A DNA stretch of 45,613 nt from Chitinophagaceae bacterium. Its GTDB lineage: Bacteria; Bacteroidota; Bacteroidia; Chitinophagales; Chitinophagaceae. Below, piece after piece: positions 1 through 45,613 of this stretch. Both the position numbers and the translations under genes were made by a program. The notes under the pieces were generated by a model. The model saw only the letters and a program-made list of their open reading frames with translations. It was not told where the DNA came from and did no database searches. The stretch covers positions 1-45,613 of the forward strand of contig CANGNA010000031.1 of NCBI GenBank assembly GCA_947455215.1, in the 5' to 3' direction. Numbering within the stretch: position 1 is the stretch's first letter; each line of letters begins with the position of its first letter.

Positions 1-1
1 A

Positions 2-109
2 TGGGACGATAAACAGCATAAACAGCGATTGTACCCGGGTAAGTATACCTTATATATAGGTAGCAATGCAGAAGACGAAGCTGTTAAGTATGACTTTGAA
101 GTGAAGTAA
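2..109 (+). CDS. C-terminal end of an unidentified protein (partial)
   Basis: An open frame enters from the left edge and stops at TAA 107-109, giving 35 residues that end in PGKYTLYIGSNAEDEAV followed by YDFEVK. A 'PGxYTLYIG' strand near the C-terminus resembles the last strands of a fibronectin-III/immunoglobulin-like domain such as those closing some glycoside hydrolases, but this is too little to name the protein. It converges on the minus gene ending at 120 with only 10 bases between the stops. Confidence 0.5.
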   Translation, partial: WDDKQHKQRLYPGKYTLYIGSNAEDEAVKYDFEVK

Positions 110-119
110 CTCGCAGCTA

Positions 120-1199
120 TTAATAATCCTGCCCTTTATAATACACCTTGAAGATGCCCTGCCCTATCTGGTAGGTGATCACGTCATAGTTCAGTTGCCA
201 GTTCGATAGGTCGGCATTGGTCACATCATATACCTCACCTTCTGTGAACAGGCGTAGTGTATTACTGCTGTTGATATACGCCAGCGAGTTGTACTGTATG
301 ATAACACCATCGGGGTAGTAGCTCTCCATATCTGTAACCTCACCCTTGTAGAACACTTTAAAATAGCCTGAAGGATCTTTATAGGAAACGATATTATCTA
401 CCACCTGGTAAGTAGGATTGAAGAAGCCCAGGGTGCGCACGCTATCGCCATAGAATATCTTGTAGTACCCATCGCTGCTTACAAATGCCACCACATTATC
501 ACCTACGTGGTACGACTGCGGCGGGAAGTTATCTATAGTAAACGTCTGCCCGTTGTGGAATATCTTGAACCTGCGGTCAGCATCCACATAGGCCACCGTG
601 TTACGCCCAGCTTCGAAACTGCTCACCGGGTAATCTTCCTGCGCAATACGTACACCACGGTAAAATATGCGGAACTGGTTGGCGAAGTTGTTGTAGGCAA
701 TAATATTATCGCTCACGCTCAACCCCGACAATACACTATCCGGCACAAACGATTCCAGCTGGGTTATCTGTCCGTTATAGTACACCTTGTAATCGCTCTT
801 CAAACCATCCAGGTACATCACCAGGCTATCGCCTATATAGTACTGGTCGCATACCGGTGTCAGGTTTTTGGTTACGCCTCGGTCAAATACATTCAGCGAT
901 TTCTGGTTAAGGAAAACCACCAGGTTGTCTGTGGCAAAAAAAGCATTGGTGAAGCCGGTGTTCACCTTCATGGTAGCATGGTTATAATATACCTTGAAGG
1001 TGCGGGAATTATCCAGGTAAGGGACTGCGGTACGCCCGGTCTTAAGCAGTGTGGGCGGCATGTAGTCTATCTTATGTAACATGCCCTTGTCCCAAAGCAT
1101 CAATTCGTTCTGCAGGTTGGTGTAGGCTGCATAAGGTTGTGCGAATGCGGAAGATAGCGCAAGCAGTAAAAAAGGTATAAGGATAGTTATGCGCCGCAT
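120..1199 (-). CDS. Secreted repeat protein of unknown function
   Basis: About 359 residues. I start it at the ATG 1197-1199 because MRRITILIPFLLLALSSAFA is a clean Sec signal peptide ending before Gln-Pro; an in-frame ATG 12 codons upstream would spoil it. The mature part is built from about seven imperfect repeats of 40-50 residues, each ending in a strand like 'YKVYYNGQ', 'FKIFHNGQ' or 'FKVFYKGE' followed by a short acidic/aromatic segment, and starting with 'VGDNVVAF' or 'VVDNIVSY'. That spacing suggests an all-beta propeller-like or solenoid fold. There is no sorting tail or catalytic motif. Probably periplasmic or outer-surface. Function unknown. Confidence 0.75.
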   Translation of the reverse strand: MRRITILIPFLLLALSSAFAQPYAAYTNLQNELMLWDKGMLHKIDYMPPTLLKTGRTAVPYLDNSRTFKVYYNHATMKVNTGFTNAFFATDNLVVFLNQKSLNVFDRGVTKNLTPVCDQYYIGDSLVMYLDGLKSDYKVYYNGQITQLESFVPDSVLSGLSVSDNIIAYNNFANQFRIFYRGVRIAQEDYPVSSFEAGRNTVAYVDADRRFKIFHNGQTFTIDNFPPQSYHVGDNVVAFVSSDGYYKIFYGDSVRTLGFFNPTYQVVDNIVSYKDPSGYFKVFYKGEVTDMESYYPDGVIIQYNSLAYINSSNTLRLFTEGEVYDVTNADLSNWQLNYDVITYQIGQGIFKVYYKGQDY

Positions 1200-1246
1200 T
1201 AAAAGGACTATTGTGTTAGCTGTGAAATTAAGCAATTAGCTTAAAT

Positions 1247-1274
1247 AAAAAAGCCAGCCTGAGAACAGGCCAGC
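1247..1274 (-). terminator. Rho-independent terminator, distal copy
   Basis: Read on the minus strand, a 9-bp stem (arms 1266-1274 and 1253-1261, two G-U pairs, TTCT loop) is followed at once by six T (1252-1247). The wobble pairs would be C-A mismatches on the + strand, so the minus strand is the functional one. It lies in a 53-bp unit repeated at 1380-1432. Confidence 0.65.
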
Positions 1275-1432
1275 CCCTATAAACCCTATCACTATGAAAA
1301 TCTTTGCAAACAGAAGGTTTGCTTAATTCGTTCAAAGCTTTTTAATTAAAAATCATTCACTCAAAGTGGAAGGTCTTTTAAAAAGCCAGCCTGAGAACAG
1401 GCCAGCCCCTATAAACCCTATCACCATGAAAA
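1248..1432. repeat. Two direct 53-bp units (1248-1300 and 1380-1432)
   Basis: The units are identical except for one T/C difference just before an ATG. Each holds the hairpin described as a terminator, then the + strand sequence CCTATAAACCCTATCAC, then ATGAAAA. On the + strand each ATG opens a mini-ORF (1294-1326, MKIFANRRFA; 1426-1455, MKTSLYREL). Together they fill most of the 347-base gap between infC and the next gene (1200-1546), in which I see no longer gene and no rpmI. Confidence 0.7.
1380..1406 (-). terminator. Rho-independent terminator of infC
   Basis: Same hairpin as at 1247-1274: minus-strand arms 1398-1406 and 1385-1393, then five T (1384-1380). It is the first terminator met by transcripts leaving infC, whose stop is at 1547. 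Confidence 0.65.
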
Positions 1433-1546
1433 CTTCTTTATATAGAGAGCTATAATTGTTCCTGATTACTTAACGATACAAATGTAAGTAGCAATTTGAT
1501 ACCCGCAAAGTTTTTTTGAAAAAAACTTTACTCTTTAACAACTTAT

Positions 1547-2110
1547 TTACTTTGCACCTTTCTTCTTCGGCGAGAAGATAACCAGCATACGCTTGCCTTC
1601 CATTTTTGGCATAGACTCCAGTCCGCCAAACTCGGCCAGGCGCTCTGCAAATTTCAGCAGCAACAGCTCGCCACGCTCCTGGAACATGATGGCACGTCCC
1701 TTGAACTGTACATAGCATTTTACCTTATTACCTTCCTGCAGGAACTTTTCCGCATGCTTGGCTTTAAAGTCAAAGTCATGGTCATCAGTGTTCGGGGTAA
1801 AGCGTATCTCTTTTACCTCGCTCTGCTTGGCCTTAGCTTTTTGCTCTTTATCTTTCTTCTTCTTCTCGTAAAGGAACTTTTTGTAGTCTATCAGCTTGCA
1901 CACCGGGGGAACGGCATTAGGCGATATTTCCACAAGATCTACTTCCTGCGCCTGCGCCATTTTAATGGCTTCGGCGATAGGATAGATGCCGGGTTCGATG
2001 TTCTCACCGATCACACGCACCTGCAGGGCAGTGATCTCATTGTTTAAGCGATGCTCATTTTGTGGCAGCCTGGGCTTGAAAAACGGTTTAGCCTTTGGTC
2101 TTTTCTGCAT
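1547..2110 (-). CDS. infC: Translation initiation factor IF-3
   Basis: 187 residues, normal for IF-3. The N-terminal domain has the 'RLNNEITALQVRVIGEN' signature (about residues 21-37) and 'VDLVEISPNAVPPVCKLIDY' around 58-77; a lysine-rich linker follows, and the C-terminal domain shows 'KEIRFTPNTDDHDFDFK' and 'KVKCYVQFKGRAI'. IF-3 binds the 30S subunit, blocks premature 50S joining and proofreads start-codon selection. In most Bacteroidetes the order is thrS-infC-rpmI-rplT; here a HigBA module separates it from thrS, and two terminators and an unrelated gene lie where rpmI-rplT would be. It has its own promoter (2134-2166). The ATG 2108-2110 gives a normal N-terminus; some relatives use AUU. 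Confidence 0.97.
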   Translation of the reverse strand: MQKRPKAKPFFKPRLPQNEHRLNNEITALQVRVIGENIEPGIYPIAEAIKMAQAQEVDLVEISPNAVPPVCKLIDYKKFLYEKKKKDKEQKAKAKQSEVKEIRFTPNTDDHDFDFKAKHAEKFLQEGNKVKCYVQFKGRAIMFQERGELLLLKFAERLAEFGGLESMPKMEGKRMLVIFSPKKKGAK

Positions 2111-2133
2111 TAAGTGTTTTTAAAGTTTATTGG

Positions 2134-2166
2134 CAAAAATAAAATATTTGCGCTGTAATTGTCAAA
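2134..2166 (-). promoter_or_regulatory. Promoter of infC
   Basis: On the minus strand, TTTG (2166-2163), 21 nt, then TATTTTTG (2141-2134), an exact match to the Bacteroidetes -7 consensus TAnnTTTG. The start codon is 23 bases further on. It makes infC independent of thrS and higBA transcription. Confidence 0.65.
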
Positions 2167-2231
2167 GCTATGTATAAAAATTTAATTCGCATTCCCGGCA
2201 CCTGCAAACTAACGTTATTATTATTAAAAAA

Positions 2232-2651
2232 TCAGGCAGCTTTGGTGTGTTCCGTCGATGTCCTGATCACCGTAGCAAGATCATATGGCTTATTAAATGC
2301 CTCTTGTGACACACAAAAACGAGTAGCAAGCTTGCTTGCAACATCTTTGGACAGGCGCTTTTTATAATTCAGTATTTCGGACACATGACTTTTACTTATG
2401 TTCAAAATATCTGCCAGATCCTTTGCTTTCAGGTTATTCTCGTCCATCAAATATTTTAAAAGAGCGATGGGGTCAATATCTGAATATTCAGCGTGTTCTT
2501 CATCCCACTTTTCTATTAGTAGCGTAAGTAGTTCTATCTCATCTTCCACATCTCCCCCTTGATCTTCCGGCTTAATGATCTGCTGCAGTATTTTACAATA
2601 CTGATCGTACTGCTCCCTGCTTTTGATCACCTTATATTTCAACGCACTCAT
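2232..2651 (-). CDS. higA: Antitoxin HigA, XRE-family HTH
   Basis: 139 residues, the size of E. coli HigA, with the same layout: an acidic N-terminal half (about 1-70) followed by an XRE-type helix-turn-helix near 74-112 ('LKAKDLADILNISKSHVSEI', then 'KRLSKDVASKLATRF'). It should bind and neutralise HigB and, through the HTH, repress its own operon. It lies 5 bases after higB, the reversed toxin-first order typical of higBA. A likely operator is the palindrome at 3005-3036. Confidence 0.85.
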   Translation of the reverse strand: MSALKYKVIKSREQYDQYCKILQQIIKPEDQGGDVEDEIELLTLLIEKWDEEHAEYSDIDPIALLKYLMDENNLKAKDLADILNISKSHVSEILNYKKRLSKDVASKLATRFCVSQEAFNKPYDLATVIRTSTEHTKAA

Positions 2652-2656
2652 ATAAA

Positions 2657-2989
2657 CTAGTATTTATTGATCGTATATTGTTCTTTCCGCTTGCACATCT
2701 CTGTATATGCCGCATGTGTACCTATCCAGCATATGAAAAGATGTACTCTTTTATTTCCAAATACATACTCACAAACCAGCCTGTAATTGTTCCCTCCTAT
2801 ATTGAACACAATTCTATTTACTCCGTTCCCCAGATTATCTGCATTACCGAATGTTGCTAAAATGTCTTTAGGCTCCTTCCAGTCTGCCACTTTTATAGCT
2901 TTCAGCCAATTATCAAGCCCCACTCTACTCTGCGCATTAGCTGCTACAAAATCATGTATCGTCTGTATCTTGATCAGATGCACTTTCAT
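2657..2989 (-). CDS. higB: Toxin HigB, ribosome-dependent mRNA interferase
   Basis: 110 residues. The pattern 'DWKEPKDILATFGNADNL', then 'NRIVFNIGGNNYRLVCEYVF', then 'VHLFICWIGTHAAYTEM' matches the E. coli-type HigB_toxin family of the RelE superfamily, which cleaves mRNA on the translating ribosome. The late 'HLFICWIGTHAAYT' strand carries the conserved His expected at the active site. First gene of the higBA operon, 71 bases after the thrS stop. Position between thrS and infC points to insertion into a housekeeping operon. Substrate preference cannot be judged from sequence. Confidence 0.85.
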   Translation of the reverse strand: MKVHLIKIQTIHDFVAANAQSRVGLDNWLKAIKVADWKEPKDILATFGNADNLGNGVNRIVFNIGGNNYRLVCEYVFGNKRVHLFICWIGTHAAYTEMCKRKEQYTINKY

Positions 2990-3004
2990 GGCTTATGTAA
3001 AAGT

Positions 3005-3036
3005 AAGAAAAGTTCGCAAAATTGCGAACTTTTCTT
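3005..3036. promoter_or_regulatory. Long palindrome: HigA operator and/or thrS terminator
   Basis: Two perfect 15-bp arms (3005-3019 and 3022-3036; core GTTCGCAA/TTGCGAAC) around AA. On the minus strand a possible promoter, TTG then 17 nt then CAATTTTG, has its -7 element inside the palindrome, as expected for an autoregulated higBA operator. The arm ends in TTTTCTT, so the RNA could also act as a terminator behind thrS. Both uses fit. Confidence 0.65.
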
Positions 3037-3060
3037 TTAAACAATCCAGTTAAAGCAATA

Positions 3061-5010
3061 TTAATTCCTGTGTTTACCCTTCATCTGTTCCTTCACTAGG
3101 GCACGCATCTCGGCGGCAAATTCGGCTACGGGCACTGCGCCCTTGTCGCCTTCGCCGTGCTTACGCACTGCTACCATGCCGTCTGCAGCTTCTTTCTCAC
3201 CTACTATTAGCATGTAAGGCACTTTCATCATTTCGGTGTCGCGGATCTTACGGCCTATCTTTTCGCTACGGTCGTCTATCTCAGCACGAATGTCTTCTGC
3301 GGCCAGCTCGCGTTTTACCTGCTCTGCATACTCATTATACTTATCGCTGATCGGCAATATTTTCACCTGTGTAGGTGCCAACCACAGCGGGAAGTTACCA
3401 CCGCAGTGTTCCAGCAATACGGCTATAAAGCGCTCCATAGAGCCAAATGGTGCACGGTGTATCATTACCGGGCGCTTGCGGGTATTGTCGCTGTCTACAT
3501 ACTCCAGCTCAAAGCGCTCCGGCAGGTTGTAGTCCACCTGAATGGTACCCAACTGCCAGCGGCGGCCCAGCGCATCCTTCACCATAAAGTCCAGCTTAGG
3601 ACCATAGAATGCGGCTTCGCCGTATTCGGTAACTGTATTGAGGCCTTTTTCTGCTGCGGCTTCTATAATGGCGTTCTCAGATATTTCCCAATTGGCCTCG
3701 CTACCTATGTACTTGCTGCGGTCTTCCTGGTCGCGCAGGGATATCTGAGCTGTATATTCAGAGAAACCCAGCGATTCGAACACATATAATACCAGGTCGA
3801 TCACCTTCTTGAACTCGTTCTTTACCTGCTCCGGCATGCAGAAGAGGTGCGCATCGTCCTGAGTAAAGCCGCGCACGCGGGTAAGGCCATGCAGCTCACC
3901 GCTCTGCTCGTAGCGGTACACGGTACCGAACTCAGCAAGGCGCAGTGGCAGGTCCTTATAAGAACGTGGCGATGATTTGTATATCTCGCAGTGGTGCGGG
4001 CAGTTCATCGGTTTCAGCATGAACTCTTCGCCTTCCTGTGGTGTAGTTATTGGGCGGAAGCTATCCTTACCATACTTCTCCCAGTGACCTGAAGTAACAT
4101 AGAGCTGCTTGCTGCCAATGTGCGGCGTAATAACCGGCAGGTAGCCTGTTTCTATCTGCGCCTTCTGCAGGAACTGCTGCAGCCTTTCGCGGAGCATAGC
4201 GCCCTTTGGCAGCCATAAAGGCAGGCCGCTGCCTACCTTCTCGGAGAAGGTGAACAATTCCAGTTCCTTGCCCAGCTTGCGATGGTCGCGCTTCTTAGCT
4301 TCTTCCATCAGCAATATGTACTCATCCAGTTCCTTCTGGCTTGGGTAAGTAACGCCGTAGATGCGGGTAAGCATCTTGTTCTTTTCGTTACCGCGCCAGT
4401 AAGCACCTGCAATATTGGTAAGCTTTATAGCCTTGATAAAGCCAGTATTAGGGATGTGCGGACCACGGCACAGGTCGGTAAAATCGCCCTGTGTGTAGAA
4501 GGTGATGCTGCCATCATCCAGGCCGTCTATCAACTCCAGCTTGTACTGATCGCCTTTTTCTGTAAAGTAAGCCAGGGCATCGCTCTTAGATACATCCTTA
4601 CGAACGTATTCAGACTTTTTACCTGCCAGCTCCTTCATTTTGGCTTCTATCTTCTTCAGGTCTTCCTCGGTGATGCTGCGATCGCCCAGGTCTATATCGT
4701 AGTAAAAGCCTGTTTCTATACTTGGGCCTATACCCAGCTTTACGCCGGGGTACAGTGCTTCAAGCGCCTCTGCCATAAGGTGTGCGCTGGAGTGCCAGAA
4801 AGTAGATCTGCCTTCTTTGTTGTCCCATGTCAGCAGCTTCAGCGATGCGTCGTTATTAATAGGGCGCGAAGCATCCCATACTTCGCCGTTCACTTCGGCT
4901 GCCAGCACTTTACGTGCCAGGCCTTCACTTATCGATCTGGCTATATCGCCCGCCGATACGCCCGCTTCATATTCGCGTACGGCACCATCGGGTAAGGTAA
5001 TTTTGATCAT
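3061..5010 (-). CDS. thrS: Threonyl-tRNA synthetase
   Basis: 649 residues, the full family length. Domains in order: TGS domain (about 1-60), the editing domain with '[17 protein letters not shown]' (HxxxH, about 73-90), the class II catalytic core with '[10 protein letters not shown]' (zinc-binding Cys and His), motif 2 around '[15 protein letters not shown]', motif 3 '[13 protein letters not shown]', and the C-terminal anticodon-binding domain from '[13 protein letters not shown]'. It charges tRNA-Thr and edits Ser-tRNA-Thr in the cytoplasm. No damaged motif is visible. It is the first gene of the thrS-higBA-infC minus-strand cluster. Confidence 0.98.
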
Positions 5011-5032
5011 AATTATTTTATTATAAAGATTG

Positions 5033-5040
5033 CAAAGGTA
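5033..5040 (-). promoter_or_regulatory. -7 element of the thrS promoter
   Basis: Minus strand TACCTTTG (5040-5033), an exact TAnnTTTG, 23 bases before the ATG. About 19 nt upstream lies a T-rich stretch instead of a clear TTTG -33 box; it coincides with the terminator of the preceding gene. Confidence 0.6.
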
Positions 5041-5056
5041 CGAATGAAAAAATTGC

Positions 5057-5090
5057 TATAAAAAAACCACCGGCGCAGGGGCTGGTGGTT
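5057..5090 (-). terminator. Terminator of the 5114-5710 lipoprotein gene
   Basis: Minus strand hairpin AACCACC...GGTGGTT (5090-5065) extended by a C-G and a G-U pair, followed by a run of T (5066-5061 and on). It stops transcription before the thrS promoter. Confidence 0.75.
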
Positions 5091-5113
5091 TCCTGTCGCG
5101 CGACGAAATGTTA

Positions 5114-5710
5114 TTAGTGCGTGTACGTAGACTTGAACACGAATGTATCAGGCTTGAGCACGGGGGCGCTGAAATTGCCGCCCGTAGAATCGTAATACCT
5201 GGCCACCAGGGTATATTCTAATGTAAATGAGTTGTCTGTTACATTAGATATTTTGGCATCCCTGATATTGTTGATGTATGAAGTAGCCGTATCGTAGGTG
5301 ACATAGTAACCCGTTGAGCCTGTAACAGGGTTAAGTGTCAACCCTACCGAATCGACCACCTTATATATATTGAACAGATCGATGTTCTGATCGATGTTCT
5401 TCAGCTGCCATATAAAGTTCACAGAATCGGGCTCTGATGCCAGGCAACGGTTGGTGCTGTTGTACACCACGCCCCTGTTGGATGAATCGAAAAAGATGGT
5501 GTTGTCGCGGAGGCATACCCTCCTGAGGTCAGGGTAATAGGTATGGTCTGCACGTTGACCGTTAAGGCCGCGGATGTTAACGGTGCCGGAGCTGAGCTTC
5601 CACTTGCCGGTGCGCAGCTTAGTGATAACATCGGCCTGCGGATCAGGTGTTTTATTACAGGCAAAGAAAATTGCCGGTAGGGCCAGCAAGAGTAGTAATG
5701 CTCTCCTCAT
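5114..5710 (-). CDS. Small lipoprotein of unknown function
   Basis: 198 residues. The N-terminus MRRALLLLLALPAIFFAC is a lipoprotein signal with the acceptor Cys at residue 18. The mature part starts with an Asn/Pro-rich tether, then 'LRTGKWKLSSGTVNIRG', which resembles the first strand of lipocalin-like small Bacteroidetes lipoproteins, and continues as alternating beta strands with no catalytic motif. Likely attached to the periplasmic side or outer membrane. It has its own promoter and terminator and is the last host gene before the prophage. Confidence 0.75.
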   Translation of the reverse strand: MRRALLLLLALPAIFFACNKTPDPQADVITKLRTGKWKLSSGTVNIRGLNGQRADHTYYPDLRRVCLRDNTIFFDSSNRGVVYNSTNRCLASEPDSVNFIWQLKNIDQNIDLFNIYKVVDSVGLTLNPVTGSTGYYVTYDTATSYINNIRDAKISNVTDNSFTLEYTLVARYYDSTGGNFSAPVLKPDTFVFKSTYTH

Positions 5711-5743
5711 ATAGTTATAATATTTCTATCTTATTTTAAAGCA

Positions 5744-5773
5744 TAAAGCTACTAAATATATTGGTGTTGCAAA
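5744..5773 (-). promoter_or_regulatory. Promoter of the 5114-5710 lipoprotein gene
   Basis: Minus strand TTTG (5773-5770), 18 nt, then TAGCTTTA (5751-5744), one mismatch from TAnnTTTG, 34 bases before the ATG at 5710. Confidence 0.45.
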
Positions 5774-5801
5774 AAAGCAGGGGTAGGATGATGGGGATTA
5801 T

Positions 5802-5836
5802 TGTCTGAATCAGGATGGTCAGTATTTAACTATTAA
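5802..5836. repeat. Dispersed repeat, 'TGTCTGAATCAGGATGG' family (host copy)
   Basis: TGTCTGAATCAGGATGGTCAG plus a TTTAA-containing tail. A second copy sits inside the prophage at 12576-12617. This motif family is familiar to me from intergenic regions of Bacteroidetes chromosomes. Confidence 0.6.
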
Positions 5837-5875
5837 TAGTATTGAACGAAAAAAAATGAAGCAAACTAAGGGGGG

Positions 5876-5978
5876 TAAAACGAAAGAGATTAAAAGAATA
5901 AAATGTATATATCGCGCAAAATATGCGCTGGTAGCGGGTTTGGGCAGAATTGGCAAAGTGGCGAATTAAAAACGAACG
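5876..5978 (+). other. Candidate left-end transposase binding sites
   Basis: TAAAACGAAAGAG (5876-5888) and TAAAAACGAACG (5967-5978) are oriented inward; an inverted relative, TAAAAACGAAAGAG on the minus strand, lies at 42962-42975 near the right end. Mu ends likewise contain several short CGAAA-type MuA sites. The stretch 5711-6043 holds only the host promoter and repeat, these sites and the hairpin at 6009-6040. Confidence 0.45.
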
Positions 5979-6008
5979 GCTTTAATTGCTTGAATTCAGC
6001 TTTAACCG

Positions 6009-6040
6009 GAAGGGCTTTAAACGATGTTTAAAGCCCTTTT
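6009..6040 (+). terminator. Left copy of a 32-nt terminator hairpin
   Basis: Perfect 11-bp arms (GGGCTTTAAAC/GTTTAAAGCCC) around GAT, followed by TTTT on the + strand. The 32 bases are identical to 42609-42640. Here the + strand terminator would block rightward transcripts from entering the repressor gene antisense. Confidence 0.7.
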
Positions 6041-6043
6041 GCT

Positions 6044-6997
6044 TTAATGGCCTTCTGGGATACCCAGTTTCTTCATCAGTTCGTATTTAAATATCTCCAG
6101 ATCGCTGACGCGCTTGTAGATTTCGGCTGGCTCGGAGAGGTCGGAGGATACCTTAAGATTTACGTACCATATCTCCTGCACGTCGGCTGGATCAAGTTCC
6201 TTTATCGGGTAGTCCTGGCGATGGGTGATGGTATCGGATTTGAGGTATAAACAGCCGCGCTCTTTTACCCTATTCAGTAACCTTTTTATTAGCACGCCAT
6301 CGGTTGTAACTATAACGTGGACGCGGTTTTCGCGGATTTGATCAATTGATGGAACCCACTCACCTATCACCCTATCACGATCACTCAAAGTGCCTGACAT
6401 AGATAGCCCTTCAACCTCGAACATACGGTATGTGGAGTTGTTGAGACCAGGCATGCGAAAGGTGGGTAAAGTCTCTATAAATTCCTTGTCTCCATGCCCC
6501 AGCAGATAGCCTGCCCTGGCCTTCACCGGTACGTACACGATGTTGTCTATACCGTGCTCATTAATCGTGACAATACGCGGCATTCTGGAGGTATATATTG
6601 CCTCCTCTTCTGATGTTATATTTTCTTTATTTGACGCTTTCCTATAGCCCAATTTGTTAGTTGGGGATAGTGTTGCGGATAGAGTTGGGGACGGATTGAC
6701 CTCTTTTGGAGTCCCGGGTATCTGCTCATTAACAACGGAATCGCCTTGATTATCGCGATTTGCATCGGGGGTATTGCTCATTTTACCCTTGCCATTTATC
6801 AGCCACTGGATATTAAGCCATTCAAACTTGTTTGAAATGTCTTGGATCACGTCGAAGCTCGGCTTAGCGTCACCGTCTCTTAATAAACGGTAAATCTTTT
6901 CAGGCTGTTCGTACTCCAACAGCTTACTAAATCCTAATGGATTGGTTTCCAATACGGTTATTACCTGGTGTAGTCGGTCTTTGAATGTTGTCGCCAT
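6044..6997 (-). CDS. Prophage repressor, LexA/CI-like with S24 peptidase domain
   Basis: 317 residues. The N-terminal 70 form a DNA-binding domain of the phage CI type ('LGFSKLLEYEQPEKIYRLLR'). A Ser/Asn/Pro-rich linker runs to about 150. The C-terminal S24 autoprotease domain has a likely cleavage site Ala162-Gly163 ('KARAGYLLG'), nucleophile Ser199 in 'EGLSMSG' and general base Lys238 in 'GVLIKRL'. RecA-triggered self-cleavage, as in LexA and lambda CI, would connect induction to DNA damage; that contrasts with the Mu c repressor, which lacks this domain. Divergent from the early operon across the palindromic operator at 7023-7053. Confidence 0.88.
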   Translation of the reverse strand: MATTFKDRLHQVITVLETNPLGFSKLLEYEQPEKIYRLLRDGDAKPSFDVIQDISNKFEWLNIQWLINGKGKMSNTPDANRDNQGDSVVNEQIPGTPKEVNPSPTLSATLSPTNKLGYRKASNKENITSEEEAIYTSRMPRIVTINEHGIDNIVYVPVKARAGYLLGHGDKEFIETLPTFRMPGLNNSTYRMFEVEGLSMSGTLSDRDRVIGEWVPSIDQIRENRVHVIVTTDGVLIKRLLNRVKERGCLYLKSDTITHRQDYPIKELDPADVQEIWYVNLKVSSDLSEPAEIYKRVSDLEIFKYELMKKLGIPEGH

Positions 6998-7022
6998 TTC
7001 AAGAAAGTTTGAAAAAAAGTTT

Positions 7023-7061
7023 CAAACATGTTTGTTTGTTTCAAACATGTTTGTATTTTTG
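7023..7061 (+). promoter_or_regulatory. Early promoter with twin repressor operators
   Basis: CAAACATGTTTG, a perfect 12-bp palindrome, occurs at 7023-7034 and 7042-7053, start to start 19 bases (about two helical turns). The + strand promoter is threaded through them: TTTG 7031-7034, 19 nt, TATTTTTG 7054-7061 (exact TAnnTTTG). Repressor on either site would cover it. A weaker related element lies at about 7000-7022, nearer the repressor start. Confidence 0.8.
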
Positions 7062-7092
7062 TACCCAATAGCGATAGAACGGGTACAAAGAT

Positions 7093-7329
7093 ATGAGAAA
7101 TAACACATCAAATAACAATAATACGCGAATTGAAGTAGGTGTCGATTTTCAACTGCCTGCAAAGTTGGTTGCTGCAGTAGCTAGCTGCGATATAGAAACA
7201 GTTAAGGCAGCACGTAAGGGAACCAGAGTAACCGGGCCAAAAGCAAGTAAAGCCGCCAAAGCTGACGTGCTTTTGCAACAGGGTATGAGCAATTTGATAG
7301 CCGAAGTAAAGCGTGTTGTGAACATTTAA
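7093..7329 (+). CDS. Small early protein in the ner position
   Basis: 78 residues, first gene of the rightward early operon, 31 bases after the -7 element. Asn-rich start, then a basic helical stretch ('VKAARKGTRVTGPKASKAAK') and an amphipathic C-terminal helix. By position it corresponds to Mu ner, a regulator of the early operon, but I cannot see a clear helix-turn-helix, so function is open. Confidence 0.65.
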   Translation: MRNNTSNNNNTRIEVGVDFQLPAKLVAAVASCDIETVKAARKGTRVTGPKASKAAKADVLLQQGMSNLIAEVKRVVNI

Positions 7330-7353
7330 CCATGGGTAAAAACAAGGTTCGTT

Positions 7354-9432
7354 ATGAAATACTTGAATGGAACTAAGATAATATGCCTGGAGTACGGCGA
7401 GTTGGTACCTGACTTTTTAAGCGAGTCTAACTACAAGTACCACAAGAGCGCCGGTAACTTCCGGACTCACGGCAGGGGTGGTAATGGCAATAGCGTGCTG
7501 ATAGAATTTGACACCTTGCCAGTGAATTTGCAGGATAAGGTACGTGCGAAGTATGGCGCTGATCTGCACAAGCATATAGCGAAGCTGCCACTTGCTAAGA
7601 TGGTAGTGACAGACTATAAGGCGGCTAACTTCTACGCCAGCCATGTAAAGAACGGCGGTGGCCACCTGCCACTAGACCTACAGCAGCGCTACCAGCGCCA
7701 AGCAGAATGGCTGAATATGATGCAGCTGCTGCTGGACGACAAGAAGGCGCTGAAGGATACCCTGAACATAAGCATAGATACTTTTTGGGAGTATGTAATA
7801 GACCTGCACCAGGTAGACAGACCGGTGAACCCGGTATTGCCCAAGACCAAGGATAAGCTGCGCAAACTGCTGGTACGCTACAAGGAGCATGGCTACGCCA
7901 GCCTGATCAGTAAGAAGTTTGGCAACCAGAACACCCGTAAGGTGAGCCCCAAGATAGAGAACCTGATACTGAGCCTGTGGGATATGACCTATAACCCCAC
8001 GCCTGCCGAGGTATGCAGGTTGTATAAGCAGTTCATTGACGGAGCGGTAAAGGTGGTAGATACCCACCCAGAGACCGGCGGCGAAATGCTGAACCCACAG
8101 GACTTCTATGTAAAGGGTGAACCATATGCCCTGGCACAGAGCACAGTGGCTTACTACCTGAACAAACCGGCAGCGCAGATTGCGGTGAACGCCCGCAGGC
8201 TGAAAAAGCTGGAGTTTGTGATCGGCTACCGCCCATACGTGCAGCGCCTGGCCCCTCAGTATGCCTTCAGCAAGATCACTATGGATGACCGCGACCTGCC
8301 ATTTAAGGACATGGTTGGCGAGCGCGCAGTGAAGACCTACCAGATAATGGACGTGGCCAGTCAGTGCATCATAGGCAAGGCATACAGCAGGGACAAGAAC
8401 GTGGAGCTGATCCGAGAAGCCTTCAGGGACATGTACCAGATGATCATCTGCAACGGCTGGGGTTTTCCTGCCGAGGTAGAAATGGAGCGCCACCTGACCA
8501 GCCAGATGATGGGTAAGGAAGTAGACGGCGACTTTGAGGACGATATACTGACGGCAGGTAACCTATTTAAGTTCACCCGCGTATGTATGGGTGGCAATGC
8601 CCCAGAGAAAAGGGCTGAGCATATCTTCCGCCACAAGAAGTACACATTCGATAACAAGCGCCCAGGGTTCCAGGGTAGGTTCTACGCCCGGAACGTGGCC
8701 TACAGGCTGAACGCCGACAAGGAAAACAATGTGCGCTACCTGTATGAGCAGATAGTACAAAACGACCTGGACGATATAGACAGCTGGAACAACAGCCTGC
8801 ACAGTGACCAGGAGAAATACCCCGGCATGACGCGCATGGAAGTGCTGGAAAACTGCCAGAACCCGAACCTGATACACCACCCGGCCAGCAGCGTGATGCA
8901 ATACATAGGCTACAAGAACCGTGAGACCAGCCTGCGCAGGGGCTACATACAAGTGCAGGGTAATAGTTACCGCCTGCCCAATATCAACATACTGCGGGAA
9001 CTGCCGCACTGGAATTTCGACGCGTACTACATACCCGGACCTAATGGTATTGAAAAGGTGTACCTGTACCAGGGCAAGAAGTTCATTACCGAGGCAGCGC
9101 GGGTGGTGGCATTCCAGGAAGCGCAGGCAGAAATGACCGATGCAGACCGGAGGGAAGCGGAAAAGCAGTGGGCATACCAGAAGGCATTTGACACGATGTA
9201 CAAGGAGCTGCGCGGCAAGATAATGCGGGTTGGAACGGCGGTTTTTGACGGTTTTGATGCCGCTGACAGCCTGAAAGTGGCTGAAATGGTACCGGTTTCT
9301 GCACCTGTTTACGATGATTTTCAGGCTAAAAAGGGCAGTAAAAAGGGGGGGTATAAGCAAAAAAGCGCCCCTTACATACCTCCTGACGTGGACATAGACA
9401 GCATCGAAAACCGCGCCCAGTGGGCTTTATAA
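7354..9432 (+). CDS. Mu-like transposase (MuA), integrase-core fold
   Basis: 692 residues. The N-terminal 250 hold DNA-binding segments. The catalytic core has the first Asp in 'TMDDRDLP' (D311/D312), the strand 'YQIMDVASQCIIGKAYSRDK' (332-351), a helix with 'PAEVEMERHL' (about 372-381) and an 'EKRAEH' motif (about 417) typical of Bacteroidetes Mu-like transposases, followed by 'KRPGFQGRFY'. It should cut and join phage ends for integration and replicative transposition. The canonical second Asp is not obvious; an acid in 'EVEMERHL' may serve. The C-terminal 60 residues are basic, fitting interaction with the MuB-like ATPase encoded downstream. Confidence 0.88.
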   Translation: MKYLNGTKIICLEYGELVPDFLSESNYKYHKSAGNFRTHGRGGNGNSVLIEFDTLPVNLQDKVRAKYGADLHKHIAKLPLAKMVVTDYKAANFYASHVKNGGGHLPLDLQQRYQRQAEWLNMMQLLLDDKKALKDTLNISIDTFWEYVIDLHQVDRPVNPVLPKTKDKLRKLLVRYKEHGYASLISKKFGNQNTRKVSPKIENLILSLWDMTYNPTPAEVCRLYKQFIDGAVKVVDTHPETGGEMLNPQDFYVKGEPYALAQSTVAYYLNKPAAQIAVNARRLKKLEFVIGYRPYVQRLAPQYAFSKITMDDRDLPFKDMVGERAVKTYQIMDVASQCIIGKAYSRDKNVELIREAFRDMYQMIICNGWGFPAEVEMERHLTSQMMGKEVDGDFEDDILTAGNLFKFTRVCMGGNAPEKRAEHIFRHKKYTFDNKRPGFQGRFYARNVAYRLNADKENNVRYLYEQIVQNDLDDIDSWNNSLHSDQEKYPGMTRMEVLENCQNPNLIHHPASSVMQYIGYKNRETSLRRGYIQVQGNSYRLPNINILRELPHWNFDAYYIPGPNGIEKVYLYQGKKFITEAARVVAFQEAQAEMTDADRREAEKQWAYQKAFDTMYKELRGKIMRVGTAVFDGFDAADSLKVAEMVPVSAPVYDDFQAKKGSKKGGYKQKSAPYIPPDVDIDSIENRAQWAL

Positions 9433-9471
9433 GGTAAAAAGTTAATTAGTTAACAGATTAAAACGTAAAAA

Positions 9472-9732
9472 ATGAGGGTATTTGACTTTGTACAAGGCAT
9501 TATCAGCGATTTGCAAGCCGATGGCGCAAAGTATTACAGCCAGGGACTGGCCACCGACATGGTGGAGCGTATGACGCCCGAAGAATTTCAGGCATTTGCG
9601 GAAGAACTGGATCGTCTAGTGAGCAATGCTCAGTTGGTCAGCAGAATGGCCAGCGATCACATCCTGGTTATCGACGAACCATCACCAGCACGTGATATAA
9701 CTGTTGCGATGGCCTTCCGCTCGTCAAAATAA
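9472..9732 (+). CDS. Small early protein between MuA and MuB
   Basis: 86 residues, mostly helical and acidic ('MTPEEFQAFAEELDRLVS'). No recognised domain. Same operon as the transposase (39 bases after it) and 34 bases before the MuB-like gene, so it is probably co-expressed with the transposition proteins. Function unknown. Confidence 0.6.
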   Translation: MRVFDFVQGIISDLQADGAKYYSQGLATDMVERMTPEEFQAFAEELDRLVSNAQLVSRMASDHILVIDEPSPARDITVAMAFRSSK

Positions 9733-9766
9733 ACACCCATTAATTAACTATAAAAAATAATACGTC

Positions 9767-10687
9767 ATGCAGATCACACAGGAAATCAAGTCGAAGATCG
9801 TATCAGCGCTGCTGGACGACCTGAAGATGCGCCAGAAATCGGATAGCGGTTACAAGGAAGCGCAGCATGCCAATTACCTGAGCATTCACACCGCCCAATA
9901 TTCCCGCATTAAGCGTGGCGACCTGGAAAAGGTGCTGAGCGAAAGCGAATGGGTTCGCATAGCTAAGAAGCTGTTTGTAGACCTGAGTGATCATCGCTGG
10001 AATAACGCTAAAACGGTGGTTCTGAACTTCATCACCAGCCAGCTGGAGTTTTGCCAGGAGCGCAGTACCTGCGGCTTGTGCTGTGACCTGGTAGGGATAG
10101 GTAAAACGCATGCAGCACAGCTATATGCAGCATCGCGACAGAACGTGGTGTATGTAAAGTGTTTCCCTGGCATTACCCGCGCTGAACTGATCCGCTTTAT
10201 GGCCGAATGCCTGGGCTTAAGTTCTGACGGTACTGTGGCAAGGGTACGCCGGAGCGTAGTTGCTGAACTGCGCAGACTGAAAACACCGATAGTGATACTA
10301 GACGACGGTGGTTACCTGAACGATAACAGCTGGATGGAAGTAAAGGGCCTACTGGACGACGTAGAATTTGTGTGCGGATGGTATGTAATAGGTGATACCA
10401 GCCTGCAAAAGAAGATACAAAGGCTGCTAGCCAAGGACAAGGATGGATGGCAGGCGCTATTCGATAGGTTTGGCCGGAAGTTCCAGACCATCACCCATCA
10501 ATTTGGAAGCGATGCTGAAGTGGCTATCATGCGCCGCGCTGATGCCGACAGAATACTGAAAGCCAATATTCCGAATATAACGCCTGAACTGCGTACCACT
10601 ATACTGAACACAGCGGGCACATCGCTGAGGGTGCTGCGCAGGGAGATCACCAAGCATAAGTACCTGAAGCCTGAAGAAGTAGCCTAA
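9767..10687 (+). CDS. MuB-like AAA+ ATPase, transposition target selector
   Basis: 306 residues. An N-terminal segment to about 95 with an HTH-like stretch, then the ATPase: Walker A 'DLVGIGKT' (107-114) and Walker B 'PIVILDD' (174-180), followed by 'GDTSLQKKIQRLL' and an arginine-rich C-terminal lid. MuB polymers bind target DNA, activate MuA and give target immunity; the position after the transposase supports the same role. The Cys cluster 'CGLCCD' just before Walker A is unusual. Confidence 0.83.
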   Translation: MQITQEIKSKIVSALLDDLKMRQKSDSGYKEAQHANYLSIHTAQYSRIKRGDLEKVLSESEWVRIAKKLFVDLSDHRWNNAKTVVLNFITSQLEFCQERSTCGLCCDLVGIGKTHAAQLYAASRQNVVYVKCFPGITRAELIRFMAECLGLSSDGTVARVRRSVVAELRRLKTPIVILDDGGYLNDNSWMEVKGLLDDVEFVCGWYVIGDTSLQKKIQRLLAKDKDGWQALFDRFGRKFQTITHQFGSDAEVAIMRRADADRILKANIPNITPELRTTILNTAGTSLRVLRREITKHKYLKPEEVA

Positions 10688-10690
10688 ACA

Positions 10691-10711
10691 AATTCCAAGA
10701 ACCAAACTCCC
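10691..10711. repeat. 'TTCCAAGAACCAA' repeat
   Basis: AATTCCAAGAACCAAACTCC fills the short gap after the MuB-like gene. Related copies lie at 28010-28047, 30829-30857 and 32471-32483. Confidence 0.5.
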
Positions 10712-10715
10712 GACA

Positions 10716-11198
10716 ATGAAGCAACAAAAGAAAGTAAGCCATACCGCCTACTGGCGTGCGCTGTACGAAGCTGACGAACGTGCGGTGCTCTTCTTTACCG
10801 GAATGACAGACGGTGAGCTGATGGATATGAAGCTGGATATGGGCCAGGAATGGCTGGTGAAACACCTGGCGATAGGCGGTATAAACAAGGAAGTAGTGGC
10901 GGTGCTGTGGAAGCGAGAACGCATGTTGAAATGGTGGAACCTGAATTGGCGGCAGTATGATCATTTCTACGTATTGCCCTACCTGCATAAGGTGACTGAT
11001 GGCGAAAGGCTAAATGTATACCGGGACATGCACCTGAATGTGTTCAGTAAGGATCACCCGCAATACCAGGTACTGCATGATCAGCTGCTGGGCATAATAG
11101 ACACCATACTGGAACAAGACGTTCGATCTACAGTAAGTACTGTGCAACGTGAGCGCATTGCCAACAGCATTAACCAGGAGGTGAAGCATGCAGCCTGA
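10716..11198 (+). CDS. Early phage protein of unknown function
   Basis: 160 residues, Trp/Tyr-rich ('ERMLKWWNLNWRQYDHFYVL'). No catalytic motif. Its end overlaps the next gene by 11 bases (11188-11198), which suggests coupled translation. Start at ATG 10716 follows the repeat at 10691-10711. Confidence 0.65.
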   Translation: MKQQKKVSHTAYWRALYEADERAVLFFTGMTDGELMDMKLDMGQEWLVKHLAIGGINKEVVAVLWKRERMLKWWNLNWRQYDHFYVLPYLHKVTDGERLNVYRDMHLNVFSKDHPQYQVLHDQLLGIIDTILEQDVRSTVSTVQRERIANSINQEVKHAA

Positions 11199-11487
11199 TC
11201 TTACGGACGACAGATACGATTTGAAGCGCTTTCTGGGCAGGAGGTTTGGCCTGAAGGGCAGTGTGAAATGGTATACGCTAACAACGGTGAGGCGGGTGGC
11301 AGCAGGCAAATATGAGCCAGCCCCGGAAGGCAACGAGATAGCCCTGTATGCCAGTGGTGATGAAGGCGAGGAGCTGGTTGGGTTTGTAACCGCCTACGAA
11401 TACTCCTTTAAAGTGACCAGGGAGATATACGGAGTGAGCATGAGCAAAGAGCTCGCATTTAATGAACTGATATTTAAAAAGAAATAA
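11188..11487 (+). CDS. Early phage protein of unknown function
   Basis: 99 residues, a basic N-terminal part ('LKRFLGRRFGLKGSVKWYTL') followed by short beta strands. It overlaps the gene before it and ends 3 bases before the next. No domain recognised. Confidence 0.6.
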   Translation: MQPDLTDDRYDLKRFLGRRFGLKGSVKWYTLTTVRRVAAGKYEPAPEGNEIALYASGDEGEELVGFVTAYEYSFKVTREIYGVSMSKELAFNELIFKKK

Positions 11488-11490
11488 CCT

Positions 11491-11826
11491 ATGGCACATT
11501 GTAAAATAAAGATGCCCCTCGACAGAATAAAGGCCCTGTACGGAATGTACACCATCGTGGTAATGCAGTGCGAAAGCCACATCAACGACAACCTTCTTTT
11601 TGCGCACGCTGAAGACATGCAGCATCATCTGAAGATCATGGTTGCAAAAGGCAACCTCAACAACTCCCTGGCATTTACCAAGAAGGAAGCGATCGCTTTT
11701 GAGGCGATCTGGCGTATGGAGCTGCTGAATATGGATCAATGGCACGAGGAGATTATCCGCAGCTGCCTTTCCAAGGTGAACAAATTTCTTGCCGATACCA
11801 AAGCACAAACTATAAATCTGAACTAA
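11491..11826 (+). CDS. Early phage helical protein of unknown function
   Basis: 111 residues, almost entirely helical, with Met-rich amphipathic stretches ('AEDMQHHLKIMVAKGNL'). No known motif. Tight spacing with both neighbours indicates operon membership. Confidence 0.6.
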   Translation: MAHCKIKMPLDRIKALYGMYTIVVMQCESHINDNLLFAHAEDMQHHLKIMVAKGNLNNSLAFTKKEAIAFEAIWRMELLNMDQWHEEIIRSCLSKVNKFLADTKAQTINLN

Positions 11827-11831
11827 GCACT

Positions 11832-12047
11832 ATGAGAGACAAAATAGATCTCAGCCAGCTAACTGGCACGGACAAGGAAAAATGCAGCCTGCTGCTGAAG
11901 GAAATAGCTACTCTGCGCGATCTGCAAAAGGATGCAGCACCGGAGCAAAAAGAAGAGCTGCAAATAGAGCGCATGGAGCTTGTGGCGCACCTGAACAACA
12001 TCATCAACCAGGGTAAAACAATCATTAAAACAATCAATCATAATTAG
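11832..12047 (+). CDS. Small coiled-coil early protein
   Basis: 71 residues from ATG 11832 (MRDKIDLSQL); an in-frame upstream start would overlap the previous gene by nearly 90 bases and is less likely. Heptad-like pattern 'LLLKEIATLRDLQKDAAPEQ' suggests a short coiled coil. It ends one base before the Gam start. Function unknown. Confidence 0.6.
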   Translation: MRDKIDLSQLTGTDKEKCSLLLKEIATLRDLQKDAAPEQKEELQIERMELVAHLNNIINQGKTIIKTINHN

Positions 12048-12048
12048 T

Positions 12049-12582
12049 ATGGCAAAGACAACGAGAAGGAAAAGCGAGAAGCTGAGCAACATCATCAGCA
12101 AGGAAGAGTTTGATACAGCGCTGAAAGAATACAGCGCCAAGAGCATAGCCCTGGACAAAAAGAAGGCAGACCTGGAAGAAGAGCTACAGGAAATACGCGA
12201 GGACTATGCTACCGACATAGACCTATTAACAGCGCAGCAAAAGGTACATTTTGCCACAATAAAGGCATACTGCATAGAGCACCGAGAAGAACTGCTGGTA
12301 GATAAGGCTAAGAGCTTCGAGACACTGTATGGTAAAATAGGTTTTAGGAAAGACCCGCCTTCTATTAAAACGGCATCTGGTGTAACGGTTGCTGTATTGC
12401 TCACCAGGCTGAAGGAATCGGGCCTTGTAAAGTATATACGAACAGTTGAAGAACCGAATAAGGAACTGTTACTGGCAGACCGTGATACAGAGATCAGGAG
12501 CCTGTTCCCTGAACTGGGCATCAAGATAGCAGCGGATGAGACCTTTTACGTAGACCTGAAGAAGGAGGAGGTGCCTGTCTGA
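12049..12582 (+). CDS. gam: Mu Gam-like DNA-end protection protein
   Basis: 177 residues. The long N-terminal coiled coil ('ALDKKKADLEEELQEIRE', about 35-80) followed by 'SFETLYGKIGFRKDPPSIK' and a C-terminal domain ending 'ETFYVDLKKEEVPV' is the hallmark of the Mu Gam-like family, a Ku-like dimer that coats double-strand ends against host exonucleases. The stop TGA 12580-12582 lies inside a dispersed repeat beginning at 12576, so the last two or three codons come from the repeat. Confidence 0.85.
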   Translation: MAKTTRRKSEKLSNIISKEEFDTALKEYSAKSIALDKKKADLEEELQEIREDYATDIDLLTAQQKVHFATIKAYCIEHREELLVDKAKSFETLYGKIGFRKDPPSIKTASGVTVAVLLTRLKESGLVKYIRTVEEPNKELLLADRDTEIRSLFPELGIKIAADETFYVDLKKEEVPV

Positions 12583-12617
12583 ATCAGGATGGCCAGAATT
12601 TAAGGATTAACAGGATA
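12576..12617. repeat. 'TGTCTGAATCAGGATGG' repeat inside the prophage
   Basis: TGTCTGAATCAGGATGGCCAG followed by AATTTAAGGATTAACAGGATA. Same family as the host copy at 5802-5836. It supplies the stop codon of gam and fills the gap before 12628. Confidence 0.65.
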
Positions 12618-12627
12618 AAAACAATAT

Positions 12628-12921
12628 ATGGCAACAAGGCAACAGAAACATGATTTTTTGCTTGACACGCTGAATGCGGCCAGGCGCAATAATGAACCGG
12701 CAATTGAGCGCTATGAGTTCAGCGACCGAGAGGTGCAATTCTTTACCGGCATAGTGGGGATATGCTCGGTATGCGGTGTGGCGGCCTACCTGGCTAATCC
12801 TTATGTGCTTCTGGGCCTTGTTGCCGTATGGTATATCGTGAGGGAGTTCAGGCCGATAGAGGCCAAGAATGAGCACAGTATTGATGCCGCTGAAAACCCA
12901 GAGGATCATGACAAAATGTGA
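12628..12921 (+). CDS. Small membrane protein, early region
   Basis: 97 residues with two closely spaced hydrophobic segments (about 37-54 'VQFFTGIVGICSVCGVAAYL' and 56-72 'NPYVLLGLVAVWYIV') and charged ends: a likely inner-membrane hairpin protein. It overlaps the next gene by 14 bases. Function unknown; a role at the membrane during early infection, such as superinfection control, would be a guess. Confidence 0.65.
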   Translation: MATRQQKHDFLLDTLNAARRNNEPAIERYEFSDREVQFFTGIVGICSVCGVAAYLANPYVLLGLVAVWYIVREFRPIEAKNEHSIDAAENPEDHDKM

Positions 12922-13132
12922 CTATTCAGGTAAGACCAGGTTTAACAGCGAGGGCGAAGCACAGCGGGCACTTGCCAGGATACGCCGAAAGCCACGTGCC
13001 AAATACCCCTTCCGATATTATCTCTGCGACAAGTGCAATGGGCTTCATTTATCCGCGTCGCCGGAGCGGCCAGCTGAGGAGCGACCGATCATCCTGGCAG
13101 ATCAGTTTAAACAGTATTTAATTGTTAATTAA
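12908..13132 (+). CDS. Small zinc-ribbon-like protein
   Basis: 74 residues from ATG 12908 (MTKCDYSGK). Cys4, then 'YYLCDKCNGLHLS' (CxxC followed by His) resemble the small 'YSGKxRF...YxCxxCxGxH' proteins common in Bacteroidetes prophages. Probably binds one zinc. An upstream ATG at 12869 is deep in the previous gene. Confidence 0.65.
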   Translation: MTKCDYSGKTRFNSEGEAQRALARIRRKPRAKYPFRYYLCDKCNGLHLSASPERPAEERPIILADQFKQYLIVN

Positions 13133-13136
13133 AACC

Positions 13137-13151
13137 CCGCTGAAGGAGCGG
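13137..13151 (+). terminator. Weak hairpin before the DGR targets
   Basis: CCGCT-GAAGG-AGCGG with a poor T tail (TTATATT). It could be an attenuator between the early operon and the DGR genes or a 5' UTR element of the first target. Confidence 0.25.
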
Positions 13152-13162
13152 TTATATTAAAA

Positions 13163-13561
13163 ATGGAGAATACACATTACAAAAGCATCAAAACGATTGA
13201 TGCAGCGCTGGCAGCTAAAGGCTATGATCTTGCGCAGGTAGAAGAAATGTTTGCCGCAGTGCCAGATGAGCTGCGAAAAGGCATCATAAAGACATTTACA
13301 CGGGAGCTTATTATCTCTGCAATTAATGGTACCTGGAAAGCAGACTATAGCAATAGGAAACAAAAGAAGTGGTTTCCCTGGTATGTGGTGCAGAACGAAG
13401 AGCCTTCTCCCGCTGTTGGCTTGTCGCTGGACGTCTGCCGCTACGATCGCGCGCGTGCGAGCGTCGGGCCCCGCCACACTTTTGAAACGGAAGAGCAAGC
13501 GAGGCATTATGCGACCTACTTCCGTGAGTTTGACGAACAATATTATTCACAAAACAACTAA
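13163..13561 (+). CDS. DGR target protein 1 (variable protein)
   Basis: 132 residues. N-terminal helical part ('KTIDAALAAKGYDLAQVEEM'), then 'WKADYSN...KWFPWYVV' (about 57-75), the variable stretch 'AVGLSLDVCRYDRARASVG' (about 83-101), and a C-terminal helix 'QARHYATYFREFDEQYY'. This order resembles a family of small Bacteroidetes phage proteins whose invariant members carry 'YYPWF...VGSRLxF...A.Y...F...Y'. Codons 81-103 form a variable repeat differing from the template at 14007-14075 only at template adenines. Variable residues here are D, V, R, R, R, S, G. No signal peptide, so probably cytoplasmic. The partner recognised by the variable face is unknown. Confidence 0.88.
   Translation: MENTHYKSIKTIDAALAAKGYDLAQVEEMFAAVPDELRKGIIKTFTRELIISAINGTWKADYSNRKQKKWFPWYVVQNEEPSPAVGLSLDVCRYDRARASVGPRHTFETEEQARHYATYFREFDEQYYSQNN
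13405..13473 (+). other. DGR variable repeat VR1
   Basis: 69 bases aligned without gaps to the template 14007-14075. All 55 non-adenine template positions are identical; 10 of 14 template adenines are changed (six to G, three to C, one to T). The 3' boundary is the GC-rich GGGCCCCG, the expected initiation-of-homology side. Confidence 0.95.
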
Positions 13562-13569
13562 TACACATC

Positions 13570-13974
13570 ATGGCTTACACTGAAATAACAACAATTGAAG
13601 CTGCACTGGCTAAAAAAGGTCTAACAATGCCAATGATCGAAGAGATGCATAAGGCATTACCCGAGGAGTACCGTACGGAAAAGGTGGTATCGTTTGCCTT
13701 GGACTTGGTGGAAGACGTCCTGAATTCTGACGATCCAATTGACTGGAGTAACACAGACAAACCTAAATGGCGTTTGTGGTATTGGATCGAGGACGCCTCA
13801 GATGAAGACGGTTCTCCCGCTGTTGGCTTGTCGCTGGGCGGCTGCGGCTACGATGGCGCGGTTGCGGGCGTCGGGCCCCGCCGCGCGTTCGCCTCGGAAC
13901 CGATTGCTCGCCACGCCTGGCAGTACTTCAAAAAATACTACGAGCTGGAGTTTTCCAGAGGTAAGCTGAAATAG
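13570..13974 (+). CDS. DGR target protein 2 (variable protein)
   Basis: 134 residues, a paralogue of 13163-13561 starting 8 bases after its stop. Shared features: 'TTIEAALAKKGLTMPMIEEM', 'DWSNTDKPKWRLWYWIED' (about 57-74), the variable stretch 'AVGLSLGGCGYDGAVAGVG' (83-101 region), and 'IARHAWQYFKKYYELEF' at the end. Six of the seven variable codons here read Gly and one Val. Tyr and Asp between them (TAC GAT) keep their adenines in both targets and the template, suggesting structural constraint. Cytoplasmic by absence of a signal. The N-terminal halves have diverged far more than the repeats, so both genes appear to be kept and re-diversified. Confidence 0.88.
   Translation: MAYTEITTIEAALAKKGLTMPMIEEMHKALPEEYRTEKVVSFALDLVEDVLNSDDPIDWSNTDKPKWRLWYWIEDASDEDGSPAVGLSLGGCGYDGAVAGVGPRRAFASEPIARHAWQYFKKYYELEFSRGKLK
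13812..13880 (+). other. DGR variable repeat VR2
   Basis: 69 bases aligned without gaps to the template. 12 of 14 adenines changed (eleven to G, one to T); no change at any of the 55 other positions. One further shared base (G 13811) precedes it. Confidence 0.95.
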
Positions 13975-14006
13975 AGAATAAGGTTGTGTGCCGTCTGCCG
14001 GTTCAG

Positions 14007-14075
14007 TTCTCCCGCTGTTGGCTTGTCGCTGAACGACTGCAACTACGATAACGCGAATGCGAACGTCAGGCCCCG
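14007..14075 (+). other. DGR template repeat (TR) and template RNA region
   Basis: Lies between the stop of target 2 (13974) and the RT start (14186), in the same orientation. In the target frame it would read SPAVGLSLNDCNYDNANANV: the hypervariable codons are AAC/AAT/GAC/AGG, the usual DGR design that lets adenine mutation reach many residues without stops. The 3' flank diverges after CCCCG (AATT in the template, CC in both targets), as expected for the mutagenic-homing boundary. The following 110 bases have no ORF and probably form the RNA segment recognised by the RT. Confidence 0.95.
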
Positions 14076-14185
14076 AATTGCTGAAAATGAAATTACCGGC
14101 ACAAACCCTGGCTACAGTCCAAAAAATAACTGCTTCAAACGGGCATTGGTAGCGTAAGCGAATATGACCAAAATAGCAAGGCGTA

Positions 14186-15223
14186 ATGAAAAGAAAAGGA
14201 AGTTTATATGCTGCGGTATGTAGCCTGGATAATCTGGAGCTGGCAGATCAGCGCGCCAGGATAGGGAAAAGTAAGCAAAAAGGGGTGCTTATACATGACC
14301 AGAACAGGGCTGCTAACTTGCTATCGCTGCAAGAGCAACTTGCAAACAAAACATACAAGACAAGCAGATACGATGTGTTTATAATCCGAGATCCCAAAGA
14401 GCGGGAAATATACAGGCTGCCTTACTTTCCAGACCGTATTGCCCACCATGCAATAATGAACGTACTAAAGCCGATACTGCTACCGGTATTTACAGCAGAT
14501 AGCTATAGCTGCATAGAGGGTAAAGGGACGCATTCAGCATCTAGGGCGTTACAAACGGCGCTGAAGGATAAAGCAGGGACAGTTTATGGCCTTAAGCTTG
14601 ACATAAGAAAGTTCTATCCTTCAATAGATCATGCGATACTCAAACAACTGCTCAGGAGAAAAGTAAAGGATGCAGACCTGCTGTGGCTGATAGATGAGAT
14701 CATCGACAGCGCTCCAGGACTGCCCATTGGCAACTATTTGAGCCAGTACCTGGCAAATTTCTACCTAACCTACTTTGATCACTGGCTGAAAGAGGAAAAG
14801 AAGGTGAAGTACTACTTCCGGTATGCAGATGACATAGTGGTATTGGGGCCAGATAAGCCATATCTGCACCAGGTATTGGGCGAAATAAGGCTATACCTGG
14901 AGACGGAGTTAAAACTTGAGATAAAGGGAAATTACCAGGTGTTTCCTGTAGTAGCGAGAAGCTTAGACTTTGTTGGATACAGGCACTACCATACACATAA
15001 ATTATTGAGGAAGCGTATCAAGCAGCGCTGGGCGCGTAATAGAAACCCGAAGGCTGAGCCATCGTATAAAGGACTGGCGAAGCATTGTGATGCGATACAC
15101 TTAACTAAGAAATTGAACCATGAACAGATTCAGCGAGCTGAACATAAAAGTAGAAACAACTCATTTCAAGGGCGAGAAGATAAAAATTGCCAGAGTACTC
15201 AACAGAGAGATCACCGTTCATAA
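14186..15223 (+). CDS. DGR reverse transcriptase
   Basis: 345 residues. Motif A 'GLKLDIRKFYPSI' (Asp139), motif B 'GLPIGNYLSQ' (178-187, the xxGxxxSQ form typical of DGR enzymes), motif C 'YADD' (213-216), the motif D region near 233-250 and motif E 'LDFVGYRHY' (260-268) are present and intact. The enzyme copies the template RNA into adenine-mutated cDNA for homing into the variable repeats. The last ~35 residues overlap the next ORF by 104 bases in another frame and are polar and low in pattern, so the conserved protein may effectively end near 'LTKKLN' (~310). No maturase or endonuclease domain. Confidence 0.95.
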   Translation: MKRKGSLYAAVCSLDNLELADQRARIGKSKQKGVLIHDQNRAANLLSLQEQLANKTYKTSRYDVFIIRDPKEREIYRLPYFPDRIAHHAIMNVLKPILLPVFTADSYSCIEGKGTHSASRALQTALKDKAGTVYGLKLDIRKFYPSIDHAILKQLLRRKVKDADLLWLIDEIIDSAPGLPIGNYLSQYLANFYLTYFDHWLKEEKKVKYYFRYADDIVVLGPDKPYLHQVLGEIRLYLETELKLEIKGNYQVFPVVARSLDFVGYRHYHTHKLLRKRIKQRWARNRNPKAEPSYKGLAKHCDAIHLTKKLNHEQIQRAEHKSRNNSFQGREDKNCQSTQQRDHRS

Positions 15224-15413
15224 ATACAAAATTGAGCAATCGAAAGTGAACACCGGCCAGTGTCTGCACATGGAGATAACTATAGGGGCCACAAGTCATG
15301 TAGTGTTTACTGGAAGCAATAATCTACAAGAGCAGATCAAGCAGGTGCCACCAGATAAGTTTCCATTTTCCACCATCATTATTCAAGAGAACGAAACATA
15401 CACATTTACATAA
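15120..15413 (+). CDS. DGR-associated small protein overlapping the RT
   Basis: 97 residues starting inside the RT gene. Pattern 'MNRFSELNIKVE', 'FKGEKIKIARVLNREITVHK', 'HVVFTGSNNLQEQIKQVP', 'FPFSTIIIQENETYTFT': a compact alpha/beta protein with a ligand-binding look ('VVFTGS'). It is not the four-helix Avd accessory protein. The overlap suggests translational coupling with the RT. I recall similar small proteins in Bacteroidetes phages, without known function, so a DGR role is inferred from position only. Confidence 0.6.
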   Translation: MNRFSELNIKVETTHFKGEKIKIARVLNREITVHKYKIEQSKVNTGQCLHMEITIGATSHVVFTGSNNLQEQIKQVPPDKFPFSTIIIQENETYTFT

Positions 15414-15430
15414 CCAAGATAGACATTGAA

Positions 15431-15751
15431 GTGATCTGTGCCCATTGCGGGAGTGATCCAGGGCTGAAGCCTGGTAGCAGTGTGGTGTGGAATGGGTTTG
15501 AAGACCAGGACAACCGGCAGCTGTGTTGCTTCGGATGCCGGGAGCGTCACTACCTGGAGAAGGCTAAAGCAGGGATGCAGGGGTTGTACAGCGAGTTCCC
15601 GGTGATCATAAGGCCATCTCCCCTGCCGGAAAGCGCACCGGTGCCCAAATGCCTGGGGAAAGACAAGTGCATGTTCATGTGCGCAGGCGGTGTGGGCTGG
15701 TGCCCAGCTTGCGGGTTTGTTGATGAGCCGGGAGGAGTATCATTTGATTAA
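15431..15751 (+). CDS. Cysteine-rich zinc-ribbon protein
   Basis: 106 residues from GTG 15431 (reads 'ICAHCGSDPG'). Three Cys pairs (CAHC; CCFGC; CPAC) plus 'CLGKDKCMFMC' suggest two zinc-binding knuckles. No enzymatic motif. It starts 17 bases after the preceding gene. Could bind nucleic acid or be a structural adaptor. Function unknown. Confidence 0.6.
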   Translation: MICAHCGSDPGLKPGSSVVWNGFEDQDNRQLCCFGCRERHYLEKAKAGMQGLYSEFPVIIRPSPLPESAPVPKCLGKDKCMFMCAGGVGWCPACGFVDEPGGVSFD

Positions 15752-15768
15752 TATTTAAAATTTTAGCG

Positions 15769-16062
15769 ATGGCGATAGAATACAAGTTATACACAACTCC
15801 AGGATCAAAACTGGAACATAAGCTGGTAGAGCAAGCGAGCCAGCTGAAGGTAGAAGGTAATTTTTTGCTTGGCCCTCTTAATCTGTGGGATGCCAAATAT
15901 TACCTGCTGTCCGTACTGGCAGATTATAAGGCCGATCCAAAGTACAAATACGCCAACCCGATAACGGTAGAGCAAGATGACACAAGCGTGTATCTGCTGA
16001 TCACCGGAACAGAGACCGGAAAGCAACGCAAGCTGGTGGGCTTTGAGGGTACATGGAAATAA
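15769..16062 (+). CDS. Early phage protein of unknown function
   Basis: 97 residues, 17 bases after the previous gene and 22 before the ATPase. Alternating strands and a helix, ending 'RKLVGFEGTWK'. The motif 'FEGTWK' is echoed at the start of the next protein ('LGFEGVW'), possibly by chance. No known domain. Confidence 0.55.
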   Translation: MAIEYKLYTTPGSKLEHKLVEQASQLKVEGNFLLGPLNLWDAKYYLLSVLADYKADPKYKYANPITVEQDDTSVYLLITGTETGKQRKLVGFEGTWK

Positions 16063-16084
16063 TAACTAAAAACACTATTGATTA

Positions 16085-16831
16085 ATGAAGGCTTTAGGGA
16101 TAGATCAATTTCATAAGAAGAAGTACAAGTGGTTGGGTTTTGAAGGGGTGTGGTTGAGTTTTGTGGGTAACCTCGCCACCAACTTTGTAGGTATTGTGTA
16201 TGGTCACAGCGGACACGGAAAGACTGAGTTCTGCATCCGGCTTGCGAAGTACCTGTGCAAGTTTGATAAGGTAGCATGGCTGAGCTACGAGCAGGGACAC
16301 GATTATGATCTACAAGCGGCGACGATCCGCAACAAGATGGAAGAGCAAAAGGGGATATTTATTCCCATTGATCCCCTGGCGAAGCGAACGAAGGGAATGA
16401 CCAAATTCCAAGAACTGGATGAATACCTGAGCAAGCGCAGTACACCTCCTTTCGTTTTTATTGACAGCATCGACTACCTGAAGCTGACAGATGAAGAGTA
16501 TTTCTACATCAAAGAGACCTACGGCAGCAAGAAGGGGATCATCTTCCTGAGCCACGAGAAAAATGGCCTGCCTAAGACCAGGGTTGGCAATGATATCTAC
16601 TACGACGGCAAGTTTGCGATAAGGGTGTACAAGTATGTGGCCCGTAAAATGAAAAACAGGGCAGGCGGTACAGGCAACTATTGTATTTGGTACAGAGAAG
16701 CCAGGAGAACTGATCCGATGTTCTTTAAAAAGGTAGAGTCCGGAATTGAAGTCATCCACAATCACGAGGACGAGAAAGTAGAACAGGAAATGACAATCGA
16801 AATAAAAGAGAAGGAGGTGGCCGGTGCATAA
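16085..16831 (+). CDS. RecA-like P-loop ATPase
   Basis: 248 residues. Walker A 'GHSGHGKT' (40-47), a following strand 'KVAWLSYEQGHD', Walker B 'FVFIDSID' (123-130), and a sensor-like 'GIIFLSHEKNG' (about 150-160). This is the RecA/KaiC/DnaB-type core used by phage recombinases and helicases (for comparison, the AAA ATPases of Sak4 type). It likely acts on phage DNA early. No helicase or primase domain is attached, so a recombinase or loader role is more likely. The end overlaps the next gene by 8 bases. Confidence 0.75.
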   Translation: MKALGIDQFHKKKYKWLGFEGVWLSFVGNLATNFVGIVYGHSGHGKTEFCIRLAKYLCKFDKVAWLSYEQGHDYDLQAATIRNKMEEQKGIFIPIDPLAKRTKGMTKFQELDEYLSKRSTPPFVFIDSIDYLKLTDEEYFYIKETYGSKKGIIFLSHEKNGLPKTRVGNDIYYDGKFAIRVYKYVARKMKNRAGGTGNYCIWYREARRTDPMFFKKVESGIEVIHNHEDEKVEQEMTIEIKEKEVAGA

Positions 16832-17285
16832 ATACGCATTGATCTCACAGAAGTTTGAAGGGTACCTGCTTTATGAGTATGACAAAGACGGGTTCCTGAT
16901 CGGGTTCCAGAACTGCGCGTACAAGATGCCGGAAGATCAGCGAGCGTCGGTGTTGGCCTCGCTGAAAAATGCGCTAAGCCAGGAGAAGTTCTTAGCCTGG
17001 TGCAAAGCGGATGGGCGCACGTTCATAAAACTGGATGAGGACCTGAGCTTTGAGCGCTTCTGGCTGTATTTCGACAATGCCAGGAATAAGATACAGGCTG
17101 AACGCATATGGAAGAGCAGGGATAGCTATGACAAGCGGTATGTGTTCATGAACTTCTTCAGCTACCAATGGTATTGCAAACAAACCCCCTGGTATAACCA
17201 GCAATACCCGGATACTTACCTGCGCGGGCACTACAGAGACGAATGGTTTAAAGTGTTTTTAAAGGAGCAATCTACCAAAAAATGA
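16824..17285 (+). CDS. Early phage protein of unknown function
   Basis: 153 residues from GTG 16824, with AAGGAGGTG (16811-16819) upstream, a strong Shine-Dalgarno sequence, unusual for this phylum. Aromatic-rich C-terminal half ('FMNFFSYQWYCKQTPWYNQQ'). No motif recognised. Overlaps both neighbours by a few bases, so translation is probably coupled to the ATPase. Confidence 0.6.
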   Translation: MHKYALISQKFEGYLLYEYDKDGFLIGFQNCAYKMPEDQRASVLASLKNALSQEKFLAWCKADGRTFIKLDEDLSFERFWLYFDNARNKIQAERIWKSRDSYDKRYVFMNFFSYQWYCKQTPWYNQQYPDTYLRGHYRDEWFKVFLKEQSTKK

Positions 17286-17668
17286 AAGCGGATAAGATAT
17301 TTGACAGCCTGGCACCTGAAGAGGTGCTTGGGTTGTTTGGCCCAGAGCCAAAAGCAGACAGGAAGCCCGGACGTGATCCGGAGCTGACGCAACGCCGTAA
17401 CAGAAAAATGGCAGCGCGGCTGTACTACTACCGCACATTTCACCCAAGGGTTAGGAATGAGTTTATTATGCAGCTGATGATGCAGGATTTTGACCTAAGC
17501 CTGGTACGTATTGCCGAGGTGGTGGCTGAGCTGGATGCAGAGCTACAACACCTGAAGAGCATTAAGCCAGACCTCAGCTGGTTCTGGAAGCGGTGGCCGC
17601 GCATGCTCTGGAGCATGGATATGCCGGATGCAGACTGGTACGGCGACAATGAAGAGTTAAAAGGGTAA
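17282..17668 (+). CDS. Small HTH-like early protein
   Basis: 128 residues. The stretch 'RRNRKMAARLYYYRTF' followed by 'FIMQLMMQDFDLSLVRIAEV' resembles small Bacteroidetes phage proteins with 'RYYYY...L...FFIS...I', in which the second half looks like a helix-turn-helix. A regulator of late genes would suit the position before the GemA-like gene, as with Mor/C in Mu, but this is inference. Confidence 0.55.
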   Translation: MKADKIFDSLAPEEVLGLFGPEPKADRKPGRDPELTQRRNRKMAARLYYYRTFHPRVRNEFIMQLMMQDFDLSLVRIAEVVAELDAELQHLKSIKPDLSWFWKRWPRMLWSMDMPDADWYGDNEELKG

Positions 17669-17684
17669 ACAGTAAAAAGGCAAT

Positions 17685-18260
17685 ATGGCAACAACTACAG
17701 AATACCAGGTAAATAATGGGCAGATAAGCCGAATACACGCCCTGCTGGCCAAGGTGCCGGGCTTGGTTGACAAACAGGAAAGAGAGCGCTACAAACGCAA
17801 CTTAATACGCGACTACAGCGACGGGCGCGTGGTGAGTACCAAGAACCTGACCTGGAAGGAAGCAAAGGACGTGATAGCAGCGCTGGAGCAAATGACTGGT
17901 AAAAGTACCCCGGCCCTAAAGGGAGGTGTTATTATGAATGAAAGCAAGAAGTCAAAGTTACCTGGTGGCCAGTTGAGTGATGTGAAACGCAAGAAGCTGC
18001 TACACTATTGCCACCTGATGGGCTGGTATGAGGGAATAGACATGCAGGTGCGGGATGACCGGCAGAGCGTAGGCGATGTTACCAGGCAGGCCAGACTACC
18101 GGCACCGGTACGCCGCAAGCTGGATATGGAGCGGGTGAATGGGTGGTGCATGAACTACGGCAAGTTTAAGAAGCCGCTGATGGAACACACGCACGACGAG
18201 CTGAGTATCCTGATCACGCAGATGGAAAAGGTGTACAGCGATTATTTAAATGCGGTTTAA
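17685..18260 (+). CDS. GemA-like (Mu gp16 family) regulator
   Basis: 191 residues. The beginning 'QISRIHALLAKVPGLVDKQE' and 'RVVSTKNLTWKEAKDVIAAL' match the layout of the Mu GemA/gp16 family (DUF1018): a short helical N-terminal domain repeated in a longer C-terminal half ('LSDVKRKKLLHYCHLMGWYE'). In Mu, GemA affects host gene expression and gyrase. Last clear early gene. Sequence-based identity is moderate. Confidence 0.6.
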   Translation: MATTTEYQVNNGQISRIHALLAKVPGLVDKQERERYKRNLIRDYSDGRVVSTKNLTWKEAKDVIAALEQMTGKSTPALKGGVIMNESKKSKLPGGQLSDVKRKKLLHYCHLMGWYEGIDMQVRDDRQSVGDVTRQARLPAPVRRKLDMERVNGWCMNYGKFKKPLMEHTHDELSILITQMEKVYSDYLNAV

Positions 18261-18289
18261 ATTGATAATATTGTAAAAAACTAAAACAC

Positions 18290-18934
18290 ATGAAAAAGCT
18301 ATTGATGGTGATAATGTCTACCTGCCTATTGTTTGGGTGTAATAAAAATTTGGATAAGGAAAGGAAAGCAATGCTTCTACGTTGTTCTAAGAGAGACCTT
18401 CCGGAGGCGTTAAAGCGACCAGAAGGCGTTCAATTTTCCGACTCACTGGAGATGTATGAGTATTATTATGACACGGCAATCAAACGCATGTGTTTTTCTG
18501 CATTAGGTTCATTTTTGAGCAAGAACCACTATGGAGTACTGGAGCGTGGCACCTATGAAGTTAACTATCTGTATAATGATTCTGATACGACATCGGCAGA
18601 CGATAGTAAGGCGCAGCTACTGCTGCTAAGGATAGACAACCAAGTTGCCATTGATAAGAGCGAGTACTACGGCTATTATCTTGCAGCGGCGCAAAATAAA
18701 GTTTCTGGCGATGATGCCTGGGCTGCTGCTGCAGATCAATATTTCAAGGATGCACTGGCCAGTACGACAGAGCAGATAACTAAGGATGAAATAAAGTTGG
18801 GATATAACGCCGTAGATCATATTTCAGATAAAAATAGAAAGACAAAAATGTTGGTTGATTTTTCAGCGAAAAGAGAAGAACTGGCAAGCAGAATAGATAG
18901 CGCGGCAGCTGCCATAGCCTTGCCTATACAATAG
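18290..18934 (+). CDS. Prophage-encoded lipoprotein (probable cargo gene)
   Basis: 214 residues. MKKLLMVIMSTCLLFGC is a lipoprotein signal with Cys17 as acceptor, followed by 'NKNLDKERKAML'. Mature part helical at the end ('KREELASRIDSAAAAIALPI'), no known domain. It stands between the early operon and the convergent head block, is closed by a strong bidirectional terminator, and has more A/T-rich codons than its neighbours. These traits fit a lysogenic conversion gene expressed from the prophage; superinfection exclusion at the cell surface is one possibility, not shown. Confidence 0.75.
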   Translation: MKKLLMVIMSTCLLFGCNKNLDKERKAMLLRCSKRDLPEALKRPEGVQFSDSLEMYEYYYDTAIKRMCFSALGSFLSKNHYGVLERGTYEVNYLYNDSDTTSADDSKAQLLLLRIDNQVAIDKSEYYGYYLAAAQNKVSGDDAWAAAADQYFKDALASTTEQITKDEIKLGYNAVDHISDKNRKTKMLVDFSAKREELASRIDSAAAAIALPIQ

Positions 18935-18940
18935 TGTGGT

Positions 18941-18970
18941 TGTGAGATGGCTTCGTTCCTCGCCATGACC
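18941..18970. repeat. 'GAGATTGCTTCGTTCCTCGC' repeat, diverged copy
   Basis: GAGATGGCTTCGTTCCTCGC with flanks. Better copies at 36431-36460 (prophage) and 44521-44550 (host). Confidence 0.55.
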
Positions 18971-18980
18971 ATGATATTAG

Positions 18981-19009
18981 AAAGCCCGGATGTTCTGCAT
19001 CCGGGCTTT
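18981..19009. terminator. Bidirectional terminator between convergent blocks
   Basis: Perfect 12-bp arms AAAGCCCGGATG/CATCCGGGCTTT with a TTCTG loop, T-rich on both strands. It ends the lipoprotein gene (+) and the head operon (-). Confidence 0.9.
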
Positions 19010-19019
19010 TCTATTGCTA

Positions 19020-19553
19020 TCACAGCGTGAAGGATGGCCGTGGTGCGGTGCCTTTGACGGGCTTTGCGCTGTAGTCGTCTTTGGAAAGCGTAAAGGTGAA
19101 CTCATAGACAATGATATCGTCGTTGCGGGGCAGCTGGCGCTCACGGGTACACATGAGGCGGCCAGCCACGTTGCCGAGCAAATCAGTTTCCCCTTGCATA
19201 TAGGCGGGGTGCCAGCCGTGCAGGGCCAGGTAGACGATCTGCGCCAGGTTGAAGAAGTTCAACCCTTTCTCCCGGAACTGTATCTCCTTCAGGTTGCTGA
19301 CATCACTGTAAGGGGTAAAGCAGACCTTTATGGTAAGGCTGCCGGAACCGAAGCGTACCAGGTCGCCGCCCTGTTTGTACTCGAAGGAAAAGCCGCCGAT
19401 CAGCGCACAGGGAAATTTGAGCGGCGGCTGATCTATGTTGAGCTGCTGCATATCGGCAGTGACCATTGGGAGGTAGCGTTTATTTGTATTGTCTTTCTGA
19501 TCCTCCAGGCGCTGCTGGATGGCGAGGTATAAATTGCCGTTGTCGCTATTCAT
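19020..19553 (-). CDS. Putative tail-completion / terminator protein
   Basis: 177 residues, last gene of the minus-strand head block. 'KFPCALIGGFSFEYKQGGDL', 'LTIKVCFTPYSD' and 'IVYEFTFTLSKDDY' form a beta-rich fold like small head-tail closure or tail-terminator proteins. Its place next to the Mu G-like gene suggests the Mu gp37-type position. No sequence signature strong enough for certainty. Confidence 0.5.
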   Translation of the reverse strand: MNSDNGNLYLAIQQRLEDQKDNTNKRYLPMVTADMQQLNIDQPPLKFPCALIGGFSFEYKQGGDLVRFGSGSLTIKVCFTPYSDVSNLKEIQFREKGLNFFNLAQIVYLALHGWHPAYMQGETDLLGNVAGRLMCTRERQLPRNDDIIVYEFTFTLSKDDYSAKPVKGTAPRPSFTL

Positions 19554-19560
19554 GTTTCTA

Positions 19561-20130
19561 TTAGTTACGTGGTTCGAAAATTTTGGTTACTTCTCTGATT
19601 ATCTCCCGCCTGATCGCGTTGTCAAATACCGGGCTGTCGCCCTGATCTTCCGGCATAAACTGCCGCTGGTCGATATTCATTGTGCGGGTGTGTGCCCTGA
19701 CCTCTGTAGAGCCGGTGATCATGTGAATCTTCTTTTTCCGCTCTGTACCGTTTTTGTTGTAACGCCCGGTGCCGATGTGCTTCGCGGTGTATTTGTGCCT
19801 GGTGTATGCCTTGACCTGGACAGTACCGTGGAAGCCAAAATTGTGCACGTAGGCATAGGGCGAATTGCTGAAGATGGTACACTGGCCGGGAGCGGTGATG
19901 TAGTGAAAGCTGCGCAAGAGGAAGGCCCGGCGAATGAGTATCGGCGTATGGCCGTCGGCTGTGGCCTTCCAGGGCGTAAACGTGGCCCCCTGCCAGCCCT
20001 GGGCATGGAAGTTGCCATCTATGAACCTGAGCGCAATTTTGCCCGCCCTGGCGGGGAACACGTTGACTATGTAGTTCTGCAGTTCGCGCGACTGGCGTTG
20101 TGTTTCGGCGCGGAATTGTTCAGGTGTCAT
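19561..20130 (-). CDS. Mu G-like virion morphogenesis protein
   Basis: 189 residues. 'FTPWKATADGHTPILIRRAF' , 'LLRSFHYI', 'SNSPYAYVHNFGF' and 'IDQRQFMPEDQGD' follow the order of the phage virion morphogenesis family (Mu gpG, P2 gpS). These proteins act in tail completion or head-tail joining. Preceded on the minus strand by the hairpin at 20154-20216. Confidence 0.75.
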   Translation of the reverse strand: MTPEQFRAETQRQSRELQNYIVNVFPARAGKIALRFIDGNFHAQGWQGATFTPWKATADGHTPILIRRAFLLRSFHYITAPGQCTIFSNSPYAYVHNFGFHGTVQVKAYTRHKYTAKHIGTGRYNKNGTERKKKIHMITGSTEVRAHTRTMNIDQRQFMPEDQGDSPVFDNAIRREIIREVTKIFEPRN

Positions 20131-20146
20131 AAAATTTGTATATTTG
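20116..20146 (+). promoter_or_regulatory. Consensus promoter opposing the head operon
   Basis: TTG 20116-20118, 20 nt, TATATTTG 20139-20146 (exact TAnnTTTG). It overlaps the start of the minus-strand G-like gene and points right, directly into the stem-loop at 20154-20216. Confidence 0.55.
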
Positions 20147-20150
20147 TGTC

Positions 20151-20218
20151 ATCAAATGGCTGATGTGCTGAGGATAACTTTAACCGGTTATGCCCTCGGG
20201 AACGCATCAGCCATTTTT
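20151..20218 (+). ncRNA. Candidate small RNA, antisense within the head operon
   Basis: Starting about 5 bases after the consensus -7 box, the + strand forms a 12-bp stem (AAATGGCTGATG 20154-20165 with CATCAGCCATTT 20205-20216), an inner stem GAGG-ATAAC/GTTAT-CCTC, and ends in TTTTT. So promoter, structured body and terminator fit in under 110 bases. There is no ORF. On the opposite strand it is the gap between the F-like and G-like genes. Confidence 0.5.
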
Positions 20219-21480
20219 CATTTCCTAAACAGCAGTGTTCCCGATCTAAGATTGTTTACAGCTGTAGCATTAATTTCTCCCTTTTTGCTGAGCCTATGGC
20301 GAGTAAGTGTGAACGCCTGGAGATCATCAACCATGATACTATACGGGAAGTCGTCATAGTACTTTAAATACACAGTTCGCAATTTGCCGTCTGCCCCCTT
20401 GTTTGACCATACCTCATCCGGGTCAGCGATGATATCTATAGTATTTTGGACGTACAGGTATCTGAACTCATTATTTTGTTCGAAGACATGGTTTCTAAAC
20501 CCGTTATCGAAACTTAATACACTGCCAAAGCAATCTTTAGCATAGAAAGAACCTTTTGCTGTTCCGGCCTGCTCTGCCCACCATTTATTGGCTGCTGCCT
20601 TCGTATCCACTGTTTTTGCGGTTGGCCACCGGTCGATGTAAATGCGATCCAGTGACTGCATATTATAGCCGTTCTGCCAGTTGAGTGATTTACGCCGCAA
20701 GCCATCCATATAGGGGTAGTCTTTTTCAAATACCACTTTGCTTATCGCCGGATTGGACTGGAAGTAAGGCTTTACGCCAGCGTCCTTCAGCATTTGCTTC
20801 GGGTCGGTGTGCTTTTTGATATTGCGCTCGACGCCGGGTATCAGCTTGCAATTGCAATTAGGGTGGAATGGAGGGCATAGGGTTGCCCATATTGTGGCGC
20901 TTTTAGGCCGTGTAAAGCCATTAAGCCCGCCACAAACCGGGCATACGTTCTCAGCGCCGGTAGAGCGAACCTCTATTATATCCTCATCAGCAAATTCATT
21001 GAAGGATTGCGCGATCTGCGTTGATGCCAGGGCTGTATCATAGTCGGTTTTGAGGTGGGTGATATTAAACACCTTGCCCGCCTTGGTCACATCGTTGCGG
21101 AATTGGGTGAACGGTTTGATCTTGCCATCGTCGCCGATCATGAGATCGTTGAACACCTGCATTTCCTTCAGAGACTTGGCAGCGCTGAACGCGTAGATGT
21201 TTTGGCGCAGGTATGCCACCAGGAGATTGTTGGGGTCTTCGTAGGCAAAGGTTTTGCGATCGCCTAATCCGGAAAAGACTGCGTTCATTAATTCTCCTGC
21301 AGTGGCTTCATAGAGTTCTCGGGGTATTGTGCCCTGTGTGATCTTGGCGGCATGCAGCTGCTCGGCAATGCGATCGCAAATAGCTGTGAAGTCGGGGCCA
21401 TCGGCAGCCATGCGGACATGAGCAGCCTGGTGGCCGTGTTGCATGCCACCGTATTGCAGCTGCAGCTGCTTCATTGCCAT
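20218..21480 (-). CDS. Mu F-like minor head protein with nuclease-like C-terminal domain
   Basis: 420 residues. Residues to about 240 are the Mu F/SPP1 gp7-like minor head domain, ending in a zinc site 'ENVCPVCGGLNGF...LCPPFHPNCNCKLIP'. The C-terminal 140 ('AKDCFGSVLSFDNGFRNHVF', 'NTIDIIADPDEVWSN', 'YLKYYDDFPYSIMVDD', 'FTLTRHRLSK') resemble the phage Barnase-EndoU-Colicin-RelE-like (PBECR) nuclease domains fused to such proteins. It may therefore be a virion protein that delivers an RNase into the cell. Its start overlaps the portal stop by one base. Confidence 0.75.
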   Translation of the reverse strand: MAMKQLQLQYGGMQHGHQAAHVRMAADGPDFTAICDRIAEQLHAAKITQGTIPRELYEATAGELMNAVFSGLGDRKTFAYEDPNNLLVAYLRQNIYAFSAAKSLKEMQVFNDLMIGDDGKIKPFTQFRNDVTKAGKVFNITHLKTDYDTALASTQIAQSFNEFADEDIIEVRSTGAENVCPVCGGLNGFTRPKSATIWATLCPPFHPNCNCKLIPGVERNIKKHTDPKQMLKDAGVKPYFQSNPAISKVVFEKDYPYMDGLRRKSLNWQNGYNMQSLDRIYIDRWPTAKTVDTKAAANKWWAEQAGTAKGSFYAKDCFGSVLSFDNGFRNHVFEQNNEFRYLYVQNTIDIIADPDEVWSNKGADGKLRTVYLKYYDDFPYSIMVDDLQAFTLTRHRLSKKGEINATAVNNLRSGTLLFRK

Positions 21481-22874
21481 CAGCCCTCTATACTGAGGGC
21501 GCTGCCGAAAAAATCGGTTAACGTTTGCTGCATCATAGCCTGTACCTGATCCGGGGTCATTGCCATAGTGGCCGGTGCTGCGGGTTTCTTTTTAGGCGCT
21601 GCTTTGGCCAGTTTACCCTTCGGGGCAGGCTTGGCTTCATCGGCATCGGGTTCGGTTTCATCGCCGTCGGGCTCCTGGGTGCTGCCGAGTATAACTAGCT
21701 GCTCACCGGGTTCGGGCATTGGTATGTTGTAAGTTTCGTACAGGTATTTAGCAGATACTGGCAGACCTGCTTGCAATAAGGGTAGGTCTACTTTTATCTT
21801 TTGCTGTAGAAAGTCGACATCTACCTCGCCAACATACTCGAAGTGGCCATCGCCGACCTTATATCCATAGCGGGCTAAAATACCCAGGAACTTGTCTGAA
21901 TTGAGCATGTCCAATTCAAAGTCCATATCCTCCTTGGTGAGCTGCTTTTGCTCATTCTGGTGTACCAGGGACTTTGCACCGGTGCCTCCCTTGCCGTTTG
22001 TTGACGTTTCTGTGTTGCCGGTGATGATCAGGGACATCTCCTGATTAAGGCGCTCGACAAATGTGTCCTGGAGAGAGCCGTCGCCGTTGGAGGTTTTCCC
22101 GTCGACGATCTGGAAGTCCATCTCTTTGGTGATGGCGATCTTCAGGCTATTGCCGGATTTGTCTATGATATCCTTAGCCTGCTTTTTGCTCTGCAGATCG
22201 TTGCCGCCATATTTGAGCACCATTACCGGAGAGCCGTAGAGCTCCACGTATTCGGCCCAGTTGCTGATAGCGCCTTTTTTGAGCAGCGCATAAAAGCCGC
22301 AGATGGTGAGCAGACCGAGGTCGTTCGGATCGCCGATAACCCAGAGGTTCCAGAAGTCGGGATAGAATACCCCTTCACCGCCCCACTGCTCGCGCGTGAT
22401 CAGCTGGTTCTTCATATCGATATGCTTACGCGGCACTTCGTTAAATGCCAACTTTTTGCCAGGGACAAACTCCAGGCCGGAGCGACCATGCATTTTAGAC
22501 ATGATAAACTGGCGGCGTACATCGCTGAACACCTTGGAGTCGATCAGCTTGTCCATTTCATCGACCTTTTTCTCGCCGACCTTAAACACCAGTTTTTTAT
22601 TGATGACACTGGCCACTCGCTTTTTGATCAGGCCTGACAGGTGCGCATCGAGCAGGATGTCGGTGTGCATGTCGAACAAAGGGACGAAGTTTGGCCTGTA
22701 AACTGACTCGGCAGATACAATGCCAGTGCGCCAGGTACCGACGTCCTTTTTGGTGCGGTTGTTGGACCGCAGTACCATTTCTTCCGTTATGCGGGTTTCC
22801 TGTGTTCCGTTATCCTGTGGCACGTTAACGGTCTGGGTACTATTGGCGGGTGTTTTACGTGTTTCGTTTGCCAT
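21480..22874 (-). CDS. Portal protein, DUF935 (Mu gp29)
   Basis: 464 residues. 'HTDILLDAHLSGLIKKRVAS', 'KMHGRSGLEFVPGKKLAFNE', 'GDPNDLGLLTICGFYALLKK' and 'SNWAEYVELYGSPVMVLKY' are the run of motifs of the Mu gp29 portal family. Forms the dodecameric DNA gate of the head. The C-terminal 70 residues are a Lys/Ala/Pro-rich tail ('KPAPKGKLAKAAPKKKPAAP') that is probably disordered. Confidence 0.88.
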   Translation of the reverse strand: MANETRKTPANSTQTVNVPQDNGTQETRITEEMVLRSNNRTKKDVGTWRTGIVSAESVYRPNFVPLFDMHTDILLDAHLSGLIKKRVASVINKKLVFKVGEKKVDEMDKLIDSKVFSDVRRQFIMSKMHGRSGLEFVPGKKLAFNEVPRKHIDMKNQLITREQWGGEGVFYPDFWNLWVIGDPNDLGLLTICGFYALLKKGAISNWAEYVELYGSPVMVLKYGGNDLQSKKQAKDIIDKSGNSLKIAITKEMDFQIVDGKTSNGDGSLQDTFVERLNQEMSLIITGNTETSTNGKGGTGAKSLVHQNEQKQLTKEDMDFELDMLNSDKFLGILARYGYKVGDGHFEYVGEVDVDFLQQKIKVDLPLLQAGLPVSAKYLYETYNIPMPEPGEQLVILGSTQEPDGDETEPDADEAKPAPKGKLAKAAPKKKPAAPATMAMTPDQVQAMMQQTLTDFFGSALSIEG

Positions 22875-22875
22875 A

Positions 22876-23325
22876 TTAGTAGCGGTTGTTTGCTTTTTCG
22901 TTAGATACTGCTATTACTTCTATGCTCTCCGGAGTGGTGACACCGGTGTAGTCCTGGTATGGCCAGCGTGGGTCAGCCTTTCCGCTCTGTATATCTTTCA
23001 GGATAGCCTTCATTTCATCTTTGCGGCTTTTCCAAGCATCGTAGTCGAGGTTTGGCCGTGCCAGGGTCATGAGGTTCCAGACGGATAGCGTTTTAATGAT
23101 GTTTAAAAGCAGATCGTCTGGCGGGAATGTGGCAGCTGTATCGGTAGCCTGATCGCCAAATATGGCCATGAGATCGTACCGAGTGAGGTAGAGCTTTGCC
23201 TCTGCAATGGCCTGGGAAACGGCAGTAGTAATAACTGTAGTGTCGTTCTCTGCTATCTCGTTTATGATGCCCTCATACACGTGTGTTTTGAGGTCTGCCG
23301 GTAAAACTATTGGTGTGTAAGCCAT
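22876..23325 (-). CDS. Head-tail connector, DUF1320 (Mu gp36)
   Basis: 149 residues from ATG 23323-23325 (MAYTPIVLPADLK), one base after the terminase stop; a longer reading with 19 more residues overlaps the terminase and has no support. 'AEAKLYLTRYDLMAIFGDQA' and 'DAWKSRKDEMKAILKDIQSG' fit DUF1320, an adaptor at the head-tail joint. Confidence 0.75.
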   Translation of the reverse strand: MAYTPIVLPADLKTHVYEGIINEIAENDTTVITTAVSQAIAEAKLYLTRYDLMAIFGDQATDTAATFPPDDLLLNIIKTLSVWNLMTLARPNLDYDAWKSRKDEMKAILKDIQSGKADPRWPYQDYTGVTTPESIEVIAVSNEKANNRY

Positions 23326-23326
23326 A

Positions 23327-24907
23327 TCAGTAATGTGTTTTAGATGAATGAGTGCGCTCCTGGTACATAACCTCATTTGCATGGGCTACGTTGCGCGTTT
23401 TTAATATGTGGATTCCGCCCTCTATGCAGTCCGGACCGTCTAACTGCTTACTTGAAGGTTTAGCGATAAGAAACTGCCGTTCCAGGCGTAACATGTGCGG
23501 ATTGCCTTTTTCTGCCTCGTTGAAGATCAGATTGCCAGACCTGTTAATAGGCTCAAGGGTGGCCTCTACTCGCGTCCATTTTGCTGGCTTTTCACGTGTA
23601 TCTTGCGTGGGGTATAAGTAGCCACGTGTATCACCATATTCAAATATCCTTTCCTGCAACACCTGTTCAAAAAATGGGTTTTGCAGCTTGTTGTTCTCTA
23701 TATGAAAGGAAATGTCCCTTCGTCCATCAACATAGTCGCGGCATAGAAAAAGCGTATCGACGAAACGATCTGTGCCCATAACGTCCAGAAAGCCATAGTA
23801 TATAAAATACCGTTTGCCCTTCCGTCCTATCACAAAAGTCGCTTTGCGGCTGTTACCGGTATTATCCTTAGCGCCAGGCATATCCCGGTCAGCCGGTGCA
23901 GGGTCAGAATAACCAACCAGGTCGTCCAACTCTTCGATTGGCGGGCATGCTCCCCATGTGATTTCAGGGAATGTTTGGCCGTGGGTACCAGGGTTATTAA
24001 AATACTCGCCGTCTATAGACTCCTGGCTCATGCCCTCGAGCATCTCATCTATTATCGCCTCTGTGTTCTTTTCCGGCCAAGTAGATTTACCCTCCTCATC
24101 ACGGATGTTAATGGTCTCGCTGTCTTTCGCTGTCTTAGCGAAGCGTAGCGCCAGGCAGTCTTCTGCAATAACGTTGTTATCAAAGAATATGAAATAGGGT
24201 TTGGATATTTCCACACAAGGCAATACCTGTTTCTCATACCACTTCCAGGCTTCATCCAGCCTGTCTTTGTTGCGGCAAACTTCATCATCGTCCGTATCGT
24301 CCATTATAATGAAGTTGATACGCATCTCTTCATTCTTGGAACCGCGTGGGCTTTGACCGGTACCTACAGCTTTAAGGCCAAAGCCACTATTGGAAATGAA
24401 CTTTGTCATGTCCCAGTTGCCGGGATTTTTCTGAACGCCGTAGTCTTTTATCAGCCTTTGGTTGGCTTCCAGATTGGCCATGTACGGAGCCATCAGGTCT
24501 ATGGCATTTGAATTTGACTTGGAGCAAAAGAGGCCATTGATTTGAAGGCCTAGTACAAAGTGGAGATAGAAGACTTCCAGCATGCGGCGGGTTGACTTTG
24601 CGAGGCCACGGCACCATTTGCGAGATTGGGAGAACTTACCCCAGCCTTGCGCGATCATCTCGCGGGCAGCGGCTATTAAGCGCTCAGTAGCCCGGCGTTG
24701 GAACCTGGCAGGTTTGGCAAAGCAATATTTCGGGAAATACCAGGCGAACCATTCTTCCTGATTGCCGGGTGCTTCCAGTCTTTTCTTACGCTCGCGTTGC
24801 TGCTCATCGGTCTCTTCTTCAGTAGCCGTGGAGGTCATTACACTGGCTACTAGTGCAGAAAATTCTTTTTCCCAGTCTGCAAGGGATTTTTCCTGATATA
24901 CTACCAT
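23327..24907 (-). CDS. Terminase large subunit (Mu gp28 type)
   Basis: 526 residues. ATPase: variant Walker A 'RGLAKST' (100-106) and Walker B 'FIIMDD' (199-204) followed by acidic 'TDDDE'. Nuclease domain: 'LVGYSDPAPAD' (Asp about 335) and a later 'DGPDCIEGGIHIL' (Asp near 500). It packages phage DNA from within host sequence by the headful mechanism, as in Mu. No defects seen. Confidence 0.87.
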   Translation of the reverse strand: MVVYQEKSLADWEKEFSALVASVMTSTATEEETDEQQRERKKRLEAPGNQEEWFAWYFPKYCFAKPARFQRRATERLIAAAREMIAQGWGKFSQSRKWCRGLAKSTRRMLEVFYLHFVLGLQINGLFCSKSNSNAIDLMAPYMANLEANQRLIKDYGVQKNPGNWDMTKFISNSGFGLKAVGTGQSPRGSKNEEMRINFIIMDDTDDDEVCRNKDRLDEAWKWYEKQVLPCVEISKPYFIFFDNNVIAEDCLALRFAKTAKDSETINIRDEEGKSTWPEKNTEAIIDEMLEGMSQESIDGEYFNNPGTHGQTFPEITWGACPPIEELDDLVGYSDPAPADRDMPGAKDNTGNSRKATFVIGRKGKRYFIYYGFLDVMGTDRFVDTLFLCRDYVDGRRDISFHIENNKLQNPFFEQVLQERIFEYGDTRGYLYPTQDTREKPAKWTRVEATLEPINRSGNLIFNEAEKGNPHMLRLERQFLIAKPSSKQLDGPDCIEGGIHILKTRNVAHANEVMYQERTHSSKTHY

Positions 24908-24914
24908 TTAAATA

Positions 24915-25382
24915 CTATTTAACCTTGGTACGCACGAGCGTCATTGTGAACTTTTTGAATAGCGGAGCCACAACTGCTGCGAGTTCAGGGTTTTCCTTTT
25001 TCAGCCATCCCAGGAACTCAATGCCAGCCTGATATATCTGGGACGGACCGGCTATCTTCTTCAGATACTCCAGAGATTTAGCCAGCTTAACCACGCCGTC
25101 ATTATCGGGGTTAGTCTCCGGATCATCGTCATCCAGGTATCGTTCGTTCTGCTCCAATGTTTTTTGAAGCAATCTTTCAAGCCTTGCGATCAGCTCATCC
25201 TGTGAAACAGCCAAATTGGTTTTCAACTCTGCCCAATGGTTATCATTCACCCATGCGCTCATGGTTTGCTCGGAGATATTGAGCTCTATCGCAATTGCCT
25301 TTTGATTGAGGCTGCTATGCAAGTACATGATACGTGCAGTCTCCTTTGTGACTGCCATTTCTTGCTTTTCCGCTAAAGTCAT
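24915..25382 (-). CDS. Terminase small subunit-like protein
   Basis: 155 residues. A helix-turn-helix at about 20-52 ('LNQKAIAIELNISEQTMSAW') followed by helices and 'SLEYLKKIAGPSQIYQAG', consistent with the DNA-recognition subunit (Mu gp27 position). It is the first gene of the minus head block, starting at 25382 opposite the + late block. Confidence 0.7.
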   Translation of the reverse strand: MTLAEKQEMAVTKETARIMYLHSSLNQKAIAIELNISEQTMSAWVNDNHWAELKTNLAVSQDELIARLERLLQKTLEQNERYLDDDDPETNPDNDGVVKLAKSLEYLKKIAGPSQIYQAGIEFLGWLKKENPELAAVVAPLFKKFTMTLVRTKVK

Positions 25383-25395
25383 ATGCTATGAATTG

Positions 25396-25447
25396 TGTAG
25401 CTGCTTTGCAGCTACAGCAAAATTGACTTTAAAAACCGGCGGTTTTT
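25396..25447. promoter_or_regulatory. Paired hairpins in the divergent late control region
   Basis: TGTAGCTGC-TTT-GCAGCTACA (25396-25416) and AAAAACC-GGC-GGTTTTT (25431-25447) are perfect inverted repeats between the divergent late blocks. They could be regulator-binding sites or 5' RNA hairpins. A near-consensus -7 (CAATTTTG, minus strand) lies between them. The whole gap is 25383-25677. Confidence 0.45.
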
Positions 25448-25576
25448 GGGTGTAAAAAGTATCATGCCGAGGGTTGGCGGGTATTATGCTTTTCGGCTGT
25501 AAGCATTGTCTTTACTGCGTTTGGAGGGGCTTTCAGGCTGATGCAATTTTACATCATCGGCAACGCGCGAAGGTCG

Positions 25577-25600
25577 TCCTTCGACAAGCTCAGGATGACA
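25577..25600. repeat. 'CCTTCGACAAGCTCAGGGTGACA' family repeat
   Basis: TCCTTCGACAAGCTCAGGAT plus GACA. Other copies: 31242-31265, 32487-32510, 33667-33690, 37495-37518, 38110-38133, and a diverged host copy at 44448-44471. Confidence 0.7.
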
Positions 25601-25677
25601 ACCCGGTGCTGAAAACTATAAGTCCTGCGGTCGTACAACGAAAAGGCCGCAGGCACTTTTTAAAAGCCAACAAGAAC

Positions 25678-26790
25678 ATGCCAGGAAAGAAGGTAATAGT
25701 ACGTATGAATAGCGGCGATTGTCCGAAGCTGTACATGTATGGCTTTATTGATGCCGAAATGAGTGCGGCATTTGTAAAAGAGCTGAACTGGCTGGCTAGT
25801 TGCGGGCACAAGGAAGTAGACCTGCACATTAACAGCCAGGGCGGCAATGTAATGGACGGTGTGGCGATGATATCGGCCATGCGAAGCTGCCGGATGGAAA
25901 TAAACGGTTATGTGGACGGTATTGCTGCGAGCATGGCCAGCCTGGTAGCACTGTGCTGTAACAAGCTGTACATGAACAAATACGCCCGTATGCTGTTTCA
26001 TCAGCCGAGTGGCTTTGCGCAGGGTACAGTGGATGAGATGAGCCAGCAGGTAGAGTTCCTGAAGACCGTGCAGGATGATGCCATAGATATGTATTGCCAG
26101 CGTACCGGCATGACAGCCGAAGAAGTGAGCGCCATATTCATGAATGGCAAGGATAACATCTATACGGCTGACAAGGCCTTGGGTGCTAAACTGGTAGATG
26201 GTGTGTTTGACGGCGAAGAGGTAGAGCTGCCGGAAGATGCAACTGCGGAAGGTATATATATGGCCTTCCAAGCAAAAATGGAGTCAAAATTTAGCGACAT
26301 AATGGAAAAACAATTCTTATCTCCCAAGATGGCCACGCTGCTGGGAGTGGCAGCTGATGCCAATAGCGCAGCCGTAGAAGCTGCAATGACCGCACTGCAT
26401 GGTAAGGCCTTACAGGCTGACACTTATAAGCAGCAACTGGAAGAGCTTAACGAAAAGCTGACCGCCAACCAGGTGAAAATGAAGCTGGACAGCGCCAAAG
26501 AAAAGGGCCAGATCACCGAACAGCAGTACACTGTGTTTATGGCACAGTATGCGAAGAACCCGGACGCACTGGACGAAGTGCTGAAGACAATGGCCCCGTT
26601 TGCCAGCGTGATGACCAAGCTGAATGTACAGCCGCGACAGGAAGGCAGCCATACACCAGAGGTGAAGGCGCTGATGGCTAAGGGTTACACGGTGCTAATG
26701 AAGAGTGGCGAGATGGCGCAGCTGCACAGTATGAGCCCGGAAGCGGTACAGGAGGTAAGGGAAGCCTATTTCGCCAGCAAAAGGAAATAA
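25678..26790 (+). CDS. ClpP-like prohead protease fused to scaffold
   Basis: 370 residues from ATG 25678 (MPGKKVIVRM). A longer frame back to 25474 reads through the dispersed repeat at 25577 and encodes low-quality sequence, so I reject it. The S14 protease core has 'DLHINSQGGNVMDGVAMISA', nucleophile Ser85 in 'GIAASMAS' and His108 in 'MLFHQPSG'. After about 190 the protein becomes helical and Lys/Glu-rich ('ADTYKQQLEELNEKLTANQV'), typical of a scaffold. It should assemble with the capsid protein and clear the scaffold during prohead maturation, as gpI/Z do in Mu, though Mu uses another protease fold. Confidence 0.87.
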   Translation: MPGKKVIVRMNSGDCPKLYMYGFIDAEMSAAFVKELNWLASCGHKEVDLHINSQGGNVMDGVAMISAMRSCRMEINGYVDGIAASMASLVALCCNKLYMNKYARMLFHQPSGFAQGTVDEMSQQVEFLKTVQDDAIDMYCQRTGMTAEEVSAIFMNGKDNIYTADKALGAKLVDGVFDGEEVELPEDATAEGIYMAFQAKMESKFSDIMEKQFLSPKMATLLGVAADANSAAVEAAMTALHGKALQADTYKQQLEELNEKLTANQVKMKLDSAKEKGQITEQQYTVFMAQYAKNPDALDEVLKTMAPFASVMTKLNVQPRQEGSHTPEVKALMAKGYTVLMKSGEMAQLHSMSPEAVQEVREAYFASKRK

Positions 26791-26851
26791 TAGCAGTCAC
26801 CAGGTACCAAACGAACAAACATTAATCAACTCTTTTAATTACAAAATACAC

Positions 26852-28006
26852 ATGAAGAAACATTTCAGTATTTACCGTTTTGCCCTGGCCGTGATGATGG
26901 CAGTAGGCGCGGGAGCGATAGGCATGGCCGCATTTGGCAGCGTGCTGGCATTTTTTGTAGGCTTTGGCCTGAGCCTTTTCTTATCCCTGCTGCCGGGTAG
27001 CACAAAGGGCATGGCGTTTATGGCGCTGAACAAGGAAGTGTGGCAGGATCGCATTGAGGAAAACCTGTTCCAGGATAATCAGTTTATCCTGAAATCGGTA
27101 GACGATAGCCAGTATGTGGATAATAAAACTGTCCATATTCCTAATGCCGGTGCACCTCCAGGCGTAGAAAAGAACAGGGTGATCGATGGCACACCCACCA
27201 ACCCACAGAAGCGCGAGGACAGCGAAGTGACCTATGATATTGCTGAATTTACATCAGACCCTATTATCATTACGGATGCCGAAGAAAAGGAACTGTCTTA
27301 CGATAAGATGGACAGTGAATTGAGCGAAACACAGCTGGCGCTTGACGAACGCATCTCTGAAGACATCCTTATCAACTGGGCGCCAACAGGTACCGCGCTA
27401 CTGGCAGATGGGGTAACCACCAATAACAACATATTGCGCACTACAGGTGTGGACAGGAACGACCTGAGCAAACCGCGTGTGAAATACGCTGCGCATTTGC
27501 CTGCAGCTACCGGGGACAGGCTTGGCCTGTGTGTATATGACATTAAGCAGGCACAGACAGCCGCCAACAAGGCGCGCTGGCCGAAGAAAGGCCGCTGCGC
27601 ACTGCTGGACAGCGATATGTATGCGCAGCTTGTGCAGGATATGTCGACCACACAGTACCAGGACTTCTCGAAGGTGATAGACCCTGCGACCGGTGTTGTG
27701 GGCCAACTGTACGGCTTTACTTTCTACGAGCGTAACACCGTGCTGAAGTACACCAATGCTGACCTGCCTGCATTAAGGCCATACGGTGCAGCCGGAGCGG
27801 CTACAGATAACGCTGCCGCGCTCTTCTGGTACGAAGGATACGTAAGCCGTGCTATTGGCGAAGGCCGCTTCTTTGAGCAGAAGGATAGCCCTACCGCATA
27901 TGGTGACATGTATTCAACTCTTGTACGTGCTGGTGGTAGCAAGCGCCGTAAGACGGAAGTTGGTGTACTGGCCATAGTGCAGGCAGTGCCAGCGGTAGAA
28001 GCGTAA
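26852..28006 (+). CDS. Major capsid protein
   Basis: 384 residues, directly after the protease/scaffold, as expected. From about 53 the sequence ('FMALNKEVWQDRIEENLF', 'DNKTVHIPNAGAPPG', 'TSDPIIITDAEEKELSYDK', 'FSKVIDPATGVVGQLYGFTF') is an HK97-fold capsid protein of Bacteroidetes Mu-like phages. The first 50 residues are strikingly hydrophobic ('FALAVMMAVGAGAIGMAAF', 'VLAFFVGFGLSLFLSLLPG'). An internal ATG at 27010 would give a conventional capsid start, so the hydrophobic leader may be a removable delta domain, a membrane anchor, or a misread start. Confidence 0.82.
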   Translation: MKKHFSIYRFALAVMMAVGAGAIGMAAFGSVLAFFVGFGLSLFLSLLPGSTKGMAFMALNKEVWQDRIEENLFQDNQFILKSVDDSQYVDNKTVHIPNAGAPPGVEKNRVIDGTPTNPQKREDSEVTYDIAEFTSDPIIITDAEEKELSYDKMDSELSETQLALDERISEDILINWAPTGTALLADGVTTNNNILRTTGVDRNDLSKPRVKYAAHLPAATGDRLGLCVYDIKQAQTAANKARWPKKGRCALLDSDMYAQLVQDMSTTQYQDFSKVIDPATGVVGQLYGFTFYERNTVLKYTNADLPALRPYGAAGAATDNAAALFWYEGYVSRAIGEGRFFEQKDSPTAYGDMYSTLVRAGGSKRRKTEVGVLAIVQAVPAVEA

Positions 28007-28009
28007 GCC

Positions 28010-28047
28010 AAATTTCAAAATCCAAATTCCAGGAACCAAGTTCCAAT
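28010..28047. repeat. 'CCAAATTCCAGGAACCAAG' repeat
   Basis: Copy of the family also seen at 10691-10711, 30829-30857 and 32471-32483. It begins next to the capsid stop and abuts the hairpin at 28049. Confidence 0.55.
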
Positions 28048-28048
28048 A

Positions 28049-28090
28049 CTTAAGCCGGTAAGTGCCACGAGGGTGGCGCACCGGCTTAAG
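28049..28090. other. Strong stem-loop after the capsid gene
   Basis: Outer 11-bp arms CTTAAGCCGGT/ACCGGCTTAAG (28049-28059, 28080-28090) with an inner GCCAC/GTGGC stem. No T tail on the + strand, so it is less a terminator than an RNA processing or stability element shielding the abundant capsid message. Dispersed-repeat origin is also possible. Confidence 0.5.
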
Positions 28091-28124
28091 GTAGTAGAAA
28101 CAGTTAACAACAAAAACGAACTAC

Positions 28125-28694
28125 ATGAAGAGATTTTTGGTAATAGCCCACTGCGCGATCGTAATAGCGAGTACGGCTTGTATTAAAGCTACCGCCCAGC
28201 CAATGCAGGTACAAACGATCGAGGCGAAGGGCTCGTTCAACAATGGCGGCTCTGCAGCCAGGACAAAGTACAAGATCACAGACATGCCGCTGGTGACAAC
28301 ATCGAGGACGGTAACACTGAGCACAGCTGACACGCTGACCGAGCAGCTGTATGGTGTGTATAACGGCAGCACGTGGGTGTTTACCGTAGACAGCGTGGCC
28401 GGAAGGGTGGACAGCGTGACGATCACCTTCCAGGGCAGCGTGGACAGCGGGACAGCGGTGGACTATGCGACGGTGCAGACGTTTACCTGTGCTAACCAGG
28501 CTAAGAATGCCTTCTATTATTCTTTTACCGGCAATCCGTTTAAAAGTTACCGGGCACTGCTGAAGACAACCAATAAAGCAGCTGGTAGCAATGCCAGGAT
28601 AAAAGGAAAGCTACTTGTACGCTATAAGGACGAAGAGTGGTGGGAAGATAATGGCGAAATGGCTCAATGGCTTAATGGCTCAATTCCACTGTAG
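28125..28694 (+). CDS. Protein with signal peptide, head region, unknown function
   Basis: 189 residues. MKRFLVIAHCAIVIASTACI followed by KATAQP is a Sec signal (cleavage after Ala, or a lipoprotein Cys19). The remainder is a Thr/Ser/Val-rich beta domain ('VTLSTADTLTEQLYGVY', 'SVTITFQGSVDSG'). In this position phages often have a capsid decoration protein, yet decoration proteins are not normally exported. The last dozen residues ('EMAQWLNGSIPL') are encoded by the dispersed repeat at 28658-28685. Confidence 0.6.
   Translation: MKRFLVIAHCAIVIASTACIKATAQPMQVQTIEAKGSFNNGGSAARTKYKITDMPLVTTSRTVTLSTADTLTEQLYGVYNGSTWVFTVDSVAGRVDSVTITFQGSVDSGTAVDYATVQTFTCANQAKNAFYYSFTGNPFKSYRALLKTTNKAAGSNARIKGKLLVRYKDEEWWEDNGEMAQWLNGSIPL
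28658..28685. repeat. 'AATGGCTCAATGGCTTAATGGC' repeat in coding sequence
   Basis: Lies inside the 3' end of the 28125-28694 gene. Other copies: 31099-31134, 35698-35733, 36384-36420. Confidence 0.65.
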
Positions 28695-28721
28695 TTCTTT
28701 GACATGTTATAAAACAACTTT

Positions 28722-28755
28722 ACCCCGTACCTGGTTAACACCGGGACGGGGTTTT
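28722..28755 (+). terminator. Rho-independent terminator
   Basis: ACCCCGT/ACGGGGT (28722-28728, 28746-28752) with an inner CCTGGT/ACCGGG stem, TAAC loop and TTTT at 28752-28755. It ends the capsid transcript after 28694. Confidence 0.8.
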
Positions 28756-28775
28756 GAGGTGCAACCACTTTATAA

Positions 28776-29054
28776 ATGGCTTCACACAATACGCATAGCA
28801 TAATGCCAGACGCTACCGGGATTTTCCTAGTGGCCAGCAGCTGGACAACTCAATGGGCGGGACTAGTAGAAAAGGTAAGTCCTTATTTCAAAGCAGGTAT
28901 GTTCTGCCTGTCGGCCCTACTGACTACGCTTGCGATAGTGGACTACAGCATGAAGATAAGCTGGAAGCTGAAGCAAAGGAAACGCAGCAAGTTGAGGTGC
29001 AGCTGCATAGAGGAATGCGCCAATATAAAGGCGCTGAAGGAGGAATACAAGTAG
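28776..29054 (+). CDS. Small membrane protein, lysis region
   Basis: 92 residues, or 83 from the alternative ATG 28803 (MPDATGIFLV). One clear transmembrane stretch ('AGMFCLSALLTTLAIVDYSM', about 41-60) followed by a very basic tail ('KLKQRKRSKLR') and a Cys-containing end. By its neighbours (another small membrane protein, spanin-like, endolysin) a holin or antiholin is possible. Confidence 0.5.
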   Translation: MASHNTHSIMPDATGIFLVASSWTTQWAGLVEKVSPYFKAGMFCLSALLTTLAIVDYSMKISWKLKQRKRSKLRCSCIEECANIKALKEEYK

Positions 29055-29078
29055 ATGGCTCAATAAAAAAATAGCAAT

Positions 29079-29339
29079 ATGTCGTTCATAGATAATTTAA
29101 AAGGTAAGAACCTGGGTTTCTGGTTGGTATTGCTGACCATGTTGTGGGCGCTGATAGGCTTTGGCATTGCCTGCCTGATCACCGGGAAGACGCTGGACGG
29201 CGTGTCGATCATTATAGGTGCTCTGATAGGTAATATAAGCCTGCTGATGAACTTTAAATGGGGCAGCAGCGACGGAAGCAAAAAAAAGACAGAGCTGCTG
29301 AATAAGCAATCACCTCCCCCTTCGGGTACTCCTCTTTAG
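29079..29339 (+). CDS. Putative holin, two transmembrane segments
   Basis: 86 residues. Hydrophobic segments at about 12-33 ('GFWLVLLTMLWALIGFGIAC') and 41-57 ('GVSIIIGALIGNISLLMNF'), basic/polar C-terminus 'SDGSKKKTELL'. Size and topology fit class II holins that release the endolysin. The frame is separate from 28776-29054. Confidence 0.55.
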   Translation: MSFIDNLKGKNLGFWLVLLTMLWALIGFGIACLITGKTLDGVSIIIGALIGNISLLMNFKWGSSDGSKKKTELLNKQSPPPSGTPL

Positions 29340-29393
29340 CAAAGCAGAGCGTTGCCCACCTGATCATTTAAATAGTGTTTAAAGACAAACCAT

Positions 29394-30071
29394 ATGTGGA
29401 GATATATAAAAGAAAAGATAAAGCTGCCGGGTAAGGTGCTGACACCAGTAGAGGAGGGTTTGCTGATCATCCTGTTCATATTGATCGGGTTTGTGATCAT
29501 GAACTGCTGCGGGTGTAGGGCATTGCGCACTGTGAAGAGCACCAGCCAGGATAGCCTAAAAGTGGCGATCAAGGTAAGCAACAAGGACAGCAACAAGGTG
29601 GCCGTTAAACAAGTAGACAGCAGCGGGACGAATACCTTCTCCAGCCATAAAGAAACTACCGAGACAATTGGCATTGCTGGTAGCGAGGTGGGTGCGATCA
29701 TCCCGGAGGACAAAGCCGACAGCAACGTGGACGTAAAGCAGGGCAATGTGCGCCTGACGGCCTATACCGACAAACAGGGTAACCGGCATATAAAATGTGC
29801 TGCTGACAGCCTGACGATAGTTGTAGACCGCATGAAGCGTGACAGCATCAACAGTTCGACAGTGATCTACAGGCTGCGAGACAGCGTGAACGAACTGAAG
29901 CATGTGGCCAGCGCTGATACCACTACCAGGGAGAAGAGCTTAAAGGAAGTGGTGCAGGAAGCGCAACCTACCTGGGGAGCGAAACTACTGGACGGATTGC
30001 TGAAAGTACTGGCCGTAATAGGTGCAGTGACCGTAGGCTATTATATACTTAAAATTTTTGTTAGAGCATGA
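29394..30071 (+). CDS. Putative unimolecular spanin
   Basis: 225 residues. An N-terminal hydrophobic stretch (24-38) ends in 'IMNCCGC', a possible lipid-attachment Cys; a long polar, helix-rich middle ('RMKRDSINSSTVIYRLRDSV') spans the periplasm; a C-terminal transmembrane helix (about 203-222, 'LLKVLAVIGAVTVGYYILKI') ends the protein. Outer-membrane lipid anchor plus inner-membrane helix in one chain is the u-spanin design that fuses membranes in the last step of lysis. The lipobox is not canonical. Overlaps the endolysin start by 4 bases. Confidence 0.5.
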   Translation: MWRYIKEKIKLPGKVLTPVEEGLLIILFILIGFVIMNCCGCRALRTVKSTSQDSLKVAIKVSNKDSNKVAVKQVDSSGTNTFSSHKETTETIGIAGSEVGAIIPEDKADSNVDVKQGNVRLTAYTDKQGNRHIKCAADSLTIVVDRMKRDSINSSTVIYRLRDSVNELKHVASADTTTREKSLKEVVQEAQPTWGAKLLDGLLKVLAVIGAVTVGYYILKIFVRA

Positions 30072-30586
30072 GCACAAACGCCATAAATACCCCACCACCT
30101 ACAAGGATAGGCGAAGTAGCGCTGAGCATAGCGATAAGCCAGCTGGGACAGCAGGAACAGCCCAAGGGCAGCAACAGCGGTCCAATGGTAGACCAATACC
30201 TGGCAAGCGTAGGACTGAAGCCGGGATATGCCTGGTGCCAGGCGTTTGTACACTGGTGCTACCAGGAAGCGGCTAAAGTGGCTAAGGTACCCAGCCTGGT
30301 GCCACGTACTGGCGGTGTTGCAGCCTGCTGGAAGACAACAAAAGGCAGGAAGATATCACTGGCGCAGGCTAAAGATGATCCAAGCCTGATAAAGCCGGGC
30401 TATCAGTTTGTTCTCCTCTTCCACGGTGGTGTTGGGCACACCGGCATAGTAGAGCGTGTAGAGGGTAATGTGATCCATACGATAGAGGGTAACAGCAACG
30501 ATGATGGTAGCCGAGAGGGTTATGAGGTGGTAAGACATACGAGGGTGATCGGCGGACTGGCGCTGGTAGGGTTCATCGAATACTAA
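30068..30586 (+). CDS. CHAP-domain endolysin
   Basis: 172 residues. 'YAWCQAFVHWCYQEA' holds the catalytic Cys57; 'GGVGHTGIVERV' gives His124; 'HTIEGNSND' the third polar residue (about 142). CHAP domains act as amidases or endopeptidases on peptidoglycan. No signal peptide, so release depends on the holin. ATG overlaps the spanin-like gene's stop, indicating translational coupling. Confidence 0.88.
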   Translation: MSTNAINTPPPTRIGEVALSIAISQLGQQEQPKGSNSGPMVDQYLASVGLKPGYAWCQAFVHWCYQEAAKVAKVPSLVPRTGGVAACWKTTKGRKISLAQAKDDPSLIKPGYQFVLLFHGGVGHTGIVERVEGNVIHTIEGNSNDDGSREGYEVVRHTRVIGGLALVGFIEY

Positions 30587-30614
30587 TAACGACACTTAAT
30601 TCAATTTTTCAAAT

Positions 30615-31100
30615 ATGGAACCACGCTTAAAAGCATTCCTCGACAATCCGAAGGTGAACGTATACCACGTGACCGAGGACGGCATACCTTTTGCGAATAA
30701 AGGCGATGCACAGAACCAGGCAGCTGCCCTGAAGCGGGCAGGCAAAGGCACTGGCAAAATAGAAACCATCACCAGGGCGCAGGCTGAGCAGCTGATAGCT
30801 GCTGAGCAGTCTAAGGGCCAGGGCACAAGCTCCAAGAACCAGGAACCAAACGCCAACCCGGTGCTGACACCAAGACAGCAGGCTGAGCAGGTACTGGCCG
30901 ATGCGGTGGCCGCCCGTGACAAGGCGAATAACGACCTGGATGCTGCCAATGCCGCTAAGGCAGCACTTGCCGCCGATGCTGCACCGGCAGATAAGACCAA
31001 GGCTACCAAGGCCGTAAACACAGCGACAACTGCCCTGGAAACTGCCGAAGCTGCTGTAGTGGCTGCGAAGAACGCTGTGGACGCGCTGCCAACGGAATAA
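30615..31100 (+). CDS. Ala-rich coiled-coil protein before the sheath gene
   Basis: 161 residues. A compact N-terminal domain of about 60 ('FLDNPKVNVYHVTEDGIPFA'), a linker, and an Ala/Lys-rich helix ('AEQVLADAVAARDKANNDLD'). The linker at about 72-81 ('SSKNQEPNAN') is encoded by a dispersed 'CCAAGAACCAGGAACCAA' repeat, and the stop codon overlaps another repeat at 31099. Function unknown; conserved position before the sheath suggests a tail role. Confidence 0.6.
   Translation: MEPRLKAFLDNPKVNVYHVTEDGIPFANKGDAQNQAAALKRAGKGTGKIETITRAQAEQLIAAEQSKGQGTSSKNQEPNANPVLTPRQQAEQVLADAVAARDKANNDLDAANAAKAALAADAAPADKTKATKAVNTATTALETAEAAVVAAKNAVDALPTE
30829..30857. repeat. 'CCAAGAACCAGGAACCAA' repeat in coding sequence
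   Basis: In-frame inside 30615-31100, at the junction of its two domains. Family copies listed at 10691-10711. Confidence 0.55.
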
Positions 31101-31265
31101 TGGCTCAATGGCTTAATAGCTGAATGGCTCAATGAACACAATCGGGTGAAGATAGGAGTAGCCCAGGAATAAGGTATCCCCGGAAAAGGTGCCTTTGCCG
31201 CCCCGCCCTAACAAGGCGGGGTTTGGCGGTGAAAAAACTCGTCCTTCGACAAACTCAGGATGACA
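31099..31265. repeat. Repeat-filled gap before the sheath gene
   Basis: Contains an 'AATGGCTCAATGGC' repeat (31099-31134), a GC-rich hairpin CCCCGCC/GGCGGGG (31201-31221, possible weak terminator), and a CCTTCGACAA repeat (31242-31265). No gene is seen in 31101-31291. Confidence 0.65.
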
Positions 31266-31291
31266 TTAAGGAACAAAAATTTAATATAAAT

Positions 31292-32467
31292 ATGGGTGGA
31301 GTAAATATCACATTAGCGAACGGCAACCTGGGTAGCACATTGCAAACCAACGATGGTGTAGCCGGAATTATTCTGAACGCGAATGAGGAAGGTATGGTGT
31401 TGGCGGGCAGGATGATGTTATTCACGAGCATGGCAGCGGTTGCTGGCGCAGGTATAACCCAGGGTGGAAATCCTTTCTTATGGAGTCAGTTGAGCAATTT
31501 TTATGCTGAAGCCGGGAAAGGTGCAGAATTGTATGTAATGCCAGTAGAAAGCACAAAGACTATTACGCAAATGTGCGACATAGAGGGTGACTATATAGGT
31601 AAACTGTTAGACGGCGCAGAGGGACGTATAAAGCTGTTGGGGGTAGTATCTAATGATCGTGTGGTTTATGATGGGGATGTAGTTATTACCAATGGTCTGA
31701 ATGCAGATGTATATGATGCGCTTGATAATTTGGCAGCGGTGGCGGAAAGCTACGATACCAATAAGCACTGGCCCTTCAGAGCAGTCATCGGAGGGACATC
31801 TTACCAGAATAATCCGGGGCTTCTTGCCGATATCACCAATGGAACTACTAACAACTATGCCGCTGTGTTGATAGGCGATACGCAAGAGGGTGACGGTTCA
31901 GCTGTTGGGTTGGTACTTGGCCGACTTGCTACAATAGCAGTACAACGTAAGGTAAGCCGGGTCCGTTCTGGTGCGTTAAACACTGATCTGGCATATATAG
32001 GAGATTCAGCGGTATCTGGAAGTGTATTGGATGAATGTGCTGCAATAGCCGGTCTTGGCTTTATCACATTCGTTACCTATCCAAATGTACAAGGTTACTT
32101 TTTTAGCCATGACGGCACTGCCAGTGCTACTACGGACGACTACCACTTCCTGGCGCGTGGCAGGATCATAGATAAGGCGCACAGAATAACCTATGCCACG
32201 TTTGTACAGGAGGTAGACGATGAGGTACCAGTGAATACCGACGGTACCCTGGATGCGGGCTTCTGTAAATGGCTGAGCCAGCAGATCGTGAACCAGATCA
32301 ACAACAGTATGACGGTGAATAAGGAGATCAGCAGCGTGAGCTGTACAATCAATCCTGCGCAGAACATACTCAGCACGAACAACCTGAACGTAGAGCTGCG
32401 TATTGTGCCTGTAGGCTATGCCACTGACATTACGGTGAACCTCGGCTTCAGAAACCCGGCGCTGTAA
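31292..32467 (+). CDS. Tail sheath protein (DUF2586-like)
   Basis: 391 residues from ATG 31292 (MGGVNITLANG). An upstream in-frame ATG at 31223 would translate the dispersed repeat ('LVLRQTQDD') and is rejected. 'GVAGIILNANEEGMVLAG', 'GNPFLWSQLSNFYAEAG', 'ELYVMPVESTKTITQM' and a C-terminal 'SSVSCTINPAQNILST' domain fit the contractile sheath subunits of Bacteroidetes Mu-like phages. A sheath followed by a tube gene implies a contractile, myovirus-type tail as in Mu. Confidence 0.78.
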   Translation: MGGVNITLANGNLGSTLQTNDGVAGIILNANEEGMVLAGRMMLFTSMAAVAGAGITQGGNPFLWSQLSNFYAEAGKGAELYVMPVESTKTITQMCDIEGDYIGKLLDGAEGRIKLLGVVSNDRVVYDGDVVITNGLNADVYDALDNLAAVAESYDTNKHWPFRAVIGGTSYQNNPGLLADITNGTTNNYAAVLIGDTQEGDGSAVGLVLGRLATIAVQRKVSRVRSGALNTDLAYIGDSAVSGSVLDECAAIAGLGFITFVTYPNVQGYFFSHDGTASATTDDYHFLARGRIIDKAHRITYATFVQEVDDEVPVNTDGTLDAGFCKWLSQQIVNQINNSMTVNKEISSVSCTINPAQNILSTNNLNVELRIVPVGYATDITVNLGFRNPAL

Positions 32468-32470
32468 ATA

Positions 32471-32510
32471 AGTACCAGGAACCGAGCCCTTCGACAAGCT
32501 CAGGGTGACA
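32471..32510. repeat. Adjacent 'CCAGGAACC' and 'CCTTCGACAAGC' repeats
   Basis: Two repeat families side by side in the 84-base gap between the sheath and tube genes, 3 bases after the stop. Confidence 0.65.
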
Positions 32511-32551
32511 AGTTTTAAATTTTTAAACTAAAACAATAAAAGAAACTCAAT

Positions 32552-32980
32552 ATGGCTGGAATAACATTTTTTGACAGCAAGGAGTGCGAGTGGGCAGATA
32601 TGTCCTTCTTTATAGGCGGAGCGCCAGTAGCCAAGATACAAAGCGTACGCTATAAGCGCACGAAAGAGAAAAAGGCCTTGCATGGTGCCGGTAATAAGGC
32701 TATATCAATACAGAGTGGCAATGAGACCATAGAAGGTAGTGTAGGGTTGCTGAAGGGCGCACTGGACGACCTGAATGCCGCTGCACAAGCCGCAGGTGGT
32801 GAGAGCGTGCTCGACGTATCTGTGGATGCGGTAATTACCTATAAGCCTGCACCTGGCAGACCCCTTAAGACCGACACCATTGTTGGTTTGGAGTTTACGG
32901 AGTACGAGAAGAGCTGGGAGCAAGGCGCAGATCATATGATGATCAACACTCCGTTTGTGGCCCTGGACCTGAACGACTAA
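32552..32980 (+). CDS. Tail tube protein
   Basis: 142 residues following the sheath, as in most contractile tails. Beta-rich: 'FIGGAPVAKIQSVRYKRTKE', 'SGNETIEGSVGLLKGALDDL', 'DTIVGLEFTEYEKSWEQG'. Such proteins polymerise as hexameric rings inside the sheath. Family identity is inferred from position and length. Confidence 0.68.
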   Translation: MAGITFFDSKECEWADMSFFIGGAPVAKIQSVRYKRTKEKKALHGAGNKAISIQSGNETIEGSVGLLKGALDDLNAAAQAAGGESVLDVSVDAVITYKPAPGRPLKTDTIVGLEFTEYEKSWEQGADHMMINTPFVALDLND

Positions 32981-33010
32981 TCCAATTTCAACACCATTAA
33001 TTTTTATAAA

Positions 33011-33388
33011 ATGAAGAGACGTTTTTTATTTGATACGGCAGCCACAGAGAACGGGGGTGGCCAGCAGCCAGAGCCGGAGCGTAAGCCGTGGATAGGTGAA
33101 GCATCTGCAGAGCAGATAGCAACCTGGAAGACGCAACACAAGCTGGGCATATACCAGGTAGTGACTGAAGAGGGGCACATAGTGTACTTTAAAAACCCCG
33201 ACCGCAAGGAAGTGAACTGCGCACTGAGCAAGAGCAGCCAGCCCCTTGCCCGCCTGGAGGAGCTGTATGGCCTGACCAAAATAGGCGGCAGCGCCGAGGT
33301 AGATAAGAATGACACCATGCTGCTTGGCGTATACAACACGATACAGCATAAGCTGGACGGCAGCATGGCGGTACTGGTAAACTTATAA
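33011..33388 (+). CDS. Tail assembly chaperone, upstream (G-like) part
   Basis: 125 residues between tube and tape measure, the standard place of the tail chaperone pair. 'AEQIATWKTQHKLGIYQVVT' then 'DPDRKE'-like charged turns and 'SQPLARLEELYGLTKIGGSA' form a helical domain. Stop TAA 33386-33388. The -1 frame is open from 33352 to 33612, so a frameshift would add about 75 residues. Confidence 0.65.
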   Translation: MKRRFLFDTAATENGGGQQPEPERKPWIGEASAEQIATWKTQHKLGIYQVVTEEGHIVYFKNPDRKEVNCALSKSSQPLARLEELYGLTKIGGSAEVDKNDTMLLGVYNTIQHKLDGSMAVLVNL

Positions 33389-33420
33389 AGGGATCGGCAG
33401 GAGGGCCGGAGGCTGATCCC
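33379..33420 (+). other. Candidate -1 frameshift signal
   Basis: AAACTTA (33379-33385) overlaps the last codons before the stop and is followed, after 4 bases, by a 9-bp stem GGGATCGGC/GCTGATCCC (33390-33398, 33412-33420). The heptamer is not a textbook X-XXY-YYZ site, but stem, spacing, open -1 frame and gene position all fit programmed frameshifting in tail chaperones. Confidence 0.5.
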
Positions 33421-33429
33421 ATAGGGTAT

Positions 33430-33612
33430 GTGAATGCACAGTTTTGTTACCACATGCCCGGTTATAACTACCAGGCGGCCAGCGACCAGGAATGGGCGCA
33501 GATGTATAAACACCTGGAATACATACGCAGCCAGGAAGCGCAGAGAAGCGTGGAGCTGGCAAAAATAGGGCTGGTGGCCAATGGCCCCGGCAGAAAGGCA
33601 AGAAGAAGATAA
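33430..33612 (+). CDS. Tail assembly chaperone, downstream (T-like) part
   Basis: 60 residues if begun at GTG 33430, but more likely translated as the -1 extension of 33011-33388 (joined sequence 'KGSAGGPEADPIGYVNAQ'). 'SDQEWAQMYKHLEYIRSQEA' is the amphipathic helix seen in T-type extensions that recruit the tape measure protein. Ends in a basic 'GRKARRR'. Confidence 0.6.
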   Translation: MNAQFCYHMPGYNYQAASDQEWAQMYKHLEYIRSQEAQRSVELAKIGLVANGPGRKARRR

Positions 33613-33616
33613 GCGA

Positions 33617-33644
33617 GAGGCCCGTCCGGACAAGGGCGGGCTTC
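33617..33644 (+). terminator. Hairpin after the tail chaperone genes
   Basis: Stem of 11 pairs with G-U wobbles (GAGGCCCGTCC/GGGCGGGCTTC, 33617-33627 and 33634-33644), GGACAA loop, short T tail. Probably a partial terminator that lowers tape measure expression. Confidence 0.5.
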
Positions 33645-33666
33645 TTAGTTACAGAGCGTGGTTCGA

Positions 33667-33706
33667 CCCTTCGACAAGCTCAGGGTAAACTAGGCTGAGG
33701 GTGACA
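33667..33706. repeat. 'CCTTCGACAAGCTCAGGGT' repeat with a partial second copy
   Basis: CCCTTCGACAAGCTCAGGGT followed by a degenerate GGCTGAGGGTGACAGG. Lies in the gap before the tape measure gene. Confidence 0.65.
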
Positions 33707-33731
33707 GGCATAAGATCACAAACAATTACAC

Positions 33732-35699
33732 ATGGCAAATAGCGGTTTCATCAATTTCGTAGTCAACTTCAGCGAGCGCGGTCTTGCTGCGGTGAATAGC
33801 AATGCCAATACCATGCTGGGCTACGTGAACCGTAACCTTGGTACTACCCAGCGCCAGGCCCGCTATGCGACACAAAGCCTTGGCGAAATGAACCGCCAGC
33901 TGAACGCCCTGCGCGCCAGGCGTGAGCTGATGATTGATACCCGGCAGATAACTGCCGCGAACAGGGAGATAGCCCAGCTGGAGGGGCGCATAAATAACCT
34001 GAGCGGAACCGGTGGGCGTGCTGGTGGTGGCATGAGCGGCCTGCTGAAGGGCGGCCTGATAGCTGGTGGCATAGCTGCTGCCGGATATGCTGCTAAGCAG
34101 GTAGTAACTGACAGCATAGAAGCTGCCATGAATTATGGCACCCGGCTGAAGAGCTTTGAGGTGCTGGTAGGAAATGCCACCCGTGGCCGTGCCCTGGCTA
34201 ACGAGCTGCGCGACATGAAGATGAACACCCTGGTGGGTGGTGGTGTGTACCAGAACGCCCAGACCATGCTGGGCTTTGGGGTGAACGAGCGTAGCGTGAC
34301 CAGGAAGCTGAGGGAAGTAGGCGACGTAGGGATGGGCGATACGGACAGGATGCAGAGCCTGGCACTGGTACGATCGCAGACGACGGCAGCCGGTAAGCTG
34401 ATGGGCCAGGATCTTCTGCAGTACATCAATGCAGGATTTAACCCGCTAAGCGTAATGGCCGAGCACTGGAAAGAGTTCGGTTTTAAAACCAAGCAGACCG
34501 TAGGCACCCTAAAGGACCTGATGGAAGAGGGTAAGATATCCTCTGAAATGGTAGATAAGGCATTTACGGTAGCTACCAGCAAGGGTGGCCGCTTCTACCA
34601 GATGATGGACCAGATAGGGGAAACAGCGGGTGGTAAGCTGCTGAAGCTGAAGGGAGCCTGGGCGGCCACGCAGATAGATATAGGCAATAGCCTTATGCCA
34701 ATAGCTGAAGCTGGCATGAAGGCGGCCACCAGCCTGCTGCACTTTCTGCACGTTGGGCAAAGTGTACCGGATAGCTTGCGCAATGAACAGGCCGCAGCGA
34801 ACACTCTTGTAGGAGCGATTACTCAGCTGAATGAGAAAAGCGAGGTAAGGGCCAGGCTGATAGATGAGCTGAAGGCTAAGTACCCTGAATTCTACGGGGA
34901 AATAGATAAGGAAAAGACGAAGAATGAGGAGCTGCTTAAAATACTGAATAAGGTAAACGATGCCTATGGAAAACGTATAGGAGTTGCCGAAATGAAGATG
35001 AGCAGCCAACTTGACAAGGAGGAGGGCAATCGCTTACTGGCTGCATCTGCGAATGCATTGAAGCTAAAAGCCTGGCGCGACGGAGGGATGAAAGGACCAC
35101 GACCTATAGGGCTGATGGAAGAACGTGAGATTGGAAAGATAGGAGTGGACTACGGGTTTAAATATAATGAGTCAGGTGCTGTTAGTGATATGCTGCTGCA
35201 GTTTATGGTGCAGGCTGGAGCAAAAGGCAAGCAATTGATGGACAAGGGCAGCTGGGAAGAGCGTAACAGCAGGTTTGCGGAGCTGGTAAATGAAGGGAAT
35301 GTACTGGTCAATAACCCGGAGGCGCAAAAGAAGCTATGGGGCAAAAGCTACGGTAAAAACAGTGCAGCGTTCTCCAAAGAATGGAATACAATATTGCGCC
35401 TGCAGAAAGAGACAGGCAACAAGTATACCGGTAGCCTGATGAACTATGACTACAATAACCTGGACAAATTACTGCATCCGGATACTTCCAGTAGTGATTT
35501 GACAAGTTCTATAAGTGATACCGGCAGAAAGATAGCGGGAGGTGGTAACCGGCAGATCATCATCAACCTGAACGCTCCGATGATCAAAGACCAAGTATTT
35601 CATGTAAACAGCATGGCGGAAGCCAAAGAATATAGTGAGCGCGACCAGGAAGATATACTGCTGCGCATACTGCAGAGTGCGAAAGCGGCCCTGGGATAA
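33732..35699 (+). CDS. Tail tape measure protein
   Basis: 655 residues, short for this class, implying a short tail. N-terminal coiled coil ('REIAQLEGRINNLSG', up to about 95), a hydrophobic Gly/Ala segment ('GLLKGGLIAGGIAAAGYAAK', about 104-123), then the tape-measure core ('LIKSFEVLVGNATRG'-like: 'GTRLKSFEVLVGNATRGRAL', 'GQDLLQYINAGFNPLSVMAE'). It sets tail length and probably helps DNA cross the membrane. The stop codon overlaps a dispersed repeat. Confidence 0.85.
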   Translation: MANSGFINFVVNFSERGLAAVNSNANTMLGYVNRNLGTTQRQARYATQSLGEMNRQLNALRARRELMIDTRQITAANREIAQLEGRINNLSGTGGRAGGGMSGLLKGGLIAGGIAAAGYAAKQVVTDSIEAAMNYGTRLKSFEVLVGNATRGRALANELRDMKMNTLVGGGVYQNAQTMLGFGVNERSVTRKLREVGDVGMGDTDRMQSLALVRSQTTAAGKLMGQDLLQYINAGFNPLSVMAEHWKEFGFKTKQTVGTLKDLMEEGKISSEMVDKAFTVATSKGGRFYQMMDQIGETAGGKLLKLKGAWAATQIDIGNSLMPIAEAGMKAATSLLHFLHVGQSVPDSLRNEQAAANTLVGAITQLNEKSEVRARLIDELKAKYPEFYGEIDKEKTKNEELLKILNKVNDAYGKRIGVAEMKMSSQLDKEEGNRLLAASANALKLKAWRDGGMKGPRPIGLMEEREIGKIGVDYGFKYNESGAVSDMLLQFMVQAGAKGKQLMDKGSWEERNSRFAELVNEGNVLVNNPEAQKKLWGKSYGKNSAAFSKEWNTILRLQKETGNKYTGSLMNYDYNNLDKLLHPDTSSSDLTSSISDTGRKIAGGGNRQIIINLNAPMIKDQVFHVNSMAEAKEYSERDQEDILLRILQSAKAALG

Positions 35700-35733
35700 T
35701 GGCTCAATGGCTTAATTGCTCAATGGCTCAATG
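35698..35733. repeat. 'AATGGCTCAATGGCTTAATTGC' repeat
   Basis: Begins within the stop codon of the tape measure gene (TAA 35697-35699). Confidence 0.7.
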
Positions 35734-35757
35734 CTTACCAATTTAAACGGAATTTAA

Positions 35758-36381
35758 ATGTCAATCAGTCTTAGCATATCGGAGTTATACAGTGCCATTT
35801 TCGGGTATGAAAGTGCAGCGTTCGAGTTTGACCAGGTAACGGGATTTGCCGATGTGACCGATCTGAACCGTAAGGAGTTTGGCGACTATGGCTCGCCGTA
35901 TTACAGCGAGGATCAGTTTGGCCGTGAATACTACCTGCCGGTGACAGTGAGCTTCCCCGACAAGGATAAGGCGAAGGTAGGCATACTGGGCGCTGTAAAC
36001 AGCCTGAAGAGCTGGGAGCTGCCACACCCTGTAGTATCTATACAACCGCAGAAAACAATAATAAAAACGCCACTAACCGAGCGCCAGGGCAGCGTGATAG
36101 AGCTGAGCCAGATAGACCTGTATGAGGTGACCGTGCGCGGTGTGATGATCAACACCACCAACGAGTATCCGGAGGCGATGATGAAACAGCTGAAGGACCT
36201 GTTTGTAATAGGCACGCCGCTGAAGCTGCGCTGTGCCGCCTCGGATATATGGCTGAATGACGTGGGCTATAAGGTAGTGCTATCAGGCATCAGCATACCG
36301 GAAGTGCGCGGGGTAAAGAATGTGTTTGGTTACGAGATCAGGTTCATTAGCGACGGGATAGTAGACCTGGTGGAAATCTGA
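35758..36381 (+). CDS. Tail protein, DUF6046-like
   Basis: 207 residues after the tape measure. 'DVTDLNRKEFGDYGSPYYSE', 'LPVTVSFPDKDKAKVGIL' and 'PLTERQGSVIELSQIDLYEV' fit a Bacteroidetes phage family that I know as DUF6046; it occupies the place of the LysM-like baseplate/tube connector in Mu. Beta-rich. Exact role unproven. Confidence 0.6.
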   Translation: MSISLSISELYSAIFGYESAAFEFDQVTGFADVTDLNRKEFGDYGSPYYSEDQFGREYYLPVTVSFPDKDKAKVGILGAVNSLKSWELPHPVVSIQPQKTIIKTPLTERQGSVIELSQIDLYEVTVRGVMINTTNEYPEAMMKQLKDLFVIGTPLKLRCAASDIWLNDVGYKVVLSGISIPEVRGVKNVFGYEIRFISDGIVDLVEI

Positions 36382-36383
36382 TA

Positions 36384-36460
36384 AATGGCTCAATGGCTTA
36401 ATGGCTCAATGGCTTAATTATTCATGAGGATGCGAGATTGCTTCGTTCCTCGCAATGACG
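36384..36460. repeat. Two repeat families before the baseplate hub gene
   Basis: AATGGCTCAATGGC repeat (36384-36420) then TGCGAGATTGCTTCGTTCCT plus CGCAATGACG (36431-36460). The ATG of the next gene (36455) is the ATGACG of the second repeat. Confidence 0.75.
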
Positions 36461-37492
36461 AAAACAATGTTTGTACTGAATAGCCGGATAACGGTAGGTG
36501 GATTTACTTGGAGCGGCGTGGAGAGCGGGACGGTAGAGCGCAGCCTGCACAGTGCTGCGGATAGCTGCACCATAAGGATGCCGACAGTGGGCAGGGTGAA
36601 GTATAAGAACGGCAGCGCTCCACAGCTGGAGACTATAGGCGACCTGTTTAAAGAGAACGACAAGGTAAAAGTAGAGCTGGGCTATAACGGCGACCTGAAG
36701 ACGGAGTTCCAGGGCTTTGTGAACTACATAAACCCAGGTGGTGGCCGGATGCCGACGGAAATAGTGTGCGAGGGCTATATACGCCCCCTACGCCTTAATA
36801 AGAACCTGAAGGGCTTTTATGCACAAACCAGCGTAAAGCAGCTGCTACAGCTGGCCGTAAAGGGTACCGGGATAAAACTGGTGGTACAGGACGATATACA
36901 GCTGTACAACATTACCCTGGACAATGCCGGTGGCACTGACGTGATCCGCGAGATCATGAACATATGCCAGCGGGTGATCACGATCTTCTTTGTTACCCCG
37001 GATACACTGTGGTGCGGCCTCACCTATACAGCATATAAGGAAGGACGCAACCCGTTTGGTGTTGGCGAAGTGAAGTACCGTATAGGCTATAACTGCCTGC
37101 GCGATAATAGTCTGACCATAAAGCGCCCGGCAGAACCCATACAAGTGATACTTGGTGGAACACTGGCCACCGGCAGACGTGTAGAAACGGCCAGTGAAAA
37201 GAAGGTGCTATCTAACAGGGCGACGGCGATGAGCAACAACCTGCACAGCATAGCCGAAATGCAAAAGATTGCCAACGAGATGCAGTACCAGAAAAACTAT
37301 ACTGGGTTTGAAGGAAGTGTGACAGCGTTTCTGCAGCCGTACTGCCAACCGGGTTATAAGATGTGGCTGGAGGATAGCCGATACCCGGACAGCAAGGGTT
37401 ACTACATAGCGGAAAGTGTACGGGTAAATTTTAGCCCTGCCGGTGGCAGACGCATAGTGGAGGTGGGGCCGCAAATAGGGTTTAAAGATTAA
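36455..37492 (+). CDS. Baseplate hub protein (Mu gpP / gpD-like)
   Basis: 345 residues. 'ERSLHSAADSCTIRMPTVGR', 'NDKVKVELGYNGDLKTEFQG', 'EIVCEGYIRPLRLNKNLKG', 'DVIREIMNICQRVITIFF' and C-terminal 'PGYKMWLEDSRYPDSKGYYI' follow the gpP/late-gene-D hub architecture. It forms the threefold hub above the spike. The start ATG 36455 lies in a dispersed repeat; ATG 36467 (MFVLNSRI) would give a protein 4 residues shorter free of it. Confidence 0.68.
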   Translation: MTKTMFVLNSRITVGGFTWSGVESGTVERSLHSAADSCTIRMPTVGRVKYKNGSAPQLETIGDLFKENDKVKVELGYNGDLKTEFQGFVNYINPGGGRMPTEIVCEGYIRPLRLNKNLKGFYAQTSVKQLLQLAVKGTGIKLVVQDDIQLYNITLDNAGGTDVIREIMNICQRVITIFFVTPDTLWCGLTYTAYKEGRNPFGVGEVKYRIGYNCLRDNSLTIKRPAEPIQVILGGTLATGRRVETASEKKVLSNRATAMSNNLHSIAEMQKIANEMQYQKNYTGFEGSVTAFLQPYCQPGYKMWLEDSRYPDSKGYYIAESVRVNFSPAGGRRIVEVGPQIGFKD

Positions 37493-38109
37493 TGCCCTTC
37501 GACAGGCTCAGGGTGACAAAAAAGGTAATAATGGGAAAGAAAGCAAAACAGATAGGTGAAGTAATAGAGGATATAGCACTGATGGCCGGTGGTAAGCCTG
37601 TGGTGTTTACGGGTATAGTGAAGAGCGTGAACGAAAGTGCTGGCACCTGTGATGTGGCCCTGAATGTGAATACAGCCGACGTGCTTACAAAAGGTGTACA
37701 GATAAACACCTTCTCTGGTATGGCTGATGGAATGATCTGCGTGCCAGCGGTGAATAGTGTGGTATGGGTAGCTGCCCTGGATGGTACCGGCAATAAAGCA
37801 ATTATACGCTGTAGTAGTGTAAGCAAGGTGCTGATAAAAACGGGCAGCATCACTATACAAATAACCAGCGAAGGCGTGGCGCTGAACGGAACCGACCTGG
37901 GCGGAATAGTGAAAGTACAAGACCTGGTGAACAAGCTGAACAACCTGGAGCAAACGATCAATCAGCTGATGACGCTGATCACCGGCTGGACGCCGGTGCC
38001 TGGTGATGGCGGCCTTGCATTGAAAACTGCACTCGCCAGCTGGTGTACCGAACTGCTGACGAATACAGTTGTTGCCGATTTGGAGAACACTAACGTAAAA
38101 CACGGATAA
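37492..38109 (+). CDS. Baseplate spike protein (Mu gp45 / gpV-like)
   Basis: 205 residues from the overlapping ATG 37492 (TAATG) or, more likely, 192 from ATG 37531 (MGKKAKQIGE): the first 13 codons ('MPFDRLRVTKK') are the dispersed repeat at 37495-37518. 'VFTGIVKSVNESAGTCDVAL', 'GMICVPAVNSVVWVAALDG' and 'TGSITIQITSEGVALNG' are OB-fold and spike strands. Pierces the outer membrane at the tail tip. Confidence 0.62.
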   Translation: MPFDRLRVTKKVIMGKKAKQIGEVIEDIALMAGGKPVVFTGIVKSVNESAGTCDVALNVNTADVLTKGVQINTFSGMADGMICVPAVNSVVWVAALDGTGNKAIIRCSSVSKVLIKTGSITIQITSEGVALNGTDLGGIVKVQDLVNKLNNLEQTINQLMTLITGWTPVPGDGGLALKTALASWCTELLTNTVVADLENTNVKHG

Positions 38110-38133
38110 CCCTTCGACAGGCTCAGGGTGACA
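38110..38133. repeat. 'CCTTCGACAGGCTCAGGGTGACA' repeat
   Basis: Starts right after the spike gene stop (38107-38109); with 37495-37518 it brackets that gene. Confidence 0.7.
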
Positions 38134-38149
38134 ATTTAAAATAGAATAT

Positions 38150-38443
38150 ATGGCTGACGTATTTGATATACTACTGGATGATGATTTTGACCTGTCGATG
38201 AGGGACGGTGACTTTGTGATAGGAGAATCAACAGCGCAGCATGAACAATTACTGCTGCTGCTGAATAAGGGCGAGGTAAAGCAGTTTCCAACGGCGACGG
38301 TAGGGGCTGTGGAGTATATAGACGATGAAGGACAAAGCGCCCTGGTACAGGAGATAGCGGAGAAGTTTGCTGCAGACGGCATGCAGGTGAATAAGGTGGC
38401 CGTAGAGAGCGGGATCATTAACACAGACGCGTATTACAAATGA
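38150..38443 (+). CDS. Baseplate protein, Mu gp46 / gp25-like
   Basis: 97 residues. Starts 'MADVFDILLDDDFDLSMRDG', 'GDFVIGESTAQHEQLLLLLN' and ends 'NTDAYYK'. The 'GDFVIGES...Q....LL..KGE.....' pattern is that of the small wedge proteins of Mu gp46 type. Last 4 bases overlap the next gene. Confidence 0.6.
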   Translation: MADVFDILLDDDFDLSMRDGDFVIGESTAQHEQLLLLLNKGEVKQFPTATVGAVEYIDDEGQSALVQEIAEKFAADGMQVNKVAVESGIINTDAYYK

Positions 38444-38760
38444 GCATCAACTACACAATAAGACCGAGACAGACGCTGGCTGATGCCGTGCTACAGGAGA
38501 CCGGGACACTGGAGGGATACATGGCCGTGTGTGTGGCCAATAACGTATCGCCATCGGATATACCGGCAGAGGGGACACCGATAGTTATACCAGACGGCGT
38601 GGCCACCGACAGAACAGCCCTGGAATACCTGGCCGAGCGGGAAATAACCATAGGGACTATGGGTACAATGGCCGGACTACCTAGCGGTAGTGCCCTATTG
38701 GCTGAAGACGGAGCCACAACACTGGAAACAGAGGACGGAGATACAATACTACCTGAGTAA
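38440..38760 (+). CDS. LysM-like tail protein
   Basis: 106 residues. 'YTIRPRQTLADAVLQETGTL', 'YMAVCVANNVSPSDIPAEGT', 'PIVIPDGV' is a LysM-type fold as in P2 tail protein X. The Gly/Thr-rich acidic end ('EDGATTLETEDGDTILPE') may be flexible. Probably strengthens the baseplate or binds peptidoglycan. Confidence 0.6.
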   Translation: MSINYTIRPRQTLADAVLQETGTLEGYMAVCVANNVSPSDIPAEGTPIVIPDGVATDRTALEYLAEREITIGTMGTMAGLPSGSALLAEDGATTLETEDGDTILPE

Positions 38761-38781
38761 CAATTTAAACAGTATATAAAC

Positions 38782-39447
38782 ATGAGAAAAGCAATTATTA
38801 CCCTGCTGCTGGCGATATGCAGCATGAGTACCTGGGCGCAGAAGATCAGCGACTTTAGCACTACCACCAATGTGAGCACCAATGACTATATGGCCGGTGT
38901 GCGCTGGGATGGTGTTTCTTTTACTAACAAGAAATACCAGCTGCCATTTCGCTACCAGGACGGCGTGTATAAGGTGCCGAGTGTGCATGACGGTGTAGTA
39001 GTGGCTGATACAGATGGCACGCAAACGGGTGTGCCATTTGATACGCTATTTACGCATATGTACCGGGGATATTGGGACAGTATAGTCGTTTTTACATCCG
39101 CTGCCAATGGTGGTGTATATGGCAACCTATATTATAAAATAGATAGGATAGGTGGTTATCTGGTGATGCGAGGAACACTGTCAGCGAATAATGCACAAAA
39201 CTTTGCTGCGCTACCCGGATCGGGTTTCAAAATAATGGGCACTTTACCCATCAGTTTAGCCGTGCCAGCATACTTCTCGGCCTATTTTTATGGCGCTGGA
39301 GCCTTTAAAGATGATGCCGGTGTGGACTGGATAAGACAACTAAACTGCTACGTAGCTCAAGATGGAACTATTAAAATGTGTTGGCTGAGACCAGAAGTTG
39401 CAATATCAGCCTATACCATATACGTTAATGCAGTAATTCCCCTTTGA
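38782..39447 (+). CDS. Exported fibre-like protein
   Basis: 221 residues. MRKAIITLLLAICSMSTWAQ is a Sec signal peptide. A middle beta region ('MAGVRWDGVSFTNKKYQLPF', 'VSTNDYMAG') resembles short Bacteroidetes phage tail proteins. The C-terminal ~110 ('NGGVYGNLYYKIDRIGGYLV', 'LPGSGFKIMGTLP', 'IYVNAVIPL') is related to the end of 40795-41613. Signal plus receptor-binding-like domain suggests either a protein assembled on virions after export or one displayed by the lysogen. Confidence 0.55.
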   Translation: MRKAIITLLLAICSMSTWAQKISDFSTTTNVSTNDYMAGVRWDGVSFTNKKYQLPFRYQDGVYKVPSVHDGVVVADTDGTQTGVPFDTLFTHMYRGYWDSIVVFTSAANGGVYGNLYYKIDRIGGYLVMRGTLSANNAQNFAALPGSGFKIMGTLPISLAVPAYFSAYFYGAGAFKDDAGVDWIRQLNCYVAQDGTIKMCWLRPEVAISAYTIYVNAVIPL

Positions 39448-39450
39448 TCA

Positions 39451-40278
39451 ATGGCCAGGACAATAAAACAAATACAGGATAGCATAATAGCCGCTAAGGA
39501 GGCTGATGTTACGGTTGGGGTGAGGTTAACATCTACCAGCGCGGTAGCTGTGTGGCTGATGTGGACGTATATAGTGGCATTTTGCCAGCATGTGCTGGAA
39601 ACGCTCTTTGATCTGCATAAGGCTGAAATTACCGGCATTCTTTCTGTTATGAAACCGCACACACCAGGCTGGTACGTGATGAAGGTTAAAGCCTTCCAGG
39701 AAGGATACGAACTGCCCGACAATAGCGATGTGTATGAAACAATAGACGCCGATGCACAGATCGTAAAATATGCAGCCTACAGGGAGGTAGCTCCTTATCT
39801 ATACCTGAAGATAGCGAAAGACAATGCCGGTGAAATTGCTCCGCTGACATCGGACCAGCAAAGTGCGGTAGGCAGCTATATACGGCAAATAAAAGATGCT
39901 GGCTGCCGGGTGAGGATCACTTCGTATAATCCGGATGACCTACAAGCGTCGTTCATCATCTATTATGATGCGATGGTATTAGGTACAGACGGTGCAAGGC
40001 TGGACGGTACCGCTGATACGCCGGTGCTTGACGCACTGAAGGCATTTGTACGTGCATTGCCGTTTGATGGGCTGTTTGTAAAAAACAAGCTGATCCGCTA
40101 TATAGAAGATAATGTGCCAGGGGTGAGAATATGTATGCCAGATACGATCCAGGCACGCTATGGGTTACTTCCCTACGCTCCGATAGTGACCGAGTATAAT
40201 CCTGATGCCGGGTATCTGAACGTTGATGAGGATTTCTTTACCACTTACACCACTTATGTGGCACATAGCCCACTATAG
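39451..40278 (+). CDS. Baseplate J-like wedge protein (Mu gp47)
   Basis: 275 residues. 'ARTIKQIQDSIIAAKEADVT' at the start, 'VKYAAYREVAPYLYLKIAKD', 'TPVLDALKAFVRALPFDGLF' and 'NKLIRYIEDNVPGVRI' fit gpJ-family baseplate wedges in which a beta sandwich follows an N-terminal helical arm. It starts 3 bases after the preceding gene. Confidence 0.62.
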   Translation: MARTIKQIQDSIIAAKEADVTVGVRLTSTSAVAVWLMWTYIVAFCQHVLETLFDLHKAEITGILSVMKPHTPGWYVMKVKAFQEGYELPDNSDVYETIDADAQIVKYAAYREVAPYLYLKIAKDNAGEIAPLTSDQQSAVGSYIRQIKDAGCRVRITSYNPDDLQASFIIYYDAMVLGTDGARLDGTADTPVLDALKAFVRALPFDGLFVKNKLIRYIEDNVPGVRICMPDTIQARYGLLPYAPIVTEYNPDAGYLNVDEDFFTTYTTYVAHSPL

Positions 40279-40281
40279 TAT

Positions 40282-40785
40282 ATGAACTACTTTGATATTG
40301 TATATAGCCGGTTGATAGAAATGCTGAGCCCGGTGTTGCTACGTAAGCGCAGGTGGCTTGCCTGGATGAATATACTTATAACGCCCACCAAGTGGTTGTA
40401 TGACGTGTTTACTGTGAACAGGCTGGCCAATGTGTACTTCGTTAACCACACCAGCCAGGTATACAGTATGGAAGCCGTACTTAACGACACATTTGATAGT
40501 GAAGCGCGCCGTATATACATAACAGACAGGAGTTATCCGGAATATGTATGGTTGTTCATAGCGCTGGAATTACGGCCATTGCCGTTGTACCTGGGGAGCG
40601 AAGGCAACCCCGTACCGTTGTTTACCGCAGCTGAAGTAATAGCGGCTGATAGTGCTGATGTATTTATAGTGAACATACCTGAGGCAGTAACATTGGCAGC
40701 AGGTTACAGTGAAGCAAGGGTAAGGGCAGTGGTAGAGCAATACCGATTGCCAAGCATGAGTGCCTACAGTATCGTAATATTTTAA
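40282..40785 (+). CDS. Tail protein in the Mu gp48 position
   Basis: 167 residues, adjoining the wedge gene by 3 bases. 'KRRWLAWMNILITPTKWLYD' and 'YFVNHTSQVYSMEAVLNDTF' look like Bacteroidetes phage wedge/fibre-adaptor proteins. Annotated by position; sequence signal weak. Confidence 0.5.
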   Translation: MNYFDIVYSRLIEMLSPVLLRKRRWLAWMNILITPTKWLYDVFTVNRLANVYFVNHTSQVYSMEAVLNDTFDSEARRIYITDRSYPEYVWLFIALELRPLPLYLGSEGNPVPLFTAAEVIAADSADVFIVNIPEAVTLAAGYSEARVRAVVEQYRLPSMSAYSIVIF

Positions 40786-40794
40786 TCCAACAAT

Positions 40795-41613
40795 ATGAAG
40801 ACAATCAATTTAACTAACGCCGGTGGGTTATTGTTCAACCAAGACCACCTTGCTTTTATGCAGAGCGCATGGAAGGAGTTTCTACGGGCATTTACCAGCA
40901 TGGGGGGTGAGGGATATGGTGGCCCGGTAATACTCTCCGGCATGGCCCTTGACGGATCGTCATTGACCCCGGGCTATTTCGCAGTGGACGGGGAGGTATA
41001 TTTTACCAATGGTGGTACGATTGTCATTGCTCCCGGACCCGGTAATACTCTGGGCATCACACTTAACACCGTTACCATAACGGAAAACTATGCTAATGGC
41101 GCTAGCCAGGAAGTGATGTACAGCACTACGGGTGTTTTCGGGATAGTGCCGAACAGCCCACCAGCGGACAGCTATACAATGGCCAGCTTTAAGCTATTCG
41201 GAGAGTCCTTCGGAGCGCGTCATAGGGAAGATTGGGTAGCTATCACAGTGAGTACCGGATCGGGATTTGGTAGCGTAACAGGCTCGGTGAGATACAGAAA
41301 GAACATACTTACTAATACATTGGAACTTTCCGGAGTACTGACCGCCCTTACGCCAGCAGATTTCCCAACTCTGCCTAGCAATACCCCTATTGTTATAGCC
41401 ACATTACCTACAGGTTATGTGCCGCTATTTAACCGGCCATTTATAACCCATATCTCTGACAATACTAAGCCTTTAGACCGAACCAGCTCTCAGTACCTGC
41501 TACAGCTTAGTGCTATGGTAACTATATCAGGAGATATCGGGATCAATTTCGTGCGGCCTGTTACTACTGCTACATATGGTTTATGGTTTTGCGTGAGCAT
41601 ACCACTGGATTAA
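40795..41613 (+). CDS. Tail fibre protein
   Basis: 272 residues, last of the tail operon. N-terminal baseplate-attachment-like part ('NLTNAGGLLFNQDHL'-like start), Gly-rich middle ('SGMALDGSSLTPGYFAVDGE'), C-terminal domain related to 38782-39447 ('GSVTGSVRYRKNILTNTLEL', 'LPSNTPIVIATLPTGYVPLF', 'CVSIPLD'). Probably binds the host receptor. It is not a DGR target: no copy of the variable repeat is in it. Confidence 0.62.
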   Translation: MKTINLTNAGGLLFNQDHLAFMQSAWKEFLRAFTSMGGEGYGGPVILSGMALDGSSLTPGYFAVDGEVYFTNGGTIVIAPGPGNTLGITLNTVTITENYANGASQEVMYSTTGVFGIVPNSPPADSYTMASFKLFGESFGARHREDWVAITVSTGSGFGSVTGSVRYRKNILTNTLELSGVLTALTPADFPTLPSNTPIVIATLPTGYVPLFNRPFITHISDNTKPLDRTSSQYLLQLSAMVTISGDIGINFVRPVTTATYGLWFCVSIPLD

Positions 41614-41676
41614 TGATCATGCTTTGTTGATGGGTGAAATCAGGCAAGAAATCGAAACCATCAATTAGAAGCAAAT

Positions 41677-42450
41677 ATGAAAAGTGCAATCACGTATTAC
41701 GGCGGCAAACAGAAGTTAGTGTCGACCATCCTTCCGCTCTTCCCAGAGCACACATTATATGCAGAGCCGTTTGCCGGTGGCGCGGCTCTGTTTTTCGCCA
41801 AAGAGCCCAGCGAGATAGAGGTACTGAACGACCTGAACACGGAGCTCATTAATTTCTACACAGTCATACAGCGGGACTACATTAGCCTGGAGAAGGAGAT
41901 CAAGATCACCCTGCACAGCAGGCGGCTGCATAAGGATGCGGCTGTGATCTACGAGAACCCGCATATGTTTAGCCCATTGAAGCGAGCCTGGGCAGTGTGG
42001 GTGCTGGCCAGCCAGTCGTTCGCCAGCATGCTCGACGGCACCTGGGGATATGATAAGGCCCGGAATACCACCACCAAGAAGATACACAACAAGGGCGTGC
42101 TGTTTACTGAGGACTACGCGATCAGGCTACAGAACGTGCAGCTGGAGTGTGCGGATGCGCTCTACATCATCCAGAGCCGGGACACTGATCAGTCTTTCTT
42201 TTACTGTGATCCTCCGTACTACAACAGTGACTGCGGCCACTACGGAGGGTACAGCATCCACGATTTTGAGCGATTGCTCCAGGTGCTGAGCAGCATTAAG
42301 GGTAAGTTCCTGCTGAGCTCTTATCCGAGTGATCTGCTGGCCGGGTACGTTAAGAAGCATGGCTGGAAACAGAAAACTGTGGAACAGAAGGTGAGTGTGA
42401 ACAAGGGCAGCGGTAAACTGAAGACAGAGGTGATGACGTGGAATTATTGA
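41677..42450 (+). CDS. Dam-type DNA adenine methyltransferase (D12 class)
   Basis: 257 residues. Motif I 'YAEPFAGGAALFF' (28-40), motif IV 'DPPY' (178-181), 'YYGGKQKLVSTILPLFPEHT' at the start. Transfers methyl from SAM to adenine N6, probably at a short palindrome such as GATC. No restriction partner is next to it, so it is an orphan that protects phage DNA or adjusts expression. It occupies the right-end position of mom, the modification gene of Mu. Confidence 0.85.
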   Translation: MKSAITYYGGKQKLVSTILPLFPEHTLYAEPFAGGAALFFAKEPSEIEVLNDLNTELINFYTVIQRDYISLEKEIKITLHSRRLHKDAAVIYENPHMFSPLKRAWAVWVLASQSFASMLDGTWGYDKARNTTTKKIHNKGVLFTEDYAIRLQNVQLECADALYIIQSRDTDQSFFYCDPPYYNSDCGHYGGYSIHDFERLLQVLSSIKGKFLLSSYPSDLLAGYVKKHGWKQKTVEQKVSVNKGSGKLKTEVMTWNY

Positions 42451-42453
42451 GTT

Positions 42454-42588
42454 TTGGCGCCCGGACGACTGAGGATGTGACGCCAATCAACAAACAACAG
42501 CCTGAATACTTGCGTATTCGTGTCCGGGCGGTTTCCTCTATAATGGGGAAATCAGGCCAGTGGAACTGGCTGTTGTTTGTTGATTGGC
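42454..42588 (+). ncRNA. Candidate structured RNA with pseudoknot
   Basis: Two perfect complementary pairs are interleaved: CGCCCGGAC (42458-42466) with GTCCGGGCG (42522-42530), and a 21-bp pair beginning GCCAATCAACA (42482-42502) with its complement at 42568-42588. GAATAC-TTGC-GTATTC (42504-42519) nests between. An alternative TTGGCG/CGCCAA (42454-42459, 42481-42486) could compete. The element sits between the dam stop and the terminator at 42609. As DNA it would be a 107-bp inverted-repeat unit. Confidence 0.5.
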
Positions 42589-42608
42589 AGGGCAAATATA
42601 CAAATTGC

Positions 42609-42640
42609 GAAGGGCTTTAAACGATGTTTAAAGCCCTTTT
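42609..42640 (+). terminator. Right copy of the 32-nt terminator hairpin
   Basis: Identical to 6009-6040; 11-bp arms and TTTT on the + strand. It ends transcripts from the dam gene and the structured element before the minus-strand gene at 42639. Confidence 0.8.
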
Positions 42641-42947
42641 AATTGAAGCGGAGCCAGTGTAGCATGTGCTCTGCAGTTGGCAGGTCCATATTGAAACGAA
42701 CGTTGGTGCCAATAAGGAATAAGTACTTGGTATCTCGAAGGAATGTGAGCAGCTTCTGGCCTTCGCGTTCGAGAGAGAAAGGCCCAAATTGACCGTTTAT
42801 GATGCAGTCGTTGAGCCTGTCTGCCAGCCATTTAGCTGTTGTGGGGCCGAGGCGCATCTGCTTAACATACTGTTCTATAATGATCAGATCGCCTATTTTC
42901 TCGATTGTGATGGGAGCTGCGCCTAGGTCGTAGAGGGTTGTCTTCAC
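42639..42947 (-). CDS. Small right-end gene of unknown function
   Basis: 102 residues from GTG 42945-42947 (reads MKTTLYDLGAAPITIEKIG); AGGGGG just upstream may act as ribosome-binding site. Helices 'WLADRLNDCIINGQFGPFSL' and 'TAEHMLHWLRFN'. No known motif. It is read towards the dam gene, starts about 15 bases inside the right-end motif, and its stop overlaps the terminator. Confidence 0.55.
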   Translation of the reverse strand: MKTTLYDLGAAPITIEKIGDLIIIEQYVKQMRLGPTTAKWLADRLNDCIINGQFGPFSLEREGQKLLTFLRDTKYLFLIGTNVRFNMDLPTAEHMLHWLRFN

Positions 42948-42961
42948 CCCCTAAAATTACG

Positions 42962-42975
42962 CTCTTTCGTTTTTA
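42962..42975 (-). other. Candidate right-end transposase site
   Basis: CTCTTTCGTTTTTA, the inverse of TAAAACGAAAGAG near the left end (one A longer). It lies just outside the last phage gene. Confidence 0.45.
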
Positions 42976-43005
42976 TTTTTGCTCCCTGACGTTTGGCCGA
43001 TTATA

Positions 43006-43064
43006 AAACCGGGTGTTGTTAGTGTTGATTTTTAATGATTTGTGAGAAATGAACCGGGTGTTTT
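43006..43064. repeat. 59-bp host direct repeat, copy 1
   Basis: About 83% identical to 44342-44400 by eye; each copy begins AAACCGGGTGTTGTT and ends ACCGGGTGTTTT. The two copies flank the gene 43081-44286. Confidence 0.7.
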
Positions 43065-43080
43065 AGGAGGATAATGCACC

Positions 43081-44286
43081 CTATTCTTTTATTACCTTCT
43101 TTATGACTTTGCCTCCTGTCGTAGCTTCCAGTTCTAATAAATAAAAGCCTGAGGGAACGCCAGAAAGGGAAATCGTATTATCGGCCGGGCTACAGACACC
43201 TTGCAACAGGGCAGCACCCCTCATATCCAGCAAGCGGTATGGTGTTGCTGCAGGCAGGGCATTAATGCTTATTTTATCGCTTGCCGGGTTAGGGCTTACC
43301 GAGATCGCCTGCAAACCGGCCATGGTGGCTACGCCATCAGGGTGCACATTCACCTGCACAGTATCGTAGGTAATGGTGCCGCACAGGTCCATGCTCACTA
43401 CATAGGTGGTATTTACAGCCGGATGCACCTTTATGGTACCGCCACTGTCTGTAGGTGTGCTGTTACCCGCCACATACCAGTAGCACGGCATGCCATCGCC
43501 ATTTACGGCCACCCCTATGCTGGCAGTATCACCTATTACCAGGCTCACATCCGGCCCTGCATCGGCCATCGCATTGCTGGCTATTACGCTTACGTCGTCT
43601 ATCAGGTAAACTCCGTTATGTAGTCCCCCAACTCTTATGTGGGTTGCGTGAGAGGTGTCAAAAAAGTTGCCGATGGTCATAAATTTCTCCGTACCGTTGG
43701 CTATGAAACTACCCTGCACCTTCACCCAGTTTAGTGTATCGCTGATAATGCTTGTTTCAAGGATCTGTGGCGTATATTGTGTTTGCGGCATATAGCACTG
43801 GCTGGTAGTATCAATGGTGCCATCATCAAAATAAGCGCCGATGTTATTAACCGCATAAGAAGATCTGTTTGTCATATTTAAATAGAAAGTTACGCAATAT
43901 GACTGCCCTAGATCAAGAGGGGTTGCCAAGCGGATCTGCAAATAATCAAAAAAAGCAAAAGATGCTACTTCGTAGTCATCATATAGAGATATTTCCATCA
44001 TTCCGCTGCCTGTATGTGGATATTGATAGTAAAAATTACCAACAGGAACACCACACGCCCCCCATATGCTGCAAGCATTTACATAATCTGGCAGGCAGTC
44101 TAAGGGATTTGTCATAACAGATGGGGAATCTAATGCTCTCCAGTGTTTTGCATAAGCCACTTGATCCAATCCTGTTGGACAATCTGTATATTGCTCAAAG
44201 CTACCATTACGTACTAAATTTACTTGTGCCTGCAAATTGCTGCATGCACAAGTAATTATAATAAAGACTATGATCGTTCTAATCAT
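43081..44286 (-). CDS. T9SS-exported protein with C-terminal sorting domain
   Basis: 401 residues. Signal peptide MIRTIIVFIIITCACSNLQAQ; 'NLVRNGSFEQYTDCPTGLDQ' opens a jelly-roll-like domain common in Bacteroidetes secreted proteins; 'VYLIDDVSVIA' closes it (about 228-238); an Ig-like segment ('GPDVSLVIGDTASIGVAVNG') follows; the end has the type A sorting tail ('SVSPNPASDKISINALP' ... 'YLLELEATTGGKVIKKVI'). Exported across the outer membrane. A possible TAAATTTG -7 element (44301-44294) leaves almost no leader. Confidence 0.85.
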   Translation of the reverse strand: MIRTIIVFIIITCACSNLQAQVNLVRNGSFEQYTDCPTGLDQVAYAKHWRALDSPSVMTNPLDCLPDYVNACSIWGACGVPVGNFYYQYPHTGSGMMEISLYDDYEVASFAFFDYLQIRLATPLDLGQSYCVTFYLNMTNRSSYAVNNIGAYFDDGTIDTTSQCYMPQTQYTPQILETSIISDTLNWVKVQGSFIANGTEKFMTIGNFFDTSHATHIRVGGLHNGVYLIDDVSVIASNAMADAGPDVSLVIGDTASIGVAVNGDGMPCYWYVAGNSTPTDSGGTIKVHPAVNTTYVVSMDLCGTITYDTVQVNVHPDGVATMAGLQAISVSPNPASDKISINALPAATPYRLLDMRGAALLQGVCSPADNTISLSGVPSGFYLLELEATTGGKVIKKVIKE

Positions 44287-44341
44287 TCTTTTACAAATTT
44301 AAGGGTGTAGCGGTTAGCAGTATTTTCCAAAAAAATAAAGC

Positions 44342-44400
44342 AAACCGGGTGTTGTTGGTGTTGGTTTTGAATGGGTTATGAAAATGGACCGGGTGTTTTG
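44342..44400. repeat. 59-bp host direct repeat, copy 2
   Basis: Partner of 43006-43064, upstream of the T9SS gene. Confidence 0.7.
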
Positions 44401-44942
44401 AATTAGTTGCTTCCGGCGTCGCTATAACAGAGCTCGTGACCGTGTCGCACTTCGGCAGGCTCAGTGTGACACTATGTGTATGTTCTTGATTTTCAATACC
44501 AGCAAACGAATACGAGCTGATGCGAGATTGCTTCGTTCCTCGCAAAGACAGCCTGCTTAATTAAACCCCGACCCTCCCGCAATTCTGCGGGACCCTGTTC
44601 CGGGAGGTGATGTTAGCGCTTCATTTGTTTGGAAATCGTTTCGTTCCCTGCCTACCGCCAGATAGGCTCGCAGAGTCCCCGTGTCATTTGCGAAGTTCTT
44701 GGGCGCAGCTAATTGTTTACTCACCGTGACACTATGTAGGTTCAGGGTGATCTAAGGAATAATTAAGAGGTATGGTATGCTTCATAGATATAGGTATTTA
44801 GTTGGCACAAAGGTACGATGCGGGGAGGGGGTATTCCAAATAAAAGATATGCACAAAACTGCGTTTTTGATACTGGTGGTGTGGTGTATTAATTTCCTGT
44901 TGTGTTATGGGGCAGGAGCGCAATCTTCGTTAATTTAGTATC
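44401..44942. other. Repeat-rich stretch without a gene
   Basis: No convincing gene. It holds a diverged CTTCGGCAGGCTCAGTGTGACA repeat (44448-44471), a TGCGAGATTGCTTCGTTCCT repeat (44521-44550), nested GC-rich inverted repeats (44573-44608; CCTCCCG/CGGGAGG and CCCGCA/TGCGGG), and a degenerate 'CGTTTCGTTCCC' copy near 44636. Confidence 0.6.
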
Positions 44943-45613
44943 ATGAAGATATTCTCTGCCGCACAGCTAAAAGAATGCGATGCCTATACCATTCAATCAT
45001 CCCGTATCACATCGGCCGACCTGATGGAGCGGGCCGCTACGCGGTGTGTGGACTGGCTGAAGAATAGTTTTTCTCGCGATGCACTTTTTGTGGTGCTGTG
45101 CGGCCCCGGAAATAATGGCGGCGACGGGCTGGCCATAGCGCGCCTGCTGCACCAGCGCGGCTATGGTGTGAAAGCCTTCCTGCTGAATTTTGGCAAGGAA
45201 CTATCGCCCGATTGTGCGGCCAACCTGCAACGGTTGCAACAGAAAGATGATCAACTGGTAACGGTAGTAGAGCCCGGCGCCTTTATTACCGACCTGCCTG
45301 CACATGTAGTAATAATAGATGCCATACTGGGCAGCGGCCTTAGCCGCCCTGTAGAGGGATGGGTGGCCGCCTTTATAGAGCGGATAAATAAAATGACCAA
45401 TCGCAAGGTGGCCATAGATATACCCAGCGGCCTGCCTGCCGACATAGCCGTGGATGCAGATGCTGTAGTGCTGCGATCTCATGATACGCTGACCTTCCAG
45501 TTTTATAAGCGCTGCTTTATGCACCCCGAATCGGCACCGGCTGCGGGTAATATCCACATTATAGATATCGGGCTGGACAAAGATTTTATACACAACACGC
45601 ACACACAATACCG
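44943..45613 (+). CDS. nnr: NAD(P)HX epimerase domain of Nnr (partial, runs off right edge)
   Basis: 223 residues visible, no stop. 'KIFSAAQLKECDAYTIQSSR', 'VVLCGPGNNGGDGLAIARLL' and 'IDAILGSGLSRPVEG', 'VAIDIPSGLPAD' are the YjeF_N epimerase signatures (GPGNNGGDG, substrate loop, D-I-P-S-G). It epimerises damaged hydrated NAD(P)H. In most bacteria a dehydratase (CarK-like) domain follows in the same chain; it would lie past the edge. Start ATG 44943. Confidence 0.93.
   Translation, partial: MKIFSAAQLKECDAYTIQSSRITSADLMERAATRCVDWLKNSFSRDALFVVLCGPGNNGGDGLAIARLLHQRGYGVKAFLLNFGKELSPDCAANLQRLQQKDDQLVTVVEPGAFITDLPAHVVIIDAILGSGLSRPVEGWVAAFIERINKMTNRKVAIDIPSGLPADIAVDADAVVLRSHDTLTFQFYKRCFMHPESAPAAGNIHIIDIGLDKDFIHNTHTQY

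Follow-up and report, generated by a model that had tools for sequence, protein, structure and literature searches.

The window analysed here, the whole stretch of 45,613 nucleotides from a Chitinophagaceae bacterium, carries a complete DGR in a Mu-like prophage. Our overall reading, to which we give a probability of roughly 0.78, is that this DGR rewrites a pair of small early-region proteins, for which binding in conflicts inside the cell is the best available guess. The kind of element is already known, and the features that we have not found described are the regular pairing of the targets, a covarying template RNA and a DGR-linked protein of 97 aa. A widespread lineage with paired early-region targets suggests that hypermutation serves recognition inside the cell too.

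The cassette and its prophage

The features of the cassette and its surroundings are collected in Table 1. The template repeat (TR) aligns with both variable repeats (VRs) over 69 bases, and differences fall at 10 (VR1) and 12 (VR2) of its 14 adenines and at none of the 55 other positions in either VR. By chance, all differences would hit a template adenine with a probability of 2.9e-9 (VR1) or 1.0e-11 (VR2). The A-free 25-base 5' part of the repeat occurs in three copies (starts 13405, 13812 and 14007), and two of the 14 template adenines, those of a TAC and a GAT codon, stay A in both targets. These repeat coordinates and the adenine-only pattern are exactly as given in the initial annotation, and its claim of a complete DGR with two tandem targets holds, with a TR, two in-frame VRs and an RT present and every difference (10/10 and 12/12) at an adenine. 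The cassette has one copy in the source genome.

Table 1. Features of the DGR cassette and neighbouring prophage genes (positions in the window).
Feature	Position	Strand	Evidence or remark
MuA-like transposase	7354..9432	+	phrog_310 E 1.9e-37; no Pfam match
MuB-like transposition protein	9767..10687	+	phrog_296 E 8.7e-21; AAA_22 E 1e-9
Mu Gam-like protein	12049..12582	+	PF07352 E 5.6e-28
Target 1, 132 aa	13163..13561	+	VR1 in frame; family HMM E 2.5e-37; phrog_11581 E 1.4e-12
VR1	13405..13473	+	10 differences from TR, each at A
Target 2, 134 aa	13570..13974	+	VR2 in frame; family HMM E 5.2e-31
VR2	13812..13880	+	12 differences from TR, each at A
Stem P1, 5' arm, GGTTGTGTGCCG	13982..13993	+	covarying stem, 89-sequence alignment
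TR	14007..14075	+	between target 2 stop and RT start
Stem P1, 3' arm, CGGCACAAACC	14097..14107	+	covarying stem, 89-sequence alignment
Hairpin P2	14109..14121	+	3 pairs, 100% of cells paired
Hairpin P3/P4	14141..14169	+	same template-region alignment
DGR-type RT, 345 aa	14186..15223	+	PF00078 (RVT_1) E 2.8e-16; phrog_1423 E 3.3e-118
Downstream ORF, 97 aa, candidate DGR accessory	15120..15413	+	overlaps RT end; phrog_19665 E 2.3e-9

Gene content also bears out the proposed Mu-like prophage, with matches to phrog_310, phrog_296 and PF07352 and to a Mu-type portal (Portal_Mu, PF06074). An S24-type repressor gave a sub-threshold match, and a threonyl-tRNA synthetase gene lies to the left of the prophage. 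The cassette is flanked by Gam and two small ORFs on one side and by an ATPase-like gene on the other, and the head and tail genes come after it. No close relative of the window prophage was found.

The RT was annotated as a DGR-type enzyme with intact motifs, and the presence of GLPIGNYLSQ and YADD together with the RVT_1 match agrees with this. A homology search, named beforehand as a check, gave relatives 57-66% identical, most of them beside TR/VR pairs. The ORF behind the RT, first described as accessory-type, belongs to a family without assigned function (phrog_19665). Homologues are found in 69 of 96 small-target loci of the lineage defined below, 66 of these starting 844-973 bases past the RT start. 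The large-target class has one in 18 of its 34 loci, and for 11 of the 18 the corresponding distance is 1354-1420 bases. Among 395 genomes of the phylum, five encode a homologue, including the window's own, and an RT that is 47-100% identical to the window RT lies beside it in 5/5. As such, the protein is DGR-linked and looks like a dedicated DGR partner, for which an accessory role may be proposed. It has no PDB match, and none of the five small ORFs around the cassette matched Avd in Pfam or PHROGs, libraries that may lack an Avd model. Our literature search found no earlier description of a conserved 97-aa protein behind an RT without an Avd match.

A lineage with paired targets

Viral contigs (best 80 of 591 confirmed) and bacterial genomes (80 of 138) supplied relatives of the RT. 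The genome titles are mostly Bacteroidota with some Ignavibacteria, and a few assembled genomes are titled Helicobacteraceae, Lachnospiraceae, Clostridia or Ruminococcus. A scan for repeats differing at A only separated two classes of cassette. One has a short template and small targets; in the other the template is about 98-126 bases long and the target is single and large. Near-copies (24 ids, some recognised by BLAST) were removed before lineage counts were made, and genome copies of viral loci were recognised through agreeing coordinates and identities. A further 24 loci in which no TR/VR was found, some of them incomplete or reversed and unscanned, were left out. With copies removed, template length placed 98 loci in the small-target class. 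Two of these, L129 and L162, are lectin-type loci of the large-target class whose TR had been detected in pieces, and the corrected classes hold 96 small-target and 34 large-target loci. The two misfiled loci are still counted in the 98-locus split used for the TR-RT gap, the length order of targets, head/neck distances, the P2 pattern, MuA/MuB counts, and the base and hairpin counts over 205 VRs.

Among the 96 non-redundant loci, two VRs are found in 70, three in 17, four in one and one in eight, and five of the eight single-VR loci have fewer than 600 bases upstream of the template. At least two VRs lie within 1.5 kb before the template in 85/96 loci, and the last two are spaced by 350-500 bases in 82 of these 85. 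The TR-RT gap is 85-125 bases in 89 of 98 loci (the 98 including the two misfiled ones). In seven loci a VR lies more than 2.5 kb from the template. Genome G609 has a third target about 10 kb away that is also a copy of the template, with 17 changes at A and two others in an untrimmed match. On the RT tree, the split between the classes needs three changes compared to about 29 if shuffled, and a single origin may be possible. An earlier count of 6-7 changes arose from the misfiled L129 and L162 and was rejected. Loci L077 and L079 are 99.7% alike.

The substitutions follow a lineage-wide pattern. In the window 17 of the 22 differences are A to G, and this excess is general, since over the 205 VRs a core template A became G 1245 times, T 623 times and C 361 times, and was still A 1210 times. 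The template A at 14068 is G in both VR1 and VR2. The matching motif was placed in 168 of the 205 VRs, and 164 of these have G where the template has A, so this position looks like a fixed difference between template and target rather than free diversification. Such an apparent A-to-G difference may be comparable with IMH/IMH*, the 3'-boundary difference of BPP-1-type target sites, and selection at the protein level could also explain it.

The diversified proteins

Targets 1 and 2 are paralogues with 41% identity. The family HMM was built on 87 target proteins, with both window targets in its training alignment, and it recovers a family protein (at least about 97 aa long) from 93 of the 96 small-target loci; the three without one (L004, L024, L025) are incomplete sequences. 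In the large-target class a small-target member occurs in one locus, L057, with a second template of its own. The PHROG matched by target 1, phrog_11581, has no assigned function and is matched by 81 of the 87 family members. Target 2 has no Pfam or PHROG match, and elsewhere in the family there is one match below cut-off to Pfam DUF2761 and one weak match to a baseplate wedge family (1/87, E 1.3e-4). No characterised homologue of the targets was found. The VR ends about 28-30 residues ahead of the C terminus. In paired targets the first is usually longer and the second shorter, a tendency counted with L129 and L162 included; the window pair has 132 and 134 aa. In phage L049 both targets are joined in frame in one protein of 292 aa with two VRs.

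A first AlphaFold2 (AF2) model of a target had a poor VR and gave no useful fold match. The AF2 model of a typical family member reached a pLDDT of 90.8, with helices around a variable loop (loop pLDDT 62-78). The targets are thus predicted to be mainly helical, unlike C-type lectins, and a C-type lectin fold was not predicted in this family member, at limited confidence in the VR. Foldseek comparison of the model gave no match in the PDB with E up to 0.001 and five among viral models, all uncharacterised and one crAss-like. When the family profile was compared with that of 27 lectin-type tail targets, the 28-column VR core alone aligned (hhalign probability 92.7). The small targets have this core, SGF..VGSRLCF, in common with lectin-type tail targets found within their own RT lineage, and the last 52 residues of the L162 tail target match phrog_11581 (E 4.3e-7). 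Since only the VR core aligns, we regard it as the common property and the scaffold as different, and the small target may be either a reduced lectin or an independent graft of the VR core.

The target family is rare in whole genomes: of 298 from the order only two have it, and of 395 from the phylum only three, the window's own included in both. Target pairs in genomes adjoin an RT, and the lone target in genome G654 has no RT within 1.5 kb on either side. A scan of viral contigs with one family member as query gave 26 target loci; the retrieved sequence contains an RT in 15 of them and none in the other 11. Among the RT-less loci, the sequence stops shortly after the target in L192, L198 and L201 and extends 1.8 kb behind it in L189, 4-5 kb behind it in L194 and L196, and about 5 kb each way in L200 and the remote relatives L202-L205. 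These remote relatives have the NEGWQPDW stretch and lack the VR-like loop. Family members outside any cassette therefore exist, and some RT-less targets may be distant targets like that of G609.

A structured template RNA

Template regions of the lineage were aligned after the removal of six of 98 loci (region not extractable) and then three of the remaining 92 (gap not within 85-125 bases, or region cut at a sequence edge), which left 89. The consensus RNA has a 12-pair stem around the template, then a short hairpin and then a second stem. Both sides change in 20 of 22 pairs, 96.1% of cells are paired compared to 34-46% when slid, and 433 both-side changes were observed against a shuffled mean of 100. 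This covariation excess is large, though the structure came from the same alignment. All arms are present in the window sequence; folded alone, the window RNA did not form the consensus structure and was less stable than shuffles (z +1.97). A loose P2 pattern is found in 87 of 115 short-template loci, a count that takes in copies and the two misfiled loci; for the large class the figure is 18 of 32. Rfam gave no family at threshold and just two sub-threshold hits on the minus strand, and our literature search found no earlier description of a covarying stem around a DGR template.

Evidence for activity

Activity was assessed in one sister phage group by comparing near-identical contigs from other metagenomes with reference L040. 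In L035, L041 and L044, the in-VR differences (6/6, 13/13 and 12/12) all fall at template adenines in one VR each, and outside that VR there are 0, 0 and 1 differences across 4.8-6.9 kb. The template is identical in these three contigs and L040. L039 has 13 template-A differences in VR1 and nine in VR2, together with two non-A differences there and one more just outside VR2, counted over the shared part with the unshared end dropped; L037 was misaligned and was dropped from the comparison. The sister phage, with adenine-position variants beside an invariant template, thus passes the refutation test named in the initial annotation. Because near-identical contigs differ almost solely in one VR, at template adenines, the DGR lineage is active. 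The window DGR is most likely still functional.

That the adenine-only pattern came from ordinary duplication and mutation, without reverse transcription, has a very low probability. The two targets are indeed paralogues, and a scan with G as the template base gives a pair in 25 of 96 loci, but such pairs are expected because most changed template adenines become G (VR against TR or against the other VR). With C or T as template base only 1/96 and 5/96 loci give a pair, while the 96/96 for A is no test as the loci were chosen on A. The 22/22 differences at adenine in the window speak against this explanation, and the sister contigs varying at template adenines contradict it for the sister phage. 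It is also very unlikely that the cassette is a relic, the pattern being real and activity lost here: the single copy and the absence of a variant population would fit such a loss, but the reading frames of the RT, of both targets and of the conserved 97-aa protein are open, and the window retains the arms of the template RNA.

Proposed mechanism and role

In established DGR biology, as in BPP-1, a template RNA is reverse-transcribed and the VR is replaced. In the window, the template would be transcribed within a structured RNA, with P1 around the template and P2 and P3 after it. The RT would copy this RNA with errors at adenines, perhaps aided by the 97-aa protein, and the cDNA would replace the VRs of both neighbouring paralogues so that one template rewrites both. 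The products would be small, mainly helical proteins of the early region, encoded after Gam and before the head and tail genes, that present a variable loop.

Early expression and an intracellular site of the targets are suggested by their position. Three upstream genes coding for 110 aa or more were taken per locus, and 148 of the 216 proteins prepared in this way were scanned; among the 25 families listed, out of 144, are RecT, primase, HNH endonuclease, helicase, methyltransferase and Gam. MuB and MuA homologues occur in 17 and 10 of 98 small-class loci (L129 and L162 included) and in none of the 32 large-class loci. The large-target sister DGRs adjoin genes for tail, tape-measure and endolysin proteins. 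In 10-15 loci of the 98-locus split, head/neck families begin some 4-7 kb after the RT, which puts the structural block quite near the small targets. We tentatively propose, at somewhat less than even odds, that the targets act inside the cell by binding a variable partner in conflicts of the phage with its host or with other phages, such as counter-defence or exclusion. A further, somewhat unlikely possibility is a two-chain receptor, in which one template diversifies both helical chains for combinatorial, antibody-like recognition in the infected cell, directed at host defences or rival phages; it is suggested by the regular pairing of paralogues and the in-frame fusion in L049.

Other roles for the same proteins need to be weighed. 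The lysogen could make the paired proteins as a variable defence that shields the host cell, along with the prophage, from other phages. Being placed after the transposition genes, the targets should be part of a transcript that is silent in lysogens, as is established for Mu, which makes this role unlikely. The targets are, however, non-structural by position and hypervariable, and DGR-based defence has already been proposed for bacteria (in part of PMC10053308). We consider it quite unlikely that the targets serve as virion or surface proteins with genes off the tail module, and that the DGR widens adsorption as in BPP-1 or Hankyphage. Phages can place genes for virion parts outside the structural block. 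The VR core common with lectin-type tail targets, the phrog_11581 match of the L162 tail target, the baseplate wedge match in one target and a Bacteroides phage, BI-TP1, in which one template recodes both an Mtd_N-annotated tail protein and a homologue of the targets, gp84, all point in this direction. Nevertheless, the sharing is limited to the VR core in the profile comparison, the modelled scaffold matches nothing in the PDB at the E value given above and only viral models without assigned function, and the targets adjoin Gam and replication genes.

The lineage supplies a defined set of targets, RNA and candidate accessory protein for testing an intracellular role. Furthermore, the covarying RNA and the 97-aa protein could offer handles on template choice and copying in DGRs without a recognisable Avd.

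Relation to known DGRs

Most described phage DGRs diversify tail proteins for adsorption, as far as the sections of the papers cited here describe them. BPP-1 has in common with the window lineage an RT, a TR, a VR and adenine mutagenesis (sections of PMC3240598), and the window lineage differs in having no Avd match among the small ORFs around the window cassette, no predicted lectin fold and a VR ending before the C terminus by the distance given above. A hairpin of the BPP-1 type (at least seven pairs, within 50 bases after the VR) is found at 2 of 205 VRs, the misfiled loci included, with 1.5 expected, so target choice may differ from that in BPP-1. Hankyphage is likewise a transposable Bacteroidota phage with a DGR, but it has 117-bp repeats and a C-terminal VR in a protein of very large size, compared to 69-bp repeats within two small early-region proteins in the window; the contrast with its target drawn in the initial annotation agrees with the portion of PMC6199706 that covers these features.

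DGRs with multiple VRs are also known, in which one template serves several paralogous targets. The examples in the relevant portions of PMC3521204 and PMC6642488 are mostly DUF1566, FGE-sulfatase or adhesin-like, and the small-target family is unnamed there. By title and the start of the abstract, no description of paired tandem targets was found among the matches listed, and such pairs are possibly catalogued in supplements (target clusters of PMC8144416).

The closest parallel comes from Bacteroides phages. Target 1 as query found nothing in 50,697 phage records, and a more typical family member (L034) found gp84 of BI-TP1 and records of LoVEphage (E 2e-11 to 1e-8). The gene for gp84 lies outside the structural module, and its neighbours encode methyltransferases, a TIGR02757 protein and a tRNA ligase. 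Compared to the RT-adjacent template of BI-TP1, the gp84 VR differs at A only, and the same template also feeds the tail protein, gp12. Quimbyvirus has a second, non-structural DGR target, said to contain a C-type lectin domain (in part of Benler 2021, PMC8008677), and four prophage species have a distal second VR near counter-defence genes (in part of PMC12629997). We match gp84 to the second Quimbyvirus target because their neighbourhoods agree, a link made by neighbourhood and not by Quimbyvirus sequence. BI-TP1 and the window have in common a family member outside the structural module that carries an A-only copy of the template, and the second Quimbyvirus target is comparable by neighbourhood. 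The Bacteroides phages differ from the window in that a single such target lies far from the RT and shares its template with a tail protein, whereas the window has tandem targets directly before a template of their own.

Relatives of the targets and of the template RNA

In some viral-contig loci found with one member of the small-target family, relatives of the targets occur within larger proteins. The longer phage proteins of L202-L205 contain an NEGWQPDW-bearing domain, remotely related to the small targets, in which a VR-like loop is absent, and this domain is possibly a non-diversified ancestor of the targets. In L192, a single frame of 264 codons comprises the target domain and then an additional C-terminal portion; no RT is found in the fetched stretch, which stops shortly after this frame.

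The RT locus L057 has two templates, one each for a small target and a 451-aa tail target. Parts of the small-target template RNA pattern are retained in the 200 bases before the RT in the large-class loci L120-L171, and in some of these cassettes hairpin P2 looks much longer.

Late genes and right end of the prophage

The late genes of the window prophage are divided between the strands, which is unusual for a Mu-like late region. The right end holds an adenine methyltransferase gene, and the DNA modification gene of Mu, mom, sits at the corresponding place.

Coordinates of features in the window and related loci
Feature	Sequence	Position	Strand
Terminase, portal, minor head genes	window	20218-25382	minus
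Tail, capsid, protease genes	window	25474-42450	plus
Adenine methyltransferase, D12-class	window	41677-42450	
Target-domain frame	L192	4971-5762	
Two-template RT locus	L057	3257-5881
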